NCBI RefSeq assembly: GCF_000411455.1
Contig: NZ_KE150457.1
Span: 934,474 to 998,473 of the forward strand
DNA from: Microbacterium sp. oral taxon 186 str. F0373
GTDB taxonomy: Bacteria > Actinomycetota > Actinomycetes > Actinomycetales > Microbacteriaceae
Length of the DNA: 64,000 nucleotides
Direction: 5' to 3'
In this document: positions 1 to 64,000 of the stretch, in pieces
Layout: each line of letters opens with the position of its first letter
How positions within the stretch are numbered: position 1 is the stretch's first letter
Translations under genes and position numbers: made by a program
The notes under the pieces: generated by a model
Databases searched by the model: none
What the model was told of the DNA's origin: nothing
The model's input: only the letters and a program-made list of their open reading frames with translations

Positions 1-2098
1 GGCGCAGCGACTCGTCGGTCGCGGTGAACCGCAGCGACATGCCCTGGCGCGAGATGAGGAGGATGTCGTCGGTGTCGTCCACGAGCAGCGCGCTGACGAC
101 CTCGTCGCCGTCCTCCTCGTCCTGCCCGCGCAGGCGGATCGCGATGATCCCGCCCTGACGGTTGGTGTCGTACTCGCTGAGGAAGGTCTTCTTGATCTTG
201 CCGTCGCGGGTGGCCAGCACCAGGTACTGCGCGACCTTGTAGTCGCGGATGTCCAGGATCTGCGCGATCTCCTCACCCGGCTGCAGCGCCAGCAGGTTCG
301 CGACGTGCTGACCCTTCGCATCGCGGCCGGCCTCGGGCACCTCGTACGCCTTGGACCGGTAGACGCGACCCTTCGTGGTGAAGAACAGCAGCCAGTGGTG
401 CGTGGTCGTCACGAAGAAATGCTCGACCACATCGTCCGCCCGCAGCTGGGCGCCCTTGACACCCTTGCCGCCGCGGTGCTGCGAACGGTAGTTGTCACTG
501 CGCGTGCGCTTGATGTACCCATCGCGGGTGACGGTGATGACCATCTCCTCTTCGGGGATGAGGTCTTCCATCGACATGTCGCCATCGAAGCCGTGCAGGA
601 TCGTCGTGCGCCGCTCGTCGCCGAACTTGTCCACGATGCCCGTGAGCTCTGCGGCGATGATCGTGCGCTGACGACCCGGCGTGACGAGGATGTCGTTCAG
701 ATCGGCGATCTGCGCCTCCAGCTCGGTGGCCTCGTCGATGATCTTCTGACGCTCGAGCGCCGCCAGGCGGCGCAGCTGCATCGCGAGGATCGCATCGGCC
801 TGCACATCGTCGATCGCGAGCAGCGACTTCAGACCCTCGCGCGCCTCGTCGACCGTGGGCGAGTGGCGGATGAGTGCGATGACCTCGTCCAGCGCATCGA
901 GCGCCTTGAGGTACGCGCGCAGGATGTGCATGCGCTCTTCGGCCTTGCGCAGACGGAAGCGCGTGCGCCGCACGATGACCTCGACCTGATGGTCGATCCA
1001 GTAGGAGATGAAGCCGTCGAGGGCCAGGGTGCGCGGCACACCGTCCACGATCGCCAGCATGTTGGCGCCGAAGTTCTCCTGCAGCTGCGTGTGCTTGTAC
1101 AGGTTGTTCAGGACGACCTTGGCGACGGCATCCCGCTTCAGGACGATGACGAGGCGCTGGCCCGTGCGGTCGCTCGTCTCGTCGCGGATGTCGGCGATGC
1201 CGGTGATGCGACCGTCGCGGGCGAGGTCGCGGATCTTCAGCGCGACGTTGTCGGGGTTCACCTGGTAGGGGAGCTCAGTGATCACCAGGCACGTGCGGCC
1301 CTGGATCTCCTCGACGTTCACGACGGCACGCATCGTGATCGAGCCGCGGCCGGTGCGCTGAGCCTCGCGGATGCCCTTCGTGCCCAGGATCTGGGCGCCC
1401 GTCGGGAAGTCGGGACCGTGGATGCGGCCCATGAGCGCTTCGAGCAGCTCCTCGCGGGTGGCATCCGGGTTCTCCAGCGCCCACAGCGCTCCGTCGGCGA
1501 CCTCCCGCAGGTTGTGAGGCGGGATGTTGGTAGCCATGCCGACCGCGATGCCGACCGAGCCGTTGACCAGCAGGTTCGGGAAGCGCGAGGGCAGGACGAC
1601 GGGCTCCTGGGTCTTGCCGTCGTAGTTGTCCTCGAAGTCGACGGTGTCCTCGTCGATGTCGCGGACCATCTCCATCGCCAGCGCGGCCATCTTCGTCTCG
1701 GTGTACCGAGGGGCGGCGGCGCCCTGGTTGCCGGGAGATCCGAAGTTGCCCTGTCCGTCGGCGAGCGGATAGCGCAGCGACCACGGCTGCACCAAGCGCA
1801 CGAGTGCGTCGTAGATCGCACTGTCACCGTGCGGGTGGTACTGGCCCATGACCTCGCCGACGACGCGGGCGCACTTGTTGAAGCTCTTGTCGGGACGGTA
1901 CCCGCCGTCGTACATCCCATAGATGACGCGGCGGTGCACCGGCTTCAGACCGTCTTCGACGCGCGGCAGCGCGCGGCCGACGATGACGCTCATCGCGTAG
2001 TCGAGGTAGCTGCGCTGCATCTCGACCTGGAGATCGACCTGGTCGATGTTGCCGTGGTTGTGGCCGGCGGTCGGGTCGGGGCGTTCTTCGTCAGTCAT
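1..2098 (-). CDS. gyrA: DNA gyrase subunit A (3' end outside window)
   Basis: GyrA forms the A2B2 gyrase that introduces negative supercoils; it carries the DNA-cleaving tyrosine. The frame reads MTDEERPD... from an ATG at 2098 and stays open to base 1, giving about 699 residues without the C-terminus. Visible motifs are the quinolone-resistance region [10 protein letters not shown] with serine at residue 93 (the quinolone-sensitive form by family knowledge), the active-site RYTET with Tyr132, and the strongly conserved QRTGRGS segment about 250 residues in. It lies 54 bases downstream of gyrB on the same strand, the usual actinobacterial gyrBA operon. The long open frame on the plus strand over this gene is a high-GC shadow. 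Confidence 0.97.
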
Positions 2099-2152
2099 GT
2101 CTTCTCGTTCTCACGGGGATGCCGTGCTACCGCTGCAGGTGAATGGAATGGA

Positions 2153-4219
<2,067 letters not shown>

Positions 4220-4315
4220 TCAGAGACGTCTCATTCTACCCCCACACGGCCGCCGAAAGTCCGGAGAAGGCCCCTGTGGCGCCCTGAAATCGTTCCGGAT
4301 GCCGCCGGACCCTCT

Positions 4316-4793
4316 TCAACCGTAGGTATCGCGAGGACCCCGCCCTGGAACGGCTCTGGGGCCCCATTTCCATGAGGGGACGTCCGGCCCCACGAATCGG
4401 ACATTCTGCACCCCGGCATCAGGGAACCGCCTCATCAGCTGCGTCACGATCTCCGCGCGCATCAACTGGAGGTTCTTCGCCCAGGCCGTCGAGTCGCACT
4501 GCACGGTCAGAAGCCCATCGGCGAGAGCGACCGGATGCGCGTGGCGGGCGGTCTCCTCGCCGGCGACATCCGTCCACTGGAGGACGAGATCCTCCCGTGC
4601 CAGCTGCGCGTCCCATCCGGACTGACGGGTGAGATCGGACAGCACGTCCGCGACGCCCTTGGGGTCGCGGCCGGGAGCGAAGGGCTGCTTGTCGTCGTCA
4701 TCGAGCGCGCGCTTCTTGCGGCGACGCGCGGTACGGGGGGACGGCTCCAGGCCGCGCAAGCGCAGGTACGTGCCGATCGTCTCCGGAACGTCG

Positions 4794-4801
<8 letters not shown>
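4316..4801 (-). CDS. dciA: DUF721 / DciA-family replicative helicase loader
   Basis: A 161-residue DUF721 protein. DciA is the ancestral bacterial factor that acts on the DnaB helicase; the mycobacterial homologue Rv0004 sits at the same place between recF and gyrB. The start is taken as ATG 4801 (MSDDVPETIG...), because the open frame extending upstream runs through recF codons and is low-complexity. This start overlaps the recF stop by 8 bases. A basic stretch TARRRKKR near residue 23 is followed by the conserved DUF721 core with VLQWTDVAG and LTVQCDSTAWAKNLQLM. Its partner helicase gene dnaB lies at 49.6 kb in this window. The symbol follows family and position. Confidence 0.88.
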
Positions 4802-6020
<1,219 letters not shown>

Positions 6021-6081
6021 CGACCCAGCCTATTCGGCGGTGCCGACGCTTCGCGGCCGCGCTCGAGCCGGCGGATGCCGA

Positions 6082-7224
6082 TCAGCGCAGCAGCAGGTTC
6101 GGCTGCAGCAGGTATTTGAAGCTCTCCGGCGTGCCCGACGTCTGCGGGGTGATCAGGACCGGGCTGAGCTTGTTGGCGTTGTCGCTGGAGGTGAAGGTGA
6201 TGCGCGCGAACTCGCTCTTGACCGCGCCGAGCGCTTCGAGGAGGTACTGCGGGTTCAGTCCCAGCGTCACGTCCTCACCGGTGAGGGTCGCATCGACCGA
6301 CTCGGTCGCGCGCGCCTGCTCGGTGCCCGAGGCGTCCATCGAGACGCCGTCTTCGGTGAACGTGAAACGCAGCGGGGCCGAACGATCCAGGACGAGGGCG
6401 ACGCGGCGCACGGCTTCGGCCAGCTCAGCGGTGTTGACGACTGCGTAGTGGTCGGTCTGCTCGGGGAACAGGCGGCGCACCGGCGGGAAGTTGCCCTTGA
6501 TCAGCAGCGAGGTCACGGTCTTGTTGCCCGCGGTGAAAGCGATGATCTCACGATCTCCAGATCCCGAGAAGGCGATCTGAATGTCGCCGGAGTGCGCGAA
6601 GGTCTTTCCGACTTCGGTGAGAGTGCGCGCGGGAACCAGTGCTGTCGTCGACTCCTCGCTCGCGACACCGCCGCCGTCGAACTTCACGTCGCGCAGTGCG
6701 ACGCGATAGCGGTCGGTCGCCACGAGGCTGAGCTCGTTGCCGGCCACCTCGAGCTGGACACCGGTGAGCACCGGGGTGACGTCGTCACGGGACGCGGCGA
6801 AGGCCACCTGGGCGATCGCGGTGGCGAAGTCCTCCGCGGGGACGAGTCCCGACTCACCGGAGACCTCGGGAATCGCCGGGTATTCCTGCACGGGCATCGA
6901 CGCGAGCGTGAATCGTGCGGATCCGCACGTGAGCACGATGCCGTCGTCTTCCCCGACCTCGATCTGGATCGGCGCGTTGGGCAGACGGCTCGCGATCTCC
7001 GACAGCAGCCGTCCGTGCACGAGGATCGTGCCGGGCTCATCGACCGTCGCCTCGATGGTCGTGCGCGCCGACGCTTCGTAGTCGAAAGCCGCGAGCGACA
7101 GGCCGTCTTCGGATGCTTCGATCAGCACACCAGCCAGGATCGGCTGCGGGTTGCGCTGCGGCAGGAGCTTGACAACGAACGACACGGCCTCGCTGAACAC
7201 ATCGCGATTCACGTGGAACTTCAC
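6082..7224 (-). CDS. dnaN: DNA polymerase III beta subunit (sliding clamp)
   Basis: A 380-residue ring-forming clamp that tethers the replicative polymerase. The protein opens MKFHVNRDVFSEAVSFV and shows the three-domain clamp pattern, with NPQPILAGVLIEA in domain 1 and PVRRLFPE before domain 3. The ATG at 7224 directly borders oriC. It is transcribed in the dnaA-dnaN-recF direction, but a strong hairpin after dnaA suggests it also uses a promoter inside the oriC interval. Confidence 0.97.
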   Translation of the reverse strand: MKFHVNRDVFSEAVSFVVKLLPQRNPQPILAGVLIEASEDGLSLAAFDYEASARTTIEATVDEPGTILVHGRLLSEIASRLPNAPIQIEVGEDDGIVLTCGSARFTLASMPVQEYPAIPEVSGESGLVPAEDFATAIAQVAFAASRDDVTPVLTGVQLEVAGNELSLVATDRYRVALRDVKFDGGGVASEESTTALVPARTLTEVGKTFAHSGDIQIAFSGSGDREIIAFTAGNKTVTSLLIKGNFPPVRRLFPEQTDHYAVVNTAELAEAVRRVALVLDRSAPLRFTFTEDGVSMDASGTEQARATESVDATLTGEDVTLGLNPQYLLEALGAVKSEFARITFTSSDNANKLSPVLITPQTSGTPESFKYLLQPNLLLR

Positions 7225-7555
7225 TGGCGCTCCCTTGACGTCGAGTAGGGCTCTCCCATGCTAGTGCCACGATCCGACCGGATTGTCCCGGCATCCTCAT
7301 GCCGCGTCCGCACGCTCGGCACCGACGAGGTGATCGGATCGGATTCCTAGATGAAGTTCTTTGTCATGGTGTTAACGGCTGTGGAAACTGTGGAGAACTC
7401 GACCGATCCCAGTCGCGACAGGGAAACCACACGCGTGTAACTTGTGGGCGGGCTGCGGAGAGTCGGTGAGAGGCGTGAGCTCCGTCGCTGTTATCGCCCT
7501 CACGTCATCCACAGCACAGCGTCATCGACTCACAAGAGTCCACCGAGATGCCGAG

Positions 7556-7564
7556 TTATCCACA
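7556..7564 (+). promoter_or_regulatory. DnaA box (perfect TTATCCACA)
   Basis: An exact match to the DnaA box consensus inside oriC, with a second near-match box starting three bases after it. Confidence 0.85.
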
Positions 7565-7632
7565 GCCTGTCCACATTGTGCAGAACGCGTATATTGGCGC
7601 CGCTTGTGTGCGCCTGTCAAGGACGATCTGCG

Positions 7633-7670
7633 CGAGAAGACCCCCGGTGACGACACCGGGGGTCTTCTCG
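7633..7670 (-). terminator. dnaA transcription terminator hairpin
   Basis: Two perfectly complementary 17-base arms (7633-7649 and 7654-7670; core GAAGACCCCCGGTG) flank a 4-base loop. It begins about 20 bases after the dnaA stop. There is no clear U-tract, as is common for actinobacterial terminators. Confidence 0.75.
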
Positions 7671-7690
7671 GAGGACAGCGCAGCGAGCGC

Positions 7691-9109
7691 TCAGCGGCCG
7701 ACGCGGCCGAGCTGCGTCGTGATCTCCGACACCTGGTTGTAGATGGAGCGTCGCTCCTTCATCAACTCGCTGATCTTCTTGTACGCGTACATCACGGTGG
7801 TGTGATCGCGATTGCCGAAGAGCTGGCCGATCTTGGGGAGCGAGAGGCTCGTGCGTTCGCGGCACAGATACATGGCGATCTGTCGTGCCGTCGCGATCGA
7901 CTGCGATCGACTGGAACCGTACAGATCGTCCACCGACAGCCGGAAGTACTGCGCTGTCGCCGTGATGATGTCGGTGGGCGAGATGACGTTGGCGTCGTCG
8001 GTGTCGACGATGTCGCGCAAGACGGTCTGGGCGAGTGAGATATCGAGCGTCGAGCGGTTCAGGCTCGCGAACGCAGACACCCGGATCAGCGCGCCTTCCA
8101 GCTCACGGATGTTGCTCGAGACCTTCGTGGCGATGTATTCGAGGACCTCGTCGGGCACCAGAAGGCGTTCGGACTGCGCCTTCTTGCGCAGGATGGCGAT
8201 GCGGGTCTCGAGGTCGGGCGCCTGCACGTCGGTGATGAGGCCCCACTCGAAGCGGCTGCGCATGCGGTCTTCGAAGCCGGTGAGGTGGCGCGGCGGCACA
8301 TCGCTTGTGATGACGACCTGCTTGTCGTGGTCGTGGAGCGTGTTGAAGGTGTGGAAGAAGGCCTCCTGGGTCTCGGCCTTTCCCTGGAGGAACTGGATGT
8401 CGTCGATCAGGAGGATGTCGACGTCGCGGTAGCGCGCCTGGAAGGCGGAGCCGCGGTTGTTGGCGATCGAGTTGATGAAGTCGTTGGTGAACTCTTCGCT
8501 GGAGACGTATCGCACACGGATGCCGGTGTAGAGGCTGAGGGCGTAGTCGCCGATCGCGTGCAGAAGGTGGGTCTTTCCCAGCCCGGAGTCGCCGTAGATG
8601 AAGAGCGGGTTGTACGCCTTCGCCGGCGCTTCCGCGACGGCAACGGCCGCCGCGTGCGCGAAGCGGTTGGACTGACCGATGACGAAGTTGTCGAAGCTGT
8701 ACTTCGGATTCAGACGTGTGTCATTGCGCGAGGGCGAGGCCGCCGTCTCGGCATAGTCTTCGGCAGCGGGTCGGGCGATGGGCACCGGCGCGGAGACGGA
8801 CTGAACAGGCACCGGCACCGTGAGGTGTGCATCGGCGAGCTCGGGGTTGACCACCACGCGGAACGAGGATGCCGCCGGCTCCGCGTCCACGCGAGCCAGA
8901 GCCTCCATGATGGGAGCGCGCAGACGCTTGTTGAGCTGAGCCGCGGTGAGGTCGTTGGGAACGTCCAGATAGAGGGTGCCGCTCATGACGCCCTGGGCGA
9001 CGGCGAGATTGATGAAGCCCTGCAGCTGTGGAGTGACGCGCTCGTCTCCGGAGAGCTCTTCCAGCACGGCGGCCCAGACAGGGACATCTGGAATCTCGTG
9101 CTGTGACAT
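7691..9109 (-). CDS. dnaA: Chromosomal replication initiator DnaA
   Basis: A 472-residue AAA+ initiator. Domain I covers about residues 1-90, followed by a linker of about 50 residues. The AAA+ domain has Walker A GDSGLGKTH (about 173-181) and Walker B LLIDDIQF. The C-terminal domain IV carries DHTTVMYAYKKI, the DnaA-box-binding signature. The ATG at 9109 fits the family length. Perfect and near-perfect DnaA boxes upstream (9167-9275) suggest autoregulation. Confidence 0.98.
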   Translation of the reverse strand: MSQHEIPDVPVWAAVLEELSGDERVTPQLQGFINLAVAQGVMSGTLYLDVPNDLTAAQLNKRLRAPIMEALARVDAEPAASSFRVVVNPELADAHLTVPVPVQSVSAPVPIARPAAEDYAETAASPSRNDTRLNPKYSFDNFVIGQSNRFAHAAAVAVAEAPAKAYNPLFIYGDSGLGKTHLLHAIGDYALSLYTGIRVRYVSSEEFTNDFINSIANNRGSAFQARYRDVDILLIDDIQFLQGKAETQEAFFHTFNTLHDHDKQVVITSDVPPRHLTGFEDRMRSRFEWGLITDVQAPDLETRIAILRKKAQSERLLVPDEVLEYIATKVSSNIRELEGALIRVSAFASLNRSTLDISLAQTVLRDIVDTDDANVISPTDIITATAQYFRLSVDDLYGSSRSQSIATARQIAMYLCRERTSLSLPKIGQLFGNRDHTTVMYAYKKISELMKERRSIYNQVSEITTQLGRVGR

Positions 9110-9436
9110 GTCCCCTCCGGGGGTGCGATCGGTGCGGGACAGGGCGACATCGACGATGATCGAACCTGTGGATAACTATCGCAGTCACGGTAGTCAGCGA
9201 CCCCGCGAAGAGCAAAATCCACTGTAGATCCGGCCCGCGTGTCTTCACCACACGCTATCCACAGTCGGTGGATAATGATCCATCCGGGTCCTTCGGTTTG
9301 AGTTCTTGTGGTTCTCGACGTAGCCTTAGTCGGTTGACTTATGCCCTGGGGCGCCCTCGGACGCTCTTGGACAGTCCCTGTACCCCGTGTCCCCGGTCTA
9401 GAGCGTTCGGGTGACCGCCGATCCGGAGTGATCCTC
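9110..9436. promoter_or_regulatory. dnaA-rpmH divergent control region with DnaA boxes
   Basis: A 327-base non-coding gap between divergent dnaA and rpmH. It contains a perfect DnaA box on the minus strand (9167-9175, TGTGGATAA) and two boxes with one mismatch facing each other (CTATCCACA 9255-9263; GGTGGATAA 9267-9275). These may repress dnaA or belong to a bipartite origin. The right part holds the likely rpmH promoter. Confidence 0.75.
9298..9326 (+). promoter_or_regulatory. Candidate rpmH promoter
   Basis: TTGAGT (9298-9303) and TAGCCT (9321-9326) are separated by 17 bases, matching a sigma-A pattern with the TAnnnT -10 usual in high-GC actinobacteria. It would give a leader of about 100 bases before rpmH. 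This is a pattern match only. Confidence 0.4.
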
Positions 9437-9574
9437 ATGAGCAAGCGCACGTTCCAGCCCAACAACCGCCGCCGCGCCAAGAAGCACGGCTTCCGCGCCC
9501 GCATGCGCACGCGTGCCGGTCGTTCGATCCTGTCGGCGCGCCGCGCCAAGGGTCGCACCGAGCTGTCCGCCTGA
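9437..9574 (+). CDS. rpmH: Large ribosomal subunit protein bL34
   Basis: A 45-residue, very basic protein: [20 protein letters not shown]..., the invariant bL34 pattern including GFRARM and the terminal RRAKGR. The ATG at 9437 gives the canonical N-terminus; the longer open frame upstream has no family support. It is first in the rpmH-rnpA-yidD-yidC cluster. Confidence 0.98.
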
Positions 9575-9584
9575 TCCGACAAAA

Positions 9585-9923
9585 GTGCTGGCGCGCGGGA
9601 ACCGCATCACCCGCGGGGCGGAGTACAAGACCGTCGTCCGCAGGGGTGTCCGCTGTGCCGCGCCGCACACCGTGACGTATGTCACGACGTCGACGGAGAA
9701 CCGCCCGCCACGCTTCGGCTTCATCGTGAGCAAGCAGGTGGGCGGCGCTGTCGTCCGCAATACCGTTCGTCGGCGTCTGAAGGCCGTATGTGCACAGGCG
9801 ATGGACGATGTCCGCCCGGGGGCGGACATCGTCATCCGCGCGCTTCCGAGCGCCGCGGCCGCCGATTTCACGCAGCTGCGCGACGAGGTCGCCCGGTGCC
9901 TGGCACGACGGGCCGCCCCGTGA
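9585..9923 (+). CDS. rnpA: Ribonuclease P protein component
   Basis: A 112-residue protein subunit that helps RNase P RNA process tRNA 5' ends. The start is set at GTG 9585 (VLARGNRITRGAEYKTVVRRG), 10 bases after rpmH; the 24 extra codons upstream overlap rpmH. The RNR motif region FIVSKQVGGAVVRNTVRRRLK is intact. The stop overlaps the yidD start (GTGA). Confidence 0.94.
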   Translation: MLARGNRITRGAEYKTVVRRGVRCAAPHTVTYVTTSTENRPPRFGFIVSKQVGGAVVRNTVRRRLKAVCAQAMDDVRPGADIVIRALPSAAAADFTQLRDEVARCLARRAAP

Positions 9924-10306
9924 GTACGACCACCCTTCCCTCGTACTCCCTCGGCACCGGACACCTCACGGCATCCGGTGTGCTGGCCTCCATCCCGCTG
10001 TTGCCGCGCAATGCAGGCCTCGTTCTTCTGCACGGCTATCGCGCGACGATCTCCCACCTGTATGGCGATGTCTGCAAGTACTACCCCTCCTGCTCTGCCT
10101 ATGCGGTCGGAGCGGTGCAGCAGCATGGCCTCGTCAAAGGCTCGGCCCTCACGGCCGCCCGCCTCGCACGCTGTCACCCGTGGGCTCATGGTGGAATCGA
10201 TGATGTGCCCCTGCACGCGAACTTCCGACACGAGCTGACCCGCTTCGGCTTCGTCGTGCCCCCCACAGACGAGGCGTCATCCGACGCGTCGCCGAGAAAG
10301 GACTGA
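9920..10306 (+). CDS. yidD: Membrane protein insertion efficiency factor YidD
   Basis: A 128-residue member of the YidD family, which aids YidC-dependent membrane insertion. The start is GTG 9920, overlapping the rnpA stop by 4 bases. The family core is clear: an amphipathic segment, then CKYYPSCSAYAVGAVQQHG and RLARCHPWAHGGIDDVP, with the conserved cysteines. The N-terminal 30 residues are longer than in short YidD forms. The yidC start follows the stop by 3 bases. Confidence 0.93.
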   Translation: MSTTTLPSYSLGTGHLTASGVLASIPLLPRNAGLVLLHGYRATISHLYGDVCKYYPSCSAYAVGAVQQHGLVKGSALTAARLARCHPWAHGGIDDVPLHANFRHELTRFGFVVPPTDEASSDASPRKD

Positions 10307-10309
10307 TCC

Positions 10310-11437
10310 GTGCTGGATCTTCTCTACGCCGCCGCTGCGGCGACGCCGACCCCCGTCGTGCCGACGCCGACCACCCCGGCGCCGTCGTCGAGCCTCGACT
10401 TCTTCAGCACCATCATGTGGCCGTTCAAATGGATCGTCGAAGCGATCCTGGTGTTCTGGCACTGGATCTTCACGTCCATCGGTCTCGAGGCCGACGCGGG
10501 ACTCACCTGGGTGCTGTCGATCATGGGCCTCGTGATCGTTGTGCGCAGCGCTCTCATTCCTCTCTTCGTGCGTCAGATCAAGAGTCAGCGCAAGATGATG
10601 GAAATCGCTCCTGAACTGCGAAAAGTTCAGGAGAAGTATCGCGGCAAGAAGGATCAGCTCTCCCGTGAGGCGATGAGCCGCGAGACGATGGCGTTGTACA
10701 AGAAGCACGGCACGACTCCCGTGTCGAGCTGTCTGCCGCTGCTGGTGCAGATGCCCATTCTGCTCGGCATGTTCTACACGCTCAGCGACGTCAAGAAGCA
10801 CGCCGAGTGGGGCTTCGGCGGCGTCGGGCTGCTCAACAAGGACCTCACGTGGCAGTTCTACGAGGCGAAGCTCTTCGGCGTGGCGCCGCTGCACACCAGC
10901 CTGGTCGAGGCCATCAATCAGAAGCCGTCCGGCTGGGAAGCAACGGTCGCGATTCTGATCGTTCTCGTGGTGCTGATGATCGCGTCGCAGTTCATCACCC
11001 AGCTGCAGATCATCTCGAAGAACCTCTCCCCCGAGGCCAAGACCGGCCAGGCCTACCAGATGCAGCGCATCATGCTCTACATCCTGCCGCTCGCCTTCAT
11101 CTTCTCGGGCGTCTTCTTCCCGCTCGGCGTCGTGCTGTACTGGTTCACCTCGAACATCTGGACCATGGTTCAGCAGTTCCTCGTGATTCGAAACCTCCCA
11201 ACGCCCGGCTCCGAGGCGGCGAAGGCTCGCGAAGAGCGCCTTGCGCGCAAGGGCAAGGCCATCGACGCACAGGGAAAGATCGTGCCGCTCGAGAAGTACC
11301 AGGCCGAGCAGCAGCGTCTGTACGAAGAGGCGCAGAAGGCCAAGGCCGAAGCTCCCAAGCGACAGCAGCCGGTGAGCAAGCAGCGCGCGAAGAAGCAGTC
11401 GCAGCAGCCGAAGAACAAGCCCACCACCGATTCCTGA
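10310..11437 (+). CDS. yidC: Membrane protein insertase YidC
   Basis: A 375-residue Oxa1/YidC/Alb3 insertase that places proteins in the cytoplasmic membrane with or without SecYEG. It starts at GTG 10310. There is an N-terminal Pro/Thr-rich segment, a transmembrane stretch near 30-55, the LIPLFVRQIKSQRKM segment with the conserved hydrophilic-groove arginine region, the CLPLLVQMPILLGMFYTL core and later hydrophobic helices (about 200-290). The C-terminal 70 residues are Lys/Gln-rich, as expected for ribosome contact in Gram-positive forms. Confidence 0.97.
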   Translation: MLDLLYAAAAATPTPVVPTPTTPAPSSSLDFFSTIMWPFKWIVEAILVFWHWIFTSIGLEADAGLTWVLSIMGLVIVVRSALIPLFVRQIKSQRKMMEIAPELRKVQEKYRGKKDQLSREAMSRETMALYKKHGTTPVSSCLPLLVQMPILLGMFYTLSDVKKHAEWGFGGVGLLNKDLTWQFYEAKLFGVAPLHTSLVEAINQKPSGWEATVAILIVLVVLMIASQFITQLQIISKNLSPEAKTGQAYQMQRIMLYILPLAFIFSGVFFPLGVVLYWFTSNIWTMVQQFLVIRNLPTPGSEAAKAREERLARKGKAIDAQGKIVPLEKYQAEQQRLYEEAQKAKAEAPKRQQPVSKQRAKKQSQQPKNKPTTDS

Positions 11438-11465
11438 TCGAATCGACAATCTTCCGAGGACCCTC

Positions 11466-11972
11466 ATGAGCACTACTTCCGAGAGTGACGCCGCCGAGCG
11501 TCCCGTCGCGACTGCCGAGCAACTCGAGCAGGAAGGCGACATCGCGGCCGACTACCTGGAGGCACTTCTCGACATCGCCGACATCGATGGCGACCTCGCA
11601 CTCGATGTGCGCGCCGGCCGTGCCTACGTGTCGGTCGAGAACGATGATGCCGACGCCCTTCGGCTGCTCTCCGAGCCTGACACGGTGCAAGCGCTGCAGG
11701 AGCTCGTGCGCATTGCTGTGCAGACGAAGACCGGTCGCTTCTCGCGGCTGATTCTCGACGTCGGCGGTTCTCGTGACGCACGCCAGCGGCAACTGGAGAA
11801 GCTCGTCGACCGCGCCATCGCGCGACTGGACGAGGGCGCGTCCCAGGCATCCCTTCCCGCGATGACGAGCTATGAACGAAAGCTCGTGCATGACATCGTC
11901 GCCGACCGGGGCTTGGTGTCAGAGTCGTACGGCGACGGGGCGGACCGTCACACGGTGATCCGTCGCGCCTGA
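11466..11972 (+). CDS. jag: R3H/KH RNA-binding protein (Jag/KhpB family)
   Basis: A 168-residue protein with an acidic N-terminus, a KH-like middle (GRAYVSVENDDADALRLL... LQELVRIAVQ) and a C-terminal R3H domain (ERKLVHDIVADRG ... DGADRHTVI). KhpB-type proteins bind small and messenger RNAs; the gene follows yidC in many Gram-positives. The ATG at 11466 is preceded by a GAGGAC ribosome-binding site. It lacks the separate Jag-N domain of Firmicutes, which is normal in actinobacteria. Confidence 0.93.
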   Translation: MSTTSESDAAERPVATAEQLEQEGDIAADYLEALLDIADIDGDLALDVRAGRAYVSVENDDADALRLLSEPDTVQALQELVRIAVQTKTGRFSRLILDVGGSRDARQRQLEKLVDRAIARLDEGASQASLPAMTSYERKLVHDIVADRGLVSESYGDGADRHTVIRRA

Positions 11973-11977
11973 CACCC

Positions 11978-12631
11978 ATGGACGACGTTTCACGTGAAAC
12001 AACCGGGGTCGAGACCGAGCCAGCCTCTGCTCTGGTCGTGTTCGGTGACCGACTGCCCCTCGCCCGCCGGTTCGCCGCCGCCCTTGCGGCACACGGGGAA
12101 GAGCGCGGGCTGATCGGGCCACTCGAACCCCCTCGGCTGTGGAACCGCCACATCCTCAACTCTGCAATTGCCGCTCCACTCTTCCCGACCGGTGGACGCG
12201 TGGCGGATGTGGGGTCGGGCGCCGGCCTTCCGGGTCTGGTTCTGGCTATTGCGCGGCCGGATGTGCAGTGGGTGCTCGTCGAGCCGATGGAGCGGCGGGT
12301 CACGTGGCTCGAGGAACAGACGGCAGAGCTCCGTCTGGACAACGTCGAGGTGGTGCGCGCGCGCGGCGAGGAGTGGAGCGGTGGCCCCGTTCTCGACGCC
12401 GTGACGGCGCGCGCGGTGAGCGCGCTGCGCACACTGATCCCGCTGACCGCTCCCCTGTTGCGCCCGGGCGGAGAACTCGTGCTCCTCAAAGGCGCCAATG
12501 CGGAGAACGAGATCGCGGCCGCTGAGAAGGTGATTCGTCGCTACAAGCTGACCGATGTGCGCGTCGAAACGGTTGGTGAAGGGATCATCGCTGAGCCCAC
12601 CCGGGTCCTTCGCGCGACGCGGGCTGCGTGA
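11978..12631 (+). CDS. rsmG: 16S rRNA (guanine-527 N7) methyltransferase
   Basis: A 217-residue RsmG (GidB) class I methyltransferase. The SAM-binding motif is VADVGSGAGLPGLVLAI (about 74-90), preceded by LWNRHILNS, a conserved RsmG segment. The ATG at 11978 lies 5 bases after jag. Codons 4-8 (VSRET) are encoded by a parS site, so the N-terminus is partly dictated by a DNA-binding site. Confidence 0.96.
   Translation: MDDVSRETTGVETEPASALVVFGDRLPLARRFAAALAAHGEERGLIGPLEPPRLWNRHILNSAIAAPLFPTGGRVADVGSGAGLPGLVLAIARPDVQWVLVEPMERRVTWLEEQTAELRLDNVEVVRARGEEWSGGPVLDAVTARAVSALRTLIPLTAPLLRPGGELVLLKGANAENEIAAAEKVIRRYKLTDVRVETVGEGIIAEPTRVLRATRAA
11986..12001. promoter_or_regulatory. parS: parS site 1, inside the rsmG coding start
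   Basis: CGTTTCACGTGAAACA matches the parS consensus TGTTTCACGTGAAACA except at the first base. It overlaps codons 3-8 of rsmG. Confidence 0.93.
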
Positions 12632-12655
12632 GCATCGCGCACTGTTCGCTGCTGC

Positions 12656-12671
12656 TGTTTCACGTGAAACA
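12656..12671. promoter_or_regulatory. parS: parS site 2 (perfect 16-bp palindrome)
   Basis: TGTTTCACGTGAAACA, an exact consensus match, 24 bases after the rsmG stop. Confidence 0.96.
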
Positions 12672-12705
12672 TCCGCACGGGATCTGTCTGTGACGGCGTG
12701 ATTGC

Positions 12706-12721
12706 CGTTTCACGTGAAACA
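12706..12721. promoter_or_regulatory. parS: parS site 3
   Basis: CGTTTCACGTGAAACA, one mismatch at the outermost base; 50 bases from site 2. Confidence 0.94.
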
Positions 12722-13284
12722 CCAGCGTACGCAGGTGGTCTCGGTCGGCCGGCTGCGCGTGGAGGACGACACGTGCTCGCCACGCCGGTGCGACACATCC
12801 TCCTCACGACGGGTTCGCGTGCACACGGATTCGCGAGCACAATGATGCTCCTGCACTGGAGCGCACGCGCGAGATCCTCCGGTGCGGGCAATCGGGATCG
12901 TGCTCGCCACCCGATCACCCGAGGGTGGTGGCGATGGTCACTCGTCGGCGTCATCATGCTGGCGATACTCGGGCGGCTTCGTCGGGTGGCCTTCTCGGGT
13001 TCGACGAGCTTTTTCGTCGCACGGCGGATGGCGGGCCGACCGGGTGCGAGCGGCAGCAAGAGATCCCCGCCTCGTCGCCAACGCTCGACGCCGGCCCCAG
13101 GGTCATGGAGCGCGGCATCGCTCCCGGCGTCAGTGAATGCGGCATCAAGATTGTCATCGAGATTGCGCAGTGAGAGCAGGTCGAGCGATCGAATGGTGCT
13201 GACACGCAGGGTCTGATGGCGCGACGCGTCCCTGTTGTTCCGTACGCGCCGGCGCATCGACGCCGTCGTGTGTTCTGTCACGTC

Positions 13285-13300
13285 GGTTTCACGTGAAACA
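13285..13300. promoter_or_regulatory. parS: parS site 4
   Basis: GGTTTCACGTGAAACA, one outer mismatch. Confidence 0.94.
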
Positions 13301-13445
13301 TCGGCGTCGTCGTGTGAAGCCCCCTGCAGACGGTGGACACCCGCGTCGAACGGTTCGCGCTCATGCTTGGCTTTCGAAGCTGCGGGCGCGCACGCATCGA
13401 GACGCGTGCACGCTTGCGCTCCGGTGAGCCGTGTGCGGAGGCCAC

Positions 13446-13461
13446 CGTTTCACGTGAAACA
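13446..13461. promoter_or_regulatory. parS: parS site 5
   Basis: CGTTTCACGTGAAACA, one outer mismatch. Confidence 0.94.
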
Positions 13462-13532
13462 GAACGTGACGGCGGGGTGTCAGTGCAGCGCCCGCTGTGC
13501 GTCGAACAGCAGCCACGTCACGCGCCACCCTT

Positions 13533-13548
13533 CGTTTCACGTGAAACA
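13533..13548. promoter_or_regulatory. parS: parS site 6, upstream of parA
   Basis: CGTTTCACGTGAAACA, 79 bases before the parA start, close enough for ParB to influence parAB transcription. Confidence 0.94.
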
Positions 13549-13626
13549 TGCTCGGATGAGGCCGGCGAGGACCGCCGCGTCGGACGGCTCGACTACAGTA
13601 GAAGAGTCCCGAAAAGACAGGAGTTG

Positions 13627-14565
13627 ATGGTGCCGGAATCGGAGAACGCGACCGCACCCGCACCCTTCTCTATCGACGACAGCCCGATCGCTCGCGAACT
13701 CGCTGACCTCACGTCGCGCCGAAAGGCACTGGATGCCGTCGACGTCGAGTTCACGGGCGCCACCCGCGTTTTCACGGTATCGAACCAGAAGGGCGGCGTC
13801 GGAAAGACGACCACCACCGTGAACCTCGCGGCCGCGCTGGCATCGCTCGGAGCGCGTGTTCTGGTGATTGATCTCGACCCGCAGGGAAACGCGTCCACGG
13901 CGCTGGGTGTGCCGCACTCCGCCGACATCCCCAGCGTCTACGACGTGCTCATCGACGAGTTCCCCCTCGCGGACATCATCCAGGTGAGCCCGGAGTCACC
14001 GAATCTGCTGTGCGCTCCCAGCACGATCCACCTCGCCGGAGCAGAGATCGAACTCGTGTCGCAGGTGGCGCGCGAGCACCGCCTGCGCACGGCACTCGAT
14101 GATTTCCTCGCCACCACGTCGGAACGCATCGACATCGTCCTCATCGACTGCCCTCCCTCGCTGGGACTGCTCACCATCAATGCCTTCACCGCCGCGAGCG
14201 AGCTGCTGATCCCCATTCAGTGCGAGTACTACGCGCTCGAGGGTCTGAGCCAGCTCCTCGGCAGCGTGCGCATGATCCAGAAGCACCTGAACCCGCGCCT
14301 GCACCTGTCGACGATCCTTCTGACGATGTACGACGGCCGCACACGCCTTGCTCAGCAGGTGGCCGATGAGGTGCGTCAGCATTTTCCGCAGGAAGTGCTG
14401 CGGACGGTCATTCCCCGCTCGGTGCGCGTCTCGGAGGCGCCGAGCTTCGGACAGACCGTCATCGCGTACGACGGCCAGTCGGCCGGTGCCGTGTCGTATC
14501 GCGAAGCGGCGGTAGAACTGGTCCAACGCGCTCAGCGCGCCCCCGCGAACGAGGAGAACTCCTGA
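13627..14565 (+). CDS. parA: Chromosome partitioning ATPase ParA
   Basis: A 312-residue deviant Walker A ATPase that moves ParB-parS complexes. The motif KGGVGKTTTT is at about residues 54-63, followed by LVIDLDPQGNAS and IVLIDCPPSLG. The start is ATG 13627 just after an AGGAG; a GTG three bases later is also possible. A longer frame from 13333 was refused because its extra 98 codons include two parS sites. The stop overlaps the parB ATG. Confidence 0.96.
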   Translation: MVPESENATAPAPFSIDDSPIARELADLTSRRKALDAVDVEFTGATRVFTVSNQKGGVGKTTTTVNLAAALASLGARVLVIDLDPQGNASTALGVPHSADIPSVYDVLIDEFPLADIIQVSPESPNLLCAPSTIHLAGAEIELVSQVAREHRLRTALDDFLATTSERIDIVLIDCPPSLGLLTINAFTAASELLIPIQCEYYALEGLSQLLGSVRMIQKHLNPRLHLSTILLTMYDGRTRLAQQVADEVRQHFPQEVLRTVIPRSVRVSEAPSFGQTVIAYDGQSAGAVSYREAAVELVQRAQRAPANEENS

Positions 14566-15596
14566 TGGCGAAACGTACCGGTCTCGGCCGCGGAATCGGC
14601 GCACTGATCCCCACCGGCGACAGTGCAGAGGCGCGTCCGGTCGACGTCTTCTTCCCCGGTGCGTCGTCTGCCGCGGCTGCGGCCGCGACGGTCGAGTCGC
14701 GCGATGCACAGGTCTCCGACGTCGCGGCCTCGGAAGCCGCGGCATCCGCGGGGGGTGAGGAAGCCGAGCTCGTGGCGGTGCCGGGGGCGCGACTGATCAC
14801 GATCGACCCGAACGACATCGTTCCCAACCCCCGCCAGCCGCGCACGAACTTCGATCCCGACGATCTCGCGGAGCTGGTGCACAGCGTCCGCGAGTTCGGA
14901 GTGCTGCAGCCGGTCGTCGTCCGTCTCAACGACGAGGGAAAGTACGAGCTCATCATGGGGGAGCGTCGCACGCGTGCCTCTCGTGAAGCCGGGTTGACGT
15001 CGATCCCTGCGATCGTGCGCGAGACCGCCGACGAGGACCTGCTGCGCGACGCGCTGCTGGAGAACCTGCATCGCTCGCAGCTGAACCCGCTCGAAGAAGC
15101 GTCGGCGTACCTCCAGTTGCTCGAGGACTTCGGCATCACGCAGGAGCAGCTGGCGACGCGCATCGGTCGGTCGCGGCCGCAGATCAGCAACACGATCCGA
15201 CTCTTGAAGTTGCCCATGCCCGTGCAGCAGCGGGTCGCGGCGGGCGTCATCAGCGCAGGCCACGCACGCGCGATCCTCTCGCTGGATGACGCCGACGCGA
15301 TGCAGCGACTGTCCGACAAGATCATCAACGAGGATCTCTCCGTGCGTGCCGCGGAAGCCGTCGCGAAGGGCATCGCGGACGCGGGCTCACGTCGGATCGC
15401 ACCCAAGGCGGGGGCGCGACGTGCGCACCTCGACGACGTCGCCGAGCGCCTCGGTGACCGTCTCAATACGAAGGTGAAGATCACGTTGACGGCAAGAAAA
15501 GGCCAGATCAACATTGATTTCGCCACGGTTCAGGATCTCAACCGCATCCTCGGTGAACTCGGTGAGGACGGGTACGGCGTCGCAAGCGGCGCGTAG
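14565..15596 (+). CDS. parB: Chromosome partitioning protein ParB (CTPase)
   Basis: A 343-residue ParB. The N-terminus is the typical MAKRTGLGRGIGALIP, followed by an Ala/Glu-rich linker. The ParB/Srx nuclease-like CTP-binding domain has IVPNPRQPRTNFDPDDLAEL and IMGERRTRASREAGL. The helix-turn-helix that reads parS is in LATRIGRSRPQISNTIRLLKLP. The C-terminal dimerisation part ends in a beta-rich tail. It forms an operon with parA (4-base overlap) and acts on the six adjacent parS sites. Confidence 0.97.
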   Translation: MAKRTGLGRGIGALIPTGDSAEARPVDVFFPGASSAAAAAATVESRDAQVSDVAASEAAASAGGEEAELVAVPGARLITIDPNDIVPNPRQPRTNFDPDDLAELVHSVREFGVLQPVVVRLNDEGKYELIMGERRTRASREAGLTSIPAIVRETADEDLLRDALLENLHRSQLNPLEEASAYLQLLEDFGITQEQLATRIGRSRPQISNTIRLLKLPMPVQQRVAAGVISAGHARAILSLDDADAMQRLSDKIINEDLSVRAAEAVAKGIADAGSRRIAPKAGARRAHLDDVAERLGDRLNTKVKITLTARKGQINIDFATVQDLNRILGELGEDGYGVASGA

Positions 15597-15605
15597 GCTG
15601 GAGGG

Positions 15606-15947
15606 GTGAAAGACGACCCCTCGCTCCCGCGTCGCGCCAGCCTGGAGCTGTTGCGCGCCGAAGCGGCGGACGAGCTGTCGGTGCTCGTCGAGGAGCGCAT
15701 CCGCGACGGCGAGGACCCGTGGGACTTCATGGAAGATCTGCCGTCGGTCGACGAGCTGGTCGTGCTCACGCTGCGAGCGGAGAACATCGCCTCCGACGGC
15801 GGCAACAAGCCCACCGCGTCGCGCAACTACCGCGTGCTGCGACAGATCGCGCTGCAGTATCCGCCACTGACGCGGGCGGTGTGGCGCCTGCTGGGAAGCG
15901 AACCGCACCGGCGTTGGGACGCGTCGGTGCGAGCCGAAGCATCCTGA
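15606..15947 (+). CDS. Hypothetical small protein downstream of parB
   Basis: A 113-residue protein starting at GTG 15606 after a GGAGG-type site, 9 bases past parB. I do not recognise a named family. It is Glu/Leu-rich and mostly helical in look, with EERIRDGEDPWDFMEDLPSVDEL in the middle and no signal peptide or membrane segment. Its tight spacing suggests co-transcription with parAB. It converges with trxA. Confidence 0.75.
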   Translation: MKDDPSLPRRASLELLRAEAADELSVLVEERIRDGEDPWDFMEDLPSVDELVVLTLRAENIASDGGNKPTASRNYRVLRQIALQYPPLTRAVWRLLGSEPHRRWDASVRAEAS

Positions 15948-16005
15948 ACGCCGGTGCGGGTCAGGGCTTGCGTACCGCGCTGGGCGGCCGCGGGCTGAGG
16001 AGTGC

Positions 16006-16329
16006 TCAGCCGAGGTAGGCGGCGAGGTCCTGCTCGAGCGCGAACTTCGGCTTGGCGCCGATGATCGTCTTCTCGACCTGGCCCTTGTTGAACACCTTCA
16101 TCGCCGGGATGGAGGTGATCTGGTACTCCATGGCGAGGTTGGGGTTCTCGTCGACGTTGAGCTTGAGGACCGTGATCTTCTCGCCGTTCTCCGACTGGAT
16201 CTCGTCGAGGATGGGTCCGACCATGCGACACGGACCGCACCAGGCGGCCCAGAAGTCGACCAGGACGGGTCCCTCAGCGTCGATGACGTCCTGCTGCCAG
16301 GTGCTCTCGCTCGTGGCCTTGGCGGTCAT
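16006..16329 (-). CDS. trxA: Thioredoxin
   Basis: A 107-residue thioredoxin with the redox motif WCGPC (Cys31 and Cys34), the buried Asp of VLVDFWA and the cis-proline segment ITSIPAMKVF. The start is ATG 16329; the 30-codon upstream extension is unsupported. It is reduced by the product of trxB, about 100 bases upstream on the same strand. Confidence 0.97.
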   Translation of the reverse strand: MTAKATSESTWQQDVIDAEGPVLVDFWAAWCGPCRMVGPILDEIQSENGEKITVLKLNVDENPNLAMEYQITSIPAMKVFNKGQVEKTIIGAKPKFALEQDLAAYLG

Positions 16330-16427
16330 GTCTGTCTCCTTCGTTGTGAGCCGCGGTTCTTTCGGCTCCGGTGTGTGAAACACGGGGGGATGCCGGGATG
16401 TTCCCGACGCCGCACGCACGGGCTCGG

Positions 16428-17408
16428 TCAGGCGGCGTCTTCGAGGCCGTCGATCTCGGCGGCATCCTTCTCGGGCGCTCCGGCATCGCCGCGGGCGGCG
16501 AGGTAGTGCTCGACGTCGAGGGCGGCGGTGGTGCCGCTGCCGGCAGCGGTGACCGCCTGGCGATAGATCGGGTCGACCACATCACCGGCGGCGAAGACCC
16601 CGGGCACCGAGGTGCGCGAGGAGCGGCCGTCCACCCAGATGGTGCCGTGCTCGGTCAGCTGCAGCGAATCGTGCACGAGATGCGTACGCGGGTCGTTGCC
16701 GATCGCGACGAAAACCCCGGTCACAGCCAGTTCCCGTTCCGTGCCGTCGACCGTGTCGCGCAGCAGCAGTCCCGAGACCGCGTCGTCACCGAGAACGTCG
16801 ACGACCTCGCTGTTCCACACGAACTCGATCTTCTCGTTCGCGAACGCCCGCTCCTGCATGATCTTGGAGGCGCGCAGCTCGGCGCGGCGGTGGATGACGT
16901 ACACCTTCGACGCGAACTTGGTCAGGAAGGTCGCCTCCTCCATGGCCGAGTCGCCGCCGCCGACGACCGCGATGGCCTGCTCGCGGAAGAAGAAGCCGTC
17001 GCACGTCGCGCAGTACGACACGCCGTGACCGGACAGGCGCGACTCGCCCTCGATGCCGATCTTGCGGGGGGCTGAGCCGGTCGCGAAGATCACGCTCTCA
17101 GCCTCGTGCTCGGCACCGCTGCCGAGCACGATCTTCTTGACGTCGCCGGTGAGCTCGAGCTTCACGACATCGTCGTAGACGACCTCGGTGCCGAACTTCT
17201 CGGCCTGCTCCTGCATCTTCGCCATGAGGTCGGGACCCATGATGCCCTCGGGGAAGCCGGGGAAGTTCTCCACCTCGGTGGTGTTCATGAGCTCGCCGCC
17301 GGCCTCGACCGAGCTCGCGATGAGCAGGGGGGAGAGGTTCGCCCGCGCCGCGTAGATGGCGGCGGTGAATCCGGCCGGGCCGGAACCGATGATGATGACC
17401 TGTCGCAC
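16428..17408 (-). CDS. trxB: Thioredoxin-disulfide reductase
   Basis: A 326-residue FAD enzyme that passes NADPH electrons to thioredoxin. The FAD motif IIIGSGPAGFTAA is near residue 5, the active-site CATC at Cys133/Cys136, the NADPH motif VVGGGDSAMEEA at about 149-160, and the C-terminal FAD motif GVFAAGDV. The start is GTG 17408 after a GGGAAGAG site; the larger open frame upstream is a shadow of murJ. Confidence 0.97.
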   Translation of the reverse strand: MRQVIIIGSGPAGFTAAIYAARANLSPLLIASSVEAGGELMNTTEVENFPGFPEGIMGPDLMAKMQEQAEKFGTEVVYDDVVKLELTGDVKKIVLGSGAEHEAESVIFATGSAPRKIGIEGESRLSGHGVSYCATCDGFFFREQAIAVVGGGDSAMEEATFLTKFASKVYVIHRRAELRASKIMQERAFANEKIEFVWNSEVVDVLGDDAVSGLLLRDTVDGTERELAVTGVFVAIGNDPRTHLVHDSLQLTEHGTIWVDGRSSRTSVPGVFAAGDVVDPIYRQAVTAAGSGTTAALDVEHYLAARGDAGAPEKDAAEIDGLEDAA

Positions 17409-17491
17409 GTGCTCTTCCCTTTCCGCACGAGCCCCTGTCGGGCTCCAGTGCGTGCAACCCATGCTAACCGCGCGGCATTCCGCGCCGGCGG

Positions 17492-19102
17492 TCAACGCCC
17501 GGTGATGCGCCGCAGGAGGCGGCCGGCGATCGCGAGCTCCGGGGTGCGCAGCAGCGCCAGTGCGGCGATGTAGACGACGAGTGACGCCGCGCCGACGAGG
17601 CCGCCACCGATCGCACCGAGCAGGCGGTCGGACACGGTCCACCCCGTCGGTCCTCCGACCAGCAGGAACACGGCCCAGCCGGCGGCGAACGCGGGGACGG
17701 CGGCGATGGCGAAGCGGCCGAGTGCCCTCCAGGTCGTGCGCAGTGCGGTCGTGTCCGTGTGCCGCCGCAGCAGGCGCAGCGCGACCGGGAGCTGCACGTA
17801 CGCCGACAGCGACTGTGTGAAGGCGACGGCGGCTGCGAGGAAGGCCAGGGGCAGCAGACCCCACGCGACCGCTGCCGCCGCCACTACGGCGCCGAGGGCG
17901 GCGAGGGCGGCCTGGACGAAGGAGAACACGAACGGCGTGCGGGTGTCTTGAAAGGCGAAGAACGCTCGCCGGATGATCAGCAGCACGCCGAACGGCACGA
18001 GCGCGATGAGGTAGCCGCAGAGCACCCACGCCATCGGCACAGCACCGTCGGAATCGGTCGTGAACACCCGGGACAGCGGGACGGATGCCGCGCCGATCGC
18101 GGCCGTGAACCCGAACCCGAACAGCGCGATCGCGCGGATGGACTCGTCGAGGTTGGGGGTGACGCGATCGAGCCGCCCTGCGGCGACCTCCTCGGCGAGC
18201 CGCGTGAAGTACGTGGTCGAGATCGACATCGCCACGATCGAGTGCGGGAGCATGAAGATCAGCCACGCGTAGACCATGACGGTGACGCTCGCCTCGCCGG
18301 AGGCCTGCGTGACGACGCGCGACTGCACGATTCCCGCGAGCTGGCCGACGACCACGGCGAGAAACGTCCACCATGCGAGCGTGCCGACGTGTCGGAGACC
18401 GATGCCGCGCCAGCCGAAGTCGGGTCGGATGTGCAGTCGCGTGCGCTTCCAGAACAGCAGGAGCACGAACGTCTGCAACGCGATGCCCAGGGTGGCGGTG
18501 CCGCCGAGGAGCGCGATCATCCCGGCATCCCAGTCGGTGACGGTGGTGAACGGACCCCCGTAGACCAGGAGGAACACCCCGAACCCGGCGATCGACACCA
18601 GGTTGTTCACGGTGGGAGCCCAGCTGTAGGGGCCGAAGACCTTGCGCGCGTTGAGAACTTCGCCGAGCAGCGCGAACAGCCCGTAGAACAGCAGCTGCGG
18701 AAGCAACCAGTAGGCGAAGGCGATGGCCAGGCCCTTCTGGGTGCCGTTCCATCCGTCCGTGTAGAGCCAGATCAACGCGGGGGCCAGCGCCATCATGAGT
18801 GCTGTCGCGGCGACGAGCACGACACTGCCGAGGGTCAGCAGCTTCGACACGTATCGCGAGCCGCCGTCGCTGTGCGCGGCGGCCTTCACGATCTGTGGGA
18901 CGAGGATGCCGGTGATCACACCGGCGGCGAGGAGCTCGTACACGTTGGTCGGAAGCTGCGCCGCGATGCTGAAGGCGTCGGCGGCCTTGCTGCCGTAGGA
19001 GCCGATCACGGCGACGAGCACGAGAGAGCGCACCAGCCCGGTGGCGCGCGAGAACAGCGTTCCCGCTCCGATGATGGCGCTCGCGCGACCGAGATTAGCC
19101 AT
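17492..19102 (-). CDS. murJ: Lipid II flippase MurJ (MviN family)
   Basis: A 536-residue polytopic membrane protein with about 14 hydrophobic segments. The MviN N-terminus MANLGRASAIIGAGTLFSRATGL contains the conserved Arg of the TM1 region. It flips the peptidoglycan precursor lipid II. Unlike the mycobacterial MurJ there is no long kinase-like C-terminal extension; it ends soon after the last helix with LLRRITGR. The start ATG 19102 overlaps the stop of the upstream DUF6049 gene by 8 bases, so the two are translated together. Confidence 0.93.
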   Translation of the reverse strand: MANLGRASAIIGAGTLFSRATGLVRSLVLVAVIGSYGSKAADAFSIAAQLPTNVYELLAAGVITGILVPQIVKAAAHSDGGSRYVSKLLTLGSVVLVAATALMMALAPALIWLYTDGWNGTQKGLAIAFAYWLLPQLLFYGLFALLGEVLNARKVFGPYSWAPTVNNLVSIAGFGVFLLVYGGPFTTVTDWDAGMIALLGGTATLGIALQTFVLLLFWKRTRLHIRPDFGWRGIGLRHVGTLAWWTFLAVVVGQLAGIVQSRVVTQASGEASVTVMVYAWLIFMLPHSIVAMSISTTYFTRLAEEVAAGRLDRVTPNLDESIRAIALFGFGFTAAIGAASVPLSRVFTTDSDGAVPMAWVLCGYLIALVPFGVLLIIRRAFFAFQDTRTPFVFSFVQAALAALGAVVAAAAVAWGLLPLAFLAAAVAFTQSLSAYVQLPVALRLLRRHTDTTALRTTWRALGRFAIAAVPAFAAGWAVFLLVGGPTGWTVSDRLLGAIGGGLVGAASLVVYIAALALLRTPELAIAGRLLRRITGR

Positions 19103-21287
19103 CGACGTCCTCTGTCTGGGGGTTGTGCGCCGCGGTGGCGGCGGCGATGCGGCGTCGGCGCATCTTGCGCGCCGTGCGGACGATGCCGAGCACGAGCATC
19201 GCGCCGATGAGCACCGACATGACGACGATGCCGACCGACTCCCATTCGGCGCGCACCGAGATGGCGACGCGTACCCGGGGGCCGATCTCCACGCCGGCCG
19301 AACTGCGCAGCTGCAGGTCGAGCGTCGACTCGCCGCTTCCCACCCGCGCCTGCACCGGAACCTGCACGCGGGTGCTCTGGGCGGCGCCGGCCGACACATC
19401 CGCCGTCTTCTGCACGATGAGGCGCGGGTCGTTGGGGGTGGCGGAGAGGGTCAAGGTGACGGGCCACGGCAGATCGTTGCGCACCGAGAAGGTGAGCGGA
19501 GCCGAGGACGCCAGCAGTGTGATGTCGCTCGGGGGCACGATCGCCACGGAGCCCAGCGTCGTCGTCGTGGCATCGCGGTGATCGGACAGTGCGGTGGCGA
19601 ACTGATCGGGAGCCGCCCGCCACACGTTCCCCATCAACTGGAGGATCTCCGCCCGATTGGGCGCGGTGAGAAGCGTCGGATCGGCGAGCACGGTGGCGAA
19701 CGCGGCGACGCGGGTCTCCTGGTCGAGCAGATCGCGGAGCGCGTCGACACGTGTCGGATCATCCGCCGTGCCGCCGGTGACGGAGACGGATGCCGCCGGG
19801 GCCGCCAGCAGTGCATTCAGATCCCACGGCGTGCGCCCGGCCAGTGAGGATGCCGCCGTGATCGCCGCCCGCAGGCCCGTCGCGGACCGTCCGGTCGCAC
19901 GGTCGACGACGACGAGCAGCGGCGCGGAGGCGGCGGCACCGCGCGTGGCGAGACTCGCGTAGGCCGAGGCCGCCGCGAGACCCGCTCCCTGGTGCACGGG
20001 GTCGGAGGCGAGCGAGGCGGTACGCAGGGCACTCGAGGCGCCGTCGTCGTAGGCGAGGACGCCGGCGCCTGCGGCATCCGCCCGCGCACCGACGGCTCCG
20101 GTGAGAGCATCCGTTCCCACGAGAGTGATCGGAGCGGGGTCGGCGGCATCGGTGGACGGGGCTGCGCTCTTCAGCGCCGAGACGACAGCCGCCGTGGCGG
20201 ATCCCGTCGCAGGCCAGAAGACGTCGGTGCGCGCCGCGCCGACGTCGAGCAGCTGCGCGAGGGTGGGCAGCGTGCGCCCGTCGGGTGCGGGGGTGGCGGT
20301 GGGGCTCGCGCCCGCGCCGGCGGCCGCCGCGGTGGACGTGAAGTTGCGCGCCGACATGAAGGGATCCAGGCTGGAGACGCTCAGGGGGGACGGGAGGCCT
20401 GCAGCGACCTGCGTGGCCAGATCGGCATCACCGAACTGCAGAGCGAAGCGCGAGTTGGGCAGAGCCAGCAGATCGGCGAGCCACTGCCGCGCCGATGCCG
20501 GCGCGGTTGACCCGAGGACGCGGATGGCCGCGGGGATCGCAGGGTCGACGGCGAGGATGGCCGGCGTTCCGGTGACGGCGTTCAGTTGGGTGCGCAGGGC
20601 CCCGTCGTCGGCGGTGAGGGCCTTCAGATCATCCGCGCTGAGCAGGCCGGTGGTGGTCGGTGGAGCGGTGATCGGCACGACGACGCCCACACCGCTTCCG
20701 GCCGACGCGGCATCCGGCACCGTCAGCACGCTGTGCGCGACGAGCGGCTGCGCACCGGTCGACGGGGAGGAGTACGCCGCGCTCAGCGGATACACCCCGG
20801 GTGCGAGCGCGCCCAGGGTCCCGAGGTCGACCGCGGCGGTCGCGGTCGCCGTCCCGCGCGCGGCGACCGCGGTCACCGGCACCGAGGCCACGGCGGTGTC
20901 GGCCGGAGTCCGCGCGTCGAGCCAGGCCGTCAGCTCAGCGCTCGTGGTCAGCGGCGACCGGCTCAGCGCGATGCTCACCGTTCCGCTCGCCGCGGCGGCG
21001 TCGCCGGTGTTGGAGACGGCGACCGCGACGGAGACGACCGTCGTGGTGACCACGCCGTTGCCGGCCGGAGCCACCGCGACCGAGAGGCTCCCGGCATCCG
21101 GGGCGCCGGTCGCGGCATCCGCGGGGGCCGGAGCCGGTGCGGCGACGATCGCGAGCGCGATCCCGACCGAGGCCGCGATCGCGGCGGCGGCCCGCAGGCT
21201 TCGCAGCGCCGTGCCGGAGAGCGCGCGGCGGCGGTCGCGCACGCCGTCGGGAGATCGGCGGGCGGCGGCGGGGAAAGACACAGTCAT
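19095..21287 (-). CDS. Secreted, membrane-anchored DUF6049-type protein
   Basis: A 730-residue protein from ATG 21287. A signal peptide (hydrophobic AAAAIAASVGIALAIVAAPA then ADA) is followed by a large Ala/Val/Asp-rich extracellular region and a C-terminal transmembrane helix (VGIVVMSVLIGAMLVLGIV) with a basic RTARKMRRRR tail. The layout and position next to murJ match the DUF6049 family of actinobacteria; its function is unknown. Overlap with murJ suggests a cell-envelope role. The upstream part of the open frame (to 22016) is a shadow. Confidence 0.82.
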   Translation of the reverse strand: MTVSFPAAARRSPDGVRDRRRALSGTALRSLRAAAAIAASVGIALAIVAAPAPAPADAATGAPDAGSLSVAVAPAGNGVVTTTVVSVAVAVSNTGDAAAASGTVSIALSRSPLTTSAELTAWLDARTPADTAVASVPVTAVAARGTATATAAVDLGTLGALAPGVYPLSAAYSSPSTGAQPLVAHSVLTVPDAASAGSGVGVVVPITAPPTTTGLLSADDLKALTADDGALRTQLNAVTGTPAILAVDPAIPAAIRVLGSTAPASARQWLADLLALPNSRFALQFGDADLATQVAAGLPSPLSVSSLDPFMSARNFTSTAAAAGAGASPTATPAPDGRTLPTLAQLLDVGAARTDVFWPATGSATAAVVSALKSAAPSTDAADPAPITLVGTDALTGAVGARADAAGAGVLAYDDGASSALRTASLASDPVHQGAGLAAASAYASLATRGAAASAPLLVVVDRATGRSATGLRAAITAASSLAGRTPWDLNALLAAPAASVSVTGGTADDPTRVDALRDLLDQETRVAAFATVLADPTLLTAPNRAEILQLMGNVWRAAPDQFATALSDHRDATTTTLGSVAIVPPSDITLLASSAPLTFSVRNDLPWPVTLTLSATPNDPRLIVQKTADVSAGAAQSTRVQVPVQARVGSGESTLDLQLRSSAGVEIGPRVRVAISVRAEWESVGIVVMSVLIGAMLVLGIVRTARKMRRRRIAAATAAHNPQTEDVDG

Positions 21288-21443
21288 AGCGGGAATCGGC
21301 TCCTGTGCGATGCCTGACCGCACGATCAGCTGTGATTCTAGGGTCCTCGCGCTGTGGGCATCCCGTGACCGGCCGCGATCGCCGCGATCCGTCGCGTCGC
21401 CGATTGCCGCGAACCGCGCCGGCGTGCGTGAGGATGGGTTGCT

Positions 21444-23021
21444 GTGGAGCCCACCCTGAACCCCGACCCCGCCCTCATCGCCGCGCTGCGCAGCGACCTG
21501 AGCGCTGCCGGCTACCGCGCCGACGCCGTGCGCTCGGTCTGGGGCCCGGTCGCCGACACCGCCGTCGGCCACGGCCTGCACGGACCCGCCCTGGCGGCCC
21601 TGGCCCCGCGCACCGATGCGCTCGCCACTCTCGCGCGCCTGCTGTTCCTCGGGGTAAGGACCGACCGTGACGCCGTCGCACGCGTGCTGCCGACGCTCGG
21701 GGCGCACGGGCTGGTCGACCTCGGCTTCGCGCGCATCGACGGGGATGCCGTCGTGCCGTCGGTGCTCGTGCGTCCTCAGGACGCGGCGGGTGCGTCGCAC
21801 GACACGGTCCGCTGGTGGATCGCGAGCGACCTCGACGAGGCCGCACTGGGCGGAGCGCTGCCCACGGGCCACGTCCTGGGTGTGGGGGGCGCCTCCCTCA
21901 CCCTTGCCGGTCTGCAGCTGACGACGCCGGCCCGCCGGGTCCTCGACGTCGGCACGGGCTGCGGCATCCAGGCCCTGCGCGCCCACCTCGCCCTGTCCGC
22001 CCCGTCCGCCCCGCACAGCGGGGCGCCGACGGATGCCGAGGCGCCGATCGTCGCCACGGACGTCTCCGGCCGTGCGCTCCTGTTCACCCGCATCAACGCG
22101 CTCCTCAACGACGCGGAGGGTATCGAGACCCGCCTCGGCAGTCTCTTCGAACCCGTCGCGGGTGAGCAGTTCGACCGCGTCGTGTCGAACCCGCCGTTCG
22201 TCATCACGCCGCGCGTCGCGGGCGTGCCGGAGTACGAGTACCGCGACGCCGGATACGCCGGCGACGACCTCGTCGCGGCGTTCGTGTCGGGGGTCGGCGC
22301 GGTGCTCGCACCCGGCGGCACCGCGCAGCTGCTGGGCAACTGGGAGTACCGCGCGGGCCAGGATGGGCTGCAGCGCGTGCGCGAGTGGGTCGCCGCCTCA
22401 CCGGTGCCGCTGGAGGCCTGGGTGATCGAGCGGGAGCGCCTCGACCCTCTCGCCTACGCCGAACTCTGGGTACGCGACGGCGGCACCGCGCCGGGGACGG
22501 CGGGCTACGGCGCGCTCGTCGACGCGTGGCTCGCCGACTTCGCCGCCCGCGAGGTCGATGCGGTCGGGTTCGGCTACCTGCTGCTGCGGCGCCCGGCATC
22601 CGCGATTCCCGCGCTGGCCCGCTACGAGCGCATCACGCACCCGTTGCCCGAGGACGGCGCCCTCGGTGCGCACCTGGGCGCCGCGCTCGCCGCCTTCGAT
22701 GCTCTCGAGGAGTTCGACGACGCGGCCCTCGCCGCCGCCCGCACGATCGTCGCCGACGACGTCACCGAGGCGCGTCATCATCTGCCCGGCGCCGAAGCCC
22801 CGAGCGTCATCGAACTGCGCCAGGGCGGCGGTCTCGGGCGCACCCTCGAGGTCGACCCCGCCCTCGCCGCTCTCGTCGGGGCCTCCGACGGTGAGCTCAC
22901 CGTCGGCCAGCTCTCCGATGCGATCGCGGAGCTGCTCGAAGTGGATGCCGCGGCCCTGCGCGCCGATCTGCTGCCGCGGGTGCGCGAGCTCGTCTTCATC
23001 GGGATGCTGCGGCTGGCGTGA
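21444..23021 (+). CDS. Class I SAM methyltransferase with DUF7059-type N-terminus
   Basis: A 525-residue protein from GTG 21444. An N-terminal winged-helix-like part (1-110) precedes a Rossmann methyltransferase: SAM motif VLDVGTGCGIQALRAHLA (about 167-184) and catalytic NPPF (about 249-252), the mark of enzymes that methylate amino groups of bases or glutamine. A C-terminal domain of about 150 residues follows. This architecture is widespread in actinobacteria (DUF7059/DUF7782). The substrate is not known; rRNA or release factor would fit NPPF. The N-terminus diverges from the DUF6049 gene. Confidence 0.85.
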   Translation: MEPTLNPDPALIAALRSDLSAAGYRADAVRSVWGPVADTAVGHGLHGPALAALAPRTDALATLARLLFLGVRTDRDAVARVLPTLGAHGLVDLGFARIDGDAVVPSVLVRPQDAAGASHDTVRWWIASDLDEAALGGALPTGHVLGVGGASLTLAGLQLTTPARRVLDVGTGCGIQALRAHLALSAPSAPHSGAPTDAEAPIVATDVSGRALLFTRINALLNDAEGIETRLGSLFEPVAGEQFDRVVSNPPFVITPRVAGVPEYEYRDAGYAGDDLVAAFVSGVGAVLAPGGTAQLLGNWEYRAGQDGLQRVREWVAASPVPLEAWVIERERLDPLAYAELWVRDGGTAPGTAGYGALVDAWLADFAAREVDAVGFGYLLLRRPASAIPALARYERITHPLPEDGALGAHLGAALAAFDALEEFDDAALAAARTIVADDVTEARHHLPGAEAPSVIELRQGGGLGRTLEVDPALAALVGASDGELTVGQLSDAIAELLEVDAAALRADLLPRVRELVFIGMLRLA

Positions 23022-23060
23022 CCCCGGGGGCGGCGAGGGTGCGCCGGTAGGCTGGAAACC

Positions 23061-24500
23061 ATGCTCAACATGGCCGAAGGCCTCGACCGGCTCGGGTCGC
23101 TCGCGACCTCGCCGATCATGGCGACCCTCGGCGCCGCGTTCGCCCAGGCCGGGTTCGAACTGGCAATCGTCGGCGGTCCGGTGCGCGACGCGCTGCTGGG
23201 TCGCCCGACCCACGACCTCGACCTCACCACCAATGCCCGCCCCGACGACATCCTGCGGATCGTCAAGCCGCTCGCGACCGCGACGTGGGACATCGGTCGG
23301 GCGTTCGGCACGATCGGCGCGAAGATGCCGGGCCCGGCCGGCACCTCCGAGCAGGTCGAGATCACCACCTACCGCGCCGACAGCTACGACGGGCTCACAC
23401 GCAAGCCCACCGTCGCGTTCGGTGACAGCCTCGACGACGACCTCGCCCGTCGCGACTTCACGGTCGGCGCCATGGCGCTGCGTCTGCCCGTGCCCGCCCT
23501 GGTCGACCCGACCGGCGGCGTCGAGGATCTCATCGCGGGCGTCCTGCGCACCCCGGGCGACCCCGACGTCAGCTTCGGCGACGATCCCCTCCGCATGCTG
23601 CGCGCCGCCCGGTTCGCCAGTCAGCTCGAGTTCGAGGTCGCGCCGGCGACCCTCGAGGCCATGGAGCGCCTGCGCGCGACGATCGAGATCGTCAGCCCCG
23701 AGCGTGTGCAGGCCGAGCTCGTGAAGCTCCTCGCCACCGACGATCCGGTGCGCGGCATCCGCATCCTCGTCGAGACGGGGCTGATGGGCGAGATCCTCCC
23801 CGAGGTGCCCGCACTGCGCCTCGAGGTCGACGAGCATCACCACCACAAGGACGTCTACGAGCACTCGCTCACGGTCCTGCGCCAGGCCATCGAGCTGGAG
23901 CACGCCCGGCATCCGGGAGCCGCGCCCGATACGACGCTGCGCCTGGCCGCCCTGCTGCATGACATCGGCAAGCCCGCGACGCGCAAGCTCGAGCCGGGCG
24001 GCGGTGTCAGCTTCCACCACCACGACGTCAAGGGTGCGCGCCTGGCGCGCAAGCGCCTGCAGGCGCTGCGCTTCGACGGTGACACGATCTCGGCGGTCAC
24101 GCAGCTCATCGAGCAGCACCTGCGCTTCTTCGGGTACGCCGAGGGCGCCTGGACCGACTCGGCGGTGCGGCGCTACGTGCGGGATGCCGGGGATCAGCTC
24201 GAGCGGCTCCACATCCTCACCCGCGCCGACGTGACCACCCGCAACGCGAAGAAGGCCACGCGGCTGCGACGGGCGTACGACGACATCGAGTGGCGCATCG
24301 ACGAGCTCGCCTCGCAGGAGGAGCTCGCCGCCATCCGCCCCGAGCTCGACGGCAACCGGATCCAGGAGATCCTCGGCATCCCGCCCGGCCGTGAGGTCGG
24401 CGAGGCGTACCGCTTCCTGCTCGAGGTGCGCCTGGACGAGGGCCCGATCGGCGCGGATGCCGCCGAGCAGCGCCTGCGCGCCTGGTGGGACGCCCGCTGA
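23061..24500 (+). CDS. cca: CCA tRNA nucleotidyltransferase
   Basis: A 479-residue class II polymerase beta-like enzyme that adds CCA to tRNA 3' ends. It has AIVGGPVRDALLGR (about 35-48), the metal-binding HDLDLTTNARPDD (about 51-63), and RRDFTVGAMAL. An HD domain (LLHDIGKPATRK, near residue 300) follows. The ATG at 23061 lies 39 bases after the methyltransferase. In related genomes this gene sits next to the DUF6049-murJ-trxB group, as here. Confidence 0.94.
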   Translation: MLNMAEGLDRLGSLATSPIMATLGAAFAQAGFELAIVGGPVRDALLGRPTHDLDLTTNARPDDILRIVKPLATATWDIGRAFGTIGAKMPGPAGTSEQVEITTYRADSYDGLTRKPTVAFGDSLDDDLARRDFTVGAMALRLPVPALVDPTGGVEDLIAGVLRTPGDPDVSFGDDPLRMLRAARFASQLEFEVAPATLEAMERLRATIEIVSPERVQAELVKLLATDDPVRGIRILVETGLMGEILPEVPALRLEVDEHHHHKDVYEHSLTVLRQAIELEHARHPGAAPDTTLRLAALLHDIGKPATRKLEPGGGVSFHHHDVKGARLARKRLQALRFDGDTISAVTQLIEQHLRFFGYAEGAWTDSAVRRYVRDAGDQLERLHILTRADVTTRNAKKATRLRRAYDDIEWRIDELASQEELAAIRPELDGNRIQEILGIPPGREVGEAYRFLLEVRLDEGPIGADAAEQRLRAWWDAR

Positions 24501-24514
24501 CCCCTCTTCCCCTC

Positions 24515-24596
24515 CGCGAGCCGCCACGTTCGTGCCGAGCCGCCATGCGCCGGCGCGTCGAATCTTGGCGGCTCGGGGCAATCTTGGCGGCTCGCG
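24515..24596. repeat. Nested double inverted repeat (GAGCCGCCA family)
   Basis: Outer arms CGCGAGCCGCCA (24515-24526) and TGGCGGCTCGCG (24585-24596), and inner arms CCGAGCCGCCA (24535-24545) and TGGCGGCTCGG (24566-24576), all perfect. It sits between cca and the GAF regulator and could terminate cca transcription. The same layout recurs at 29736 and 32004 with different core words. Confidence 0.8.
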
Positions 24597-24638
24597 ATCT
24601 AGACTGACGGCACCTCCTCACCGTCGAACGGAGTCGCC

Positions 24639-25967
24639 GTGCCCTCGCCGTGGTCATCGCGCCGCGAGGTCTCGCCAGAGACGTCGCGTCTGCTGATCGA
24701 GCGCGCGCACGAAGAGCTGGTCGGGGGCAACGTCGGCGATCCGCGGCTCGATCAGATCCGCCCGCTCGTGCAGGACTCCTGGCGACGCTCGCTCGCGCAC
24801 CTCGTCGGCGCCGAGGGCCTGCCACCGCTCGATCTGGGTGACGACGAACTCGAGGCGTATCGGCGGGCGCATCCTCTCTCGGCGGCGATGGACATGATCC
24901 GCGCCCTGCTGCTGCCGGGTGGGGAGAGCGACTCGGGAGTCGTGGTCGCCGTGGGGGATGCCGTCGGCCGTCTGTTGTGGGTGGAGGGCGACCGCCGGGT
25001 GCGCAGCCTCACGGGAGACATGGGCTTCGTCGCGGGCGCGAACTGGTCGGAGGAGGCGGTGGGCACCTCGGCGCCCGGCACCGCGCTGGCCCTCGGACGC
25101 TCCGTGCAGATCCACGGGGCCGAGCACTACAACCGGCTCGTGCAGCCCTGGTCGTGCACGGCGGCGCCGGTCTACGACCCCGAGACGCGCCAGGTACTCG
25201 GCGTCATCGATGTCACGGGCGACAGCGATGCCGCCACACCGCAGGCGCAGCTGCTCGTCGACGCGACGGCGCGCGCCGTCGAATCCGAGCTGCTCGTCGG
25301 CAGGCTCCGCGCCCGCGCCCAACCTCCCGCGCCGCGGCGGACGCAGCGGCCCGCGGTGGCAGCGGCGACCGCGACGACGATGCTGCGCGTGCTCGGCCGC
25401 GACCGTGCGCTCCTCGACGTCGCCGGACCCGACAGCGCCACGGTGACCGAGTTGTCGGCCCGGCACGCCGAGATCCTCCTCATGCTCGCCGTGCACCGCG
25501 AGGGGCTGTCGGCCGAGCGGCTCGGACAGCTCGTCTACGGCGAGGATGCCGCGGAGGGAACGCTGAGGCCGGAACTCGTCCGCCTCCGCAAAGTGCTGGA
25601 GCGGGTCGCGCCGCACCTGGTCCCGGCATCCCGGCCCTACCGCCTCACCGCAGAGCTGCACACCGACGCCCACCAGGTGGTCGCGTTGCTCGGACGCGGC
25701 GCCCACCGGGTGGCGCTCGCCGCCTACCGCGGACGGGTGCTTCCCGACTCGGTCGCGCCGGGGGTGGAGGAGTTCCGCGACTCGGTGCGGCTCGCCCTGC
25801 GCGACGCACTGCTCACGGAGGCATCGGTCGACGTGCTGCTCGCCTACGCCGACACCGATGACGGAGCCGCCGACGCCGAGGTCCTGCGTCTGGCCCTCGA
25901 GATGCTGCCGGCCCGCTCTCCCCGCCGCGCCGGTCTCGTCGCGCGGATCGAGAAGCTCGAGGCCTGA
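24639..25967 (+). CDS. GAF-domain transcriptional regulator with C-terminal winged helix
   Basis: A 442-residue protein from GTG 24639. The N-terminal half resembles the sensor part of AcoR-type activators: a helical segment with VQDSWRRSLAH, then a GAF domain (about 90-215) with GFVAGANWSEEAVGTSAPGTA and VIDVTGDSD. Instead of the sigma-54 AAA+ module, the C-terminus (about 260-360) looks like a winged-helix/SARP-type DNA-binding region (HAEILLMLAVHREGLSAERLGQLVYGED). In actinobacteria such regulators commonly accompany aldehyde dehydrogenase genes; here the aldehyde dehydrogenase is 4 kb downstream, so control of it is plausible but not shown. Confidence 0.78.
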   Translation: MPSPWSSRREVSPETSRLLIERAHEELVGGNVGDPRLDQIRPLVQDSWRRSLAHLVGAEGLPPLDLGDDELEAYRRAHPLSAAMDMIRALLLPGGESDSGVVVAVGDAVGRLLWVEGDRRVRSLTGDMGFVAGANWSEEAVGTSAPGTALALGRSVQIHGAEHYNRLVQPWSCTAAPVYDPETRQVLGVIDVTGDSDAATPQAQLLVDATARAVESELLVGRLRARAQPPAPRRTQRPAVAAATATTMLRVLGRDRALLDVAGPDSATVTELSARHAEILLMLAVHREGLSAERLGQLVYGEDAAEGTLRPELVRLRKVLERVAPHLVPASRPYRLTAELHTDAHQVVALLGRGAHRVALAAYRGRVLPDSVAPGVEEFRDSVRLALRDALLTEASVDVLLAYADTDDGAADAEVLRLALEMLPARSPRRAGLVARIEKLEA

Positions 25968-25997
25968 GCGCCCGCGGCGCTCGGTGCCGGCGCTCGT

Positions 25998-26060
25998 AAC
26001 TCCGCCTGAGCGCGGGTGGTGGTGGGCTGGGGGCGCGGAGCGGTTGGTTGAGGCGGAGTT
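25998..26060. repeat. Intergenic inverted repeat (AACTCCGCCT family)
   Basis: Arms AACTCCGCCT (25998-26007) and AGGCGGAGTT (26051-26060) are perfect and enclose a 43-base G-rich spacer, between the GAF regulator and malQ. The remainder of this roughly 190-base gap holds no gene. Confidence 0.65.
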
Positions 26061-26160
26061 GCGCGCGCGGCGGCGTCCGACCCGACCCCGGCGCGACAGG
26101 GTCGGGTGAGGATGCCAGGATGGGCGCAGACGCCGTCACCGGCGCCGAGGGAGGATCGAC

Positions 26161-28296
26161 ATGACCGACGACGCGCCCACCCCCGACCTCGTGCGGCTCG
26201 CCGCCGTGCACGGCATCGCGACGGAGTACTGGTCGTTCTTCGGCGACCGGGTGCAGGTCCCGGCATCCACCCTCCGCGCGGTGCTCGCGGCCATGCGCGT
26301 CGACGCCTCGTCGGATGCCGCGGTCACGGCATCCCTCATCGCCGAGGAGGAGCGGGTGTGGCGCGAACTGCTGCCCGCCTCGTTCGTGACGCGCGCCGGC
26401 GTCGGCGTGCTGTGGGTGCACGTCTTCGACGGGCACGACGTGACCGTGACGGTGGCTCTCGAGGAGGGGTCGGAGCGCGCGCTCACGATCCCCGAGCAGC
26501 GCCCGGCAGCGCGGCTGGTGGACGGCATCCTGCGGTGGCGGGTCGAGATTCCGGTGCCCGACGACCTGCCGCTGGGGTGGCACACCGTGCGCGCGGAGCA
26601 GCGCCCGTTCGGCGGCGCCGAGGCCGACCGCACGGCATCCGCTCCCTTCGTGATCACGCCCGATCGCCTCGGCGACCCGCCCGCCCGTGGCGGGCGTACG
26701 CGCGGCTGGGGCCTCATGGCGCAGCTGTACTCCGTGCGCTCCCGGGCATCGTGGGGCCTCGGCGACTTCGCCGATCTCGCCGACCTCGCGGCGATCGCGG
26801 GCGAGCGCGGCGCCGACTTCCTGCTGATCAACCCCGTGCACGCGGCTGAGGTGACCAGTCCGATCGAGCCGTCGCCGTACCGCCCCGCGACCCGCCGCTT
26901 CGTGGCGCCGCTGTACGTGCGTCCCGAAGACATCCGCGAGGTCGCCTACCTGACGCCCACCGAGCGCGCCGTCGTCGAGGCCGCCCGCGGCCCCGTCGCA
27001 GCGATGGACGACGACGCGGACCGCATCGATCGCGACGCGGTCTGGGCCGCCAAACGACTCGGCCTCGACGCGATCTTCGCGGTGCCGCTGACGCCGTCGC
27101 GTCGCGCCGAGCTCGATGCCTTCGCCGCGCGCGAGGGACAGCCGCTGCAGGACTTCGCCCTGTGGTGCGCGCTCGAGGAGCACTACCTCGGTCGCGAGAG
27201 GCCGGCCGAGGTCGACGACATCCGCTCCCCGCTGGTCGCCGAGCTGCGCACGCGCCTGGCCGACCGCGTCGCGTTCCACGTGTGGCTGCAGTGGATCGCC
27301 GACCAGCAGGTCGCCGATGCGCAGGCCGCAGCCAAGGCGGCGGGCATGGCGATCGGTGTCATGCACGACCTGGCCGTCGGGGTGCACCCGCAGGGGTCGG
27401 ACGCGTGGTCGCTGCGGGAGATGTACGCGACCGGCATGGCGGTCGGCGCGCCGCCCGACATGTACAACCAGCAGGGCCAGACCTGGAATCAGCCGCCGTG
27501 GCTGCCGCGCGCGCTCGCCGAGGCCGGGTACGCCCCGCTGCGCGACATGATCCGGACGCTCCTGCGCCACGCCGGCGCGCTGCGCATCGACCACGTGATC
27601 GGGCTGTTCCGCCTGTGGTGGATCCCCGAGGGGCTGAGTCCCGCCGCCGGCACGTACGTCCGCTACGACCACGAGGCGATGATCGGCGTGCTGCTGCTCG
27701 AGGCCCACCGCGCCGGGGCCGTGCTCATCGGCGAGGACCTCGGCAACGTCGAGCCGTGGGTGCGCGAGTACCTGTCGGCGCGCGGCGTGCTCGGCACCTC
27801 GGTGCTGTGGTTCGAGCGCGAGGGCGACGGTTTCCGTCCGCCCGAGCAGTACCGCCGAGCGCTGCTGGCCACCGTGAACACGCACGACCTGCCGCCGACC
27901 GCGGGGTATCTGGCCGACGAGCACGTCGCCCTCCGCGCACGGCTCGGTCTGCTGACGCGTCCGGTCGAGGAGGAGCTGGCCGACGCGGATGCCGAGCGGG
28001 CGACCATGCTGGCAATGCTGCGGGAGCGCGGCCTGCTGGGCGCAGACCCGAGCGAGGCGGAGGTGATCGCGGCGCTCAACGTGCTGATCACGGCATCCCC
28101 CTCGCAGCTGCTCGGGGTGGCGCTGGTGGATGCCGTCGGGGAGCGCCGCGCGCAGAACCAGCCCGGAACCGACCGCGAGTACCCCAACTGGCAGATCCCG
28201 CTCGCGGGACCGGACGGTCGTGCGGTGCTGCTGGACGAGCTCGCGGACAACTCGCGGTTCGACGCGCTCACGCGCGCCGTCGACGACCACCTCTGA
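26161..28296 (+). CDS. malQ: 4-alpha-glucanotransferase (amylomaltase, GH77)
   Basis: A 711-residue GH77 enzyme that disproportionates maltodextrins and releases glucose. An N-terminal beta-sandwich extension (1-170), usual in actinobacterial MalQ, precedes the catalytic barrel from GWGLMAQLYSVRS. Catalytic residues are readable: nucleophile in RIDHVIGL (Asp477), acid/base in GEDLG (Glu525) and NTHDLP (Asp576). It stands alone; no other maltodextrin gene is nearby. The 3' end overlaps the convergent eamA frame by 29 bases. Confidence 0.95.
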   Translation: MTDDAPTPDLVRLAAVHGIATEYWSFFGDRVQVPASTLRAVLAAMRVDASSDAAVTASLIAEEERVWRELLPASFVTRAGVGVLWVHVFDGHDVTVTVALEEGSERALTIPEQRPAARLVDGILRWRVEIPVPDDLPLGWHTVRAEQRPFGGAEADRTASAPFVITPDRLGDPPARGGRTRGWGLMAQLYSVRSRASWGLGDFADLADLAAIAGERGADFLLINPVHAAEVTSPIEPSPYRPATRRFVAPLYVRPEDIREVAYLTPTERAVVEAARGPVAAMDDDADRIDRDAVWAAKRLGLDAIFAVPLTPSRRAELDAFAAREGQPLQDFALWCALEEHYLGRERPAEVDDIRSPLVAELRTRLADRVAFHVWLQWIADQQVADAQAAAKAAGMAIGVMHDLAVGVHPQGSDAWSLREMYATGMAVGAPPDMYNQQGQTWNQPPWLPRALAEAGYAPLRDMIRTLLRHAGALRIDHVIGLFRLWWIPEGLSPAAGTYVRYDHEAMIGVLLLEAHRAGAVLIGEDLGNVEPWVREYLSARGVLGTSVLWFEREGDGFRPPEQYRRALLATVNTHDLPPTAGYLADEHVALRARLGLLTRPVEEELADADAERATMLAMLRERGLLGADPSEAEVIAALNVLITASPSQLLGVALVDAVGERRAQNQPGTDREYPNWQIPLAGPDGRAVLLDELADNSRFDALTRAVDDHL

Positions 28297-29175
28297 CGAG
28301 CGGCTGGGGCGCCGGCCCAGGCCCCGGAGCGGTGGGCGCGAGGGTGCCGATGAGCACCCCGACCACGACGAGCGCGAGGCCGACGATCTGCGCGGGACCG
28401 AACGGCTCGTGCGCGACGACGACGCCCAGGAGCACACCGGTCACGGGATTGAGCAGCCCGATCACGCCGACGACGGCGCCGGGAAGTCGCGACAGACCGG
28501 TGAACCAGGCGGCGTAGGCGCCCGCCGTCGCCACGAGGATGATGTACGCGAAACCGAGCAGCGCCGGTCCGTCGAGCGCCGGCGGTGCACCCTCCACGAC
28601 GATCGCGACCGGCATCACGACGAGCGAGCCGGCGATCAGCTGCCACGCCGTCATCGTCAGCGGTGGCACGTCGGCTCCCCATCGCCTCGTCAGCACGAAG
28701 CCGAGCGATGACGACAGCATCGCCACGACGGATGCCGCGATGCCCCACCCGTCGGCATCCCCGCCGCCGGGCTGGAGCATGACGATCACGCCGACGATGC
28801 CGAGGACGGCACCGCCGGCGGCCCGAAGAGTCGGACGCTGGCGGAGCATCATCCAGCTGAGCAGGAGCAGCGCCGCCGCAGACGTGGACATGATCGTCGC
28901 CGCCAGGCTCGTGGCGAGTCGCTGCGCCGCGACGTAGACGAGCACGTTGAGGCCGCCGACGGTGAGGGTGCCCAGCACGATCGCCACCACCACGCGCCGC
29001 GCGGCAGGCGCCGCGTGACGAGCAGCACGAGAAGACCCGCCGGCAGACAGCGGATGACCGCCCCCCACAGGGCCGTATCGGGCGGGAGTAGGTGGCGCGT
29101 CACGAAGTACGTGCTGCCCCAGGCGATGGGGGCGATCGCCGTCACGAGCACCCAGCGACGCCCTTTATCTTCCAC
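28268..29175 (-). pseudogene. EamA-family drug/metabolite transporter, frameshifted
   Basis: Two frames together give one DMT exporter of about 300 residues. The first, from GTG 29175, reads EDKGRRWVLVTAIAPIAWGS ... LVTRRLPRGAWWW and then loses resemblance. The second picks up near 28990 with VLGTLTVGGLNVLVYVAAQRL and continues through eight or so hydrophobic helices to 28268. The switch lies in a CGCGCGGCGCG/TGGTGGTGG stretch at about 28978-29000, where one base appears to be missing. It is either a real pseudogene or a sequencing error in a GC-rich run. It is divergent from marR and shares its operator. Confidence 0.8.
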
Positions 29176-29201
29176 GGAAGAGAATATAGCTTCCGCGGAA
29201 G
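29169..29201. promoter_or_regulatory. Twin palindromic operator between eamA and marR
   Basis: Two 12-bp palindromes of the form CTTCCRCGGAAG (29169-29180 and 29190-29201) with centres 21 bases apart, two helical turns. The first covers the eamA start codon and the second lies 15 bases before the marR start, so a MarR dimer on each could shut both genes. Confidence 0.75.
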
Positions 29202-29215
29202 GTAAAGTCGACGGC

Positions 29216-29707
29216 GTGCAGGATCACGTCGACCTCGTCCAGGAGCAGTGGCGCCGCGAACGCCCCGATCTCGATCCGTCGCCGCAGGGCGTGATCGGCC
29301 GTCTTCATCGCCTGGCCGCGGCGCTGACGGCGGAGCTGACTGCCGTCTACGCGCAGTTCGGGCTCAGCGAGGCGGAGTTCGACCTCCTGGCATCCCTTCG
29401 CCGCGCCGGTGCGCCGTACGAGCTGCCGGCGGGCGAACTGGCCGACCACACGATGGTCACCACCGGCGGGCTCACCAAGCGTGTCGACCGCCTGATCGAC
29501 CGCGGCCTCGTCGTCCGCACGGATGCCGAGGACGACCGCCGTCGGCGCCTCGTACGCCTCACCCCCGAGGGCGTCGACCTCATCGACCGTGCGTTCACGG
29601 CGCACCTCGCCAACGAGCACCGCCTTCTCGCGCTCCTGCCTGCGGGCGACGCCGACGCCCTGCGCGACGCCTCCCGCCGCTGGCTCGCCGCCCTCGCCCA
29701 CGACTGA
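29216..29707 (+). CDS. MarR-family transcriptional regulator
   Basis: A 163-residue winged-helix protein from GTG 29216. The MarR core is clear: LSEAEFDLLASLRRAG, then recognition region ELADHTMVTTGGLTKRVDRLIDRGLV, then the wing RTDAEDDRRRRLVRLTPEG. The longer open frame starting at 29015 covers the divergent gene and is refused. It most likely represses itself and the divergent EamA exporter through the paired palindromes just upstream. Confidence 0.92.
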   Translation: MQDHVDLVQEQWRRERPDLDPSPQGVIGRLHRLAAALTAELTAVYAQFGLSEAEFDLLASLRRAGAPYELPAGELADHTMVTTGGLTKRVDRLIDRGLVVRTDAEDDRRRRLVRLTPEGVDLIDRAFTAHLANEHRLLALLPAGDADALRDASRRWLAALAHD

Positions 29708-29735
29708 CCCCCGGCATCCCGCCCCGCCCCCGCCG

Positions 29736-29802
29736 CGAGAAACCACTCGCGCGCCGAGAAACACCCCACGCAGGGGTTTCTCGGCACGCAACGTGTTTCT
29801 CG
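29736..29802. repeat. Nested double inverted repeat (CGAGAAAC family)
   Basis: Outer arms CGAGAAAC (29736-29743) and GTTTCTCG (29795-29802); inner arms starting GCCGAGAAAC (29753) and ending GTTTCTCGGC (29785). It lies between marR and the aldehyde dehydrogenase. The layout is the same as at 24515 and 32004. Confidence 0.78.
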
Positions 29803-29944
29803 TGGCGGATGCCGCGGCGCAAGCCACGCGGATGCCGCGGCGCCCGCCGCCCGCGCAACGCGATGCAACGTTGCGGTGCGTAGCGTCAGCGCATCCGAAC
29901 GCGGCGAGGGATGCCGCGGACCATGCACTGTCGAAGGAGACATC

Positions 29945-31492
<1,548 letters not shown>

Positions 31493-31507
31493 GCCGACAC
31501 GCGACGG

Positions 31508-31565
31508 CGAGACACGACCTGCCGCCCCGGACGCCCGTGCGTTTCGGACGGCAGGTCGTGTCTCG
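31508..31565. repeat. Inverted repeat between the ALDH and DUF779 genes (GAGACACG family)
   Basis: Perfect 17-base arms CGAGACACGACCTGCCG (31508-31524) and its complement (31549-31565) around a 24-base loop. It ends about 20 bases before the DUF779 start, so it could trim ALDH read-through or stabilise the ALDH transcript. Confidence 0.8.
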
Positions 31566-31584
31566 GCAGAGAAAGGGTCCGGTC

Positions 31585-31968
31585 ATGACCACCACACTCA
31601 GCAGGGTCGCGGTCACGGATGCCGCGGCATCCCTGCTGCGCCAGCTCACGGCGCAGCACGGGAAGCTCATGTTCCACCAGTCCGGCGGATGCTGCGACGG
31701 CAGCGCACCGATGTGCTACCCCGTGGGCATGTTCCTGACGGGGCCGTCGGATGTGAAACTCGGCGACCTCGACGTGGGTCTCGACGATCCGATCGAGGTC
31801 TTCATCTCCGAGGCGCAGTTCGCGTACTGGAAGTACACGCACCTCACGATCGACGTCGTCCCGGGCCGCGGGGCGGGCTTCAGCGTGGAGGGTCCGACGG
31901 GGATGCGCTTCCTCATCCGCTCGCGGATGCTCGACGACGCCGAGCTCGACCACTTCGGCCTGCGCTGA
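31585..31968 (+). CDS. DUF779 family protein
   Basis: A 127-residue protein from ATG 31585. The family core MFHQSGGCCDGSAPMCYPVG, rich in cysteines that may bind metal, is followed by FISEAQFAYWKYTHLTIDVVPGRG. DUF779 genes sit beside acetaldehyde-type aldehyde dehydrogenases in many bacteria. The molecular role is not known. Confidence 0.9.
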   Translation: MTTTLSRVAVTDAAASLLRQLTAQHGKLMFHQSGGCCDGSAPMCYPVGMFLTGPSDVKLGDLDVGLDDPIEVFISEAQFAYWKYTHLTIDVVPGRGAGFSVEGPTGMRFLIRSRMLDDAELDHFGLR

Positions 31969-32003
31969 GCGCGGCATCCCCGGCCGCGTCGCGCCGCGGT
32001 CCA

Positions 32004-32070
32004 CGAGACACCACTCCCGCACCGAGACACGGGTGCACAGCGTGTGTCTCGGTGCGCAGCGCGTGTCTCG
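32004..32070. repeat. Nested double inverted repeat (CGAGACAC family)
   Basis: Outer arms CGAGACAC (32004-32011) and GTGTCTCG (32063-32070); inner arms CACCGAGACAC (32020-32030) and GTGTCTCGGTG (32044-32054). It lies between convergent DUF779 and the response regulator. Confidence 0.8.
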
Positions 32071-32106
32071 AGGTTCAGGGAGTCGGGGAGGGGGCGGATG
32101 CCGGGG

Positions 32107-32712
32107 CTAGAGCCAGCCGTTCTCGTCGGCGACGCGGACGGCGTCGGCGCGGTTGCGGGCGCCGGTCTTGCCGATCGCGCTGGAGAGGTGGTTGCGCACC
32201 GTGCCTTCGCTCAGGTGCAGCATCTGTGCGATATCCGCGATCGAGCCGCCCGTGCGTGCGACGGCGAGCACGTCGGTCTCGCGGCCCGTCAACGGCGACT
32301 CGCCCTGGGCGAGCGAGTCCGCCGCCAGCGCCGGATCGACCACCCGCAGCCCCTGCGCCACGCGGCGCACGGCGTCGGCAAGTTGCGCGGCGGGCGTGTC
32401 CTTCACGACGAAGCCGGCCGCCCCCGCTCGCATCGCGCGGGTGAGGTACCCGGGTCGCCCGAACGTGGTCACGATGAGCACGCGGCAGGTCGGCAGGGCG
32501 CTGCGCAGCGCGGATGCCGCCGCGATCCCGTCCTTGCCGGGCATCTCGATGTCGAGCAGCGCCACGTCGGCGGATGTGCGAACCGCGGCATCCACGACCT
32601 CATCGCCGCGACCCACCTCGGCGACGACCTCGATGTCGGGTTCGAGGCCGAGCAGGGCCGAGAGCGCGCCGCGCACGAGCGCCTGGTCGTCGGCGATGAG
32701 CAGCCGGATCAC
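32107..32712 (-). CDS. LuxR-type two-component response regulator (NarL family)
   Basis: A 201-residue regulator from GTG 32712. The receiver domain has the acidic pair ADD near the N-terminus, phospho-acceptor Asp54 in LLDIEMPGKDG and the lysine in VVKDTP. The C-terminal LuxR helix-turn-helix reads LTGRETDVLAVARTGGS ... LHLSEGTVRNHLSSAIGKTG. Its start overlaps the stop of the kinase gene (4 bases). It probably controls the ABC exporter encoded just upstream in the same direction. Confidence 0.94.
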   Translation of the reverse strand: MIRLLIADDQALVRGALSALLGLEPDIEVVAEVGRGDEVVDAAVRTSADVALLDIEMPGKDGIAAASALRSALPTCRVLIVTTFGRPGYLTRAMRAGAAGFVVKDTPAAQLADAVRRVAQGLRVVDPALAADSLAQGESPLTGRETDVLAVARTGGSIADIAQMLHLSEGTVRNHLSSAIGKTGARNRADAVRVADENGWL

Positions 32713-33881
32713 AACGCGACCTTCAACAGGAATCCGCCGAGCTCGCTCCGCCCGAGGGTCAGTCGGCCGCCGGCCGCCTCCACCCGCTCGCGCAACCCGA
32801 TCAGTCCGCTGCCCGCCGTCCCCGCGCCGGATGCCGGGCCCACCCCGTCGTCTTCGACGCTGACGCTGCGGGGGCCCAGCCGCACGCGACACCGCGACGC
32901 CTGTGCGTGGCGGATCACGTTGGTGACTCCCTCCCGCACGATCCAGCCGGCCAGTTCGCGGCGCTCGGCGGGGACGTTCTCGGTCGCGGTGGGCAGCTCG
33001 GCCGCGATGCCCGCGGCATCCAGCGCCGCCCGTGCCGCGGCGAGCTCGCCGGCGACCGTGACGCCGCGATAGCCGGCGACGGTGGTGCGCACATCAGCCA
33101 GAGCGCCGCGCGCGAGAGCCTCCACTTCGCCGATCTCTGTCCGTGCCCGCGCCGGATCGACGTCGATCAGCCGTCCGGCCAGCTCCGACTTCACGGTGAT
33201 GACCGTCAGCGAGTGGCCGAGGATGTCGTGCAGGTCACGGGCGACCCGACTGCGCTCGCGCTCGACGGCCATCTGCGCCATCTGATCCCGCGTCGCGCGC
33301 AGGGCGTTCATGGCCGCGATGTTGCGTCCGAACGCCGCCATCATCGCGGAGATCGAGATGATGATCGCGGGAAGGAACAGCACGCTTTCGGTCCACCCGT
33401 CCGAGAGCACCCCCGTGACGAGGGCGGCCGCTCCCAGGGCGATCAGCAGCAGCCAGGTCGTGCGCAGTCGGACCACGGCCATGCCGATCGCGACGCCCAC
33501 GTAGCTCCAGACGCCGCGGACATCCCACCCGATCCACGGGAAGAGGGTGAAGGAGAGGAGGAACAGCCAGGCTGCCGGAAGCAGTCGCAGGCGCAGGGGC
33601 AGAAGGCGAGAGACGGGGATGGCGATGAGGAAGGATGCCGCGAAGAGCACCAGCAGGGCGATCACGACGGCGTTGGAGACCGCGGTGTCCGCCGCGGCGA
33701 CGGCCTCGGTGGCCACGATGAACAGCCAGATGAGCGAGATCGAGCCGCCGACGTACCAGCCTCGGGCGGCGCGGGCGGTCAGCAGCTTGCGCGCCGTGGG
33801 TGTCGTCGACGAGGCGGGGACCGGGGGGATGTCCCACCCGGTCCCGTCGAGATCGTCTCGTGTCGCGCTCACGGACTTCAC
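32709..33881 (-). CDS. Sensor histidine kinase (DesK/HisKA_3 type)
   Basis: A 390-residue kinase from GTG 33881; a GTG three codons later is an alternative. There are four or five membrane helices (about 45-185), no large extracellular domain, then the HisKA_3 dimerisation helix ERSRVARDLHDILGHSLT with His218, and a HATPase with REGVTNVIRHAQASRC and EDDGVGPASG. This intramembrane-sensing layout is typical of kinases coupled to ABC exporters. Confidence 0.93.
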   Translation of the reverse strand: MKSVSATRDDLDGTGWDIPPVPASSTTPTARKLLTARAARGWYVGGSISLIWLFIVATEAVAAADTAVSNAVVIALLVLFAASFLIAIPVSRLLPLRLRLLPAAWLFLLSFTLFPWIGWDVRGVWSYVGVAIGMAVVRLRTTWLLLIALGAAALVTGVLSDGWTESVLFLPAIIISISAMMAAFGRNIAAMNALRATRDQMAQMAVERERSRVARDLHDILGHSLTVITVKSELAGRLIDVDPARARTEIGEVEALARGALADVRTTVAGYRGVTVAGELAAARAALDAAGIAAELPTATENVPAERRELAGWIVREGVTNVIRHAQASRCRVRLGPRSVSVEDDGVGPASGAGTAGSGLIGLRERVEAAGGRLTLGRSELGGFLLKVAL

Positions 33882-33897
33882 TGTAGGGCGCGCCGAC

Positions 33898-34731
33898 TCA
33901 GACGCGCTTGGTGTCGCGCCGGAACGCCCACGTCGTGCCGGCGACGAACAGCACGAGCCAGACGAGCGCGTTGACCAGCCACATCGCGTCGAAGCTCTCG
34001 CCGGTCAGCGGTGAGCGGGCGAGCTCGCCGATGCCGTAGACCGGGGTGAACTTCGCGATGGTCTGCATGAAGTCGGGCATGCTGCTGAGCGGGTAGAAGA
34101 GGCCGCCGAGGAACGACAGGAACACGACGACGAGGCTCGTCACCTGCGCGGCGTTCTCGCTCGGCATGAGGTAGCCGACGAACAGCCCGAGCGTCGTGAA
34201 CACGGCGCTCGCGAGCACCCAGCCGACGAGCCCCGTGCCGATCCACTGACCGACGCTGAGCTGGATGCCGCTGATCGCGCCGGCTGCATATGTGGCGACG
34301 ACCGCGAGAAGGCCCAGCACCATGCCCGCGATCATCTTGATGATGATGTTGACGAGCGGGTTCAGTGGGGTGAGGCGCAGCTGCCGGCTCCAGCCCTGCG
34401 TGCGTTCCAGGGCGACGGCAGCGCCGGTCTGCGTGGCCGACATCATGGCGCCGTACATCGCCATCGACACCATGATGTAGGCCGCGACGGAGACACCGCC
34501 GTCGGCGACGGGCGTCGCCGTCAGCTGCTCATCGCGCAGACGCAGACCGATGATGACGTACATCACGACCGGGAACGCGATGGTGAAGAAGAGGGTGCGG
34601 CGATTGCGCAGGCGGCGCTTGAGCTCGATGCCGAGGTAGGTGAGGTTGAAGCCGCCGAGCGGCGGGACGCGCCGGTCGAGGGTGACGCGATCGGCGGACA
34701 GCGCCGACGGCGCGGAGGATGCGGTGCTCAT
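33898..34731 (-). CDS. ABC-2 type exporter permease
   Basis: A 277-residue permease from ATG 34731, with a cytoplasmic N-terminus, about six hydrophobic helices and the ABC-2 element LNPLVNIIIKMIAGMVLG. It pairs with the ATPase whose stop overlaps this start by 4 bases. The exporter-plus-kinase-plus-regulator order is typical of peptide-antibiotic or lipid export and resistance systems; the substrate cannot be read from the sequence. Confidence 0.92.
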   Translation of the reverse strand: MSTASSAPSALSADRVTLDRRVPPLGGFNLTYLGIELKRRLRNRRTLFFTIAFPVVMYVIIGLRLRDEQLTATPVADGGVSVAAYIMVSMAMYGAMMSATQTGAAVALERTQGWSRQLRLTPLNPLVNIIIKMIAGMVLGLLAVVATYAAGAISGIQLSVGQWIGTGLVGWVLASAVFTTLGLFVGYLMPSENAAQVTSLVVVFLSFLGGLFYPLSSMPDFMQTIAKFTPVYGIGELARSPLTGESFDAMWLVNALVWLVLFVAGTTWAFRRDTKRV

Positions 34732-35633
34732 GCGGAGGCTCCTTCGGAGGTGAGGGCGAGGAAGACGCTCTCGAGGTTCTGGGAGGTGATCTCGATGTCG
34801 CGGGCCGCCGTCTCGGTGAGGAGGTGGCGCGCGACGGCATCCGAGTCCTTCGTGTGGATGCTGATGCGGTCGCCGGCGAACTCGACGTCGTCGACGCCGG
34901 GAAGGCCGGCGAGCCGCGCCGGGTCGGCGCCGGGCAGGGTGGCGCGGACGATGCGACCGGAGACGAGGTTCTTGATCTCGGCGGTGGAGCCGTCGGCGAC
35001 GATGCGGCCTCGGCTCATGAGCACGATGCGGTCGGCGTACTCGTCGGCCTCGTCGAGGTAGTGCGTGGCGAAGAGCACGGTACGTCCGCGCGCGGCGTCG
35101 GCGCGGATCGCGCTCCAGAACGCGCGGCGGCCCTCGACGTCCATCCCGGTGGTCGGCTCGTCGAGAATCAGCAGACCCGGGTCGCTCAGCAGCGCCATCG
35201 CGAAGCGCAGCCTCTGCTGCTGGCCGCCGGAGCACATCCCGACGCGCCGGTTCGCGATTTCGCTGATGCCGGCGCGCTGCATGACCTCCTCCACCGGGCG
35301 GGTGTCGGCGAACAGGCTCGCCGTGAGCGCGAGCGTCTCGCTGACGGTGATGTCCTTGAGCAGACCGCCGGTCTGCAACACCGCCGAGACGAGTCCGTGC
35401 GAGATAGCCGCGCGCGGGCTCTCGCCGAACACGCGCACCGCGCCCCCGTCGGGGTCCGACAGGCCCAGCAGCATGTCGATCGTGGTGGTCTTGCCGGCGC
35501 CGTTCGGGCCGAGGAAGGCGACGATCTCGCCCGGGCGAACCCGCAGATCGACGCTCTCCACCGCTCGGACACTGCCGAAGCTCTTGCGCAGGCCCGCGGC
35601 ATCCACCGCGAGCAGTCCCTGGTTCTCATCCAT
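34728..35633 (-). CDS. ABC exporter ATP-binding protein
   Basis: A 301-residue ATPase from ATG 35633. Walker A is GPNGAGKTTT (about 42-51), the signature CSGGQQQRL, Walker B LLILDEPTTGMD and the H-loop ATHYLDEA. The C-terminal 90 residues form the extra domain of DrrA/CcmA-type exporters. It is first gene of the four-gene unit ATPase-permease-kinase-regulator. Confidence 0.95.
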   Translation of the reverse strand: MDENQGLLAVDAAGLRKSFGSVRAVESVDLRVRPGEIVAFLGPNGAGKTTTIDMLLGLSDPDGGAVRVFGESPRAAISHGLVSAVLQTGGLLKDITVSETLALTASLFADTRPVEEVMQRAGISEIANRRVGMCSGGQQQRLRFAMALLSDPGLLILDEPTTGMDVEGRRAFWSAIRADAARGRTVLFATHYLDEADEYADRIVLMSRGRIVADGSTAEIKNLVSGRIVRATLPGADPARLAGLPGVDDVEFAGDRISIHTKDSDAVARHLLTETAARDIEITSQNLESVFLALTSEGASA

Positions 35634-35784
35634 GTCTCCGACTCTGCCCGCGTGCCGGCCTGTGCACCGCACACGGCCGTCACGACTGCGCCATGACATT
35701 CGTCACGGCCGAAAAAGCGTCGGCGTACTCGCGTGACGAATCGCCGGTTTCGCACTCTCTACCGGTGGAGCGCAAGGAGGAGAC

Positions 35785-36462
35785 ATGACTGCTTCGGGAG
35801 GCGCGGCACTGCGGCGCGTGACGATCGTCGACCCATCGCGTGCCCGCAGGGCGCACGCGCGCGAGCTGCTGGCGGGCCGGCTGGGCATGCGCGTGGTCGC
35901 CGAAGCCGCCACGCTCGGCGAGATCGTGGTGCGGCCGGCGGCGGGCGTGAGTGCGTCGCAGCTGCTCTTCCTGGTCGTGACCGACGGTGTCGAGCCCGAG
36001 CCGTCGGCGCTCACCGCCTACCGATGCGCCGGGATGCGTGTGGTCGCCCTCACCGCCGGCGCCTCCGATCACGTCGTTCGCGCGCTGATGGATGCCGGGG
36101 TCGAGGGCATCGTGTCGTCGCGGGAGTCGGAAGGTGTCGTGCTGGCGGTCGTCGATGCGGTCCGCCGGGGTGCGCGCGCCTGGTCGCCCCACACACGCGC
36201 GAAGCTCGACGCGCTCGCCGTGCGCCCCGCTCTGAGTGCGCAGGAGACGCGTCTGGTGACCCTCTACGCCGCCGGGTACACGATCAGCGAGGTCGCCGAT
36301 CGCCTCGGTGTGCGGGGCGACACCGCCCGCAAGTACCTCAACCGGGTGAAGGCCAAGTACGCCGCCGTCGGTCGTCCCGTGCACACCAAAGCCGAGCTGG
36401 CCCAGGCCGCGCGCGACGACGGCCTGCTCCCGCCCGGAGCATCGGCCGCGCACGATCACTGA
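35785..36462 (+). CDS. LuxR-type DNA-binding regulator with weak receiver domain
   Basis: A 225-residue protein with a strong AAGGAGGAG site before ATG 35785. The C-terminus is a LuxR-like helix-turn-helix (LSAQETRLVTLYAAGYTISEVADRLGVRGDTARKYLNRVKAKYA). The N-terminal 125 residues look like a receiver fold (VTIVDPSRARR, ALTAGASDHVVRALMDAGVEGIV), but the usual LLD phospho-site is replaced by LVVTDGVEPEPS and the acidic pair is reduced to VD. Phosphorylation is therefore uncertain. No kinase is adjacent on this strand; the ABC exporter unit is divergent. Confidence 0.83.
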   Translation: MTASGGAALRRVTIVDPSRARRAHARELLAGRLGMRVVAEAATLGEIVVRPAAGVSASQLLFLVVTDGVEPEPSALTAYRCAGMRVVALTAGASDHVVRALMDAGVEGIVSSRESEGVVLAVVDAVRRGARAWSPHTRAKLDALAVRPALSAQETRLVTLYAAGYTISEVADRLGVRGDTARKYLNRVKAKYAAVGRPVHTKAELAQAARDDGLLPPGASAAHDH

Positions 36463-36490
36463 CACGTCGCGATCGGTTCCGACCGGCGAA

Positions 36491-36509
36491 ACCCCGCGTC
36501 ACGCGGGGT
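36491..36509 (+). terminator. Hairpin after the LuxR-type regulator
   Basis: ACCCCGCG (36491-36498) and CGCGGGGT (36502-36509) form an 8-bp GC stem with a TCA loop, about 30 bases past the stop. A TTTC-containing stretch follows but no clean U-tract. Confidence 0.55.
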
Positions 36510-36638
36510 GGTCCCGGGTTTCATTCCTGTTACAAAAAGCGCGATCACGAGGCAGGCCGGCGAAGTGCACGACAGGATAGCGACCTGAGCTTCGCCTGTC
36601 CGGCGGAGCCGACCGACATACAGCAGAGGTACTCACAT

Positions 36639-38285
36639 ATGGCACTGCACTTCAGTTCGCCGGGCTCCGCCCGCGCCCGCACGGCTCTGGCAGCGGGCGC
36701 GCTCGCCGTCTCCGCGCTGCTCCTGGCCGGCTGCGCCGGCGGAGGGTCCACGGGCGGGTCGACCGATGGCGCGGCATCCGGGCCCATCATCATCGGCACG
36801 ACCGACAAGGTCACCACGCTCGACCCGGCTGGCTCGTACGACAACGGCTCGCTCGCCGTGCAGACCCAGGTCTTCCCCTACCTGGTGAACACCGACTACA
36901 ACTCCAACGAGGTCGTTCCCGACCTCGCCGCGTCGGCCGAGTTCACCTCGCCCAACGAGTACACGGTGAAGCTTCCCGCGGGTCTGAAGTGGGCCAACGG
37001 CCACGATCTGACCTCGTCGGACGTGAAGTTCTCGTTCGACCGCAACCTGAAGATCGCCGACCCCAACGGTGCGTCGAGCCTGCTCTACAACCTGGACAGC
37101 GTCTCCACGCCGGATGCCACGACCGTCGTCTTCAAGCTCAAGACCGACAACGACCAGGTCTTCCCCTTCATCCTCACGTCCTTCCCCGGCGCGATCGTCG
37201 ACGAAGAGGTGTTCTCGGCCGATGCCGTCACGCCCGACCAGGACATCGTGAAGGCCGACGCCTTCGGCGGCCCCTACTCGATCACGAAGTGGGACTTCAA
37301 CAAGACGGTCGAGTTCACGCCCAACAAGAACTACAAGGGTCTGCTCGCGGCGCCCAGCAACTCGGGCGCCGTGCTCAGCTACTTCGCCGAGTCGTCGAAC
37401 CTGAAGCTCGCCGTCCAGCAGGGCGATGTCGACGTGGCGTACCGCAGCCTCTCCTCCACCGACGTGGCCGACCTGTCGGGCAACGACAAGGTCAAAGTCG
37501 TCGAGGGTCCCGGTGGCGAGATCCGCTATATCGTCTTCAACTTCAACACCCAGCCGTACGGTGCGACGACCACGGAGGCCGACCCGGCCAAGGCGCTCGC
37601 CGTCCGTCAGGCGGTGGCCGATCTGATCGACCGCAAGACGATCTCCGACCAGGTCTACAAGGGCACCTACACCCCGCTGTACTCGTACGTTCCGGCCGGG
37701 TTCGCCGGTGCGACCGACGCCCTGAAGGGCCTGTACGGCGATGGAAACGGCGGCCCCAGCGCCGACAAGGCGAAGGCGACCCTGGCCGCGGCCGGTGTCA
37801 CGACGCCCGTCACGCTGAACCTGCAGTACAGCCCCGACCACTACGGCCCGTCGTCGGGTGACGAGTACGCGCTGGTCAAGCAGCAGCTCGAGAAGGACGG
37901 CCTCTTCAAGGTCGACCTGCAGTCGACCGAGTGGGTGCAGTACTCCAAGGACCGCACCGCCGACGTCTACCCGGCCTACCAGCTCGGCTGGTTCCCGGAC
38001 TACTCCGACGCCGACAACTACCTGACGCCGTTCTTCCTGGAGAAGAACTTCCTGGGCAACCACTACGTCAACCAGGAGGTCAACGACCTGATCCTCAAGC
38101 AGGCCGTCGAAACGGATGCCGCCACGCGCACGTCCGACATCGAGAAGATCCAGGACCTCGTGGCCAAGGACCTCTCGACCGTCCCGCTGCTGCAGGGCGC
38201 TCAGGTCGCGGTGACCGGTGCCGACGTGAAGGGCGTCACGCTCGACGCGTCGTTCAAGCTCCGTTTCGCACCGATCACGAAGTAA
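36639..38285 (+). CDS. Peptide ABC transporter substrate-binding lipoprotein (SBP_bac_5)
   Basis: A 548-residue binding protein from ATG 36639. A signal peptide ends in lipobox LLLAGC with acylated Cys32. The mature part shows the family-5 pattern: TTDKVTTLDPAGSYD, LPAGLKWANGHDLTSSDVKFSFDR, and AVRQAVADLIDRKTIS later. It captures oligopeptides or similar solutes for the permeases and ATPase that follow. A large perfect hairpin separates it from the permease genes, consistent with excess expression of the binding protein. Confidence 0.95.
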   Translation: MALHFSSPGSARARTALAAGALAVSALLLAGCAGGGSTGGSTDGAASGPIIIGTTDKVTTLDPAGSYDNGSLAVQTQVFPYLVNTDYNSNEVVPDLAASAEFTSPNEYTVKLPAGLKWANGHDLTSSDVKFSFDRNLKIADPNGASSLLYNLDSVSTPDATTVVFKLKTDNDQVFPFILTSFPGAIVDEEVFSADAVTPDQDIVKADAFGGPYSITKWDFNKTVEFTPNKNYKGLLAAPSNSGAVLSYFAESSNLKLAVQQGDVDVAYRSLSSTDVADLSGNDKVKVVEGPGGEIRYIVFNFNTQPYGATTTEADPAKALAVRQAVADLIDRKTISDQVYKGTYTPLYSYVPAGFAGATDALKGLYGDGNGGPSADKAKATLAAAGVTTPVTLNLQYSPDHYGPSSGDEYALVKQQLEKDGLFKVDLQSTEWVQYSKDRTADVYPAYQLGWFPDYSDADNYLTPFFLEKNFLGNHYVNQEVNDLILKQAVETDAATRTSDIEKIQDLVAKDLSTVPLLQGAQVAVTGADVKGVTLDASFKLRFAPITK

Positions 38286-38292
38286 CGCGTTC

Positions 38293-38384
38293 CGGGCGTT
38301 TCGACTCGTCGCTGCGCTCCTCGCTCAACGACCGGGGGATCACACCCCCGGTCGTTGAGCGAGCGCAGCGAGTCGAAACGCCCG
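38293..38384. repeat. Long inverted repeat between binding protein and permease genes
   Basis: Arms of roughly 43-46 bases run inward from GGGCGTTTCGACTCG to ACCGGGGG and back, with a 3-base extra in the left arm and a short loop around 38336-38341. The right arm (38350-38380) is a member of the dispersed GTTGAGCGAG...CGAGTCGAAACG repeat also seen at 46131 and 46954. It probably acts as an attenuator or mRNA stabiliser inside the operon. Confidence 0.85.
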
Positions 38385-38405
38385 TCATCCGTAGAGTAGG
38401 CACCT

Positions 38406-39497
38406 ATGACCAGCACCGCCACGGCATCCTCCGTCGCCGAGCCGCCTCCCGCGCTGGAGGTCCGCAAGACCGGATCCGGCTCAGCCCTGGGCCGGTACAT
38501 CCTCATCCGGTTCCTGCTGATCTTCCCGACCGTGCTGATCCTCGTGACGCTGGTCTTCTTCCTCATCCGCCTCACCGGCGACCCGATCACGGCCGCCCTC
38601 GGCGGACGCCTGCCGGCCGATCAGCTGGCCGAGCGCATCCACGAGGCCGGCTATGACCGACCGATCCTCGTGCAGTACGTCGAGTACCTCGGCCGCATCT
38701 TCACCTTCGACTTCGGCACGACCATCACCGACAACCAGCCCGTCGTGCAGGTCATCGCGACCTACGGCACCGCGACCCTCGAGCTCGTGCTCTATTCGCT
38801 CGTGATCGCGTTCATCGTCGGCATCCCGCTGGGCATGGTCGCGGCGGCGCTGCGCGACCGTTGGCCCGACGCGCTGCTGCGCGTGAGCGCCATCCTCTTC
38901 TACGCGACGCCCGTCTTCTTCGCGGGCCTGGTCGCCAAGCTCGTCTTCGGCGTGTGGCTCGGCTGGCTGCCCATCTCCGGACGCGCGAGCGTACGCACCG
39001 AGCTCGCCATCGGCCGCAACGGCGGCACCGGCATCTATCTCATCGACGCGATCGCCTCCGGCAACCCCGCCTACGTGCAGGACGTGCTGCTGCACGCGGT
39101 GCTCCCCGCTCTCACGCTGGGTCTGCTCACCGCCGGCATCTTCCTGCGACTGGTGCGCACGAACGTCATCGGCACCTTCAACATGCCCTACATCGACGCG
39201 GCCCGCTCGCGCGGTGTGCGGGAGGGACGCCTGGTGCGCACGCACGCGTACAAGCCTGCGCTCATCCCGATCATCACGGTCATCGGCCTGCAGATCGCGC
39301 TCATGCTCGGCGGTGCCGTGCTCACCGAGACGACCTTCGAGTGGAAGGGGCTCGGCTTCCAGCTGGCCGCCTACCTCGGCTCGCGCGACTTCGTCGCCGT
39401 GCAGGGGATCGTCGCGATGATCGCCATCATCGTCGCGGTCACCAACTTCGCCGTGGACATCATCGCCGCGTTCATCGACCCGCGGGTCCGGTACTGA
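38406..39497 (+). CDS. Peptide ABC transporter permease (DppB type)
   Basis: A 363-residue BPD-type permease from ATG 38406, with a cytoplasmic N-terminal tail of about 28 residues and six hydrophobic helices. The DppB/OppB N-terminal pattern LIRLTGDPITAALGGRLPADQLAE is followed by the EAA loop DAARSRGVREGRLVRTHAYKPALIP. It pairs with the next gene to form the channel. Confidence 0.94.
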   Translation: MTSTATASSVAEPPPALEVRKTGSGSALGRYILIRFLLIFPTVLILVTLVFFLIRLTGDPITAALGGRLPADQLAERIHEAGYDRPILVQYVEYLGRIFTFDFGTTITDNQPVVQVIATYGTATLELVLYSLVIAFIVGIPLGMVAAALRDRWPDALLRVSAILFYATPVFFAGLVAKLVFGVWLGWLPISGRASVRTELAIGRNGGTGIYLIDAIASGNPAYVQDVLLHAVLPALTLGLLTAGIFLRLVRTNVIGTFNMPYIDAARSRGVREGRLVRTHAYKPALIPIITVIGLQIALMLGGAVLTETTFEWKGLGFQLAAYLGSRDFVAVQGIVAMIAIIVAVTNFAVDIIAAFIDPRVRY

Positions 39498-39511
39498 GGA
39501 GGGATGCGGAC

Positions 39512-40516
39512 ATGACGAAGCCTCGCCTCATCGACCGGATGCCGGTCATCCATCAGCTGCGCCAGAGCGTCGGCCTGCAGCGCGGCATGCTGGTCGCCGG
39601 CCTCGTGCTGACCGGCATCTTCGTGTTCTGCGCGATCTTCGCGCCGCTCATCGCCCCCTACGGCTACGCCCAGCTCGACGGACCCGACGGCAACTTCGGC
39701 GCGCAGCAGCCGCCGAGCGCGGCGCACCTGCTCGGCACGACGGTCGGCGGCTACGACGTGCTGTCGCGCGTCATCTGGGGCGCCCAGACCGCGCTGATGG
39801 TCGTGATCGTCGCGATCGCGATGTCGGTGTTCGTCGGCATCCTGCTGGGTCTCGTCTCCGGGTACCTCGGCGGCTGGGTCGACCGTGCGTTGGTCGTCGT
39901 CGCCGACGCGATCTACGTGTTCCCGACGCTGCTGCTCGCGATCGTCGTGGCCATCGCGATCAACAACGGACAGTCCGGGCTGTGGCCCGGGATCATGGCG
40001 GCCGCGGCATCCATCACCGTCGTGTTCATCCCGCAGTACTTCCGGGTCGTGCGCGCCGAGGTGGTGCGGGTCAAGACGGAGGCCTTCGTCGAATCGGCGA
40101 AGGTGATCGGTGCCTCGACGCCGCGCATCATGTTCCGCCACGTGCTGCGCAACTCCACGCGCACGCTGCCGCTGATCGTGACCCTCAACGCGTCGGAGGC
40201 CATCGCCACCCTCGCCGCTCTCGGCTTCCTCGGCTTCGGCATCCAGCCGACCGTCGCCGCCGAGTGGGGTTACGACCTCAACAAGTCGATCAGCGACGTC
40301 GCCGCGGGCATCTGGTGGACCGCGGTTCCCCCGGGGCTCGCGATCGTGCTGACGGTGCTGGGTATCACGCTGATCGGCGAGAGCCTCAACGACCTCGCCG
40401 ACCCGCGCCTGCGCGCGCGGCGCCGCGCAGGGTCGGCGAAGAAGACACCGACACCGGCGGATGCCGTCGCGGCGAGCCAGCCGGCGTCCCGCGAGATGAT
40501 GGGAGAGGTGGAGTGA
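39512..40516 (+). CDS. Peptide ABC transporter permease (DppC type)
   Basis: A 334-residue second permease from ATG 39512 preceded by GAGGAGGG. The N-terminal helix FVFCAIFAPLIAPYGYA is followed by the DppC segment LLGTTVGGYDVLSRVIWGAQTAL, then the EAA loop ESAKVIGASTPRIMFRHVLRN. The C-terminal 40 residues are charged and low-complexity. The stop overlaps the ATPase start. Confidence 0.94.
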   Translation: MTKPRLIDRMPVIHQLRQSVGLQRGMLVAGLVLTGIFVFCAIFAPLIAPYGYAQLDGPDGNFGAQQPPSAAHLLGTTVGGYDVLSRVIWGAQTALMVVIVAIAMSVFVGILLGLVSGYLGGWVDRALVVVADAIYVFPTLLLAIVVAIAINNGQSGLWPGIMAAAASITVVFIPQYFRVVRAEVVRVKTEAFVESAKVIGASTPRIMFRHVLRNSTRTLPLIVTLNASEAIATLAALGFLGFGIQPTVAAEWGYDLNKSISDVAAGIWWTAVPPGLAIVLTVLGITLIGESLNDLADPRLRARRRAGSAKKTPTPADAVAASQPASREMMGEVE

Positions 40517-42177
40517 TGGCTGCGGCCTCTTCCGACGCACGCGCCGTCGACATCCGTGACCTGGACGTCACCTTCGCGACCGACGGTGGCGACGTGCACG
40601 CCGTGCGCGGTGTGAGCCTGGACGTGCGCCCCGGCGAGGTGCTCGCGATCGTCGGCGAGTCGGGCAGCGGCAAGACGGTCACCGCCCGCAGCATCCTGGG
40701 CCTGCTGCCCGAGACCGCCCTCACGCAGGGCGCCGTCGTGCTCGACGGCACCGATGTCATCGGCCTCGACCGCGAGGCGATGCGCCGGGTGCGCGGCACC
40801 AAAGCGGCGATGATCTTCCAGGAGCCCTCGACCGCCCTGAACCCGGTCTTCACCGTGGGGTGGCAGCTGGCCGAGGGTCTGCGCGCCCACGGGACGTACA
40901 CGAAGAAGCAGGCGCGGGCGCGCGCGATCGAGATGCTCGGCCGCGTCGGCATCCCCGATCCCGAGCGGCGCGTCGACGACTACCCGCACCAGTTCTCCGG
41001 CGGGCAGAAGCAGCGCATCGTCATCGCCACGGCGCTGGCGCTCGATCCGACCGTGATCATCGCCGACGAGCCGACCACGGCACTCGACGTCACGGTGCAG
41101 GCCGAGATCCTCGATCTGCTGCGGCGCCTGCGCGACGAAGACGGCACCGCGATCGTGCTGATCACGCACAACATGGGCGTCGTGGCCGACCTCGCCGACC
41201 GCGTCGGGGTCATGCTGAATGGCGAGGTCGTCGAAACGGCGCCCGCCCTGGAGCTGTTCGCCGCCCCGCAGAACGACTACACGAAGCGCCTGCTGGCCGC
41301 CGTGCCGCGCCTGGAGATCGTCGACCGGCAGCTGCCGGCGGGAGTGGCCGACGCGGCGCCGGTCGTGGTGGCGGAGGATCTCGTCATCGAGTACGCCGGG
41401 CGTCTGCGTCGTGCCGGCTTCCGTGCCGTCGACCGCGTGAGCTTCTCGATCGCGCCGGGCGAGGTCGTGGGCCTGGTCGGCGAGAGCGGATCGGGAAAGA
41501 CGACGATCGGCCGGGCGATCGCCGGGCTCACACCCGTGACCGGCGGCTCGCTGCGGGTGCTCGGCGTCGAGATGAACGGGGTCAAGGAGAGCACGTTCCG
41601 GCCCCACCGCAAGGACCTCGGGTTCGTGTTCCAGGATCCGGCGACGAGCTTCAACCCGCTGCTGACGATCGCGCAGAACGTCGCCGAGCCGTTGGTCGTG
41701 CACGGCGGCGCTCGGGATGCCGCGGATGCGCGCGACCGCGTCGACGAGCTGCTCGAGGCCGTGCAGCTGCCGAAGGCGTTCGGCGACCGCTTCCCGCACG
41801 AGCTGTCGGGCGGACAGCGCCAGCGCGCCTCGCTGGCGCGCGGCCTCGCCCTCGACCCGAAGCTGCTCATCGCCGACGAGCCCACGAGTGCGCTCGACGT
41901 TTCGGTGCAGGCACGCGTGCTGGAACTGTTCGGCGAGCTGCAGGAGAGGTTCGGGTTCGCGACCCTGTTCATCACCCACGATCTCGCGGTGGTCGACATG
42001 CTCGCCCACCGGGTCGTGGTGCTGCACAAGGGCACGATCGCCGAGACCGGACCGACCGCGCAGGTGCTCGGCGACCCCCAGGACGACTACACCCGCAAGC
42101 TCATCGCGTCGCTGCCGGTGCCCGATCCGGTGGAGCAGGCCGCGCGCCGCGAGGCCTGGCGCGCCGCCCGCGGCTGA
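40516..42177 (+). CDS. Fused dual ATP-binding protein of peptide ABC transporter (DppD-DppF)
   Basis: A 553-residue protein from ATG 40516 holding two complete ATPases. The first has Walker A GESGSGKTVT, signature FSGGQKQRI and Walker B VIIADEPTTALD. The second has Walker A GESGSGKTTI, signature LSGGQRQRASLARG and Walker B LLIADEPTSALD. One polypeptide replaces the usual DppD/DppF pair. It is last in the importer operon. Confidence 0.95.
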   Translation: MAAASSDARAVDIRDLDVTFATDGGDVHAVRGVSLDVRPGEVLAIVGESGSGKTVTARSILGLLPETALTQGAVVLDGTDVIGLDREAMRRVRGTKAAMIFQEPSTALNPVFTVGWQLAEGLRAHGTYTKKQARARAIEMLGRVGIPDPERRVDDYPHQFSGGQKQRIVIATALALDPTVIIADEPTTALDVTVQAEILDLLRRLRDEDGTAIVLITHNMGVVADLADRVGVMLNGEVVETAPALELFAAPQNDYTKRLLAAVPRLEIVDRQLPAGVADAAPVVVAEDLVIEYAGRLRRAGFRAVDRVSFSIAPGEVVGLVGESGSGKTTIGRAIAGLTPVTGGSLRVLGVEMNGVKESTFRPHRKDLGFVFQDPATSFNPLLTIAQNVAEPLVVHGGARDAADARDRVDELLEAVQLPKAFGDRFPHELSGGQRQRASLARGLALDPKLLIADEPTSALDVSVQARVLELFGELQERFGFATLFITHDLAVVDMLAHRVVVLHKGTIAETGPTAQVLGDPQDDYTRKLIASLPVPDPVEQAARREAWRAARG

Positions 42178-42274
42178 GCTGCGCTGCGGCCCGCGGCGCT
42201 GCGCTGCGGGCTGCCCGGAAGAGGTGGATGCCGCGTATGCCGCCCTCGCCGTCGCCTCACCGGCGCCGCACACC

Positions 42275-42288
42275 GTTTCACGTGCAAC
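42275..42288. promoter_or_regulatory. Degenerate parS-like site
   Basis: GTTTCACGTGCAAC differs from the 14-bp parS core by one base (A to C in the right half), in the gap between two convergent genes about 29 kb from the main cluster. It could be a decayed or weak ParB site, or chance. Confidence 0.45.
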
Positions 42289-42296
42289 GGCGAGTG

Positions 42297-43478
42297 TCAG
42301 TTCGACAGGTTCTCGATGATCGACGCGAACACGCCCAGCGGGCCGAACAGCATCAGCAGCAGGGCGGCGCCGATCACGATGATCGCGGCCCACGGCACCC
42401 GGCGTCGCAGCCGCCGGCCCTCGGGTGCGACGCCGGGCGGCGGGCGGAGGGATGCCGTCGGTGCCGCGAACGGCAGAGTCGCCGAGCCCGCGGCCTCGCC
42501 CGCCGGGTCGCCGACGGCGGCGGCGGGGTCGAGCGCGGACGGGGCCAGGCGCTCGTCGCGCCAGCGCTCCCACTGCGCCAGCTTGTCGAGCAGCGCCGCG
42601 ACGACGGAGAACAGCCAGGCCCAGGTGGCGGGGTCGAGCGTCGACGCCTCGCGCGGGGCGTAGAGGAAGAGCCAGTCGTCGACGATCTCGACGTCGAGGG
42701 CGGCAGCGTGGTCGACGAATCGCGCCATGATGTCGGGCGTGAAGAGGTAGAGCGCGTCGGCCTCGTAGCCGGACGGGCAGTACAGGGTGAAGGAACGGTC
42801 GAAGTCGCCCTCCAGGCTCAGCCGCTGGGACCCCTCGAGCGCCGCCGGCAGGTTGGAGCCGAACAGGCTGTTGTTGCCGACGGCATCCAGCACGATGTTC
42901 GGCAGCGGGGTCGACAGCTTGACGGCGACGTAGCCCCACCGATGCGTCGACTCGTTCTTGCCCGACCCTGTGCGGTACACGTAGTTGCCGAACTCGACGA
43001 AGCGCGGCCTCTCGCCGCGGACGACGTCGCTCGCGACGCGGCCGTGTCCGATGCCGAACACCATTCCCGGCAGCGGCGGGTTCGACACCGACGGGTACCA
43101 GGTCATGGCGTTGGCCCGGGCGAAGCGGTCGAGGCGCCACCACCGCTCGCCCCTGCGGGCGCCGAACATGCGCACCAGAGCGGTCGCGAGTACCGCGACG
43201 ACCCCGACCGCCACGAGGATCGGCGCGATCATGAACGGCGAGAACCCGCCCCCGGATGCCGTCATCATGCCGCCCACGACACCGATCACCGTCGACCCGA
43301 AGACGAAGAGCACGGCCACGACGGCGAGCACGGCGAAGACGGCGCGCGAGGCGATGTTCGACGCCGGTACCCGCCCGCTCGCGCGCAGATCGCGCACGTA
43401 TGCGCGCACGGACGCCGGGTCGGCGGGCTCGATGAGCGGGCGCGCGTCGAAGGCTGAGGATGCCGCGGGCGTGCTCAT
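42297..43478 (-). CDS. Hypothetical membrane protein
   Basis: A 393-residue protein of no family I can name. Two hydrophobic helices lie near residues 45-105 (FAVLAVVAVLFVFGSTVIGVV and a second), followed by a soluble region of about 230 residues with YPSVSNPPLPGMVFGIGHGR and FTLYCPSGYEADALYLFTPDIM, then a Pro/Ala-rich linker and a C-terminal helix (AAIIVIGAALLLMLFGPLGVF). Both ends are anchored. It is a single gene convergent with the importer operon. Confidence 0.8.
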   Translation of the reverse strand: MSTPAASSAFDARPLIEPADPASVRAYVRDLRASGRVPASNIASRAVFAVLAVVAVLFVFGSTVIGVVGGMMTASGGGFSPFMIAPILVAVGVVAVLATALVRMFGARRGERWWRLDRFARANAMTWYPSVSNPPLPGMVFGIGHGRVASDVVRGERPRFVEFGNYVYRTGSGKNESTHRWGYVAVKLSTPLPNIVLDAVGNNSLFGSNLPAALEGSQRLSLEGDFDRSFTLYCPSGYEADALYLFTPDIMARFVDHAAALDVEIVDDWLFLYAPREASTLDPATWAWLFSVVAALLDKLAQWERWRDERLAPSALDPAAAVGDPAGEAAGSATLPFAAPTASLRPPPGVAPEGRRLRRRVPWAAIIVIGAALLLMLFGPLGVFASIIENLSN

Positions 43479-43503
43479 ATCGTCACGCTACCCGGGCGAG
43501 CTT

Positions 43504-45069
43504 TCAGGGCGCCGTCAGAGCGTCCTCGTCGCGATAACGGCCTCGCAACTCTTTCTCGACGGCGACGGTTGGAAGCCCGACGGCCACCACGATCAGTCCC
43601 AGCACGAGGGCGACGCCCCCGACGAGGTACGCCGCCCAGGCGCCGTCGATGAAGCTCAACCGTGCCGCCTCGAGGATCTGCGCGGCGGAGGCGGGGTTGT
43701 TGGCGGCCACGTGGGCGGCCGACGCGTACGACGCCTGGAGGGCGCGGGTGACGTCGTCGGAGACAGACGCGGCCTCGGGAGAGGCGGCGATGAGGCCGGC
43801 GAACACGTGGGAGAACCCGCCGGCGAGAACGGCGCCCAGCAGCGCCTGCATCACGGCGCCGCCGAGGTCGGTCTGCAGGTCGCTGGTCGCCGAGGCCATG
43901 CCCGCGCGGCGCACCGGGGTGCTGCTGGTCAGGGAGCGGGATGCCGCGGTCATCACGAACGAGGCTCCCCCGCCGACCAGGGCGAACGCGAGGCCGACGA
44001 CGACCGGCGGCGTGGTCTCGTTCCATGCGAGCATCGTGCCGAAGGCGGCGATGAGCACGATGTAGCCGACGATCATCGCCGTCCGCGTGCCGCGTTCGAC
44101 GAGGATCGCTGCCAGCGGTGCGCATACGAGCAGCGCGATCGCGGCGGGGATGAGCGCGATGCCCGCCTGCAGCGCGTCGTAGCCGAGGATGTTCTGCAGG
44201 TACTGCTGGCCCACGAACATCGCCCCCACGAGCGCGCCGAATGCGAGGGTTCCCGCGACGGCCGGCACCCAGAACAGGCGCCGCCGCGCGATCGACAGGT
44301 CGTAGAGGGGTGCCGCGACGCGCAGTTGGCGTGCCGCGAAAGCGGCGATCAGCACCGCCGCCGCGACGAGCAGGCCCGCCCCCGCGCCCGTCTCCCCCGG
44401 GGCGAAGACGACCCCGAGTCCGAGCACCAGTGCGGCCACGGCGGCGACCGACAGGATGCCGCCGAGATGATCGACCGGCTCGACCGACTCCTCCATACCG
44501 CGGGGGATCGCCCGAGCGGCGATGAGAAGGGCGGCGGCGGCGACCGGCACGGGCAGCAGCAGGGCGATGCGCCAGCCGAACGCGACGACGAGCGCACCCG
44601 AGATCACCGAACCGGCGACCGTGGCGACGGCGCCGGTCGCCGTCCACAGGGCGATCGCGCGGACGCGCGCCGGACCCTCGGCCCAGAGGGCGGTGATGAG
44701 GGCGAGGGTCGTCGGAAACGCGCAGCCGGCCGCGATGCCGGTGAGCACGCGCGCGCCCATGAGGAACTCGATCGTCGGGGCGAGGCTTGCCGCGGTGCCG
44801 GCGATGAGCAGGCCGATCAGCCCGATGCACAGCAGCCGCACCCGACCGTAGCGGTCGCCGAGGGCGCCGGCGTACAGCACGGTCATCGCGAGGCCGAGGC
44901 CCGTGCCGAGCGCGACGAGGTTGAGTGTCGTCTGGGGGGCGTCGAAGGTGCCGGCGATGTCGGGCAGGGCGACGCTGGCGCCGCCGGTGGTCAGATTGCA
45001 GACCGCTGCGGCCATCAGCAGCGCGGTCAGGACCACGCCTGCGCGCGCGGGAACGTGCGTGCCCGGCAT
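43504..45069 (-). CDS. MFS transporter, DHA2 (14-helix drug-proton antiporter) family
   Basis: A 521-residue protein from ATG 45069, with about 14 hydrophobic segments. The first cytoplasmic loop has the MFS motif AGALGDRYGRVRLL, and LALITALWAEGPARVRAIALWTATGAV fits motif C of DHA2 exporters. Such proteins expel drugs or dyes in exchange for protons. No regulator is adjacent. Confidence 0.92.
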   Translation of the reverse strand: MPGTHVPARAGVVLTALLMAAAVCNLTTGGASVALPDIAGTFDAPQTTLNLVALGTGLGLAMTVLYAGALGDRYGRVRLLCIGLIGLLIAGTAASLAPTIEFLMGARVLTGIAAGCAFPTTLALITALWAEGPARVRAIALWTATGAVATVAGSVISGALVVAFGWRIALLLPVPVAAAALLIAARAIPRGMEESVEPVDHLGGILSVAAVAALVLGLGVVFAPGETGAGAGLLVAAAVLIAAFAARQLRVAAPLYDLSIARRRLFWVPAVAGTLAFGALVGAMFVGQQYLQNILGYDALQAGIALIPAAIALLVCAPLAAILVERGTRTAMIVGYIVLIAAFGTMLAWNETTPPVVVGLAFALVGGGASFVMTAASRSLTSSTPVRRAGMASATSDLQTDLGGAVMQALLGAVLAGGFSHVFAGLIAASPEAASVSDDVTRALQASYASAAHVAANNPASAAQILEAARLSFIDGAWAAYLVGGVALVLGLIVVAVGLPTVAVEKELRGRYRDEDALTAP

Positions 45070-45237
45070 CCACCGTCCTTCCGTCGCCCCCGTCGTCCAA
45101 GAGCGTAGCGGTCGTCGGGTAGACTGTTGTGGTTGCCCGTCTGCGTTCCGTTCCGGAACAACGCTCGGGCACGTGCATCAACCCTCCTGATGCCGGGAAA
45201 TGCCCGGCATCCGTTCTAGTCCGAAGGAGGTGGGTTA

Positions 45238-45603
45238 GTGACGCACTCACACCAGTACGAGCTCATGGTCATCCTCGACCCCGAGATCGACGAGCGTCAG
45301 GTCGCCCCCAAGCTCGACGGGTTCCTCAAGGTGATCACCGCAGACGGTGGCTCCATCGAGAACGTCGACGTCTGGGGCAAGCGTCGCCTGGCGTACGAGA
45401 TCCAGAAGAAGAACGAGGGCATCTACGCCGTCGTCAACTTCACCGCCACGAGCGAGGCCACGCAGGAGCTCGACCGTCAGCTCAAGCTGAACGAGCAGAT
45501 CATGCGTACCAAGGTCCTGCGTGCCGAGGAGGCGATCGCTCAGGTCGCCGCCGAGAAGGAGCGCGCCGAGGCCAAGGCCGCCCGCAAGGCAGCGAAGGCG
45601 TAA
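45238..45603 (+). CDS. rpsF: Small ribosomal subunit protein bS6
   Basis: A 121-residue bS6 starting at GTG 45238 after a strong GAAGGAGGTGGG site. It has [41 protein letters not shown] and the Ala/Lys-rich tail. It is first gene of rpsF-ssb-rpsR-rplI. The 168-base gap upstream carries a leader with inverted pieces (GCCGGGAAATGCCCGGC at about 45191-45207) that could be a regulatory hairpin. Confidence 0.97.
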
Positions 45604-45608
45604 GGACG

Positions 45609-46115
45609 ATGGCCGGCGAGACCGTCATCACCGTCGTGGGAAACCTCACGGCAGACCCCGAGCTGCGCTACACGCAGAACGGCCTGCCCGTCGCGAACTT
45701 CACGATCGCGTCGACGCCGCGTAACTTCGACCGTCAGGCCAACGAGTGGAAGGACGGCGAAGCGCTGTTCCTCCGCGCGTCGGTGTGGCGCGAGTTCGCC
45801 GAGCACGTCGCCGGTTCGCTGACGAAGGGATCCCGTGTCATCGCGACCGGTCGGTTGAAGCAGCGTTCCTACCAGGACCGCGAGGGCAACAACCGGACCG
45901 CGATCGAGCTGGAGGTCGACGAGATCGGCCCCTCGCTGCGGTATGCCACGGCTCAGGTCACGCGTGCCGCGTCCGGCGGAGGCAACTTCGGAGGCGGCCA
46001 GCAGTCGCGTCCGCAGCAGCAGGTGCAGCAGGAGGAGCCGTGGGCCACTCCCGGCTCTGCTGCCCCCGACGCCTGGAGCGCACCCGGCGCCTACGGCGAC
46101 GACACTCCGTTCTGA
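45609..46115 (+). CDS. ssb: Single-stranded DNA-binding protein
   Basis: A 168-residue SSB from ATG 45609: an OB-fold with [49 protein letters not shown], then a Gly/Gln-rich linker and the acidic tip DDTPF that recruits partner proteins. It lies 5 bases after rpsF. Confidence 0.97.
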
Positions 46116-46130
46116 TCGTCGCCGCCGGGG

Positions 46131-46160
46131 GTTGAGCGAGGCCCGCAGGGCCGAGTCGAC
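46131..46160. repeat. Dispersed GTTGAGCGAG...CGAGTCGA repeat, copy in ssb-rpsR gap
   Basis: GTTGAGCGAGG, a short GC palindrome (CCCGCAGGG), then CCGAGTCGA. Related copies lie at 38350-38380 and 46954-46990. It is a REP-like intergenic element inside the ribosomal operon. Confidence 0.7.
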
Positions 46161-46216
46161 ACCCTCACGCAGAAAATCTTGGATGCCTCGGCATCCGCAC
46201 ACACCTAAGGAAAACA

Positions 46217-46471
46217 ATGGCTGGAAAGGCTACCGGCGATCGCCGTAAGCCGCGGAAGGGCGCGAAGAACGCCGCTCCCGCGAAGGCGATCCGCGTCGGC
46301 GTCATCGACTACAAGGACGTCGCAACGCTTCGCAAGTTCATCTCGGAGCGCGGCAAGATCCGCGCCCGTCGTATCACCGGTGTCTCGGTGCAGGAGCAGC
46401 GTCTGATCGCCAAGGCGATCAAGAACGCGCGCGAAATGGCGCTCCTGCCTTACGCCGGCGCTGGCCGCTAA
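46217..46471 (+). CDS. rpsR: Small ribosomal subunit protein bS18
   Basis: An 84-residue basic protein from ATG 46217. It has [25 protein letters not shown] and the terminal [17 protein letters not shown], the bS18 pattern. There is no CxxC zinc motif, so it is the zinc-free form. It is followed by rplI after 12 bases. Confidence 0.97.
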
Positions 46472-46483
46472 GGAGCACCCATC

Positions 46484-46936
46484 ATGGCAAAGCTGATTCT
46501 CACGAACGAGGTTGCCGGGCTCGGAAGCGCCGGCGACGTCATCGAGGTCAAGAACGGGTACGCCCGTAACTACCTCATCCCTCAGGGCTTCGCTGTGGCG
46601 TGGACCCGCGGTGGCGAGAAGCAGGTGGCGTCGATCCGCGCCGCCCGCGAGTCGCGCGCGATCCACGACCACGAAGAGGCCGTCGCGCTCAAGGACACCC
46701 TTGAGTCGAACAAGGTCAAGCTGTCGGTCAAGGCTGGCAAGGAAGGCCGCCTCTTCGGTTCGGTCAAGACCGCCGATGTGGCCGACGCCGTCAAGGCGGC
46801 CGGTCTCGGTGACCTCGACAAGCGCAAGATCCACATCACCGCGCCCATCAAGGCCGTCGGTGAGCACGAGGCGACCGTGCGTCTGCGCGACGACCTCACC
46901 GCTGTGATCACCCTCCAGGTGGTCGCCGCCAAGTAA
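46484..46936 (+). CDS. rplI: Large ribosomal subunit protein bL9
   Basis: A 150-residue bL9 from ATG 46484. The N-terminal domain [31 protein letters not shown] is canonical, followed by a helical connector and the C-terminal RNA-binding domain. It is last in the operon and followed by a strong terminator. Confidence 0.97.
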
Positions 46937-46953
46937 GACCCGCCGGGTTTCCC

Positions 46954-46990
46954 GGTCGTTGAGCGAGGCGCGCAGCGCCGAGTCGAAACG
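46954..46990. repeat. Dispersed GTTGAGCGAG...CGAGTCGAAACG repeat, copy after rplI
   Basis: GGTCGTTGAGCGAGG, then CGCGCAGCG, then CCGAGTCGAAACG. It shares both outer words with 38350-38380 and lies directly before the rplI terminator stem. Confidence 0.75.
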
Positions 46991-46994
46991 CCGC

Positions 46995-47037
46995 ACGGAT
47001 GCCGTGACCTCCCCCAAGGTGAGGTCACGGCATCCGT
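46995..47037 (+). terminator. Terminator of the rpsF-ssb-rpsR-rplI operon
   Basis: Perfect 17-base arms ACGGATGCCGTGACCTC (46995-47011) and its complement (47021-47037) around a 9-base loop, followed by CGTTTA. It lies between rplI and the convergent chaplin-like gene and may serve both. Confidence 0.8.
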
Positions 47038-47101
47038 CGTTTACGGTCCCGGGGCGGAGGGACAGGTGCCAGGCACGGTCGCCGGCCCCTCGCGTCGGGG
47101 C

Positions 47102-48112
47102 TCATTCGGTGCGGCTGTGGCGGCGTGCGGTGAGCATCACCCCCAGCGTGAGCGCGGCGAGACCGGCCAGCAGCGGGAGCATGTCGAACATGCCGCCGGT
47201 GCTCGCGAGGGTGCGCACCGGGCCGCTGGCGGCGACCATGCCTGTCACCGAGCTCCCGCCGGCGACGGGGTTCGTGGTCGTCGGTGTCGTGGTGCCCGGG
47301 GTCGTGGTGCCCGGTGTCGTGGTACCGGGTGTGGTGGTGCCCGGGACCGTCGTGCCGGGTGTGGTGGTGCCACCGGTGGCCGGCTGGGTCGTGGTGGCGT
47401 CGCCGGCGACGGCGATGGCATTGCCGCCGAGCGTGATCGGAGCGCTGACCGGCAGTCCCAGCTGCGTGCCGCCGAGGATGCCGTCCGTGCCGTCGGTGGT
47501 GGCGCCACCCGACGATGCGGTGCCGCTCGTGTCGGCCGGTGCGGCGGTGGCGGCGTTGGTGCTCTCGGCGTCGCCGAGCACCGAGACGGCGTTGCCGCCC
47601 ACGGTCACCGGGGCCGCGGCATCCACGACGCCCTGCGTACCGCCCAGAATGCTGTCAGCACCCCCGGTGGAGGACGCGGCGGCGGTGGTGGACGGCTCCG
47701 CCGTCGGGGCGGCGGCCGTGGTGGGCTGGGAGGTGGCGGCAGACGTGGTGGTAGCGTCGCCGAGCACCGAGACGGCGTTGCCGCCGAGGTTCACGGGCAG
47801 TACGACATCGACCAACGCCTGCGTGCCTGAGCCGGTGCCGTCGGAGCCGCTGGTGGAGGCGTCGCCGCCGCCGACGGAGACCGACGGAGACGGGCTGGAG
47901 GTCTGGGCGTCGGTGCTGGTGGCGTCGCCGAGCACCGAGATGCCGTTGCCGGCGACCGTGACGGGCACCGCGACGGAGATGAGCCCCTGGGTGCCCGACA
48001 GCAGACCGTCGTCACCCGTTGTCTCGGCCGCCTGGGCGACCGTTGCGCCGAAGAGCGTGATGCCTCCGGCCAGGAGCGTGCCCCACAGGGCGCGCTTGAG
48101 GTTGGTGTTCAT
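47102..48112 (-). CDS. Surface protein with four chaplin-like repeats and LAxTG-type sorting signal
   Basis: A 336-residue secreted protein. After a signal peptide (KRALWGTLLAGGITLFGATVAQA|AE) come four repeats of the form GTQGLISVAVPVTVAGNGIS, each closing with VLGDAT or similar, separated by Ser/Thr/Ala linkers. The PV-V-GN-V-V-G pattern resembles the chaplin domain of Streptomyces but lacks its paired cysteines. A Thr-Pro-Gly repeat (TTTPG units) precedes the C-terminus, which has LASTGG, a hydrophobic helix and ARRHSRTE: a class E sortase (LAxTG) signal. Probably a wall-anchored amphipathic surface protein; the chaplin relation is inferred. Confidence 0.8.
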   Translation of the reverse strand: MNTNLKRALWGTLLAGGITLFGATVAQAAETTGDDGLLSGTQGLISVAVPVTVAGNGISVLGDATSTDAQTSSPSPSVSVGGGDASTSGSDGTGSGTQALVDVVLPVNLGGNAVSVLGDATTTSAATSQPTTAAAPTAEPSTTAAASSTGGADSILGGTQGVVDAAAPVTVGGNAVSVLGDAESTNAATAAPADTSGTASSGGATTDGTDGILGGTQLGLPVSAPITLGGNAIAVAGDATTTQPATGGTTTPGTTVPGTTTPGTTTPGTTTPGTTTPTTTNPVAGGSSVTGMVAASGPVRTLASTGGMFDMLPLLAGLAALTLGVMLTARRHSRTE

Positions 48113-48195
48113 GATGATTTCTCTCCTGAGAGTGTTGGGGGGTATGCGCGCACAGCGCGCGGGATCGTGCCGCTCGGAAGGCGGCCGAACCCCCG

Positions 48196-49152
48196 TCAGT
48201 CAGGGCAGACGTCGGTGGCGAACACCGGCGCGGGGAGGGCAGAGTCGTCCTCCGGTCGGCGTCGCAGCACCCAGGCACGGTGTGCAGCGAACAGACCGAA
48301 GGCGAGCACAGCGCCCGCGCCGAACGAGAATCCAGCTCCGCTGGAGAAGAACGAGGTGGCGTCCAGGGTGGGACCGAGAAGTCCCCAGCCGCCGGGAGCG
48401 CCGGTGGGGACGGACCCGTTTCGGGCAAGAGCCCCCGCACCCGGAACGAACGAACTGACAGCGGTGCCGAGCGACATCGCGGCCGCGTTCGCGGTCGTCG
48501 TGACACCGTGCATCGCCTGGTCCCAGGTCGCCGAGAGCACGGCCAGTGCCGCCTCGGTCGGCTCGAGTGCGTCGGTGGACGGAGGGAGGGAGGATGCCGG
48601 GGCCCCGCCAGGGGGGACGACGACGTTCGTGATGGGGGTCACGAGCTCGCCGACGACCGGGAGTGAGATCACAGCGTCGGTAACGGGGGCCGCGGCATCC
48701 ACGATAGGTTTCACCGCGCCGGTCACGGGCGCGATGACAGGAGCGAGGGGGCTGACGACCTCGCCGACCGCCGAGCCGATGGGGGCGACGACCTCGCCGA
48801 CCGGAGCGAGCGGCTCGAGAACGGGAGCGACGGAGCTGACGATGCCGCCCACCGGCGGAGACGCGCTCTCGACGACGGGGGCGACGGTCTCGGCGACGGG
48901 AGAGAGGATCTCTGCGACCGGGTCGAGGACGGGGGTGGTGGCCTTCTCGAGCGTGCTCGAAACGCCGCTCACGAGGGAGCCGAGCGGATTGTTCGTATCG
49001 TCGGCGGCGTGGGCGGACGGACCGGAGAAGAGGGAGATGGTGAACCAGGCGAACGCGGCTCCGACGCCGAGGGCGCCCAGCACCGCCCATCGCCGTGTCG
49101 ACTCGGTGGTCGATCGTCCGCGGCGCAGCGGGGGGACTGCGATTGTTGCCAT
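48196..49152 (-). CDS. Secreted Val/Pro-rich repeat protein with C-terminal membrane anchor
   Basis: A 318-residue protein from ATG 49152, preceded by GGGAGGTGAAC. A basic N-terminus and hydrophobic stretch (AVLGALGVGAAFAWFTISLF) end in a signal cleavage-like AHA|ADD. The middle is a degenerate repeat of units such as PVAEILSPVAETVAPVVES. The C-terminus has a helix (GAGAVLAFGLFAAHRAWVL) and RRRPEDD tail. No catalytic motif. It is in tandem, 83 bases upstream of the chaplin-like gene, and may be a partner surface protein. Family unknown to me. Confidence 0.78.
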   Translation of the reverse strand: MATIAVPPLRRGRSTTESTRRWAVLGALGVGAAFAWFTISLFSGPSAHAADDTNNPLGSLVSGVSSTLEKATTPVLDPVAEILSPVAETVAPVVESASPPVGGIVSSVAPVLEPLAPVGEVVAPIGSAVGEVVSPLAPVIAPVTGAVKPIVDAAAPVTDAVISLPVVGELVTPITNVVVPPGGAPASSLPPSTDALEPTEAALAVLSATWDQAMHGVTTTANAAAMSLGTAVSSFVPGAGALARNGSVPTGAPGGWGLLGPTLDATSFFSSGAGFSFGAGAVLAFGLFAAHRAWVLRRRPEDDSALPAPVFATDVCPD

Positions 49153-49609
49153 GTTCACCTCCCACGACGATGTGTCGGGATGCCGGCGCACGCCGACACC
49201 CATGGAGTGCCTGGATGACAGAAGATACGCCGATATATCACTCGTGTCCAGACCCCCGCGTCGTGCGATACGACGCGCCAGAGCGGACATCTCGACTTGA
49301 CAAGGGCGCATCCATCCCCATGGTTGTCCCCAACCCTCACTCACAGCGCCAACCTTCAAGCGGAACTTCAACCACATTGCGCATCCACAGGGTGTGAATC
49401 AGGAAATCCCCGGTCAAGACTCGTTTACGACAGCAGATCTTGAGGTTGATCGGCGTGTTTCCACAGGCACTGTGCACAGGGAGCCCGGCGTTTCGCGCAG
49501 ATCATCCACAGAGTTATCCACAGGCCTGTTTGCGACTGTCGGAACCCGTGCCTAACGTGACGTGTGGTCTCGCGGCGGGACCGGTCATCGAGCGTGTGAA
49601 GGGGGCTGC
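49153..49609. other. Divergent intergenic region upstream of dnaB with DnaA boxes
   Basis: A 457-base gap between the divergent surface-protein gene and dnaB. It is visibly less GC-rich than its surroundings. It holds a perfect DnaA box (49514-49522) and several CATCCACA/TTTCCACAG near matches between 49380 and 49520. I see no gene in it. Confidence 0.7.
49514..49522 (+). promoter_or_regulatory. DnaA box upstream of dnaB (perfect TTATCCACA)
   Basis: An exact consensus box 88 bases before the dnaB start, next to the imperfect box CATCCACAG at 49503. It suggests DnaA control of helicase expression. Confidence 0.75.
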
Positions 49610-50992
49610 ATGTCGATCGCGGACATCTCCGAGGATCGCTTCGGTGGACCCCTGGAGAGCCGCGGGCCCGAGCGCACGCCGCCGCATGACCTCCTCGCCG
49701 AGCAGAGCACCCTGGGCGGCATGCTGCTGTCGAGCGATGCCGTCGCCGACGTCATCGAGGCCCTCCGCGGCACTGACTTCTACGTGCCGAAGCACGAGCT
49801 GATCTTCGAAGCGATCCTGTCGCTCTACTCGCACGGCGAGCCCACCGACGTGGTCGCCGTCACCGATGAGCTGATCAAGACTGGCGACCTGCAGCGTTCG
49901 GGTGGCGCCGACTATCTGCATTCGCTGACCTCGATCGTGCCGACGGCGGCGAACGCCGCCTACTACGCGTCGATCGTGCGCGAACGTGCGCTGCTGCGAC
50001 GGCTCGTCGAGGCCGGAACGCGCATCGTGCAGATGGGTTACAACGGTCAGGGCGATGCGCTCGACCTGGTCAACAACGCGCAGGCGGAGATCTACTCGGT
50101 CACCGGTGCGGAGCAGGCCGAGGACTACGTGCCGCTCGAGGTCGCCGTCAACGCGGCCGTCGAGGAGATCGAGGCCGCGCGCGGGCGCGACGGTCAGATG
50201 ACCGGCATCCCGACGGGCTTCTCGGGTCTCGACCAGCTGACCAACGGTCTGCACCCCGGGCAGATGATCATCATCGCGGCGCGACCCGCCATGGGTAAGT
50301 CGACGCTCGCGCTCGACTTCGCGCGGGCCGCGGCGATCAAGGCGCAGCAGCCGACGATCGTCTTCTCGCTCGAAATGGGGCGCAGTGAGATCGCGATGCG
50401 TCTGATGAGCGCCGAGGGTGCGATTCCGCTGCAGAGCATGCGCAAGGGCACGCTCGACTCCCGCGACTGGACGACGATCGCCGCCACCCGTGGTCGCATC
50501 AACGACGCGCCGCTGTACATCGACGACAGCCCCAACATGACGCTGGTCGAGATCCGCGCGAAGTGCCGCAAGCTCAAGCAGCGGGTGGGTCTGAAGATGG
50601 TGGTCATCGACTACCTGCAGCTGATGACGTCGGGCAAGCGCGTCGAGAGCCGTCAGCAGGAAGTCTCGGAGTTCTCGCGTGCGCTGAAGCTGCTCGCGAA
50701 GGAGCTGCAGGTTCCGGTCATAGCGCTGTCGCAGCTGAACCGTGGTCCTGAGCAGCGCGCCGACAAGAAGCCCGCCCTGAGCGACCTGCGTGAGTCGGGC
50801 TCAATCGAGCAGGATGCCGACATGGTGGTGCTGCTGCACCGCGAGGCCGCCTACGAGAAGGACAGCCCCCGCGCCGGCGAGGCCGACCTGATCGTCGCCA
50901 AGCACCGTAACGGCCCCACCGACACGATCACCGTCGCCTTCCAGGGCCACTTCTCGCGCTTCACCGACATGGCGCCGGGGGACTTCGGGTAG
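49610..50992 (+). CDS. dnaB: Replicative DNA helicase DnaB
   Basis: A 460-residue hexameric helicase from ATG 49610 after a GAAGGGGG site. The N-terminal domain has PPHDLLAEQSTLGGMLLS. The RecA-like C-terminal domain has Walker A ARPAMGKSTLA (about 224-234), Walker B VVIDYLQLM, and LSQLNRGPEQRADKKPALSDLRESGSIEQDAD. There is no intein. The frame ends normally with FTDMAPGDFG, and foreign DNA begins within a few bases of the stop, so the transposon left the helicase intact. Confidence 0.97.
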   Translation: MSIADISEDRFGGPLESRGPERTPPHDLLAEQSTLGGMLLSSDAVADVIEALRGTDFYVPKHELIFEAILSLYSHGEPTDVVAVTDELIKTGDLQRSGGADYLHSLTSIVPTAANAAYYASIVRERALLRRLVEAGTRIVQMGYNGQGDALDLVNNAQAEIYSVTGAEQAEDYVPLEVAVNAAVEEIEAARGRDGQMTGIPTGFSGLDQLTNGLHPGQMIIIAARPAMGKSTLALDFARAAAIKAQQPTIVFSLEMGRSEIAMRLMSAEGAIPLQSMRKGTLDSRDWTTIAATRGRINDAPLYIDDSPNMTLVEIRAKCRKLKQRVGLKMVVIDYLQLMTSGKRVESRQQEVSEFSRALKLLAKELQVPVIALSQLNRGPEQRADKKPALSDLRESGSIEQDADMVVLLHREAAYEKDSPRAGEADLIVAKHRNGPTDTITVAFQGHFSRFTDMAPGDFG

Positions 50993-51011
50993 GTGTAGGT
51001 TTTTTTTGAAG

Positions 51012-51062
51012 TTGTCCATTTCGCAATCGAAATGTCCACCACGTGTCCATTTGGACATTTCG
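51012..51062. repeat. Left-end repeat cluster, candidate TnsB-binding sites
   Basis: TGTCCATTTCG (51013-51023), CGAAATGTCCA (51028-51038, inverted) and TGTCCATTT (51044-51052) run into TGGACATTTCG (51052-51062). Repeated short sites in both orientations near the tip are the hallmark of Tn7-family ends. Confidence 0.65.
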
Positions 51063-51107
51063 GCGTGACTCGGCCGAGGCAAGCAACTTCTGCCGGACGA
51101 TACCCGT

Positions 51108-51344
51108 TCAGCTCGATGTTGCGATGTGGTTCAGGTCGACGAGGGCTCCGCGGAGGACCTGCTGAGCGATCCGGGCAGTCTCCATGCGCGGTTCGAAATT
51201 CTCTCGGAGTTGTTGACGCGGATGGATGTAGTTCCGGAAGTTCCTCACCTGATCGGCGTGCCGCGCGACATCCTCGCTGAGTACTCCGAGCGCGCGGCTC
51301 ACGGCGATCAGCTCGGAGAGGGTCCACTGATCAACCGCCTTCAA
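51108..51344 (-). pseudogene. HEPN-like protein fragment at the transposon left end
   Basis: A 78-residue frame from TTG 51344, antisense to tnsA. It reads WTLSELIAVSRALG, then DQVRNFRNYIHPRQQLRENF and a helical end ALVDLNHIATSS. The RNFRNYIHP part fits a HEPN-type R(x6)H motif found at the C-termini of larger bacterial proteins. Upstream the frame meets a stop after 13 codons with no good start, so it looks like the surviving 3' piece of a longer gene. It could instead be a very small TTG-started gene. Confidence 0.5.
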
Positions 51345-51378
51345 GGAGCCGTTCCGTCGCGGCGCACTCGGCGAGGCG

Positions 51379-52089
51379 GTGCCGCGTTACACGCTGAGAT
51401 TCGATCGGGATGACCTCGAACGGGGCGAGCTATCGGACCTGGACGCCCCCCATGTCTTCGAGGCCAAACCCCGGCGGACGTTCCGCTGGCATCGGGGCCA
51501 GCGCCATTACCCAGGGCGCTACTGGTCCGCCACGACGGACGGTTTCGTCGGATACGAGAGTCGCCTCGAACTTGCGGCGCTGCTCCTCGAGGACTTCGAC
51601 CACCGAGTCGTTCGCATCGCCTCGCAGCCGTTCGAGCTGATCGCCGACCGCGACGGCGTCGAGCGAAGCTACGTGCCGGACTATCTGATCGAGCACGACG
51701 ACCACCGTTTCACGGTCATCGAGGTCAAGCCCAAGCGCCGGCTCGAGGATCCTGATATCGCGGGTGCTCTCCGGTGGGCGGGCGACATCATCCAGTCGCG
51801 CGGGTGGGCATACCGGATCGTCACAGAACCCGCCCCTGCACTGCTCTCCAACATCCGGTTCCTCGCGGGCTACAGGCGTCGCTGGCAGTTCCCTCAGCGA
51901 GACGTCGACCTGGTCGAGGAAGCCACTCGCGAGGCACCCACACTCGGCGCGGGTCTGCGGAGTGCTGGCGCCGTCTTGAACGACGCTCCCTATGCGCGAG
52001 CGGTCGTGCTTCACCTGCTCTGGCGCCGCTCGCTTCTCTGCGACCTCACGTCCGCCCTTTCCAACCACACCCAGCTGGAGAAGCCATGA
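51379..52089 (+). CDS. tnsA: TnsA-like transposon endonuclease
   Basis: A 236-residue protein from GTG 51379. The restriction-enzyme-like core is visible: GYESRLELAALL (Glu60/Glu64), SQPFEL, VPDYLIEH (Asp101) and TVIEVKPK (Glu115, Lys117). TnsA nicks the 5' ends of Tn7-like elements so they move by cut-and-paste rather than replication. The C-terminal part (about 125-236) should hold the TnsC/TnsB contacts. The stop overlaps the next start (ATGA). Confidence 0.88.
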   Translation: MPRYTLRFDRDDLERGELSDLDAPHVFEAKPRRTFRWHRGQRHYPGRYWSATTDGFVGYESRLELAALLLEDFDHRVVRIASQPFELIADRDGVERSYVPDYLIEHDDHRFTVIEVKPKRRLEDPDIAGALRWAGDIIQSRGWAYRIVTEPAPALLSNIRFLAGYRRRWQFPQRDVDLVEEATREAPTLGAGLRSAGAVLNDAPYARAVVLHLLWRRSLLCDLTSALSNHTQLEKP

Positions 52090-54203
52090 GCCATACGTTC
52101 GATATCCGCGTCGGCAGCACTGTCTCGTACGACGGCGGCCACTGCACGGTTATCGAGATCGCCGGTGATGCCGTCGTGCTCGTCGATGCCGCCAAGAGGG
52201 CACGGCGGGTTCGACTGGTCGAACTCCTTCGCGACGCGTCGGACGCATTTGGGTTGCCGTCGGAGGAGGCCGCACTCACACCACTCGCGCTGATCTGGGC
52301 GGACGCGACGGAGGCTCAACGCGACGAGGCGCGACGAAAGGCCGCGCACATCCGCGAGATGCGCACGGGCTTCGCGTCGGGGCTACCGACGCTCGCTCAG
52401 CCGCACGAGCCTCGACCGGAGTACAACCCGAAGCTCACAACTATCCACGAGCGCCGCCGTTCCAAGGCTGCCGAGCTCGGTGTCAGTCCGAAGACGTTGA
52501 GGCGCTGGGAAGGTCGGTTCGACGAAGGTGAAGAGCTCGCGCTGCTCGACTTCCGGAAGACATCGTGGACGCCGGCGCTCTCCGGCCTCGATCCGCGCTG
52601 GGTCGACATGTGCCGCCGCGTCGTCGAGGAGAACGTGCGCGGCGCCAAGCGCAGCGTCACGACCACGCTCGCGATCGTGCTGGCAAGGGTCAACCGGGAG
52701 TACCCGGATGCCGATGTGCGGATCCCCTCCGAGTCGACCGCTCGCGACGCGGTCGCCGAACTCACCCGTGGCAAGGGGACGTTCGGCGCGAGCATGCGCG
52801 CGCAACGATCCATCGACACACGGCCGCCCGTGCCGTACGGACGGTTGGTTGCGACAAGACCCGGTGAGTACGTCGTCCTCGACACCACACCCCTCAATGT
52901 CTTCGGCGTCGCGCCGGTCACCGGCAAGTGGATGCGCGCCGAGCTGACCGTTGCCCTCGACCTCTACGACCGGTCGATCCTCGGGCTTCGCCTTGCGCCC
53001 GTCTCGACCAAGGCGGTGGATGTCGCGGGAGTGCTGATGGAGGCGCTCATGCCGCGCGAGATGCCGGCGGAGTGGGGCGACCGAGCGACCTGGCCGTTCC
53101 ACGGCGTACCCGAGAACATCGTCATCGATGTCGAGAACCTCAAGGCGCTGCGGTTCCGGCGTCCCGGCACCCTTCCCGACACGATCATCATCGATCACGG
53201 TAAGCCGTTCATGTCGATCCACGTCGCGAGCGTGTGCCAGCGACTCGGGATCTCCATCCAGCCCGCGCACGTCTATACCGGCACCGACAAGGCGTGGGTG
53301 GAACGGTGGTTCCGCACCATCAACGAGGTGCTGCAAGAGCTACCCGGCTACAAGGGCTCAGACATCGCGTCTAGGGGTGAGGCGCCCGAGGTGGAAGCCG
53401 TCTACACGATCCCGCAACTGGAGCAGATCCTGCGGGAGTGGATCGCGACGATTTACCACGTTCGCCCGCACGACGGACTTGTCGACTCGCAGCTGCCCGC
53501 GGCCAAGATGAGCCCCGCTCAGAAGTTCGAGCAGGGGATCGCGGTCGCCGGCCGCATCCGTGTGCCGTCAAACCCGGACCTGCTACTCGAGATGCTCCCC
53601 GTCGTGAAGCGCAAGTTCAACCACTATGGCGTCGAGGTCGGCACCCTCCGATACAACGGTGACATCGTCGGGAAGTACTACGACCGATCGCGGGCGATGG
53701 CGAAGAGCAAGCGGAAGTGGCAGTTCTCGGTGAACCCCGACGACTTCTCGCAGATCTACTTCAACGACCCCGACGACAACTCCTGGCACGTGCTGCGCTG
53801 GGAGCACGCGCCGAAGGTCCCGGTGCCGTTCAGCTTCGACGCCCTCGAGTACGCCAAGGGCATCGCTCTCGACCGTCGCAACGGTGTGAATGTGTCCGAA
53901 GTGCTCGGTGAACTCCTCGAACGGTGGGGTGCCGGTCGTGCGAGCACGCCCGCCGAGAAGCGCATCAGCGCGCGACTTGCCGCCCAGCTCGCTGAGACCG
54001 CGGACGGCCCGGACAGCCCGTTCTTCCCGCACATCGCCAAGCAGATCGCGCAGCAAATGGCTGGACCGGATCTGAGCGAGGAGCTGGGCATGGTCTCGCT
54101 CGCACCAGCACCGGCGAGCGGAAACGACGATCCTCTCGCCCTCACCGCTGACGAGCTCATCGACGAGGACCTCGACGACATCGACCTCCTGGAGGACCTG
54201 TGA
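52086..54203 (+). CDS. tnsB: TniA/TnsB-like DDE transposase
   Basis: A 705-residue transposase from ATG 52086. N-terminal helix-turn-helix regions (RRRSKAAELGVSPKTLRRWEGRF) precede the rve catalytic core with Asp266 in VVLDTTPLN, Asp370 in IIIDHGKPF and Glu406 in AWVERWF. The last two are 35 residues apart, a classic DD(35)E. A Mu-type beta-barrel follows, then an acidic C-terminus (DELIDEDLDDIDLLEDL), which by analogy engages the TnsC ATPase. Four-base overlaps on both sides show tight co-translation. Confidence 0.94.
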   Translation: MSHTFDIRVGSTVSYDGGHCTVIEIAGDAVVLVDAAKRARRVRLVELLRDASDAFGLPSEEAALTPLALIWADATEAQRDEARRKAAHIREMRTGFASGLPTLAQPHEPRPEYNPKLTTIHERRRSKAAELGVSPKTLRRWEGRFDEGEELALLDFRKTSWTPALSGLDPRWVDMCRRVVEENVRGAKRSVTTTLAIVLARVNREYPDADVRIPSESTARDAVAELTRGKGTFGASMRAQRSIDTRPPVPYGRLVATRPGEYVVLDTTPLNVFGVAPVTGKWMRAELTVALDLYDRSILGLRLAPVSTKAVDVAGVLMEALMPREMPAEWGDRATWPFHGVPENIVIDVENLKALRFRRPGTLPDTIIIDHGKPFMSIHVASVCQRLGISIQPAHVYTGTDKAWVERWFRTINEVLQELPGYKGSDIASRGEAPEVEAVYTIPQLEQILREWIATIYHVRPHDGLVDSQLPAAKMSPAQKFEQGIAVAGRIRVPSNPDLLLEMLPVVKRKFNHYGVEVGTLRYNGDIVGKYYDRSRAMAKSKRKWQFSVNPDDFSQIYFNDPDDNSWHVLRWEHAPKVPVPFSFDALEYAKGIALDRRNGVNVSEVLGELLERWGAGRASTPAEKRISARLAAQLAETADGPDSPFFPHIAKQIAQQMAGPDLSEELGMVSLAPAPASGNDDPLALTADELIDEDLDDIDLLEDL

Positions 54204-55321
54204 TCCTTCCGCTCGAGCGCGACGAACTCCTCTCTCGCTGGGAGGGGTGGCGACACTTCGCTGAGGGGCCGGCGCTCGAGAAGCCCGAGCATCTGTCTGC
54301 GAAGCAGATCAAGAGGCTCGGGGAGGATGATCGGGTCGCCTATGACTACCAGCGCGAGCGGTATCACGCGAACTTCCTCGTCACGACTCCTCAGGTCAAG
54401 CGGCTCAACGTGCGTTTGTGGGACCTTCTCGACGCAAACCAGCAGGGGCCTTCACGAGTCAAGGGGGCGGCGGTCATCGACTCGCCCCCAGGGCTGGGCA
54501 AGACCACTGCCGTGGACGCGTTCGGGCGAGCCTTTCATCGACGGCAGATCTTGAGGCACGGGCGTGACTTCGACGACGGGCAGACGCTCCACATCCCGGT
54601 CTGCCACGTTGCATTCAAGGGCCACACGACCACGCGTGCGCTCAACGAGGCAATCCTGAACTTCTACAACCACCCCTCCGCCGACGCGGCGGAGACTCGG
54701 CATCTGCGAAACCGCAACCTTGCTACTCTCGCGGCGGAATCGGTCCGTCGTCATGGCACGCGGTTGATCATCGTCGATGACGTGCACTTCTTGAAGATCC
54801 ACACGGACGAGGGAATCGCGCTGGCCAACGAGCTGAAGTGGCTCGCCAACGAGTACCCCGCGACCTTCCTGTTCACCGGCGTCAACATGACCGACACGGG
54901 CCTGCTCAGCGAGAGCAAGACCACCAAGAAGCTGGCAATGTCACAGATCGCGCGACGCTGGACCAGGCTTGCCCTTCCCCCGTTCGCGCACCCCGTTGAT
55001 GAGCACCGAAAAGCCTGGCTCTCGCTCCTCGGCACGATCGAGACCCACCTCGTGCTTGCCAACGCAAAGCCCCGGATGCTGCGCGAACAGGCGGACTATC
55101 TCCACGAGCGCTCGACCGGCATGATCGGCTCGCTCTTCAAGCTGATCACCCTCGGGGCGGTGCATGCGATGCGGGACGGCATCGAAGAGCTGACTCGAGA
55201 GGTGCTCGACGAGATCGACATCGATGTCGCAGCCGAAGACGCTCGGGAGATTGTCGCGAAAGAGCTCGAGGAGATGAAGCGTGCGGCGGCCAAGCGGAGC
55301 ACGACGCGGGCCATCGCATGA
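54200..55321 (+). CDS. tnsC: TniB/TnsC-like AAA+ transposition regulator
   Basis: A 373-residue ATPase from GTG 54200. Walker A is DSPPGLGKTTAVD (about 94-106) and Walker B is LIIVDDVHFL (about 189-198), followed by sensor-like FLFTGVNMTDTG. In Tn7-like systems this protein links the target selector (TniQ) to the transposase. The start overlaps the tnsB stop and the stop overlaps the tniQ ATG. Confidence 0.93.
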   Translation: MILPLERDELLSRWEGWRHFAEGPALEKPEHLSAKQIKRLGEDDRVAYDYQRERYHANFLVTTPQVKRLNVRLWDLLDANQQGPSRVKGAAVIDSPPGLGKTTAVDAFGRAFHRRQILRHGRDFDDGQTLHIPVCHVAFKGHTTTRALNEAILNFYNHPSADAAETRHLRNRNLATLAAESVRRHGTRLIIVDDVHFLKIHTDEGIALANELKWLANEYPATFLFTGVNMTDTGLLSESKTTKKLAMSQIARRWTRLALPPFAHPVDEHRKAWLSLLGTIETHLVLANAKPRMLREQADYLHERSTGMIGSLFKLITLGAVHAMRDGIEELTREVLDEIDIDVAAEDAREIVAKELEEMKRAAAKRSTTRAIA

Positions 55322-57711
55322 GCCTCCGCCGCCTGCTGCACGTCGCCATGCCACTTCCAGATGAACCTCTCGACTCGTGGGTCGAGTTCATGGCCCACAG
55401 CTACGGGGCCACTGTCGGCGAGATGGCGCGAGCACTGGGACTGATCGGTGGGAATGGGGTCCCTGCCGTGGGAGCGCAATCCTCACGGGCGTGGTCCACC
55501 GCGCTCGAACCGCAGCAACTCCGCAACCTCGAACTCACGACCGGGCGGTCGGGCGATGAGTATCGGGCGATGACGCGCACCACGTTCGCGGCGAACGCCA
55601 TCCGCCTCACGCCTCAGGGGCGCATCAGCGCGTCATGCCCGGCCACGGGAGTCGCTGCTCGGTACTGCCCGGAGTGCCTCGCCGACTCGGGAGGTCGATG
55701 GCGCCTGTCCTGGCAGTTCCCGTTCGGGTTCGCCTGCCTCCGCCACAAGCGTCTCCTCGTCGACGCGTGCCCGGGATGCGGCCAGCTTCCGCGGCTCATC
55801 GGACATCCCCTCACGCTTGTCCCGGAGCCGGGACGCTGCCACAACCGACCAGCAACCGAATCGACCGTGTTGCGGGCGCGTTGCGGTGCGGACCTGACCT
55901 CGAGCGAAGAGTTCGTGGCGGCGCACTCCGAGACGCGCGAAGCGCAACGACTGATCTTGAGGGTCGTAGCCACCGGCATCGGCGAGTTCGGCATCTACGC
56001 AGACGGTCGACCGAGCACGATCCAGGTCCTGTCCGACATGCTGCTGCTGTCTCGCGCGGGACGACAGGCGCTCGTCGACGGAGAGCGATTCGAGTGGATG
56101 CCGGAAGGCCAGGCCGACGCGAGCCCGATCACGTCCCACCGACGTACCGGAAAGGTAGATCTGCGGCCAAGCACCGCCCGAGAGGTCGCGCTCGGCAACA
56201 CCATCGCCTTCGAGGCGCTGCAGGCCGGTGAACGAATCACCGACCTGCTGCGCGGACGCGTCAGCATCCACACTGCACTCGACCACTACTCCCCACCCCT
56301 GCGAGACCACGTGAGTCGTGCGCTCGGCCGAACGAGACGCCCCACCGCGACCCTTCAGGCCGTGAAGGTGTGGGCGACCGACCCGGAAGCTCGCGCTGCG
56401 AAGCTCCCAGCGGTTCTCTGGCCCGAATGGGCCGCTCGGCTCGCACCACGGCGGCTCGACGCTGAGATCGCCGGCGGTGCTTTGGCGGCGGCGGCGGTCT
56501 TCGTCGGGACGCGACTCACTCACGGTTCAGCGATCAAGCTCCTCGATCAGGAGGCCAAGGGACGTCAAGTCAGCCACGTCATGCGCTCCCTTGGCCGCAA
56601 TGCACCCGAAGCCGACACGATCCGCGCGATCGCACGGCTCGCTGCGTTCCTCGACGAAACCTCGACGCCGATCGACTTCGCACGCCGGCGGACGATCGAC
56701 TACTCCGGCATCCTGCCTCGTGACGAGTGGCGCGAGATCTGCCGAAGCAGGAACGTGCTGCCGGGTGGGGTTCGCCGTTGGCAGGTCGCTCGAGCACACC
56801 TCTACGTGCTGCTCAGCGGCAACAGGGTGGCGCGGGCTCCGTTCGCCGACGAGCCCGGGATCCCTCCTTTCGCGGCGGTACGGGAACTTCGAGCCGGCAT
56901 GCCGGCTGCCGTCGCGGCGGCACTCGACGCGGCTGGCGCTGACTTCCTGAGGCTGCACGGCGTCGACGAGCCCGTCTCGTGGGTGCCGGAGCTGGAGGTG
57001 GTCGGGGTCTCAGACGAGGTCGCCAGCCCGAATGAAGGACGATGGCCGCAAGCCCGGCCCGCCCGGGCTGCGGTGAACTCGGTTCGTGCGGTCGCGGCCT
57101 ACTCCGCAGGGCGCTCGGTCAGCGAGATCGCGTTCGACCACGGTGTCGCCCGTCAGACTGTCGGTCGTGTGCTGGCGGCCGAGGGAGTGGAGACGCGCCG
57201 CGGTCGCAGAAGCACTGTGATCGACCCGGAGTGGCTGCGGGAGCGGTACATCGTCGACCGCCACACGATCCCCGAGATCGCGGCCGAGGTTGGAGTGACG
57301 ATGACCACCATCAATCGCCACCTCGAGGCCGCCGGTATCCCCCGTCGTGCTCGCGGGAGCGCGAGCCGAGCAACAGCGATCCGCGTCAACCCGCGCGCCG
57401 GAGACTCGCCGCTCTTGCGCCGCATTCTCGTCGGCCAGGATGCCACGCAGCGAGCAGAGCGGTTCCTCATCGTCGCCCGTCACGACACCATGACGGCAGC
57501 CGCCCACGAGATCGGCGTGACCCTCAGCATCCTGGCGAATCAGATGAGACGCATCGGGGTGGATGCCGGCGGCCCGCTGATCCAGCGTGCGTTTCGAGGT
57601 CAGCCCCTGGCACTCACCGAGCTCGGCGTTGAGGTGCGTCTCGAGTTGGCGCGCGCCTTTGAGTTCAGCGAAGCCGAAGATCCGGCGCGTCCGCCGGAAG
57701 GATCTCAGTGA
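55318..57711 (+). CDS. tniQ: TniQ/TnsD-like target-selection protein with three C-terminal HTH units
   Basis: A 797-residue protein from ATG 55318. The TniQ N-terminus is recognisable: PDEPLDSWVEFMAHSYG, then zinc ligands Cys117, Cys120, Cys140, His143, Cys151, Cys154 (YCPEC ... CLRH ... CPGC). The long C-terminal part carries three helix-turn-helix-like units near residues 600-625, 648-675 and 724-750 (for example TIPEIAAEVGVTMTTINRHL). This size and layout match TnsD-type homing factors that read a fixed chromosomal site rather than the short TniQ of CRISPR-guided elements. With the element at the dnaB end, the dnaB 3' sequence is the obvious candidate target. Confidence 0.88.
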   Translation: MSLRRLLHVAMPLPDEPLDSWVEFMAHSYGATVGEMARALGLIGGNGVPAVGAQSSRAWSTALEPQQLRNLELTTGRSGDEYRAMTRTTFAANAIRLTPQGRISASCPATGVAARYCPECLADSGGRWRLSWQFPFGFACLRHKRLLVDACPGCGQLPRLIGHPLTLVPEPGRCHNRPATESTVLRARCGADLTSSEEFVAAHSETREAQRLILRVVATGIGEFGIYADGRPSTIQVLSDMLLLSRAGRQALVDGERFEWMPEGQADASPITSHRRTGKVDLRPSTAREVALGNTIAFEALQAGERITDLLRGRVSIHTALDHYSPPLRDHVSRALGRTRRPTATLQAVKVWATDPEARAAKLPAVLWPEWAARLAPRRLDAEIAGGALAAAAVFVGTRLTHGSAIKLLDQEAKGRQVSHVMRSLGRNAPEADTIRAIARLAAFLDETSTPIDFARRRTIDYSGILPRDEWREICRSRNVLPGGVRRWQVARAHLYVLLSGNRVARAPFADEPGIPPFAAVRELRAGMPAAVAAALDAAGADFLRLHGVDEPVSWVPELEVVGVSDEVASPNEGRWPQARPARAAVNSVRAVAAYSAGRSVSEIAFDHGVARQTVGRVLAAEGVETRRGRRSTVIDPEWLRERYIVDRHTIPEIAAEVGVTMTTINRHLEAAGIPRRARGSASRATAIRVNPRAGDSPLLRRILVGQDATQRAERFLIVARHDTMTAAAHEIGVTLSILANQMRRIGVDAGGPLIQRAFRGQPLALTELGVEVRLELARAFEFSEAEDPARPPEGSQ

Positions 57712-57949
57712 GCTCGACCCCCAGCGCCTGCGACATCGCGAGCAGAGTACGGATCGTCGGGTTCGCCGGCGTGCCCGGCTTCGACTCGCCCTTCTCATAC
57801 TTCTGGTAGGTGTAGCGCGTCAGCCCGGAGCGGTAGGCGACGTCTTCCTGGCTGAGTCGCGCCTCAGCGCGGAGCCGCCGGAGGTTCGTGGCAATCTGTG
57901 ACGCATAGTCGCTCCAGGACTCGTCCTCGGGTCTCGTGCGCTTCGCCAC
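57665..57949 (-). CDS. XRE-family helix-turn-helix regulator
   Basis: A 94-residue protein from GTG 57949. The Cro/CI-type HTH reads IATNLRRLRAEARLSQEDVAYRSGLTRYTYQKYEKGES, followed by NPTIRTLLAMSQALGVELTEIL. It is convergent with tniQ and overlaps its last 47 bases, and divergent from the DUF4209 gene. A repressor of the cargo promoter is the simplest reading. Confidence 0.9.
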   Translation of the reverse strand: MAKRTRPEDESWSDYASQIATNLRRLRAEARLSQEDVAYRSGLTRYTYQKYEKGESKPGTPANPTIRTLLAMSQALGVELTEILPADAPDLRLR

Positions 57950-57978
57950 CGACCCAGCGTCATCGCGTAGTCGGTTCG

Positions 57979-57999
57979 GTATGGCCTAATCTGTATGGC
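57979..57999. promoter_or_regulatory. Direct repeat in the XRE-DUF4209 divergent promoter region
   Basis: GTATGGC occurs at 57979-57985 and 57993-57999, 14 bases apart, in the 147-base gap between divergent genes. A candidate operator for the XRE protein; pattern only. Confidence 0.35.
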
Positions 58000-58096
58000 A
58001 ATCTCGATTCCTGGCTTCGATGACATCCCGAACTGGCTTGACCGGCTACGACAGAGTCGTCTCTGAGATGTCGCGAAGACTCGATACGCTCGGCCG

Positions 58097-59902
58097 GTGA
58101 CGAAGACGGCGCAAGACATGCTTGCGGCGATTGATCCGGACGTAATCGCGGGTGACGCAACGCTCATCGACGCGCACAGTCGCTTCCAGTCAATTGCAGA
58201 TGAGTTCGACGGTGAGTCCGCAGGGGCGCACGCGTACCGAAACCTCTCGGCGATAGCCGGAATGATGCTCGACGGTGCCGACTGGGACCGTCCTTACTCG
58301 CCGCTGATGTCTCTCGGAGGCAAGCGCACGGCGTTGCCCGACGACCTGGACGACGAAGCGCTCGGCTTCTTTCGCCTATTGCTGGATGAGGTTCCTTCGT
58401 CCGGGCTCGCGGCACGCATGTGTGACATCTTGTTCGTTCGTGAAACTGAGCGAGCTTCGCGGTACGCACTCGCCAAGCGGCACACCGATATCGTCGCCGA
58501 ACTCTCGCTGCTCCCTGATCCCGACGACGAATCCATTCAGACATGGATCCGAGCCGCTGAGATCGCTGGTCGCTACCGCCTCGATGACGGCGTTCAGGCG
58601 CTTACCGCTCGGGCCCTCGAAGGCTTTCGAGGTGGCACGCCAACGGTCGCTTGGCACGTGGCGCAGGCGATGCGCCGCGCACGATACTTCGGTGGCCATT
58701 CCACGGAGATAGCCGAGAGGCTCAATGCATTGGCAAGCGCCGAGCCCAATGCTCATGCGAAGGTTCAGCTCCTGGAAGAGTCGATCCGGTGGCGACGAGG
58801 TAGCGACGCCGAAGAGCGGGCGGCTCCGAGTCGAGAGGCGATCGGTGACGCGTGGTGGCAAGAAGCGAAGCAACGGAAAGACTCGAGTCTCGTCGCGCGA
58901 AACTTCTTGGGTAATGCGTACAGTGCTTACCGCGCCGTGCCGCGGCATCTCCGCAGTGAGCGCACTCGGAAGCGAGTCGGGAAGCTCCCAAGGCTGATCC
59001 GAGTAGCTGGCGAGAGCGCGCTGGGCGAGATGCAGAAGGTCCGCGGCGGTCCGATCGATTTGTCGCCCATCGTTGAGCAGGCGGAAGCGATCGCGAACGA
59101 CACGGACGTCATCCGGGGTCTGGCGAGATGGTTCTCGGCGGCCCCGCTCCAGACCTTCGAAGATGCGCTCCAGTCCGCCGATCAGAGTGGGCTGCTCAGC
59201 CTAGTGACGACTTCGACAATCACGGACGATGCCAGAAAGGTCCACAGCACGGACGAGGACAGACTTCGCTCGGGTGTCGACCCGAGTCGTTGGGCACGGA
59301 TGGTGAAGAACTACTCACTCCATATCACGGCGATCGCAACCGGGCACATTCGGCCAGCACTCATGCAGTTCTCGACGAACTATCGCCTCGACATCCGAGA
59401 CTTCGAGGTGATCGTCTCTGCATCAGGATTCGTACCGGCGGATCGCAAGAGTCTCTATGCGCGCGGACTCCATCACGGCTACTACGGGCGAGTGACCGAG
59501 TCACTGTTCATACTCGCTCCCACGATCGAGGCCTGCGTGAGGAGCGCCCTCCAGGCGAGCGCGGTTGAGACGCGCAACGTGAAGACCAATGACACGGAGA
59601 TCGAGCCGGGACTGAGCGCACTCCTGGAGCTCCCGGAGGCGGATGAGGTTCTCGGCGTAGATCTTGCGTGGAACATTCGGGCGCTCTTCTGTGGGCCGAC
59701 TGGCCCGAACCTGCGCAACCGGGTCGCGCACGGTCTCCTAGGTGAGGCTGAGTCCTGCGGTGACGCGGCGCTCTACGCATGGTGGCTCGCGTTCCTGCTC
59801 GCATTCACTCCGTACTACCACGCTTTGAGGAGCGAGCAGGGTGGTCCCGAGCACGCGCCCGGCGCCGCGGGAAGTGCTCACGCGAGCGGCGTCTCGGAGT
59901 AG
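58097..59902 (+). CDS. DUF4209 domain protein with HEPN-like RNxxxHG motif
   Basis: A 601-residue protein from GTG 58097. The first 400 residues are helical and without a domain I can name. The C-terminal part shows the DUF4209 pattern: GLHHGYYGRVTESLFILAPTIEACVRSAL, then NLRNRVAHGLL, with Arg540-Asn541 and His545-Gly546. RNxxxHG is the defining DUF4209 motif and also fits the R(x4)H signature of HEPN ribonucleases. No membrane segment or signal peptide. It is the first cargo gene after the transposition genes; a defence or RNase role is inferred. Confidence 0.82.
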   Translation: MTKTAQDMLAAIDPDVIAGDATLIDAHSRFQSIADEFDGESAGAHAYRNLSAIAGMMLDGADWDRPYSPLMSLGGKRTALPDDLDDEALGFFRLLLDEVPSSGLAARMCDILFVRETERASRYALAKRHTDIVAELSLLPDPDDESIQTWIRAAEIAGRYRLDDGVQALTARALEGFRGGTPTVAWHVAQAMRRARYFGGHSTEIAERLNALASAEPNAHAKVQLLEESIRWRRGSDAEERAAPSREAIGDAWWQEAKQRKDSSLVARNFLGNAYSAYRAVPRHLRSERTRKRVGKLPRLIRVAGESALGEMQKVRGGPIDLSPIVEQAEAIANDTDVIRGLARWFSAAPLQTFEDALQSADQSGLLSLVTTSTITDDARKVHSTDEDRLRSGVDPSRWARMVKNYSLHITAIATGHIRPALMQFSTNYRLDIRDFEVIVSASGFVPADRKSLYARGLHHGYYGRVTESLFILAPTIEACVRSALQASAVETRNVKTNDTEIEPGLSALLELPEADEVLGVDLAWNIRALFCGPTGPNLRNRVAHGLLGEAESCGDAALYAWWLAFLLAFTPYYHALRSEQGGPEHAPGAAGSAHASGVSE

Positions 59903-60002
59903 TGGGAGTAGACCGTGGTTGGGTGGATGTCGCGCGCGTGCCACCTCGACACGAATTCGACCGCCGCACAAAGCGATGGTCAGTGATCACTAGATTGAAC
60001 CC

Positions 60003-61318
60003 GTGAACACACCGCAGGAGTCGCCCGGGGTCCTCAGAGTCGACGCGGTAGCGGTTGCCGCGGGTAAGGACCACTCACTGGTGCTCTATGACGACGGAGC
60101 CGTGCTTTCGTTCGGTAACAACGAAGATGGCCAGTGCGACGTCCCGAGGCAGCTAAGTGGTGTGAAAGGGATCTCGGCTGGAGGGTTTCACAGTCTCGCC
60201 CTCCGTGAGGATGGCACCGTCGCTGCTTGGGGCGGCAATATCTTCCGGCAGAGCGAAGTTCCCGCGATTGCTGTTTCCGTGACGTCCATCGCCGCGGGCC
60301 ATTGGCACAATCTCGCGCTTCGCGAGGACGGCACCGTCGTGGCGTGGGGACGGGATAGTTGGGGTGCGGCGACGGTCCCCGAGGGACTCGAAGGCGTGGT
60401 GGCGATCGATGCGGGCTATGAACACAGTCTCGCCCTCCTGAAGAGCGGAACCGTCGTCGCTTGGGGAAGCAACGACAAAGGACAGTGCGACGTGCCCGAG
60501 GATCTCGGAGACGTAGTAGCAATCAGCGCCGGCGCTTGGCAAGGGTTCGCGTTGAGGCGAAATGGTGAGTTGGTCGCCTGGGGTGAGGGTGAGAACGGCC
60601 AGACAAGCTTGCCTGAGCGCCATGACATCGTCGCTGTATCCGGCGGCTACTGGCACGGCTTGGCGCTAGCCGAAGGCGGACAGGTACTTGCATGGGGCGA
60701 CGACGAGTTTCGCCAGAATGACGTGCCGTCGTGGGTTGCCGGCGCGGAGGCGCGAGCAGTCGCAGCAGGTGGCGAGCATAACGTGGTCCTGACGAACGAC
60801 GGTCGCGTCTTGGCGTGGGGCCGAAATGACCATTGGCAGACCTCAGTTCCCGATCGATCAGCTGCCCACTCATTCGTGGAAGAGCCGCGCCGACAGAGTG
60901 ATGCCGAGCCGCCGCGATTGCCCGCGGGCTCCGTTTGGGGATGGGGTAGCACCGATGACGGTCTACTGGCCTTCGTCCCCAAACTGAGTAGTGCTGTTCC
61001 GGTCAGAGTTCCGGGCGTCGACCACGTATCACGAGTCGTCACTCTTCAGAACACTGTCTTTGCGCTTCGCTTCGACGGGACCGTCTTGGGCTGGGGCGGA
61101 AACGACAAAGGTCAACTCTGCGACGGAACTCGTACTGACCGGTATGCGCCGACGAGGATCCCATCTTTGCGAGGTATCACGGCGATAACGCGAGGGCCGA
61201 TGGCCGTGTCTGAGAATGGCGCGGTGTGGTCGTGGGAGGACGCCGTCGACGGTGAGCCCAAATTGGTTCACCCGGGCTTGCTGGGCGGTGTCGTACGCGT
61301 CGAGCACGACGATCACAC
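60003..61318 (+). pseudogene. RCC1-repeat beta-propeller protein, 5' part (split by IS3 element)
   Basis: From GTG 60003 (VNTPQESPGVLRVDAVAVAAG) this frame encodes about 438 residues before the insertion. There are roughly ten RCC1-like units, the first seven of a short type such as DGTVVAWGRDSWGAATVP, with SLALREDGTV between. No signal peptide is seen. The frame ends inside the insertion element after a few foreign codons (stop near 61394). Without the element it continues at 62665 in the same frame. It lies 100 bases after the DUF4209 gene on the same strand, likely the same operon. RCC1 propellers usually bind proteins, nucleic acid or lipid; no enzyme motif is visible. Confidence 0.85.
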
Positions 61319-61357
61319 TGACTCGCCCCGGCGTGTCCGGAGAGCGTTTTACTGGTG

Positions 61358-62215
61358 TCAGCCGGCTTTTCCGACCGGTTCGTTGCGAGCGTAGTCGAGC
61401 TGCTCGACCTCAAGGGGTGTGAGGTCGTCGATGGAGCCGTGGGTGCGCTCCGTGTTGAACCACAGCACCCAGGACGCGGTTGCCGCCTCGACCTGGTCGA
61501 TGTCGCGCCAGGGCCCGTCGTGGTGGATGAGCTCGGACTTGTAGAGCCCGATCTGCGATTCCGCGAGGGAGTTGTCGTAGGCGTCGCCGACGGACCCGAC
61601 CGAGGGGTCGATGCCTTCGTCGACGAGCCGGTCCGTGAAGGCAATCGAGGTGTAGACGCTGCCGGCGTCGGTGTGGTGCGTGAGCCCGGCGAACCCGGTG
61701 ACGCCTTCGCGGCGGCGGGTGAACAGAGCCATGTCGAGGCAGTCGAGCACGAGCGGAGTTGTCATCGAGGTCGCCGCTCTCCACCCGATGATGCGGCGGG
61801 AGTGCGCGTCGAACACGAACGCGACGTAGACCCATCCGGACCACGTCCAGACGTAGGTGAAGTCGGCGACCCAGAGCTGGTTCGTGCGGAACCGGGCGAA
61901 GTGCCGGTCGACGAGGTCGGCGGGCCTGGTCTCCCGCAGATCCGCATCCACGGGACGCTTCCGTTTTCCGCGGACGACACCGGCGATCCCGAGCTCGCGC
62001 ATGAGGCGTTGGACCGTGCAGCGGGCGATGTCGTGCCCGTCGCGACGCAACCGCAGCCAGAGCTTCCGGGCCCCGAGCACCTTCCGGTGCGTCTGCCACG
62101 TGGTCAGGATGATCGGCTTCCACCTCTCGTCCGACACGATCCGCGGTGACGGACCGCGATCTCTCGCGTCGTAGTAGGTCGATGGGGCGATCTTCACGCC
62201 GTGCTGGGTGAGCAC
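61358..62215 (-). CDS. IS3-family transposase OrfB (rve catalytic part)
   Basis: A 285-residue frame; its coding frame stays open upstream to at least 62293 (AIVGFIDAHKDRADGG), overlapping the end of orfA in the -1 frame, so the active product is made by ribosomal frameshift. It has an HTH_21-like APSTYYDARDRG, then the DDE core: Asp in LWVADFTYV, Asp in HHTDAGSVYTS and Glu in NSLAESQIGLYKSELI. All catalytic residues are present. Confidence 0.93.
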   Translation of the reverse strand: MLTQHGVKIAPSTYYDARDRGPSPRIVSDERWKPIILTTWQTHRKVLGARKLWLRLRRDGHDIARCTVQRLMRELGIAGVVRGKRKRPVDADLRETRPADLVDRHFARFRTNQLWVADFTYVWTWSGWVYVAFVFDAHSRRIIGWRAATSMTTPLVLDCLDMALFTRRREGVTGFAGLTHHTDAGSVYTSIAFTDRLVDEGIDPSVGSVGDAYDNSLAESQIGLYKSELIHHDGPWRDIDQVEAATASWVLWFNTERTHGSIDDLTPLEVEQLDYARNEPVGKAG

Positions 62216-62286
62216 GGCGCAGATCGACTCGACACCCCATCGGAGCCCTCCGTCGGCGCGGTCCTTGTGCGCGTCGATGAAGCCGA

Positions 62287-62610
62287 CTATCGCTTGTGTG
62301 GCCGGTCGAGTTCGGCCGCGAAGAAAGCCGAGGCCGCCTTCAAGATCTCGTTCGCCCGCCGCAGTTCCGCGTTCTCCCGCTTTAGTCGCTTGATCTCCAC
62401 CGCGGCGTCGGTCGTGACTCCGGGCCGGTCGCCCGCGTCGACCTGCTGCCTGCGGATCCAGGTGCGGATCGTTTCTGGCGACCCGACGCCGAGCATCTGC
62501 GCGACAGCGGTCATCGCGGCGTACTCGCTCGGATAGTCGGATCGCACCTCGGCGACCATACGGACAGCGCGCTCACGAAGCTCGCGCGGGTACTTACTGG
62601 GACGTCCCAT
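62287..62610 (-). CDS. IS3-family transposase OrfA (HTH part)
   Basis: A 107-residue protein from ATG 62610 after GGAAGGAT. The helix-turn-helix reads MTAVAQMLGVGSPETIRTWIRRQQ, followed by a leucine-zipper-like helix VEIKRLKRENAELRRANEIL. It binds the inverted repeats and is the upstream half of the fused OrfAB transposase. Confidence 0.93.
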   Translation of the reverse strand: MGRPSKYPRELRERAVRMVAEVRSDYPSEYAAMTAVAQMLGVGSPETIRTWIRRQQVDAGDRPGVTTDAAVEIKRLKRENAELRRANEILKAASAFFAAELDRPHKR

Positions 62611-62661
62611 GAGACAGATCCTTCCAAGGAATCCTGTCTCCGGACACGCCGGGGCGAGTCA

Positions 62662-64000
62662 CACCTACTTTGCACTTCTGCGCGACGGCACGGTCCGGAG
62701 TTGGGGGCGCAATCAATACGGCCAAATTGGCAATGGAACGAGAAGTGGGTACGGAAAGACAGACGCCGACCCGAGTGTTCCGACCGCAGTGACAATACTC
62801 GCCGAGAAGCGCTCGTGGTTCGGAAAGCTAAGCGAAGTCGAGAGGCCTCTGTCCGACGTGGTGGACGTCGTGATCAGTGGTGGTGGGGGGTATCATCCCA
62901 TTTCCGTCTACGCCCTCCGCAAGGACGGATCCGTCTGGGGTTGGGGTGCGAACAACGCTGGCCAGCTCGGTGACGGCTCCACGGAAGTTCGGAGCAGACC
63001 CGCGCAGCTCGGTGGACTCTCCGGCATCGTGAGCTTGGTCGCGGAACCCAGGATGGCCAGCAACATCTGGCCGTGGATGTACGCGATCACGGAGGCGGGT
63101 GCGGTCTGGCGTTGGCGTCCGACTCAGAGCGGGATCGCCGTGCCGGAGCCGATGGCAGACCTTAGTGGCGTCCGTTCAATCTCGATCGCAGAGGGGTGTG
63201 TGCTCGCGTTGACGGCCGGAGGTGCCGTGTGGAACTGGGACGCCGGTTCCTTGACTCCGAGTTCGCCCGCTCTGGTTTCGGGTCTCGACGACACCATCGC
63301 GGTCGCGGCTGGTCGACGAAGTATCGCCCTCCGCAGCGACGGGTCGGTGTGGATGTGGGGCTGGGAGCCAACAAAGCTCGGGAGCAGGTACTCTCGCACC
63401 GCCGAGCGCGTGGAAGTTGTCAGCGGAGCTACCAGCGTGTGCAACTCGCTTGGAACCTACTTCGCCGTCTGCGAGGACGGCTCGGTCTGGGCGTGGGGAG
63501 CGGGGTCGCGCGGGCAACTCGGAAGCGGAGACGGTAGACACCGACTCGTGCCCGCTGTCATAGACGCGGTCGGCAATGCCGCTGGCCTGATCGCGGGCCA
63601 TGACACCTCGTTCGCGATCAGGTCGGATGGATCTCTGTCGGCGTGGGGAAGCAACGAGTTCAACAAACTTGCTCTCACACGCGAGGAGGAATCAGAAGTC
63701 GTCTGGGACAACCTCTTTGCGCTTCGCGATGTTGTATCGACGGCATCAGGTTCGGGAATCACCGTGACTGTCACCCGTGACGGCGCGGTCTGGGAAACAG
63801 GTTCTGGCAACGCAGACGAGTCTCGACCCCTCCGTGTCGGCGAGCTTGCAGACGTGACGGCAGTTGCGGCTTGCCGTCGTACCAAGTTTGCGCTGCGAGA
63901 AGATGGTTCCGTATGGGCCTGGGGGGATAGTCAGCGAAATGAGATAGGTGATGGCACGATCCTCGTCCCCGGCCCATCGCTGTCGGGAATGGTCGCGCAA
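62662..64000 (+). pseudogene. RCC1-repeat beta-propeller protein, 3' part (continues past window)
   Basis: The frame resumes as TYFALLRDGTVRSWGRNQYG and stays open to base 64000 without a stop. At least nine more RCC1 units follow, several of the longer classical type such as DGSVWGWGANNAGQLGDG. With the 5' part the intact gene would exceed 880 residues and 19 units. This half lacks a start of its own and is probably not translated while the insertion persists. Confidence 0.85.

Follow-up and report, generated by a model that had tools for sequence, protein, structure and literature searches.

A Tn7-like transposon at the 3' end of dnaB in Microbacterium and its predicted TnsD-type target selector

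The gene dnaB of Microbacterium sp. oral taxon 186 str. F0373 carries at its 3' end a 16,545-bp Tn7-like transposon flanked by a 5-bp duplication, and the TniQ protein of this element, a predicted TnsD-type selector, very probably binds the last dnaB codons. The element begins within the 64,000-nucleotide stretch of contig NZ_KE150457.1 analysed here (the window), where its left boundary and one copy of the duplication can be read directly. Related elements recur at dnaB in other genomes, at a near-constant distance to the gene's SRFxDM codons, and we infer that TniQ reads dnaB DNA. The replicative helicase gene would thereby join the short list of known Tn7-like attachment-site genes, and insertion at dnaB would explain a recurrent genomic-island hot spot in Microbacterium.

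The whole element spans 50994-67538, running 3,538 bases past the window, so that the extent first given for it in a preliminary description, 50990..57711, was too small. That description had also expected a right end beyond 64000 and a target duplication, and both are present: the termini read TGTAGG...CCTACA, with the right terminus at L002:3538, and a second GTAGG copy, a perfect match to the left one, follows at 67539-67543 (L002:3539-3543). TnsB-like repeats, which are putative binding sites, stand at both ends in inverted orientation, as in paired Tn7-like ends, and other genomes show the architecture of the dnaB-proximal end with core letters that differ. The dnaB gene itself is complete, with both DnaB domains and a protein terminus of MAPGDFG-stop. 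Since the TAG stop codon lies within GTAGG, insertion leaves dnaB intact, and we propose that the essential gene serves as a safe harbour. The features are collected in Table 1.

Table 1. Annotated features of the dnaB-side part of the element and its host gene, in window coordinates
Feature	Coordinates	Strand	Evidence
dnaB, host gene, intact	49562..50992	+	Pfam DnaB (DnaB_N), DnaB_C; ORF
Left copy of 5-bp target duplication GTAGG, dnaB TAG stop codon inside	50989..50993	.	
Tn7-like element, in-window part	50994..64000	+	termini, repeats, duplication
dnaB-proximal end: TGTAGG terminus, 3 direct TGTCC repeats and 1 inverted copy, TnsB-binding-site-like	50994..51070	+	
tnsA	51379..52089	+	PF08722 Tn7_TnsA-like_N; NCBIfam NF033179 TnsA_like_Actin
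tnsB, DDE transposase	52086..54203	+	weak rve and IS481-like matches; PADLOC TnsB
tnsC, AAA+ ATPase	54200..55321	+	PF13401 AAA_22; PF05621 TniB
tniQ, 797 aa, TnsD-like predicted target selector, C-terminal LysR-type HTH	55318..57711	+	PF06527 TniQ, PF00126; AlphaFold
Small Xre-type HTH gene, overlaps tniQ 3' end	57665..57949	-	domain match
Cargo: DUF7380/DUF4209 protein, candidate defence protein PDC-S39	58097..59902	+	PADLOC
Cargo: RCC1-repeat protein gene, first part, interrupted by IS3-family element	60003..61394	+	
IS3-family insertion, two ORFs, inside RCC1 gene	61358..62610	-	
Cargo: RCC1-repeat reading frame, continuation, leaves window	62609..64000	+	

Open reading frames and domain matches bear out the operon that was initially described, tnsA-tnsB-tnsC-tniQ after an intact dnaB, with an overlap of exactly 4 bases at every junction. 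It does not begin right after the dnaB stop codon as had been stated: dnaB is indeed intact upstream, but tnsA starts 386 bp further on, and the transposon end lies within that gap. The gene content is that of a Tn7-like element, with tnsA and tnsB genes and an AAA+ ATPase gene, tnsC, in one operon with tniQ. The catalytic residues of TnsB are readable (D, D, 35 residues, E), and its orthologues in relatives are 90-96% identical; in TnsC, Walker B was found by script and Walker A (GLGKTT) by eye, the latter falling outside the script's stricter pattern. The small Xre-type HTH gene is kept in 7/8 nearest relatives at 86-90% identity. In an AlphaFold model of TniQ, residues 4-316 match Tn7 TnsD and residues ~701-786 match a LysR-type HTH, while residues ~340-700 gave no clear match in the structure comparison. 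The TniQ proteins of four dnaB-homing relatives stop, in the alignment, short of this LysR-type part (residues after ~700). As modelled, the protein would be of the TnsD type, with an N-terminal TniQ fold and a long C-terminal part that is predicted to read DNA.

Homing to dnaB had been proposed from position, and recurrence supports it. In other genomes of the genus, diverged tnsABC-tniQ sets follow dnaB directly, and some genomes have no such end there. An end like TGTAGGTT, with <=1 mismatch, stands 19-26 nt past the SRFxDM codons at 15 of the 54 dnaB loci sampled within the genus, against ~0.08 expected; the sample includes the window and consists of 59 loci minus 5 that had been picked for carrying an element, and, given common descent, not every locus counts as a separate event. 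The stop codon shifts position, from 12 to 24 nt, while the distance between end and SRFxDM codons stays at 19-26 nt; 2/22 dnaB-class ends lie farther off, at 48 and 50 nt. With these exceptions, the insertions share one conserved gene and one orientation, as expected of a fixed attachment site. We set aside a count allowing two mismatches (32/59 loci) as inflated, because at least 5 matches were dnaB's own ATG-TAG and 5/59 loci were preselected for an element; a naive TGTAG scan was dropped for the same ATG-TAG fault. That the position reflects a chance insertion, with other loci inherited or unrelated, has scarcely any probability in our judgement. Genomes lacking an end are common (39/54 loci are without TGTAGGTT at <=1 mismatch) and some TniQ proteins are located elsewhere, as chance insertion would allow, but the excess of ends over expectation speaks against it, as do diverged elements that occupy this spot with end letters of their own, and genome G440, whose DnaB protein is identical to the window's and which holds a different element there. 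Because related elements occupy the same dnaB spot in other actinobacteria, the dnaB end is likely a landing site that they recognise on purpose.

The location of related tniQ genes mostly fits this picture, with exceptions. Among same-genus genomes with such a gene, 6/7 sampled have it <=10.1 kb downstream of dnaB, and the seventh has it on another contig than dnaB. Across other genera of Microbacteriaceae, tniQ is <=20 kb downstream of dnaB in 5/10 genomes and 31-68 kb downstream in 4/10, and in the class outside that family it is <=16 kb downstream in 4/7, with one more at 36 kb. Strict exclusivity is contradicted by distant TniQ proteins away from dnaB, in G302 at 238 kb, in G769 at 92 kb on the upstream side and in G515 on contigs other than that of dnaB. 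Eight loci of nearest relatives (L037-L044), where dnaB is absent <=~6 kb upstream of tnsA, at one time appeared to be counter-evidence. This was undone for L037 and L038, whose contigs do carry dnaB, 18 and 24 kb upstream of tnsA and separated from it by cargo; the contigs of L039-L044 stop short of dnaB and were left out of the support count. In a TniQ tree of 27 rows, the window's protein falls in an 11-row clade (support 100) with 7 rows near dnaB and 4 unplaced, and the label for proximity to dnaB requires 7 changes over the tree.

We propose that TniQ binds dnaB at its conserved final codons, directs insertion ~22 nt further on and passes the site to TnsC. TnsB would bind the TGTCC-type repeats, and TnsA and TnsB together would excise the element and join it at the site, tnsA side toward dnaB. 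Later arrivals would then enter between dnaB and older residents, and this could give rise to tandem stacks. Ends of the window's type are also found stacked in tandem, younger ends have remnants of older ones next to them, and several right ends have a flank that differs from that of the left end. The original post-dnaB gene had been expected directly behind the element; instead, the gene that stands ~30 nt after dnaB in G403 and G439 has its counterpart 67.7 kb downstream in the window's genome, and this displacement suggests that the DNA past 67543 belongs to an older island. A 22-nt stretch of that flank matches an end of another type at 20/22 positions (0/2,000 shuffles as good). Several stacks have unpaired ends, which, like the remnants, could also be read as dnaB having been reached once, with later elements brought in through homologous recombination of similar ends instead of fresh transposition. 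We give this very little credence: the two duplication copies that flank the window element match, and recombination would find little common sequence between end types whose core letters differ.

A target duplication at dnaB is proven for the window element alone: a scan for ACA plus a putative duplication at 27 other loci, in stretches mostly <20 kb, returned chance-like matches only. In M. kunmingense, GACAA stands on both sides only on a reading that extends the left terminus by one base, and in G399 a 2,558-bp element whose ends are similar has the duplication ACACA/ACACA.

Tn7 makes a 5-bp duplication and has TGT...ACA ends, and the window element does likewise. It also resembles Tn7 in its separate tnsA and tnsB, AAA+ TnsC and large TniQ/TnsD, in the orientation of its tnsA end toward the target gene, and in inserting at a fixed short distance from the conserved 3' codons of an essential gene. 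It differs in adjoining dnaB instead of lying downstream of glmS, in an insertion that overlaps the stop codon rather than falling ~20 bp past it, and in its actinobacterial TnsA subfamily and the C-terminal LysR-type HTH of TniQ; no tnsE was noticed among its genes. For Tn7, excerpts of PMC2918618 describe TnsD binding the last 36 bp of glmS and insertion ~25 bp beyond. Tn6022 at comM, Tn6230 at yhiN, Tn7017 at parE and the I-B2 and I-D CASTs at tRNA genes, in excerpts of PMC11406308 and PMC10293859, likewise have a TniQ-family or linked selector reading a conserved gene, although dnaB is not among the sites named there, and several of them work through Cas proteins or a separate selector, TnsF, of which the window element has no sign. 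It probably belongs to a large Tn7-like clade dominated by Actinobacteria and, according to the excerpted text of Benler et al. 2021 (PMC8649781), without an experimentally characterised member; its main text has 0 occurrences of dnaB. A limited search of open-licence PMC main texts found no paper naming dnaB as a Tn7-like site. TnRErm46 of R. equi was set aside as a match, being described in partial text as an IS481-type element that targets CTAG. Target reading is directly testable here, since numerous diverged TniQ proteins share a single conserved target and the core letters of the end repeats vary by element. If reconstituted, the system could allow DNA to be inserted site-specifically beside an essential gene in actinobacteria, a group to which glmS-type tools are less well suited.

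Recurrence at dnaB argues against a one-off insertion, but dnaB is not the exclusive site: 10/67 window-type ends lie at a palindromic site instead of dnaB, and ~10 more are unexplained. This second site is a 17-bp palindrome, GTGWATSTGACAYWCAC, which occurs on plasmids and within other elements of this kind, the insertion point lying 37-40 nt past it, so that a single selector recognises both sites or a second selector exists. The palindrome ends would be in keeping with a choice of the dnaB-side place by something other than TniQ reading dnaB, such as an RNA guide, a replication feature near dnaB or another DNA-binding protein of the element, for which the small HTH protein and a MarR-like HTH, encoded by an extra gene beside tnsA in relatives, are candidates. 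We regard such a route as unlikely: the near-constant nucleotide distance to the dnaB codons argues for sequence reading, and the window element is without the MarR-like gene. Rfam gave no match across 46000-64000, 50980-64000 is free of the CRISPR-like arrays that a CRISPR-associated transposon would have, the last 3.5 kb of the element (in L002) having been read as ORFs, and none of the 7 ORFs scanned matched a Cas protein. It is quite possible, if somewhat doubtful, that these elements use two fixed DNA addresses, the dnaB 3' end as a chromosomal safe harbour and GTGWATSTGACAYWCAC on plasmids or inside other elements. That would be a Tn7-like plan with a sequence-addressed plasmid arm, rather than TnsE or a CRISPR guide, and cargo islands would pile up at dnaB in an ever longer array. 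No match to the relatives' MarR-like HTH turned up in the plasmid collection; plasmid-borne relatives of TnsB and TniQ do occur, all at <60% identity.

The window corresponds to G000:C1:934474-998473, and the transposon downstream of dnaB in it probably represents a Tn7-like family whose attachment gene, dnaB itself, is new. Open reading frames and domain matches place tnsA, tnsB, tnsC and tniQ downstream of dnaB, joined by 4-base overlaps; TnsB has its catalytic residues (D, D, 35 residues, E), TnsC its Walker motifs, and TniQ retains the invariant Cys/His positions. The left terminus, TGTAGG, starts after one base following the dnaB stop, and the right terminus is the sole matching reverse cluster with a CCTACA end in the next 93 kb searched. 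GTAGG flanks both outer sides, giving an element of 16,545 bp with a 5-bp duplication, and because the left GTAGG copy holds the TAG of dnaB, the insertion keeps the gene whole. G+C content is 65.2% in the element versus 69.2% for window positions 1-49500. The DNA immediately beyond the right duplication agrees at 20 of 22 positions with a different end type (locus L115), and we read this segment, from its sequence, as what is left of an earlier insertion at dnaB. In L002, the continuation of the stretch past the window's end, the RCC1-repeat gene is followed by another transposase ORF, which looks IS256-like by eye.

Coordinates of the window element, its flanks and related insertions (window numbering unless a locus is named)
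Feature	Position	Description
dnaB	49562-50992 (+)	intact
Window element	50994-67538	
Left-end repeats	51009-51061	three direct TGTCC repeats and one inverted copy
tniQ	55318-57711	797 aa
Cargo protein, DUF7380 + DUF4209	58097-59902	PADLOC phage-defence candidate PDC-S39, E 4e-123
RCC1-repeat cargo gene	60003-64000 and L002:1-3039	broken up by IS3-family copies
Right terminus	67538 (L002:3538)	reverse cluster ending CCTACA
Putative older remnant	67544-67603 (L002:3544-3603)	
Row of left ends in G927	G927:C1:299933-452170	~152 kb
Short element in G399 (L137)	3308-5865 from dnaB stop	2,558 bp, TGTAGG/CCTACA ends, ACACA duplication
Palindrome-linked ends	L210, L212, L221, L228, L239, L246, L249, L253, L262, L272, L283:8001, L284:8001	

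Insertions recur at this position within the genus. In a sample of 59 genomes, dnaB was matched in 55, and the dnaB-downstream stretch was taken from 53 besides the window's own; G400 was left out, as its contig ends. Seven genomes of named relatives were added, among them a duplicate and another that was too short. Among 54 unselected loci, window included, 15 show TGTAGGTT, one mismatch being allowed, at 10-40 nt past the codons of SRFxDM, the conserved C-terminal residues of DnaB, and nine of these matches are exact; the 15 loci are related by descent, and so are not 15 independent events. The control rate, 0.14% in 8,588 windows further downstream, gives about 0.08 expected versus 15 found, while the count at two mismatches is larger and contaminated by dnaB's own ATG-TAG. 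The distance is nearly constant, exactly 22 nt in eight of the 15 and 19-26 nt in all. Measured from these codons, the dnaB stop ranges over 12-24 nt, so that the position of the end is tied more tightly to the conserved codons than to the stop.

The ends at dnaB are of several types by repeat core (TGTCC, TGGCGG, TGTCGG, TGACA/TGGCA and others), and in G415, G442, G417 and G399 dnaB is followed by diverged tns sets with 37-52% identity to that of the window. G440 encodes a DnaB protein identical to the window's, yet has a different element behind dnaB, partly decayed (its TnsB alignment covers only 258 residues) and in which TnsA was looked for and not found. Repeated insertions may have shaped the variable C-terminal tail of DnaB. 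Elements of ~18.7 kb lie between paired-looking ends at dnaB in L078, L094/L127 and L130; no tns genes were found in them, and they probably moved in trans. At L141 (G401) and L137 (G399), the dnaB stop codon is seemingly supplied by the transposon terminus itself.

Run with two mismatches on 295 same-genus genomes, the window-type left-end pattern finds 67 places in 42 genomes, and its backward control is found in 2. Twenty-two of these ends follow dnaB, 18 come directly after the right end of another element, 10 follow a palindrome and 17 lie elsewhere. All but two of the dnaB class (20/22) are 19-32 nt after SRFxDM, the two being at 48 and 50 nt. By reading, three of the 17 lie farther off but still near dnaB (L206, L209 and the second end of L270) and three near a right end, at least 16 nt away (L213, L250, L234); L257 has the palindrome with four mismatches, and ten have no explanation, four being one identical flank in four genomes. 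In G927, four left ends follow dnaB in a row, the later three each directly after a right end, and this row is a tandem array of cargo elements. Two different tns sets stand in tandem in L042.

The position of tniQ was followed over wider ranges. A profile of eight TniQ proteins matches 8 of 59 same-genus genomes, G406 through the C-terminal HTH part only; in six of the remaining seven, tniQ shares contig and strand with dnaB and follows it at 4.3-10.1 kb, and in G445 it is on a contig other than dnaB's. The tnsA genes of M. lacus and PS02070 likewise follow dnaB on its own contig and strand, at 18 and 24 kb. Window TniQ matched 35 of 398 family genomes, most through the HTH part only. Ten with matches in the TniQ part were examined for dnaB distance: tniQ lies downstream on dnaB's strand, 6-19 kb away in five (G390, G246, G050, G285, G266) and 31-68 kb away in four (G105, G318, G201, G087), and it is 238 kb from dnaB in G302. 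The 31-68 kb distances are compatible with larger or stacked elements but by themselves prove nothing. At class level (1e-30), seven of 394 genomes matched besides the window's own, with tniQ 3-16 kb downstream of dnaB in G508, G655, G767 (family f11) and G506 (f39), 36 kb downstream in G552 (f36), 92 kb upstream in G769, and on contigs other than dnaB's in G515. The transposon-like end TGTAGG is directly behind dnaB in G506, G655 and G767, and in other genomes an end of a different type, TGTTGTCG or TGTGAAC, stands at that place. The exact pattern of the dnaB 3' end plus TGTAGGNNCC, strict enough to miss the window itself, occurs in 2 of 299 family genomes, of two further genera; its backward control gave no match among the matches listed. 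In G552 and G767 the DnaB match falls into two pieces inside a single long open frame, the pattern expected of an intein.

In Tn7, TnsD binds the final 36 bp of glmS, and the element inserts ~25 bp beyond (PMC2918618). On this plan, TniQ would be the reader and dnaB the target, TnsC, TnsB and TnsA would act as in Tn7, and new elements would enter between dnaB and older residents. Attachment sites named in the available text of a 2024 review are glmS, yhiN, comM, parE, tRNA genes and plasmid resolution sites (PMC11406308); the dnaB site is unnamed, and the word dnaB occurs 0 times, in the available texts of Faure 2023 (PMC10293859) and Benler 2021 (PMC8649781). We found no report of dnaB as a Tn7-like site; a listing in supplements or closed journals is possible.

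The palindrome, GTGWATSTGACAYWCAC, lies 37-40 nt before its 10 ends and occurs at the same mismatch level in 7 of 12,000 random 75-nt windows, the motif being derived from the very sites on which it was scored and the flanks being partly copies (three share one, three another), which leaves perhaps six independent contexts. Palindrome-linked ends are found on plasmid A of Microbacterium sp. No. 7 (NZ_CP012698.1) and on an M. paraoxydans plasmid (NZ_CP064874.1; flank as in L272), and a third plasmid end (NZ_CP012699.1) is without the palindrome. One linked end adjoins an ArdC-like gene, one flank, in three genomes, adjoins metabolic genes, and others are found within other Tn7-like elements, with a MarR-like HTH gene on one side and tnsA on the other (G399). 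The palindrome, partly on plasmids, is a possible second target. In the nearest relatives a close copy (2-3 mismatches) precedes their own tnsA by ~150 nt, which suggests a putative operator; the window element lacks both the palindrome and the MarR-like gene. The 2,558-bp element of G399 lies inside another element, where it separates the MarR-like HTH gene from tnsA; no tns genes were seen in the short element, which contains a frame that is SecA-like by eye.
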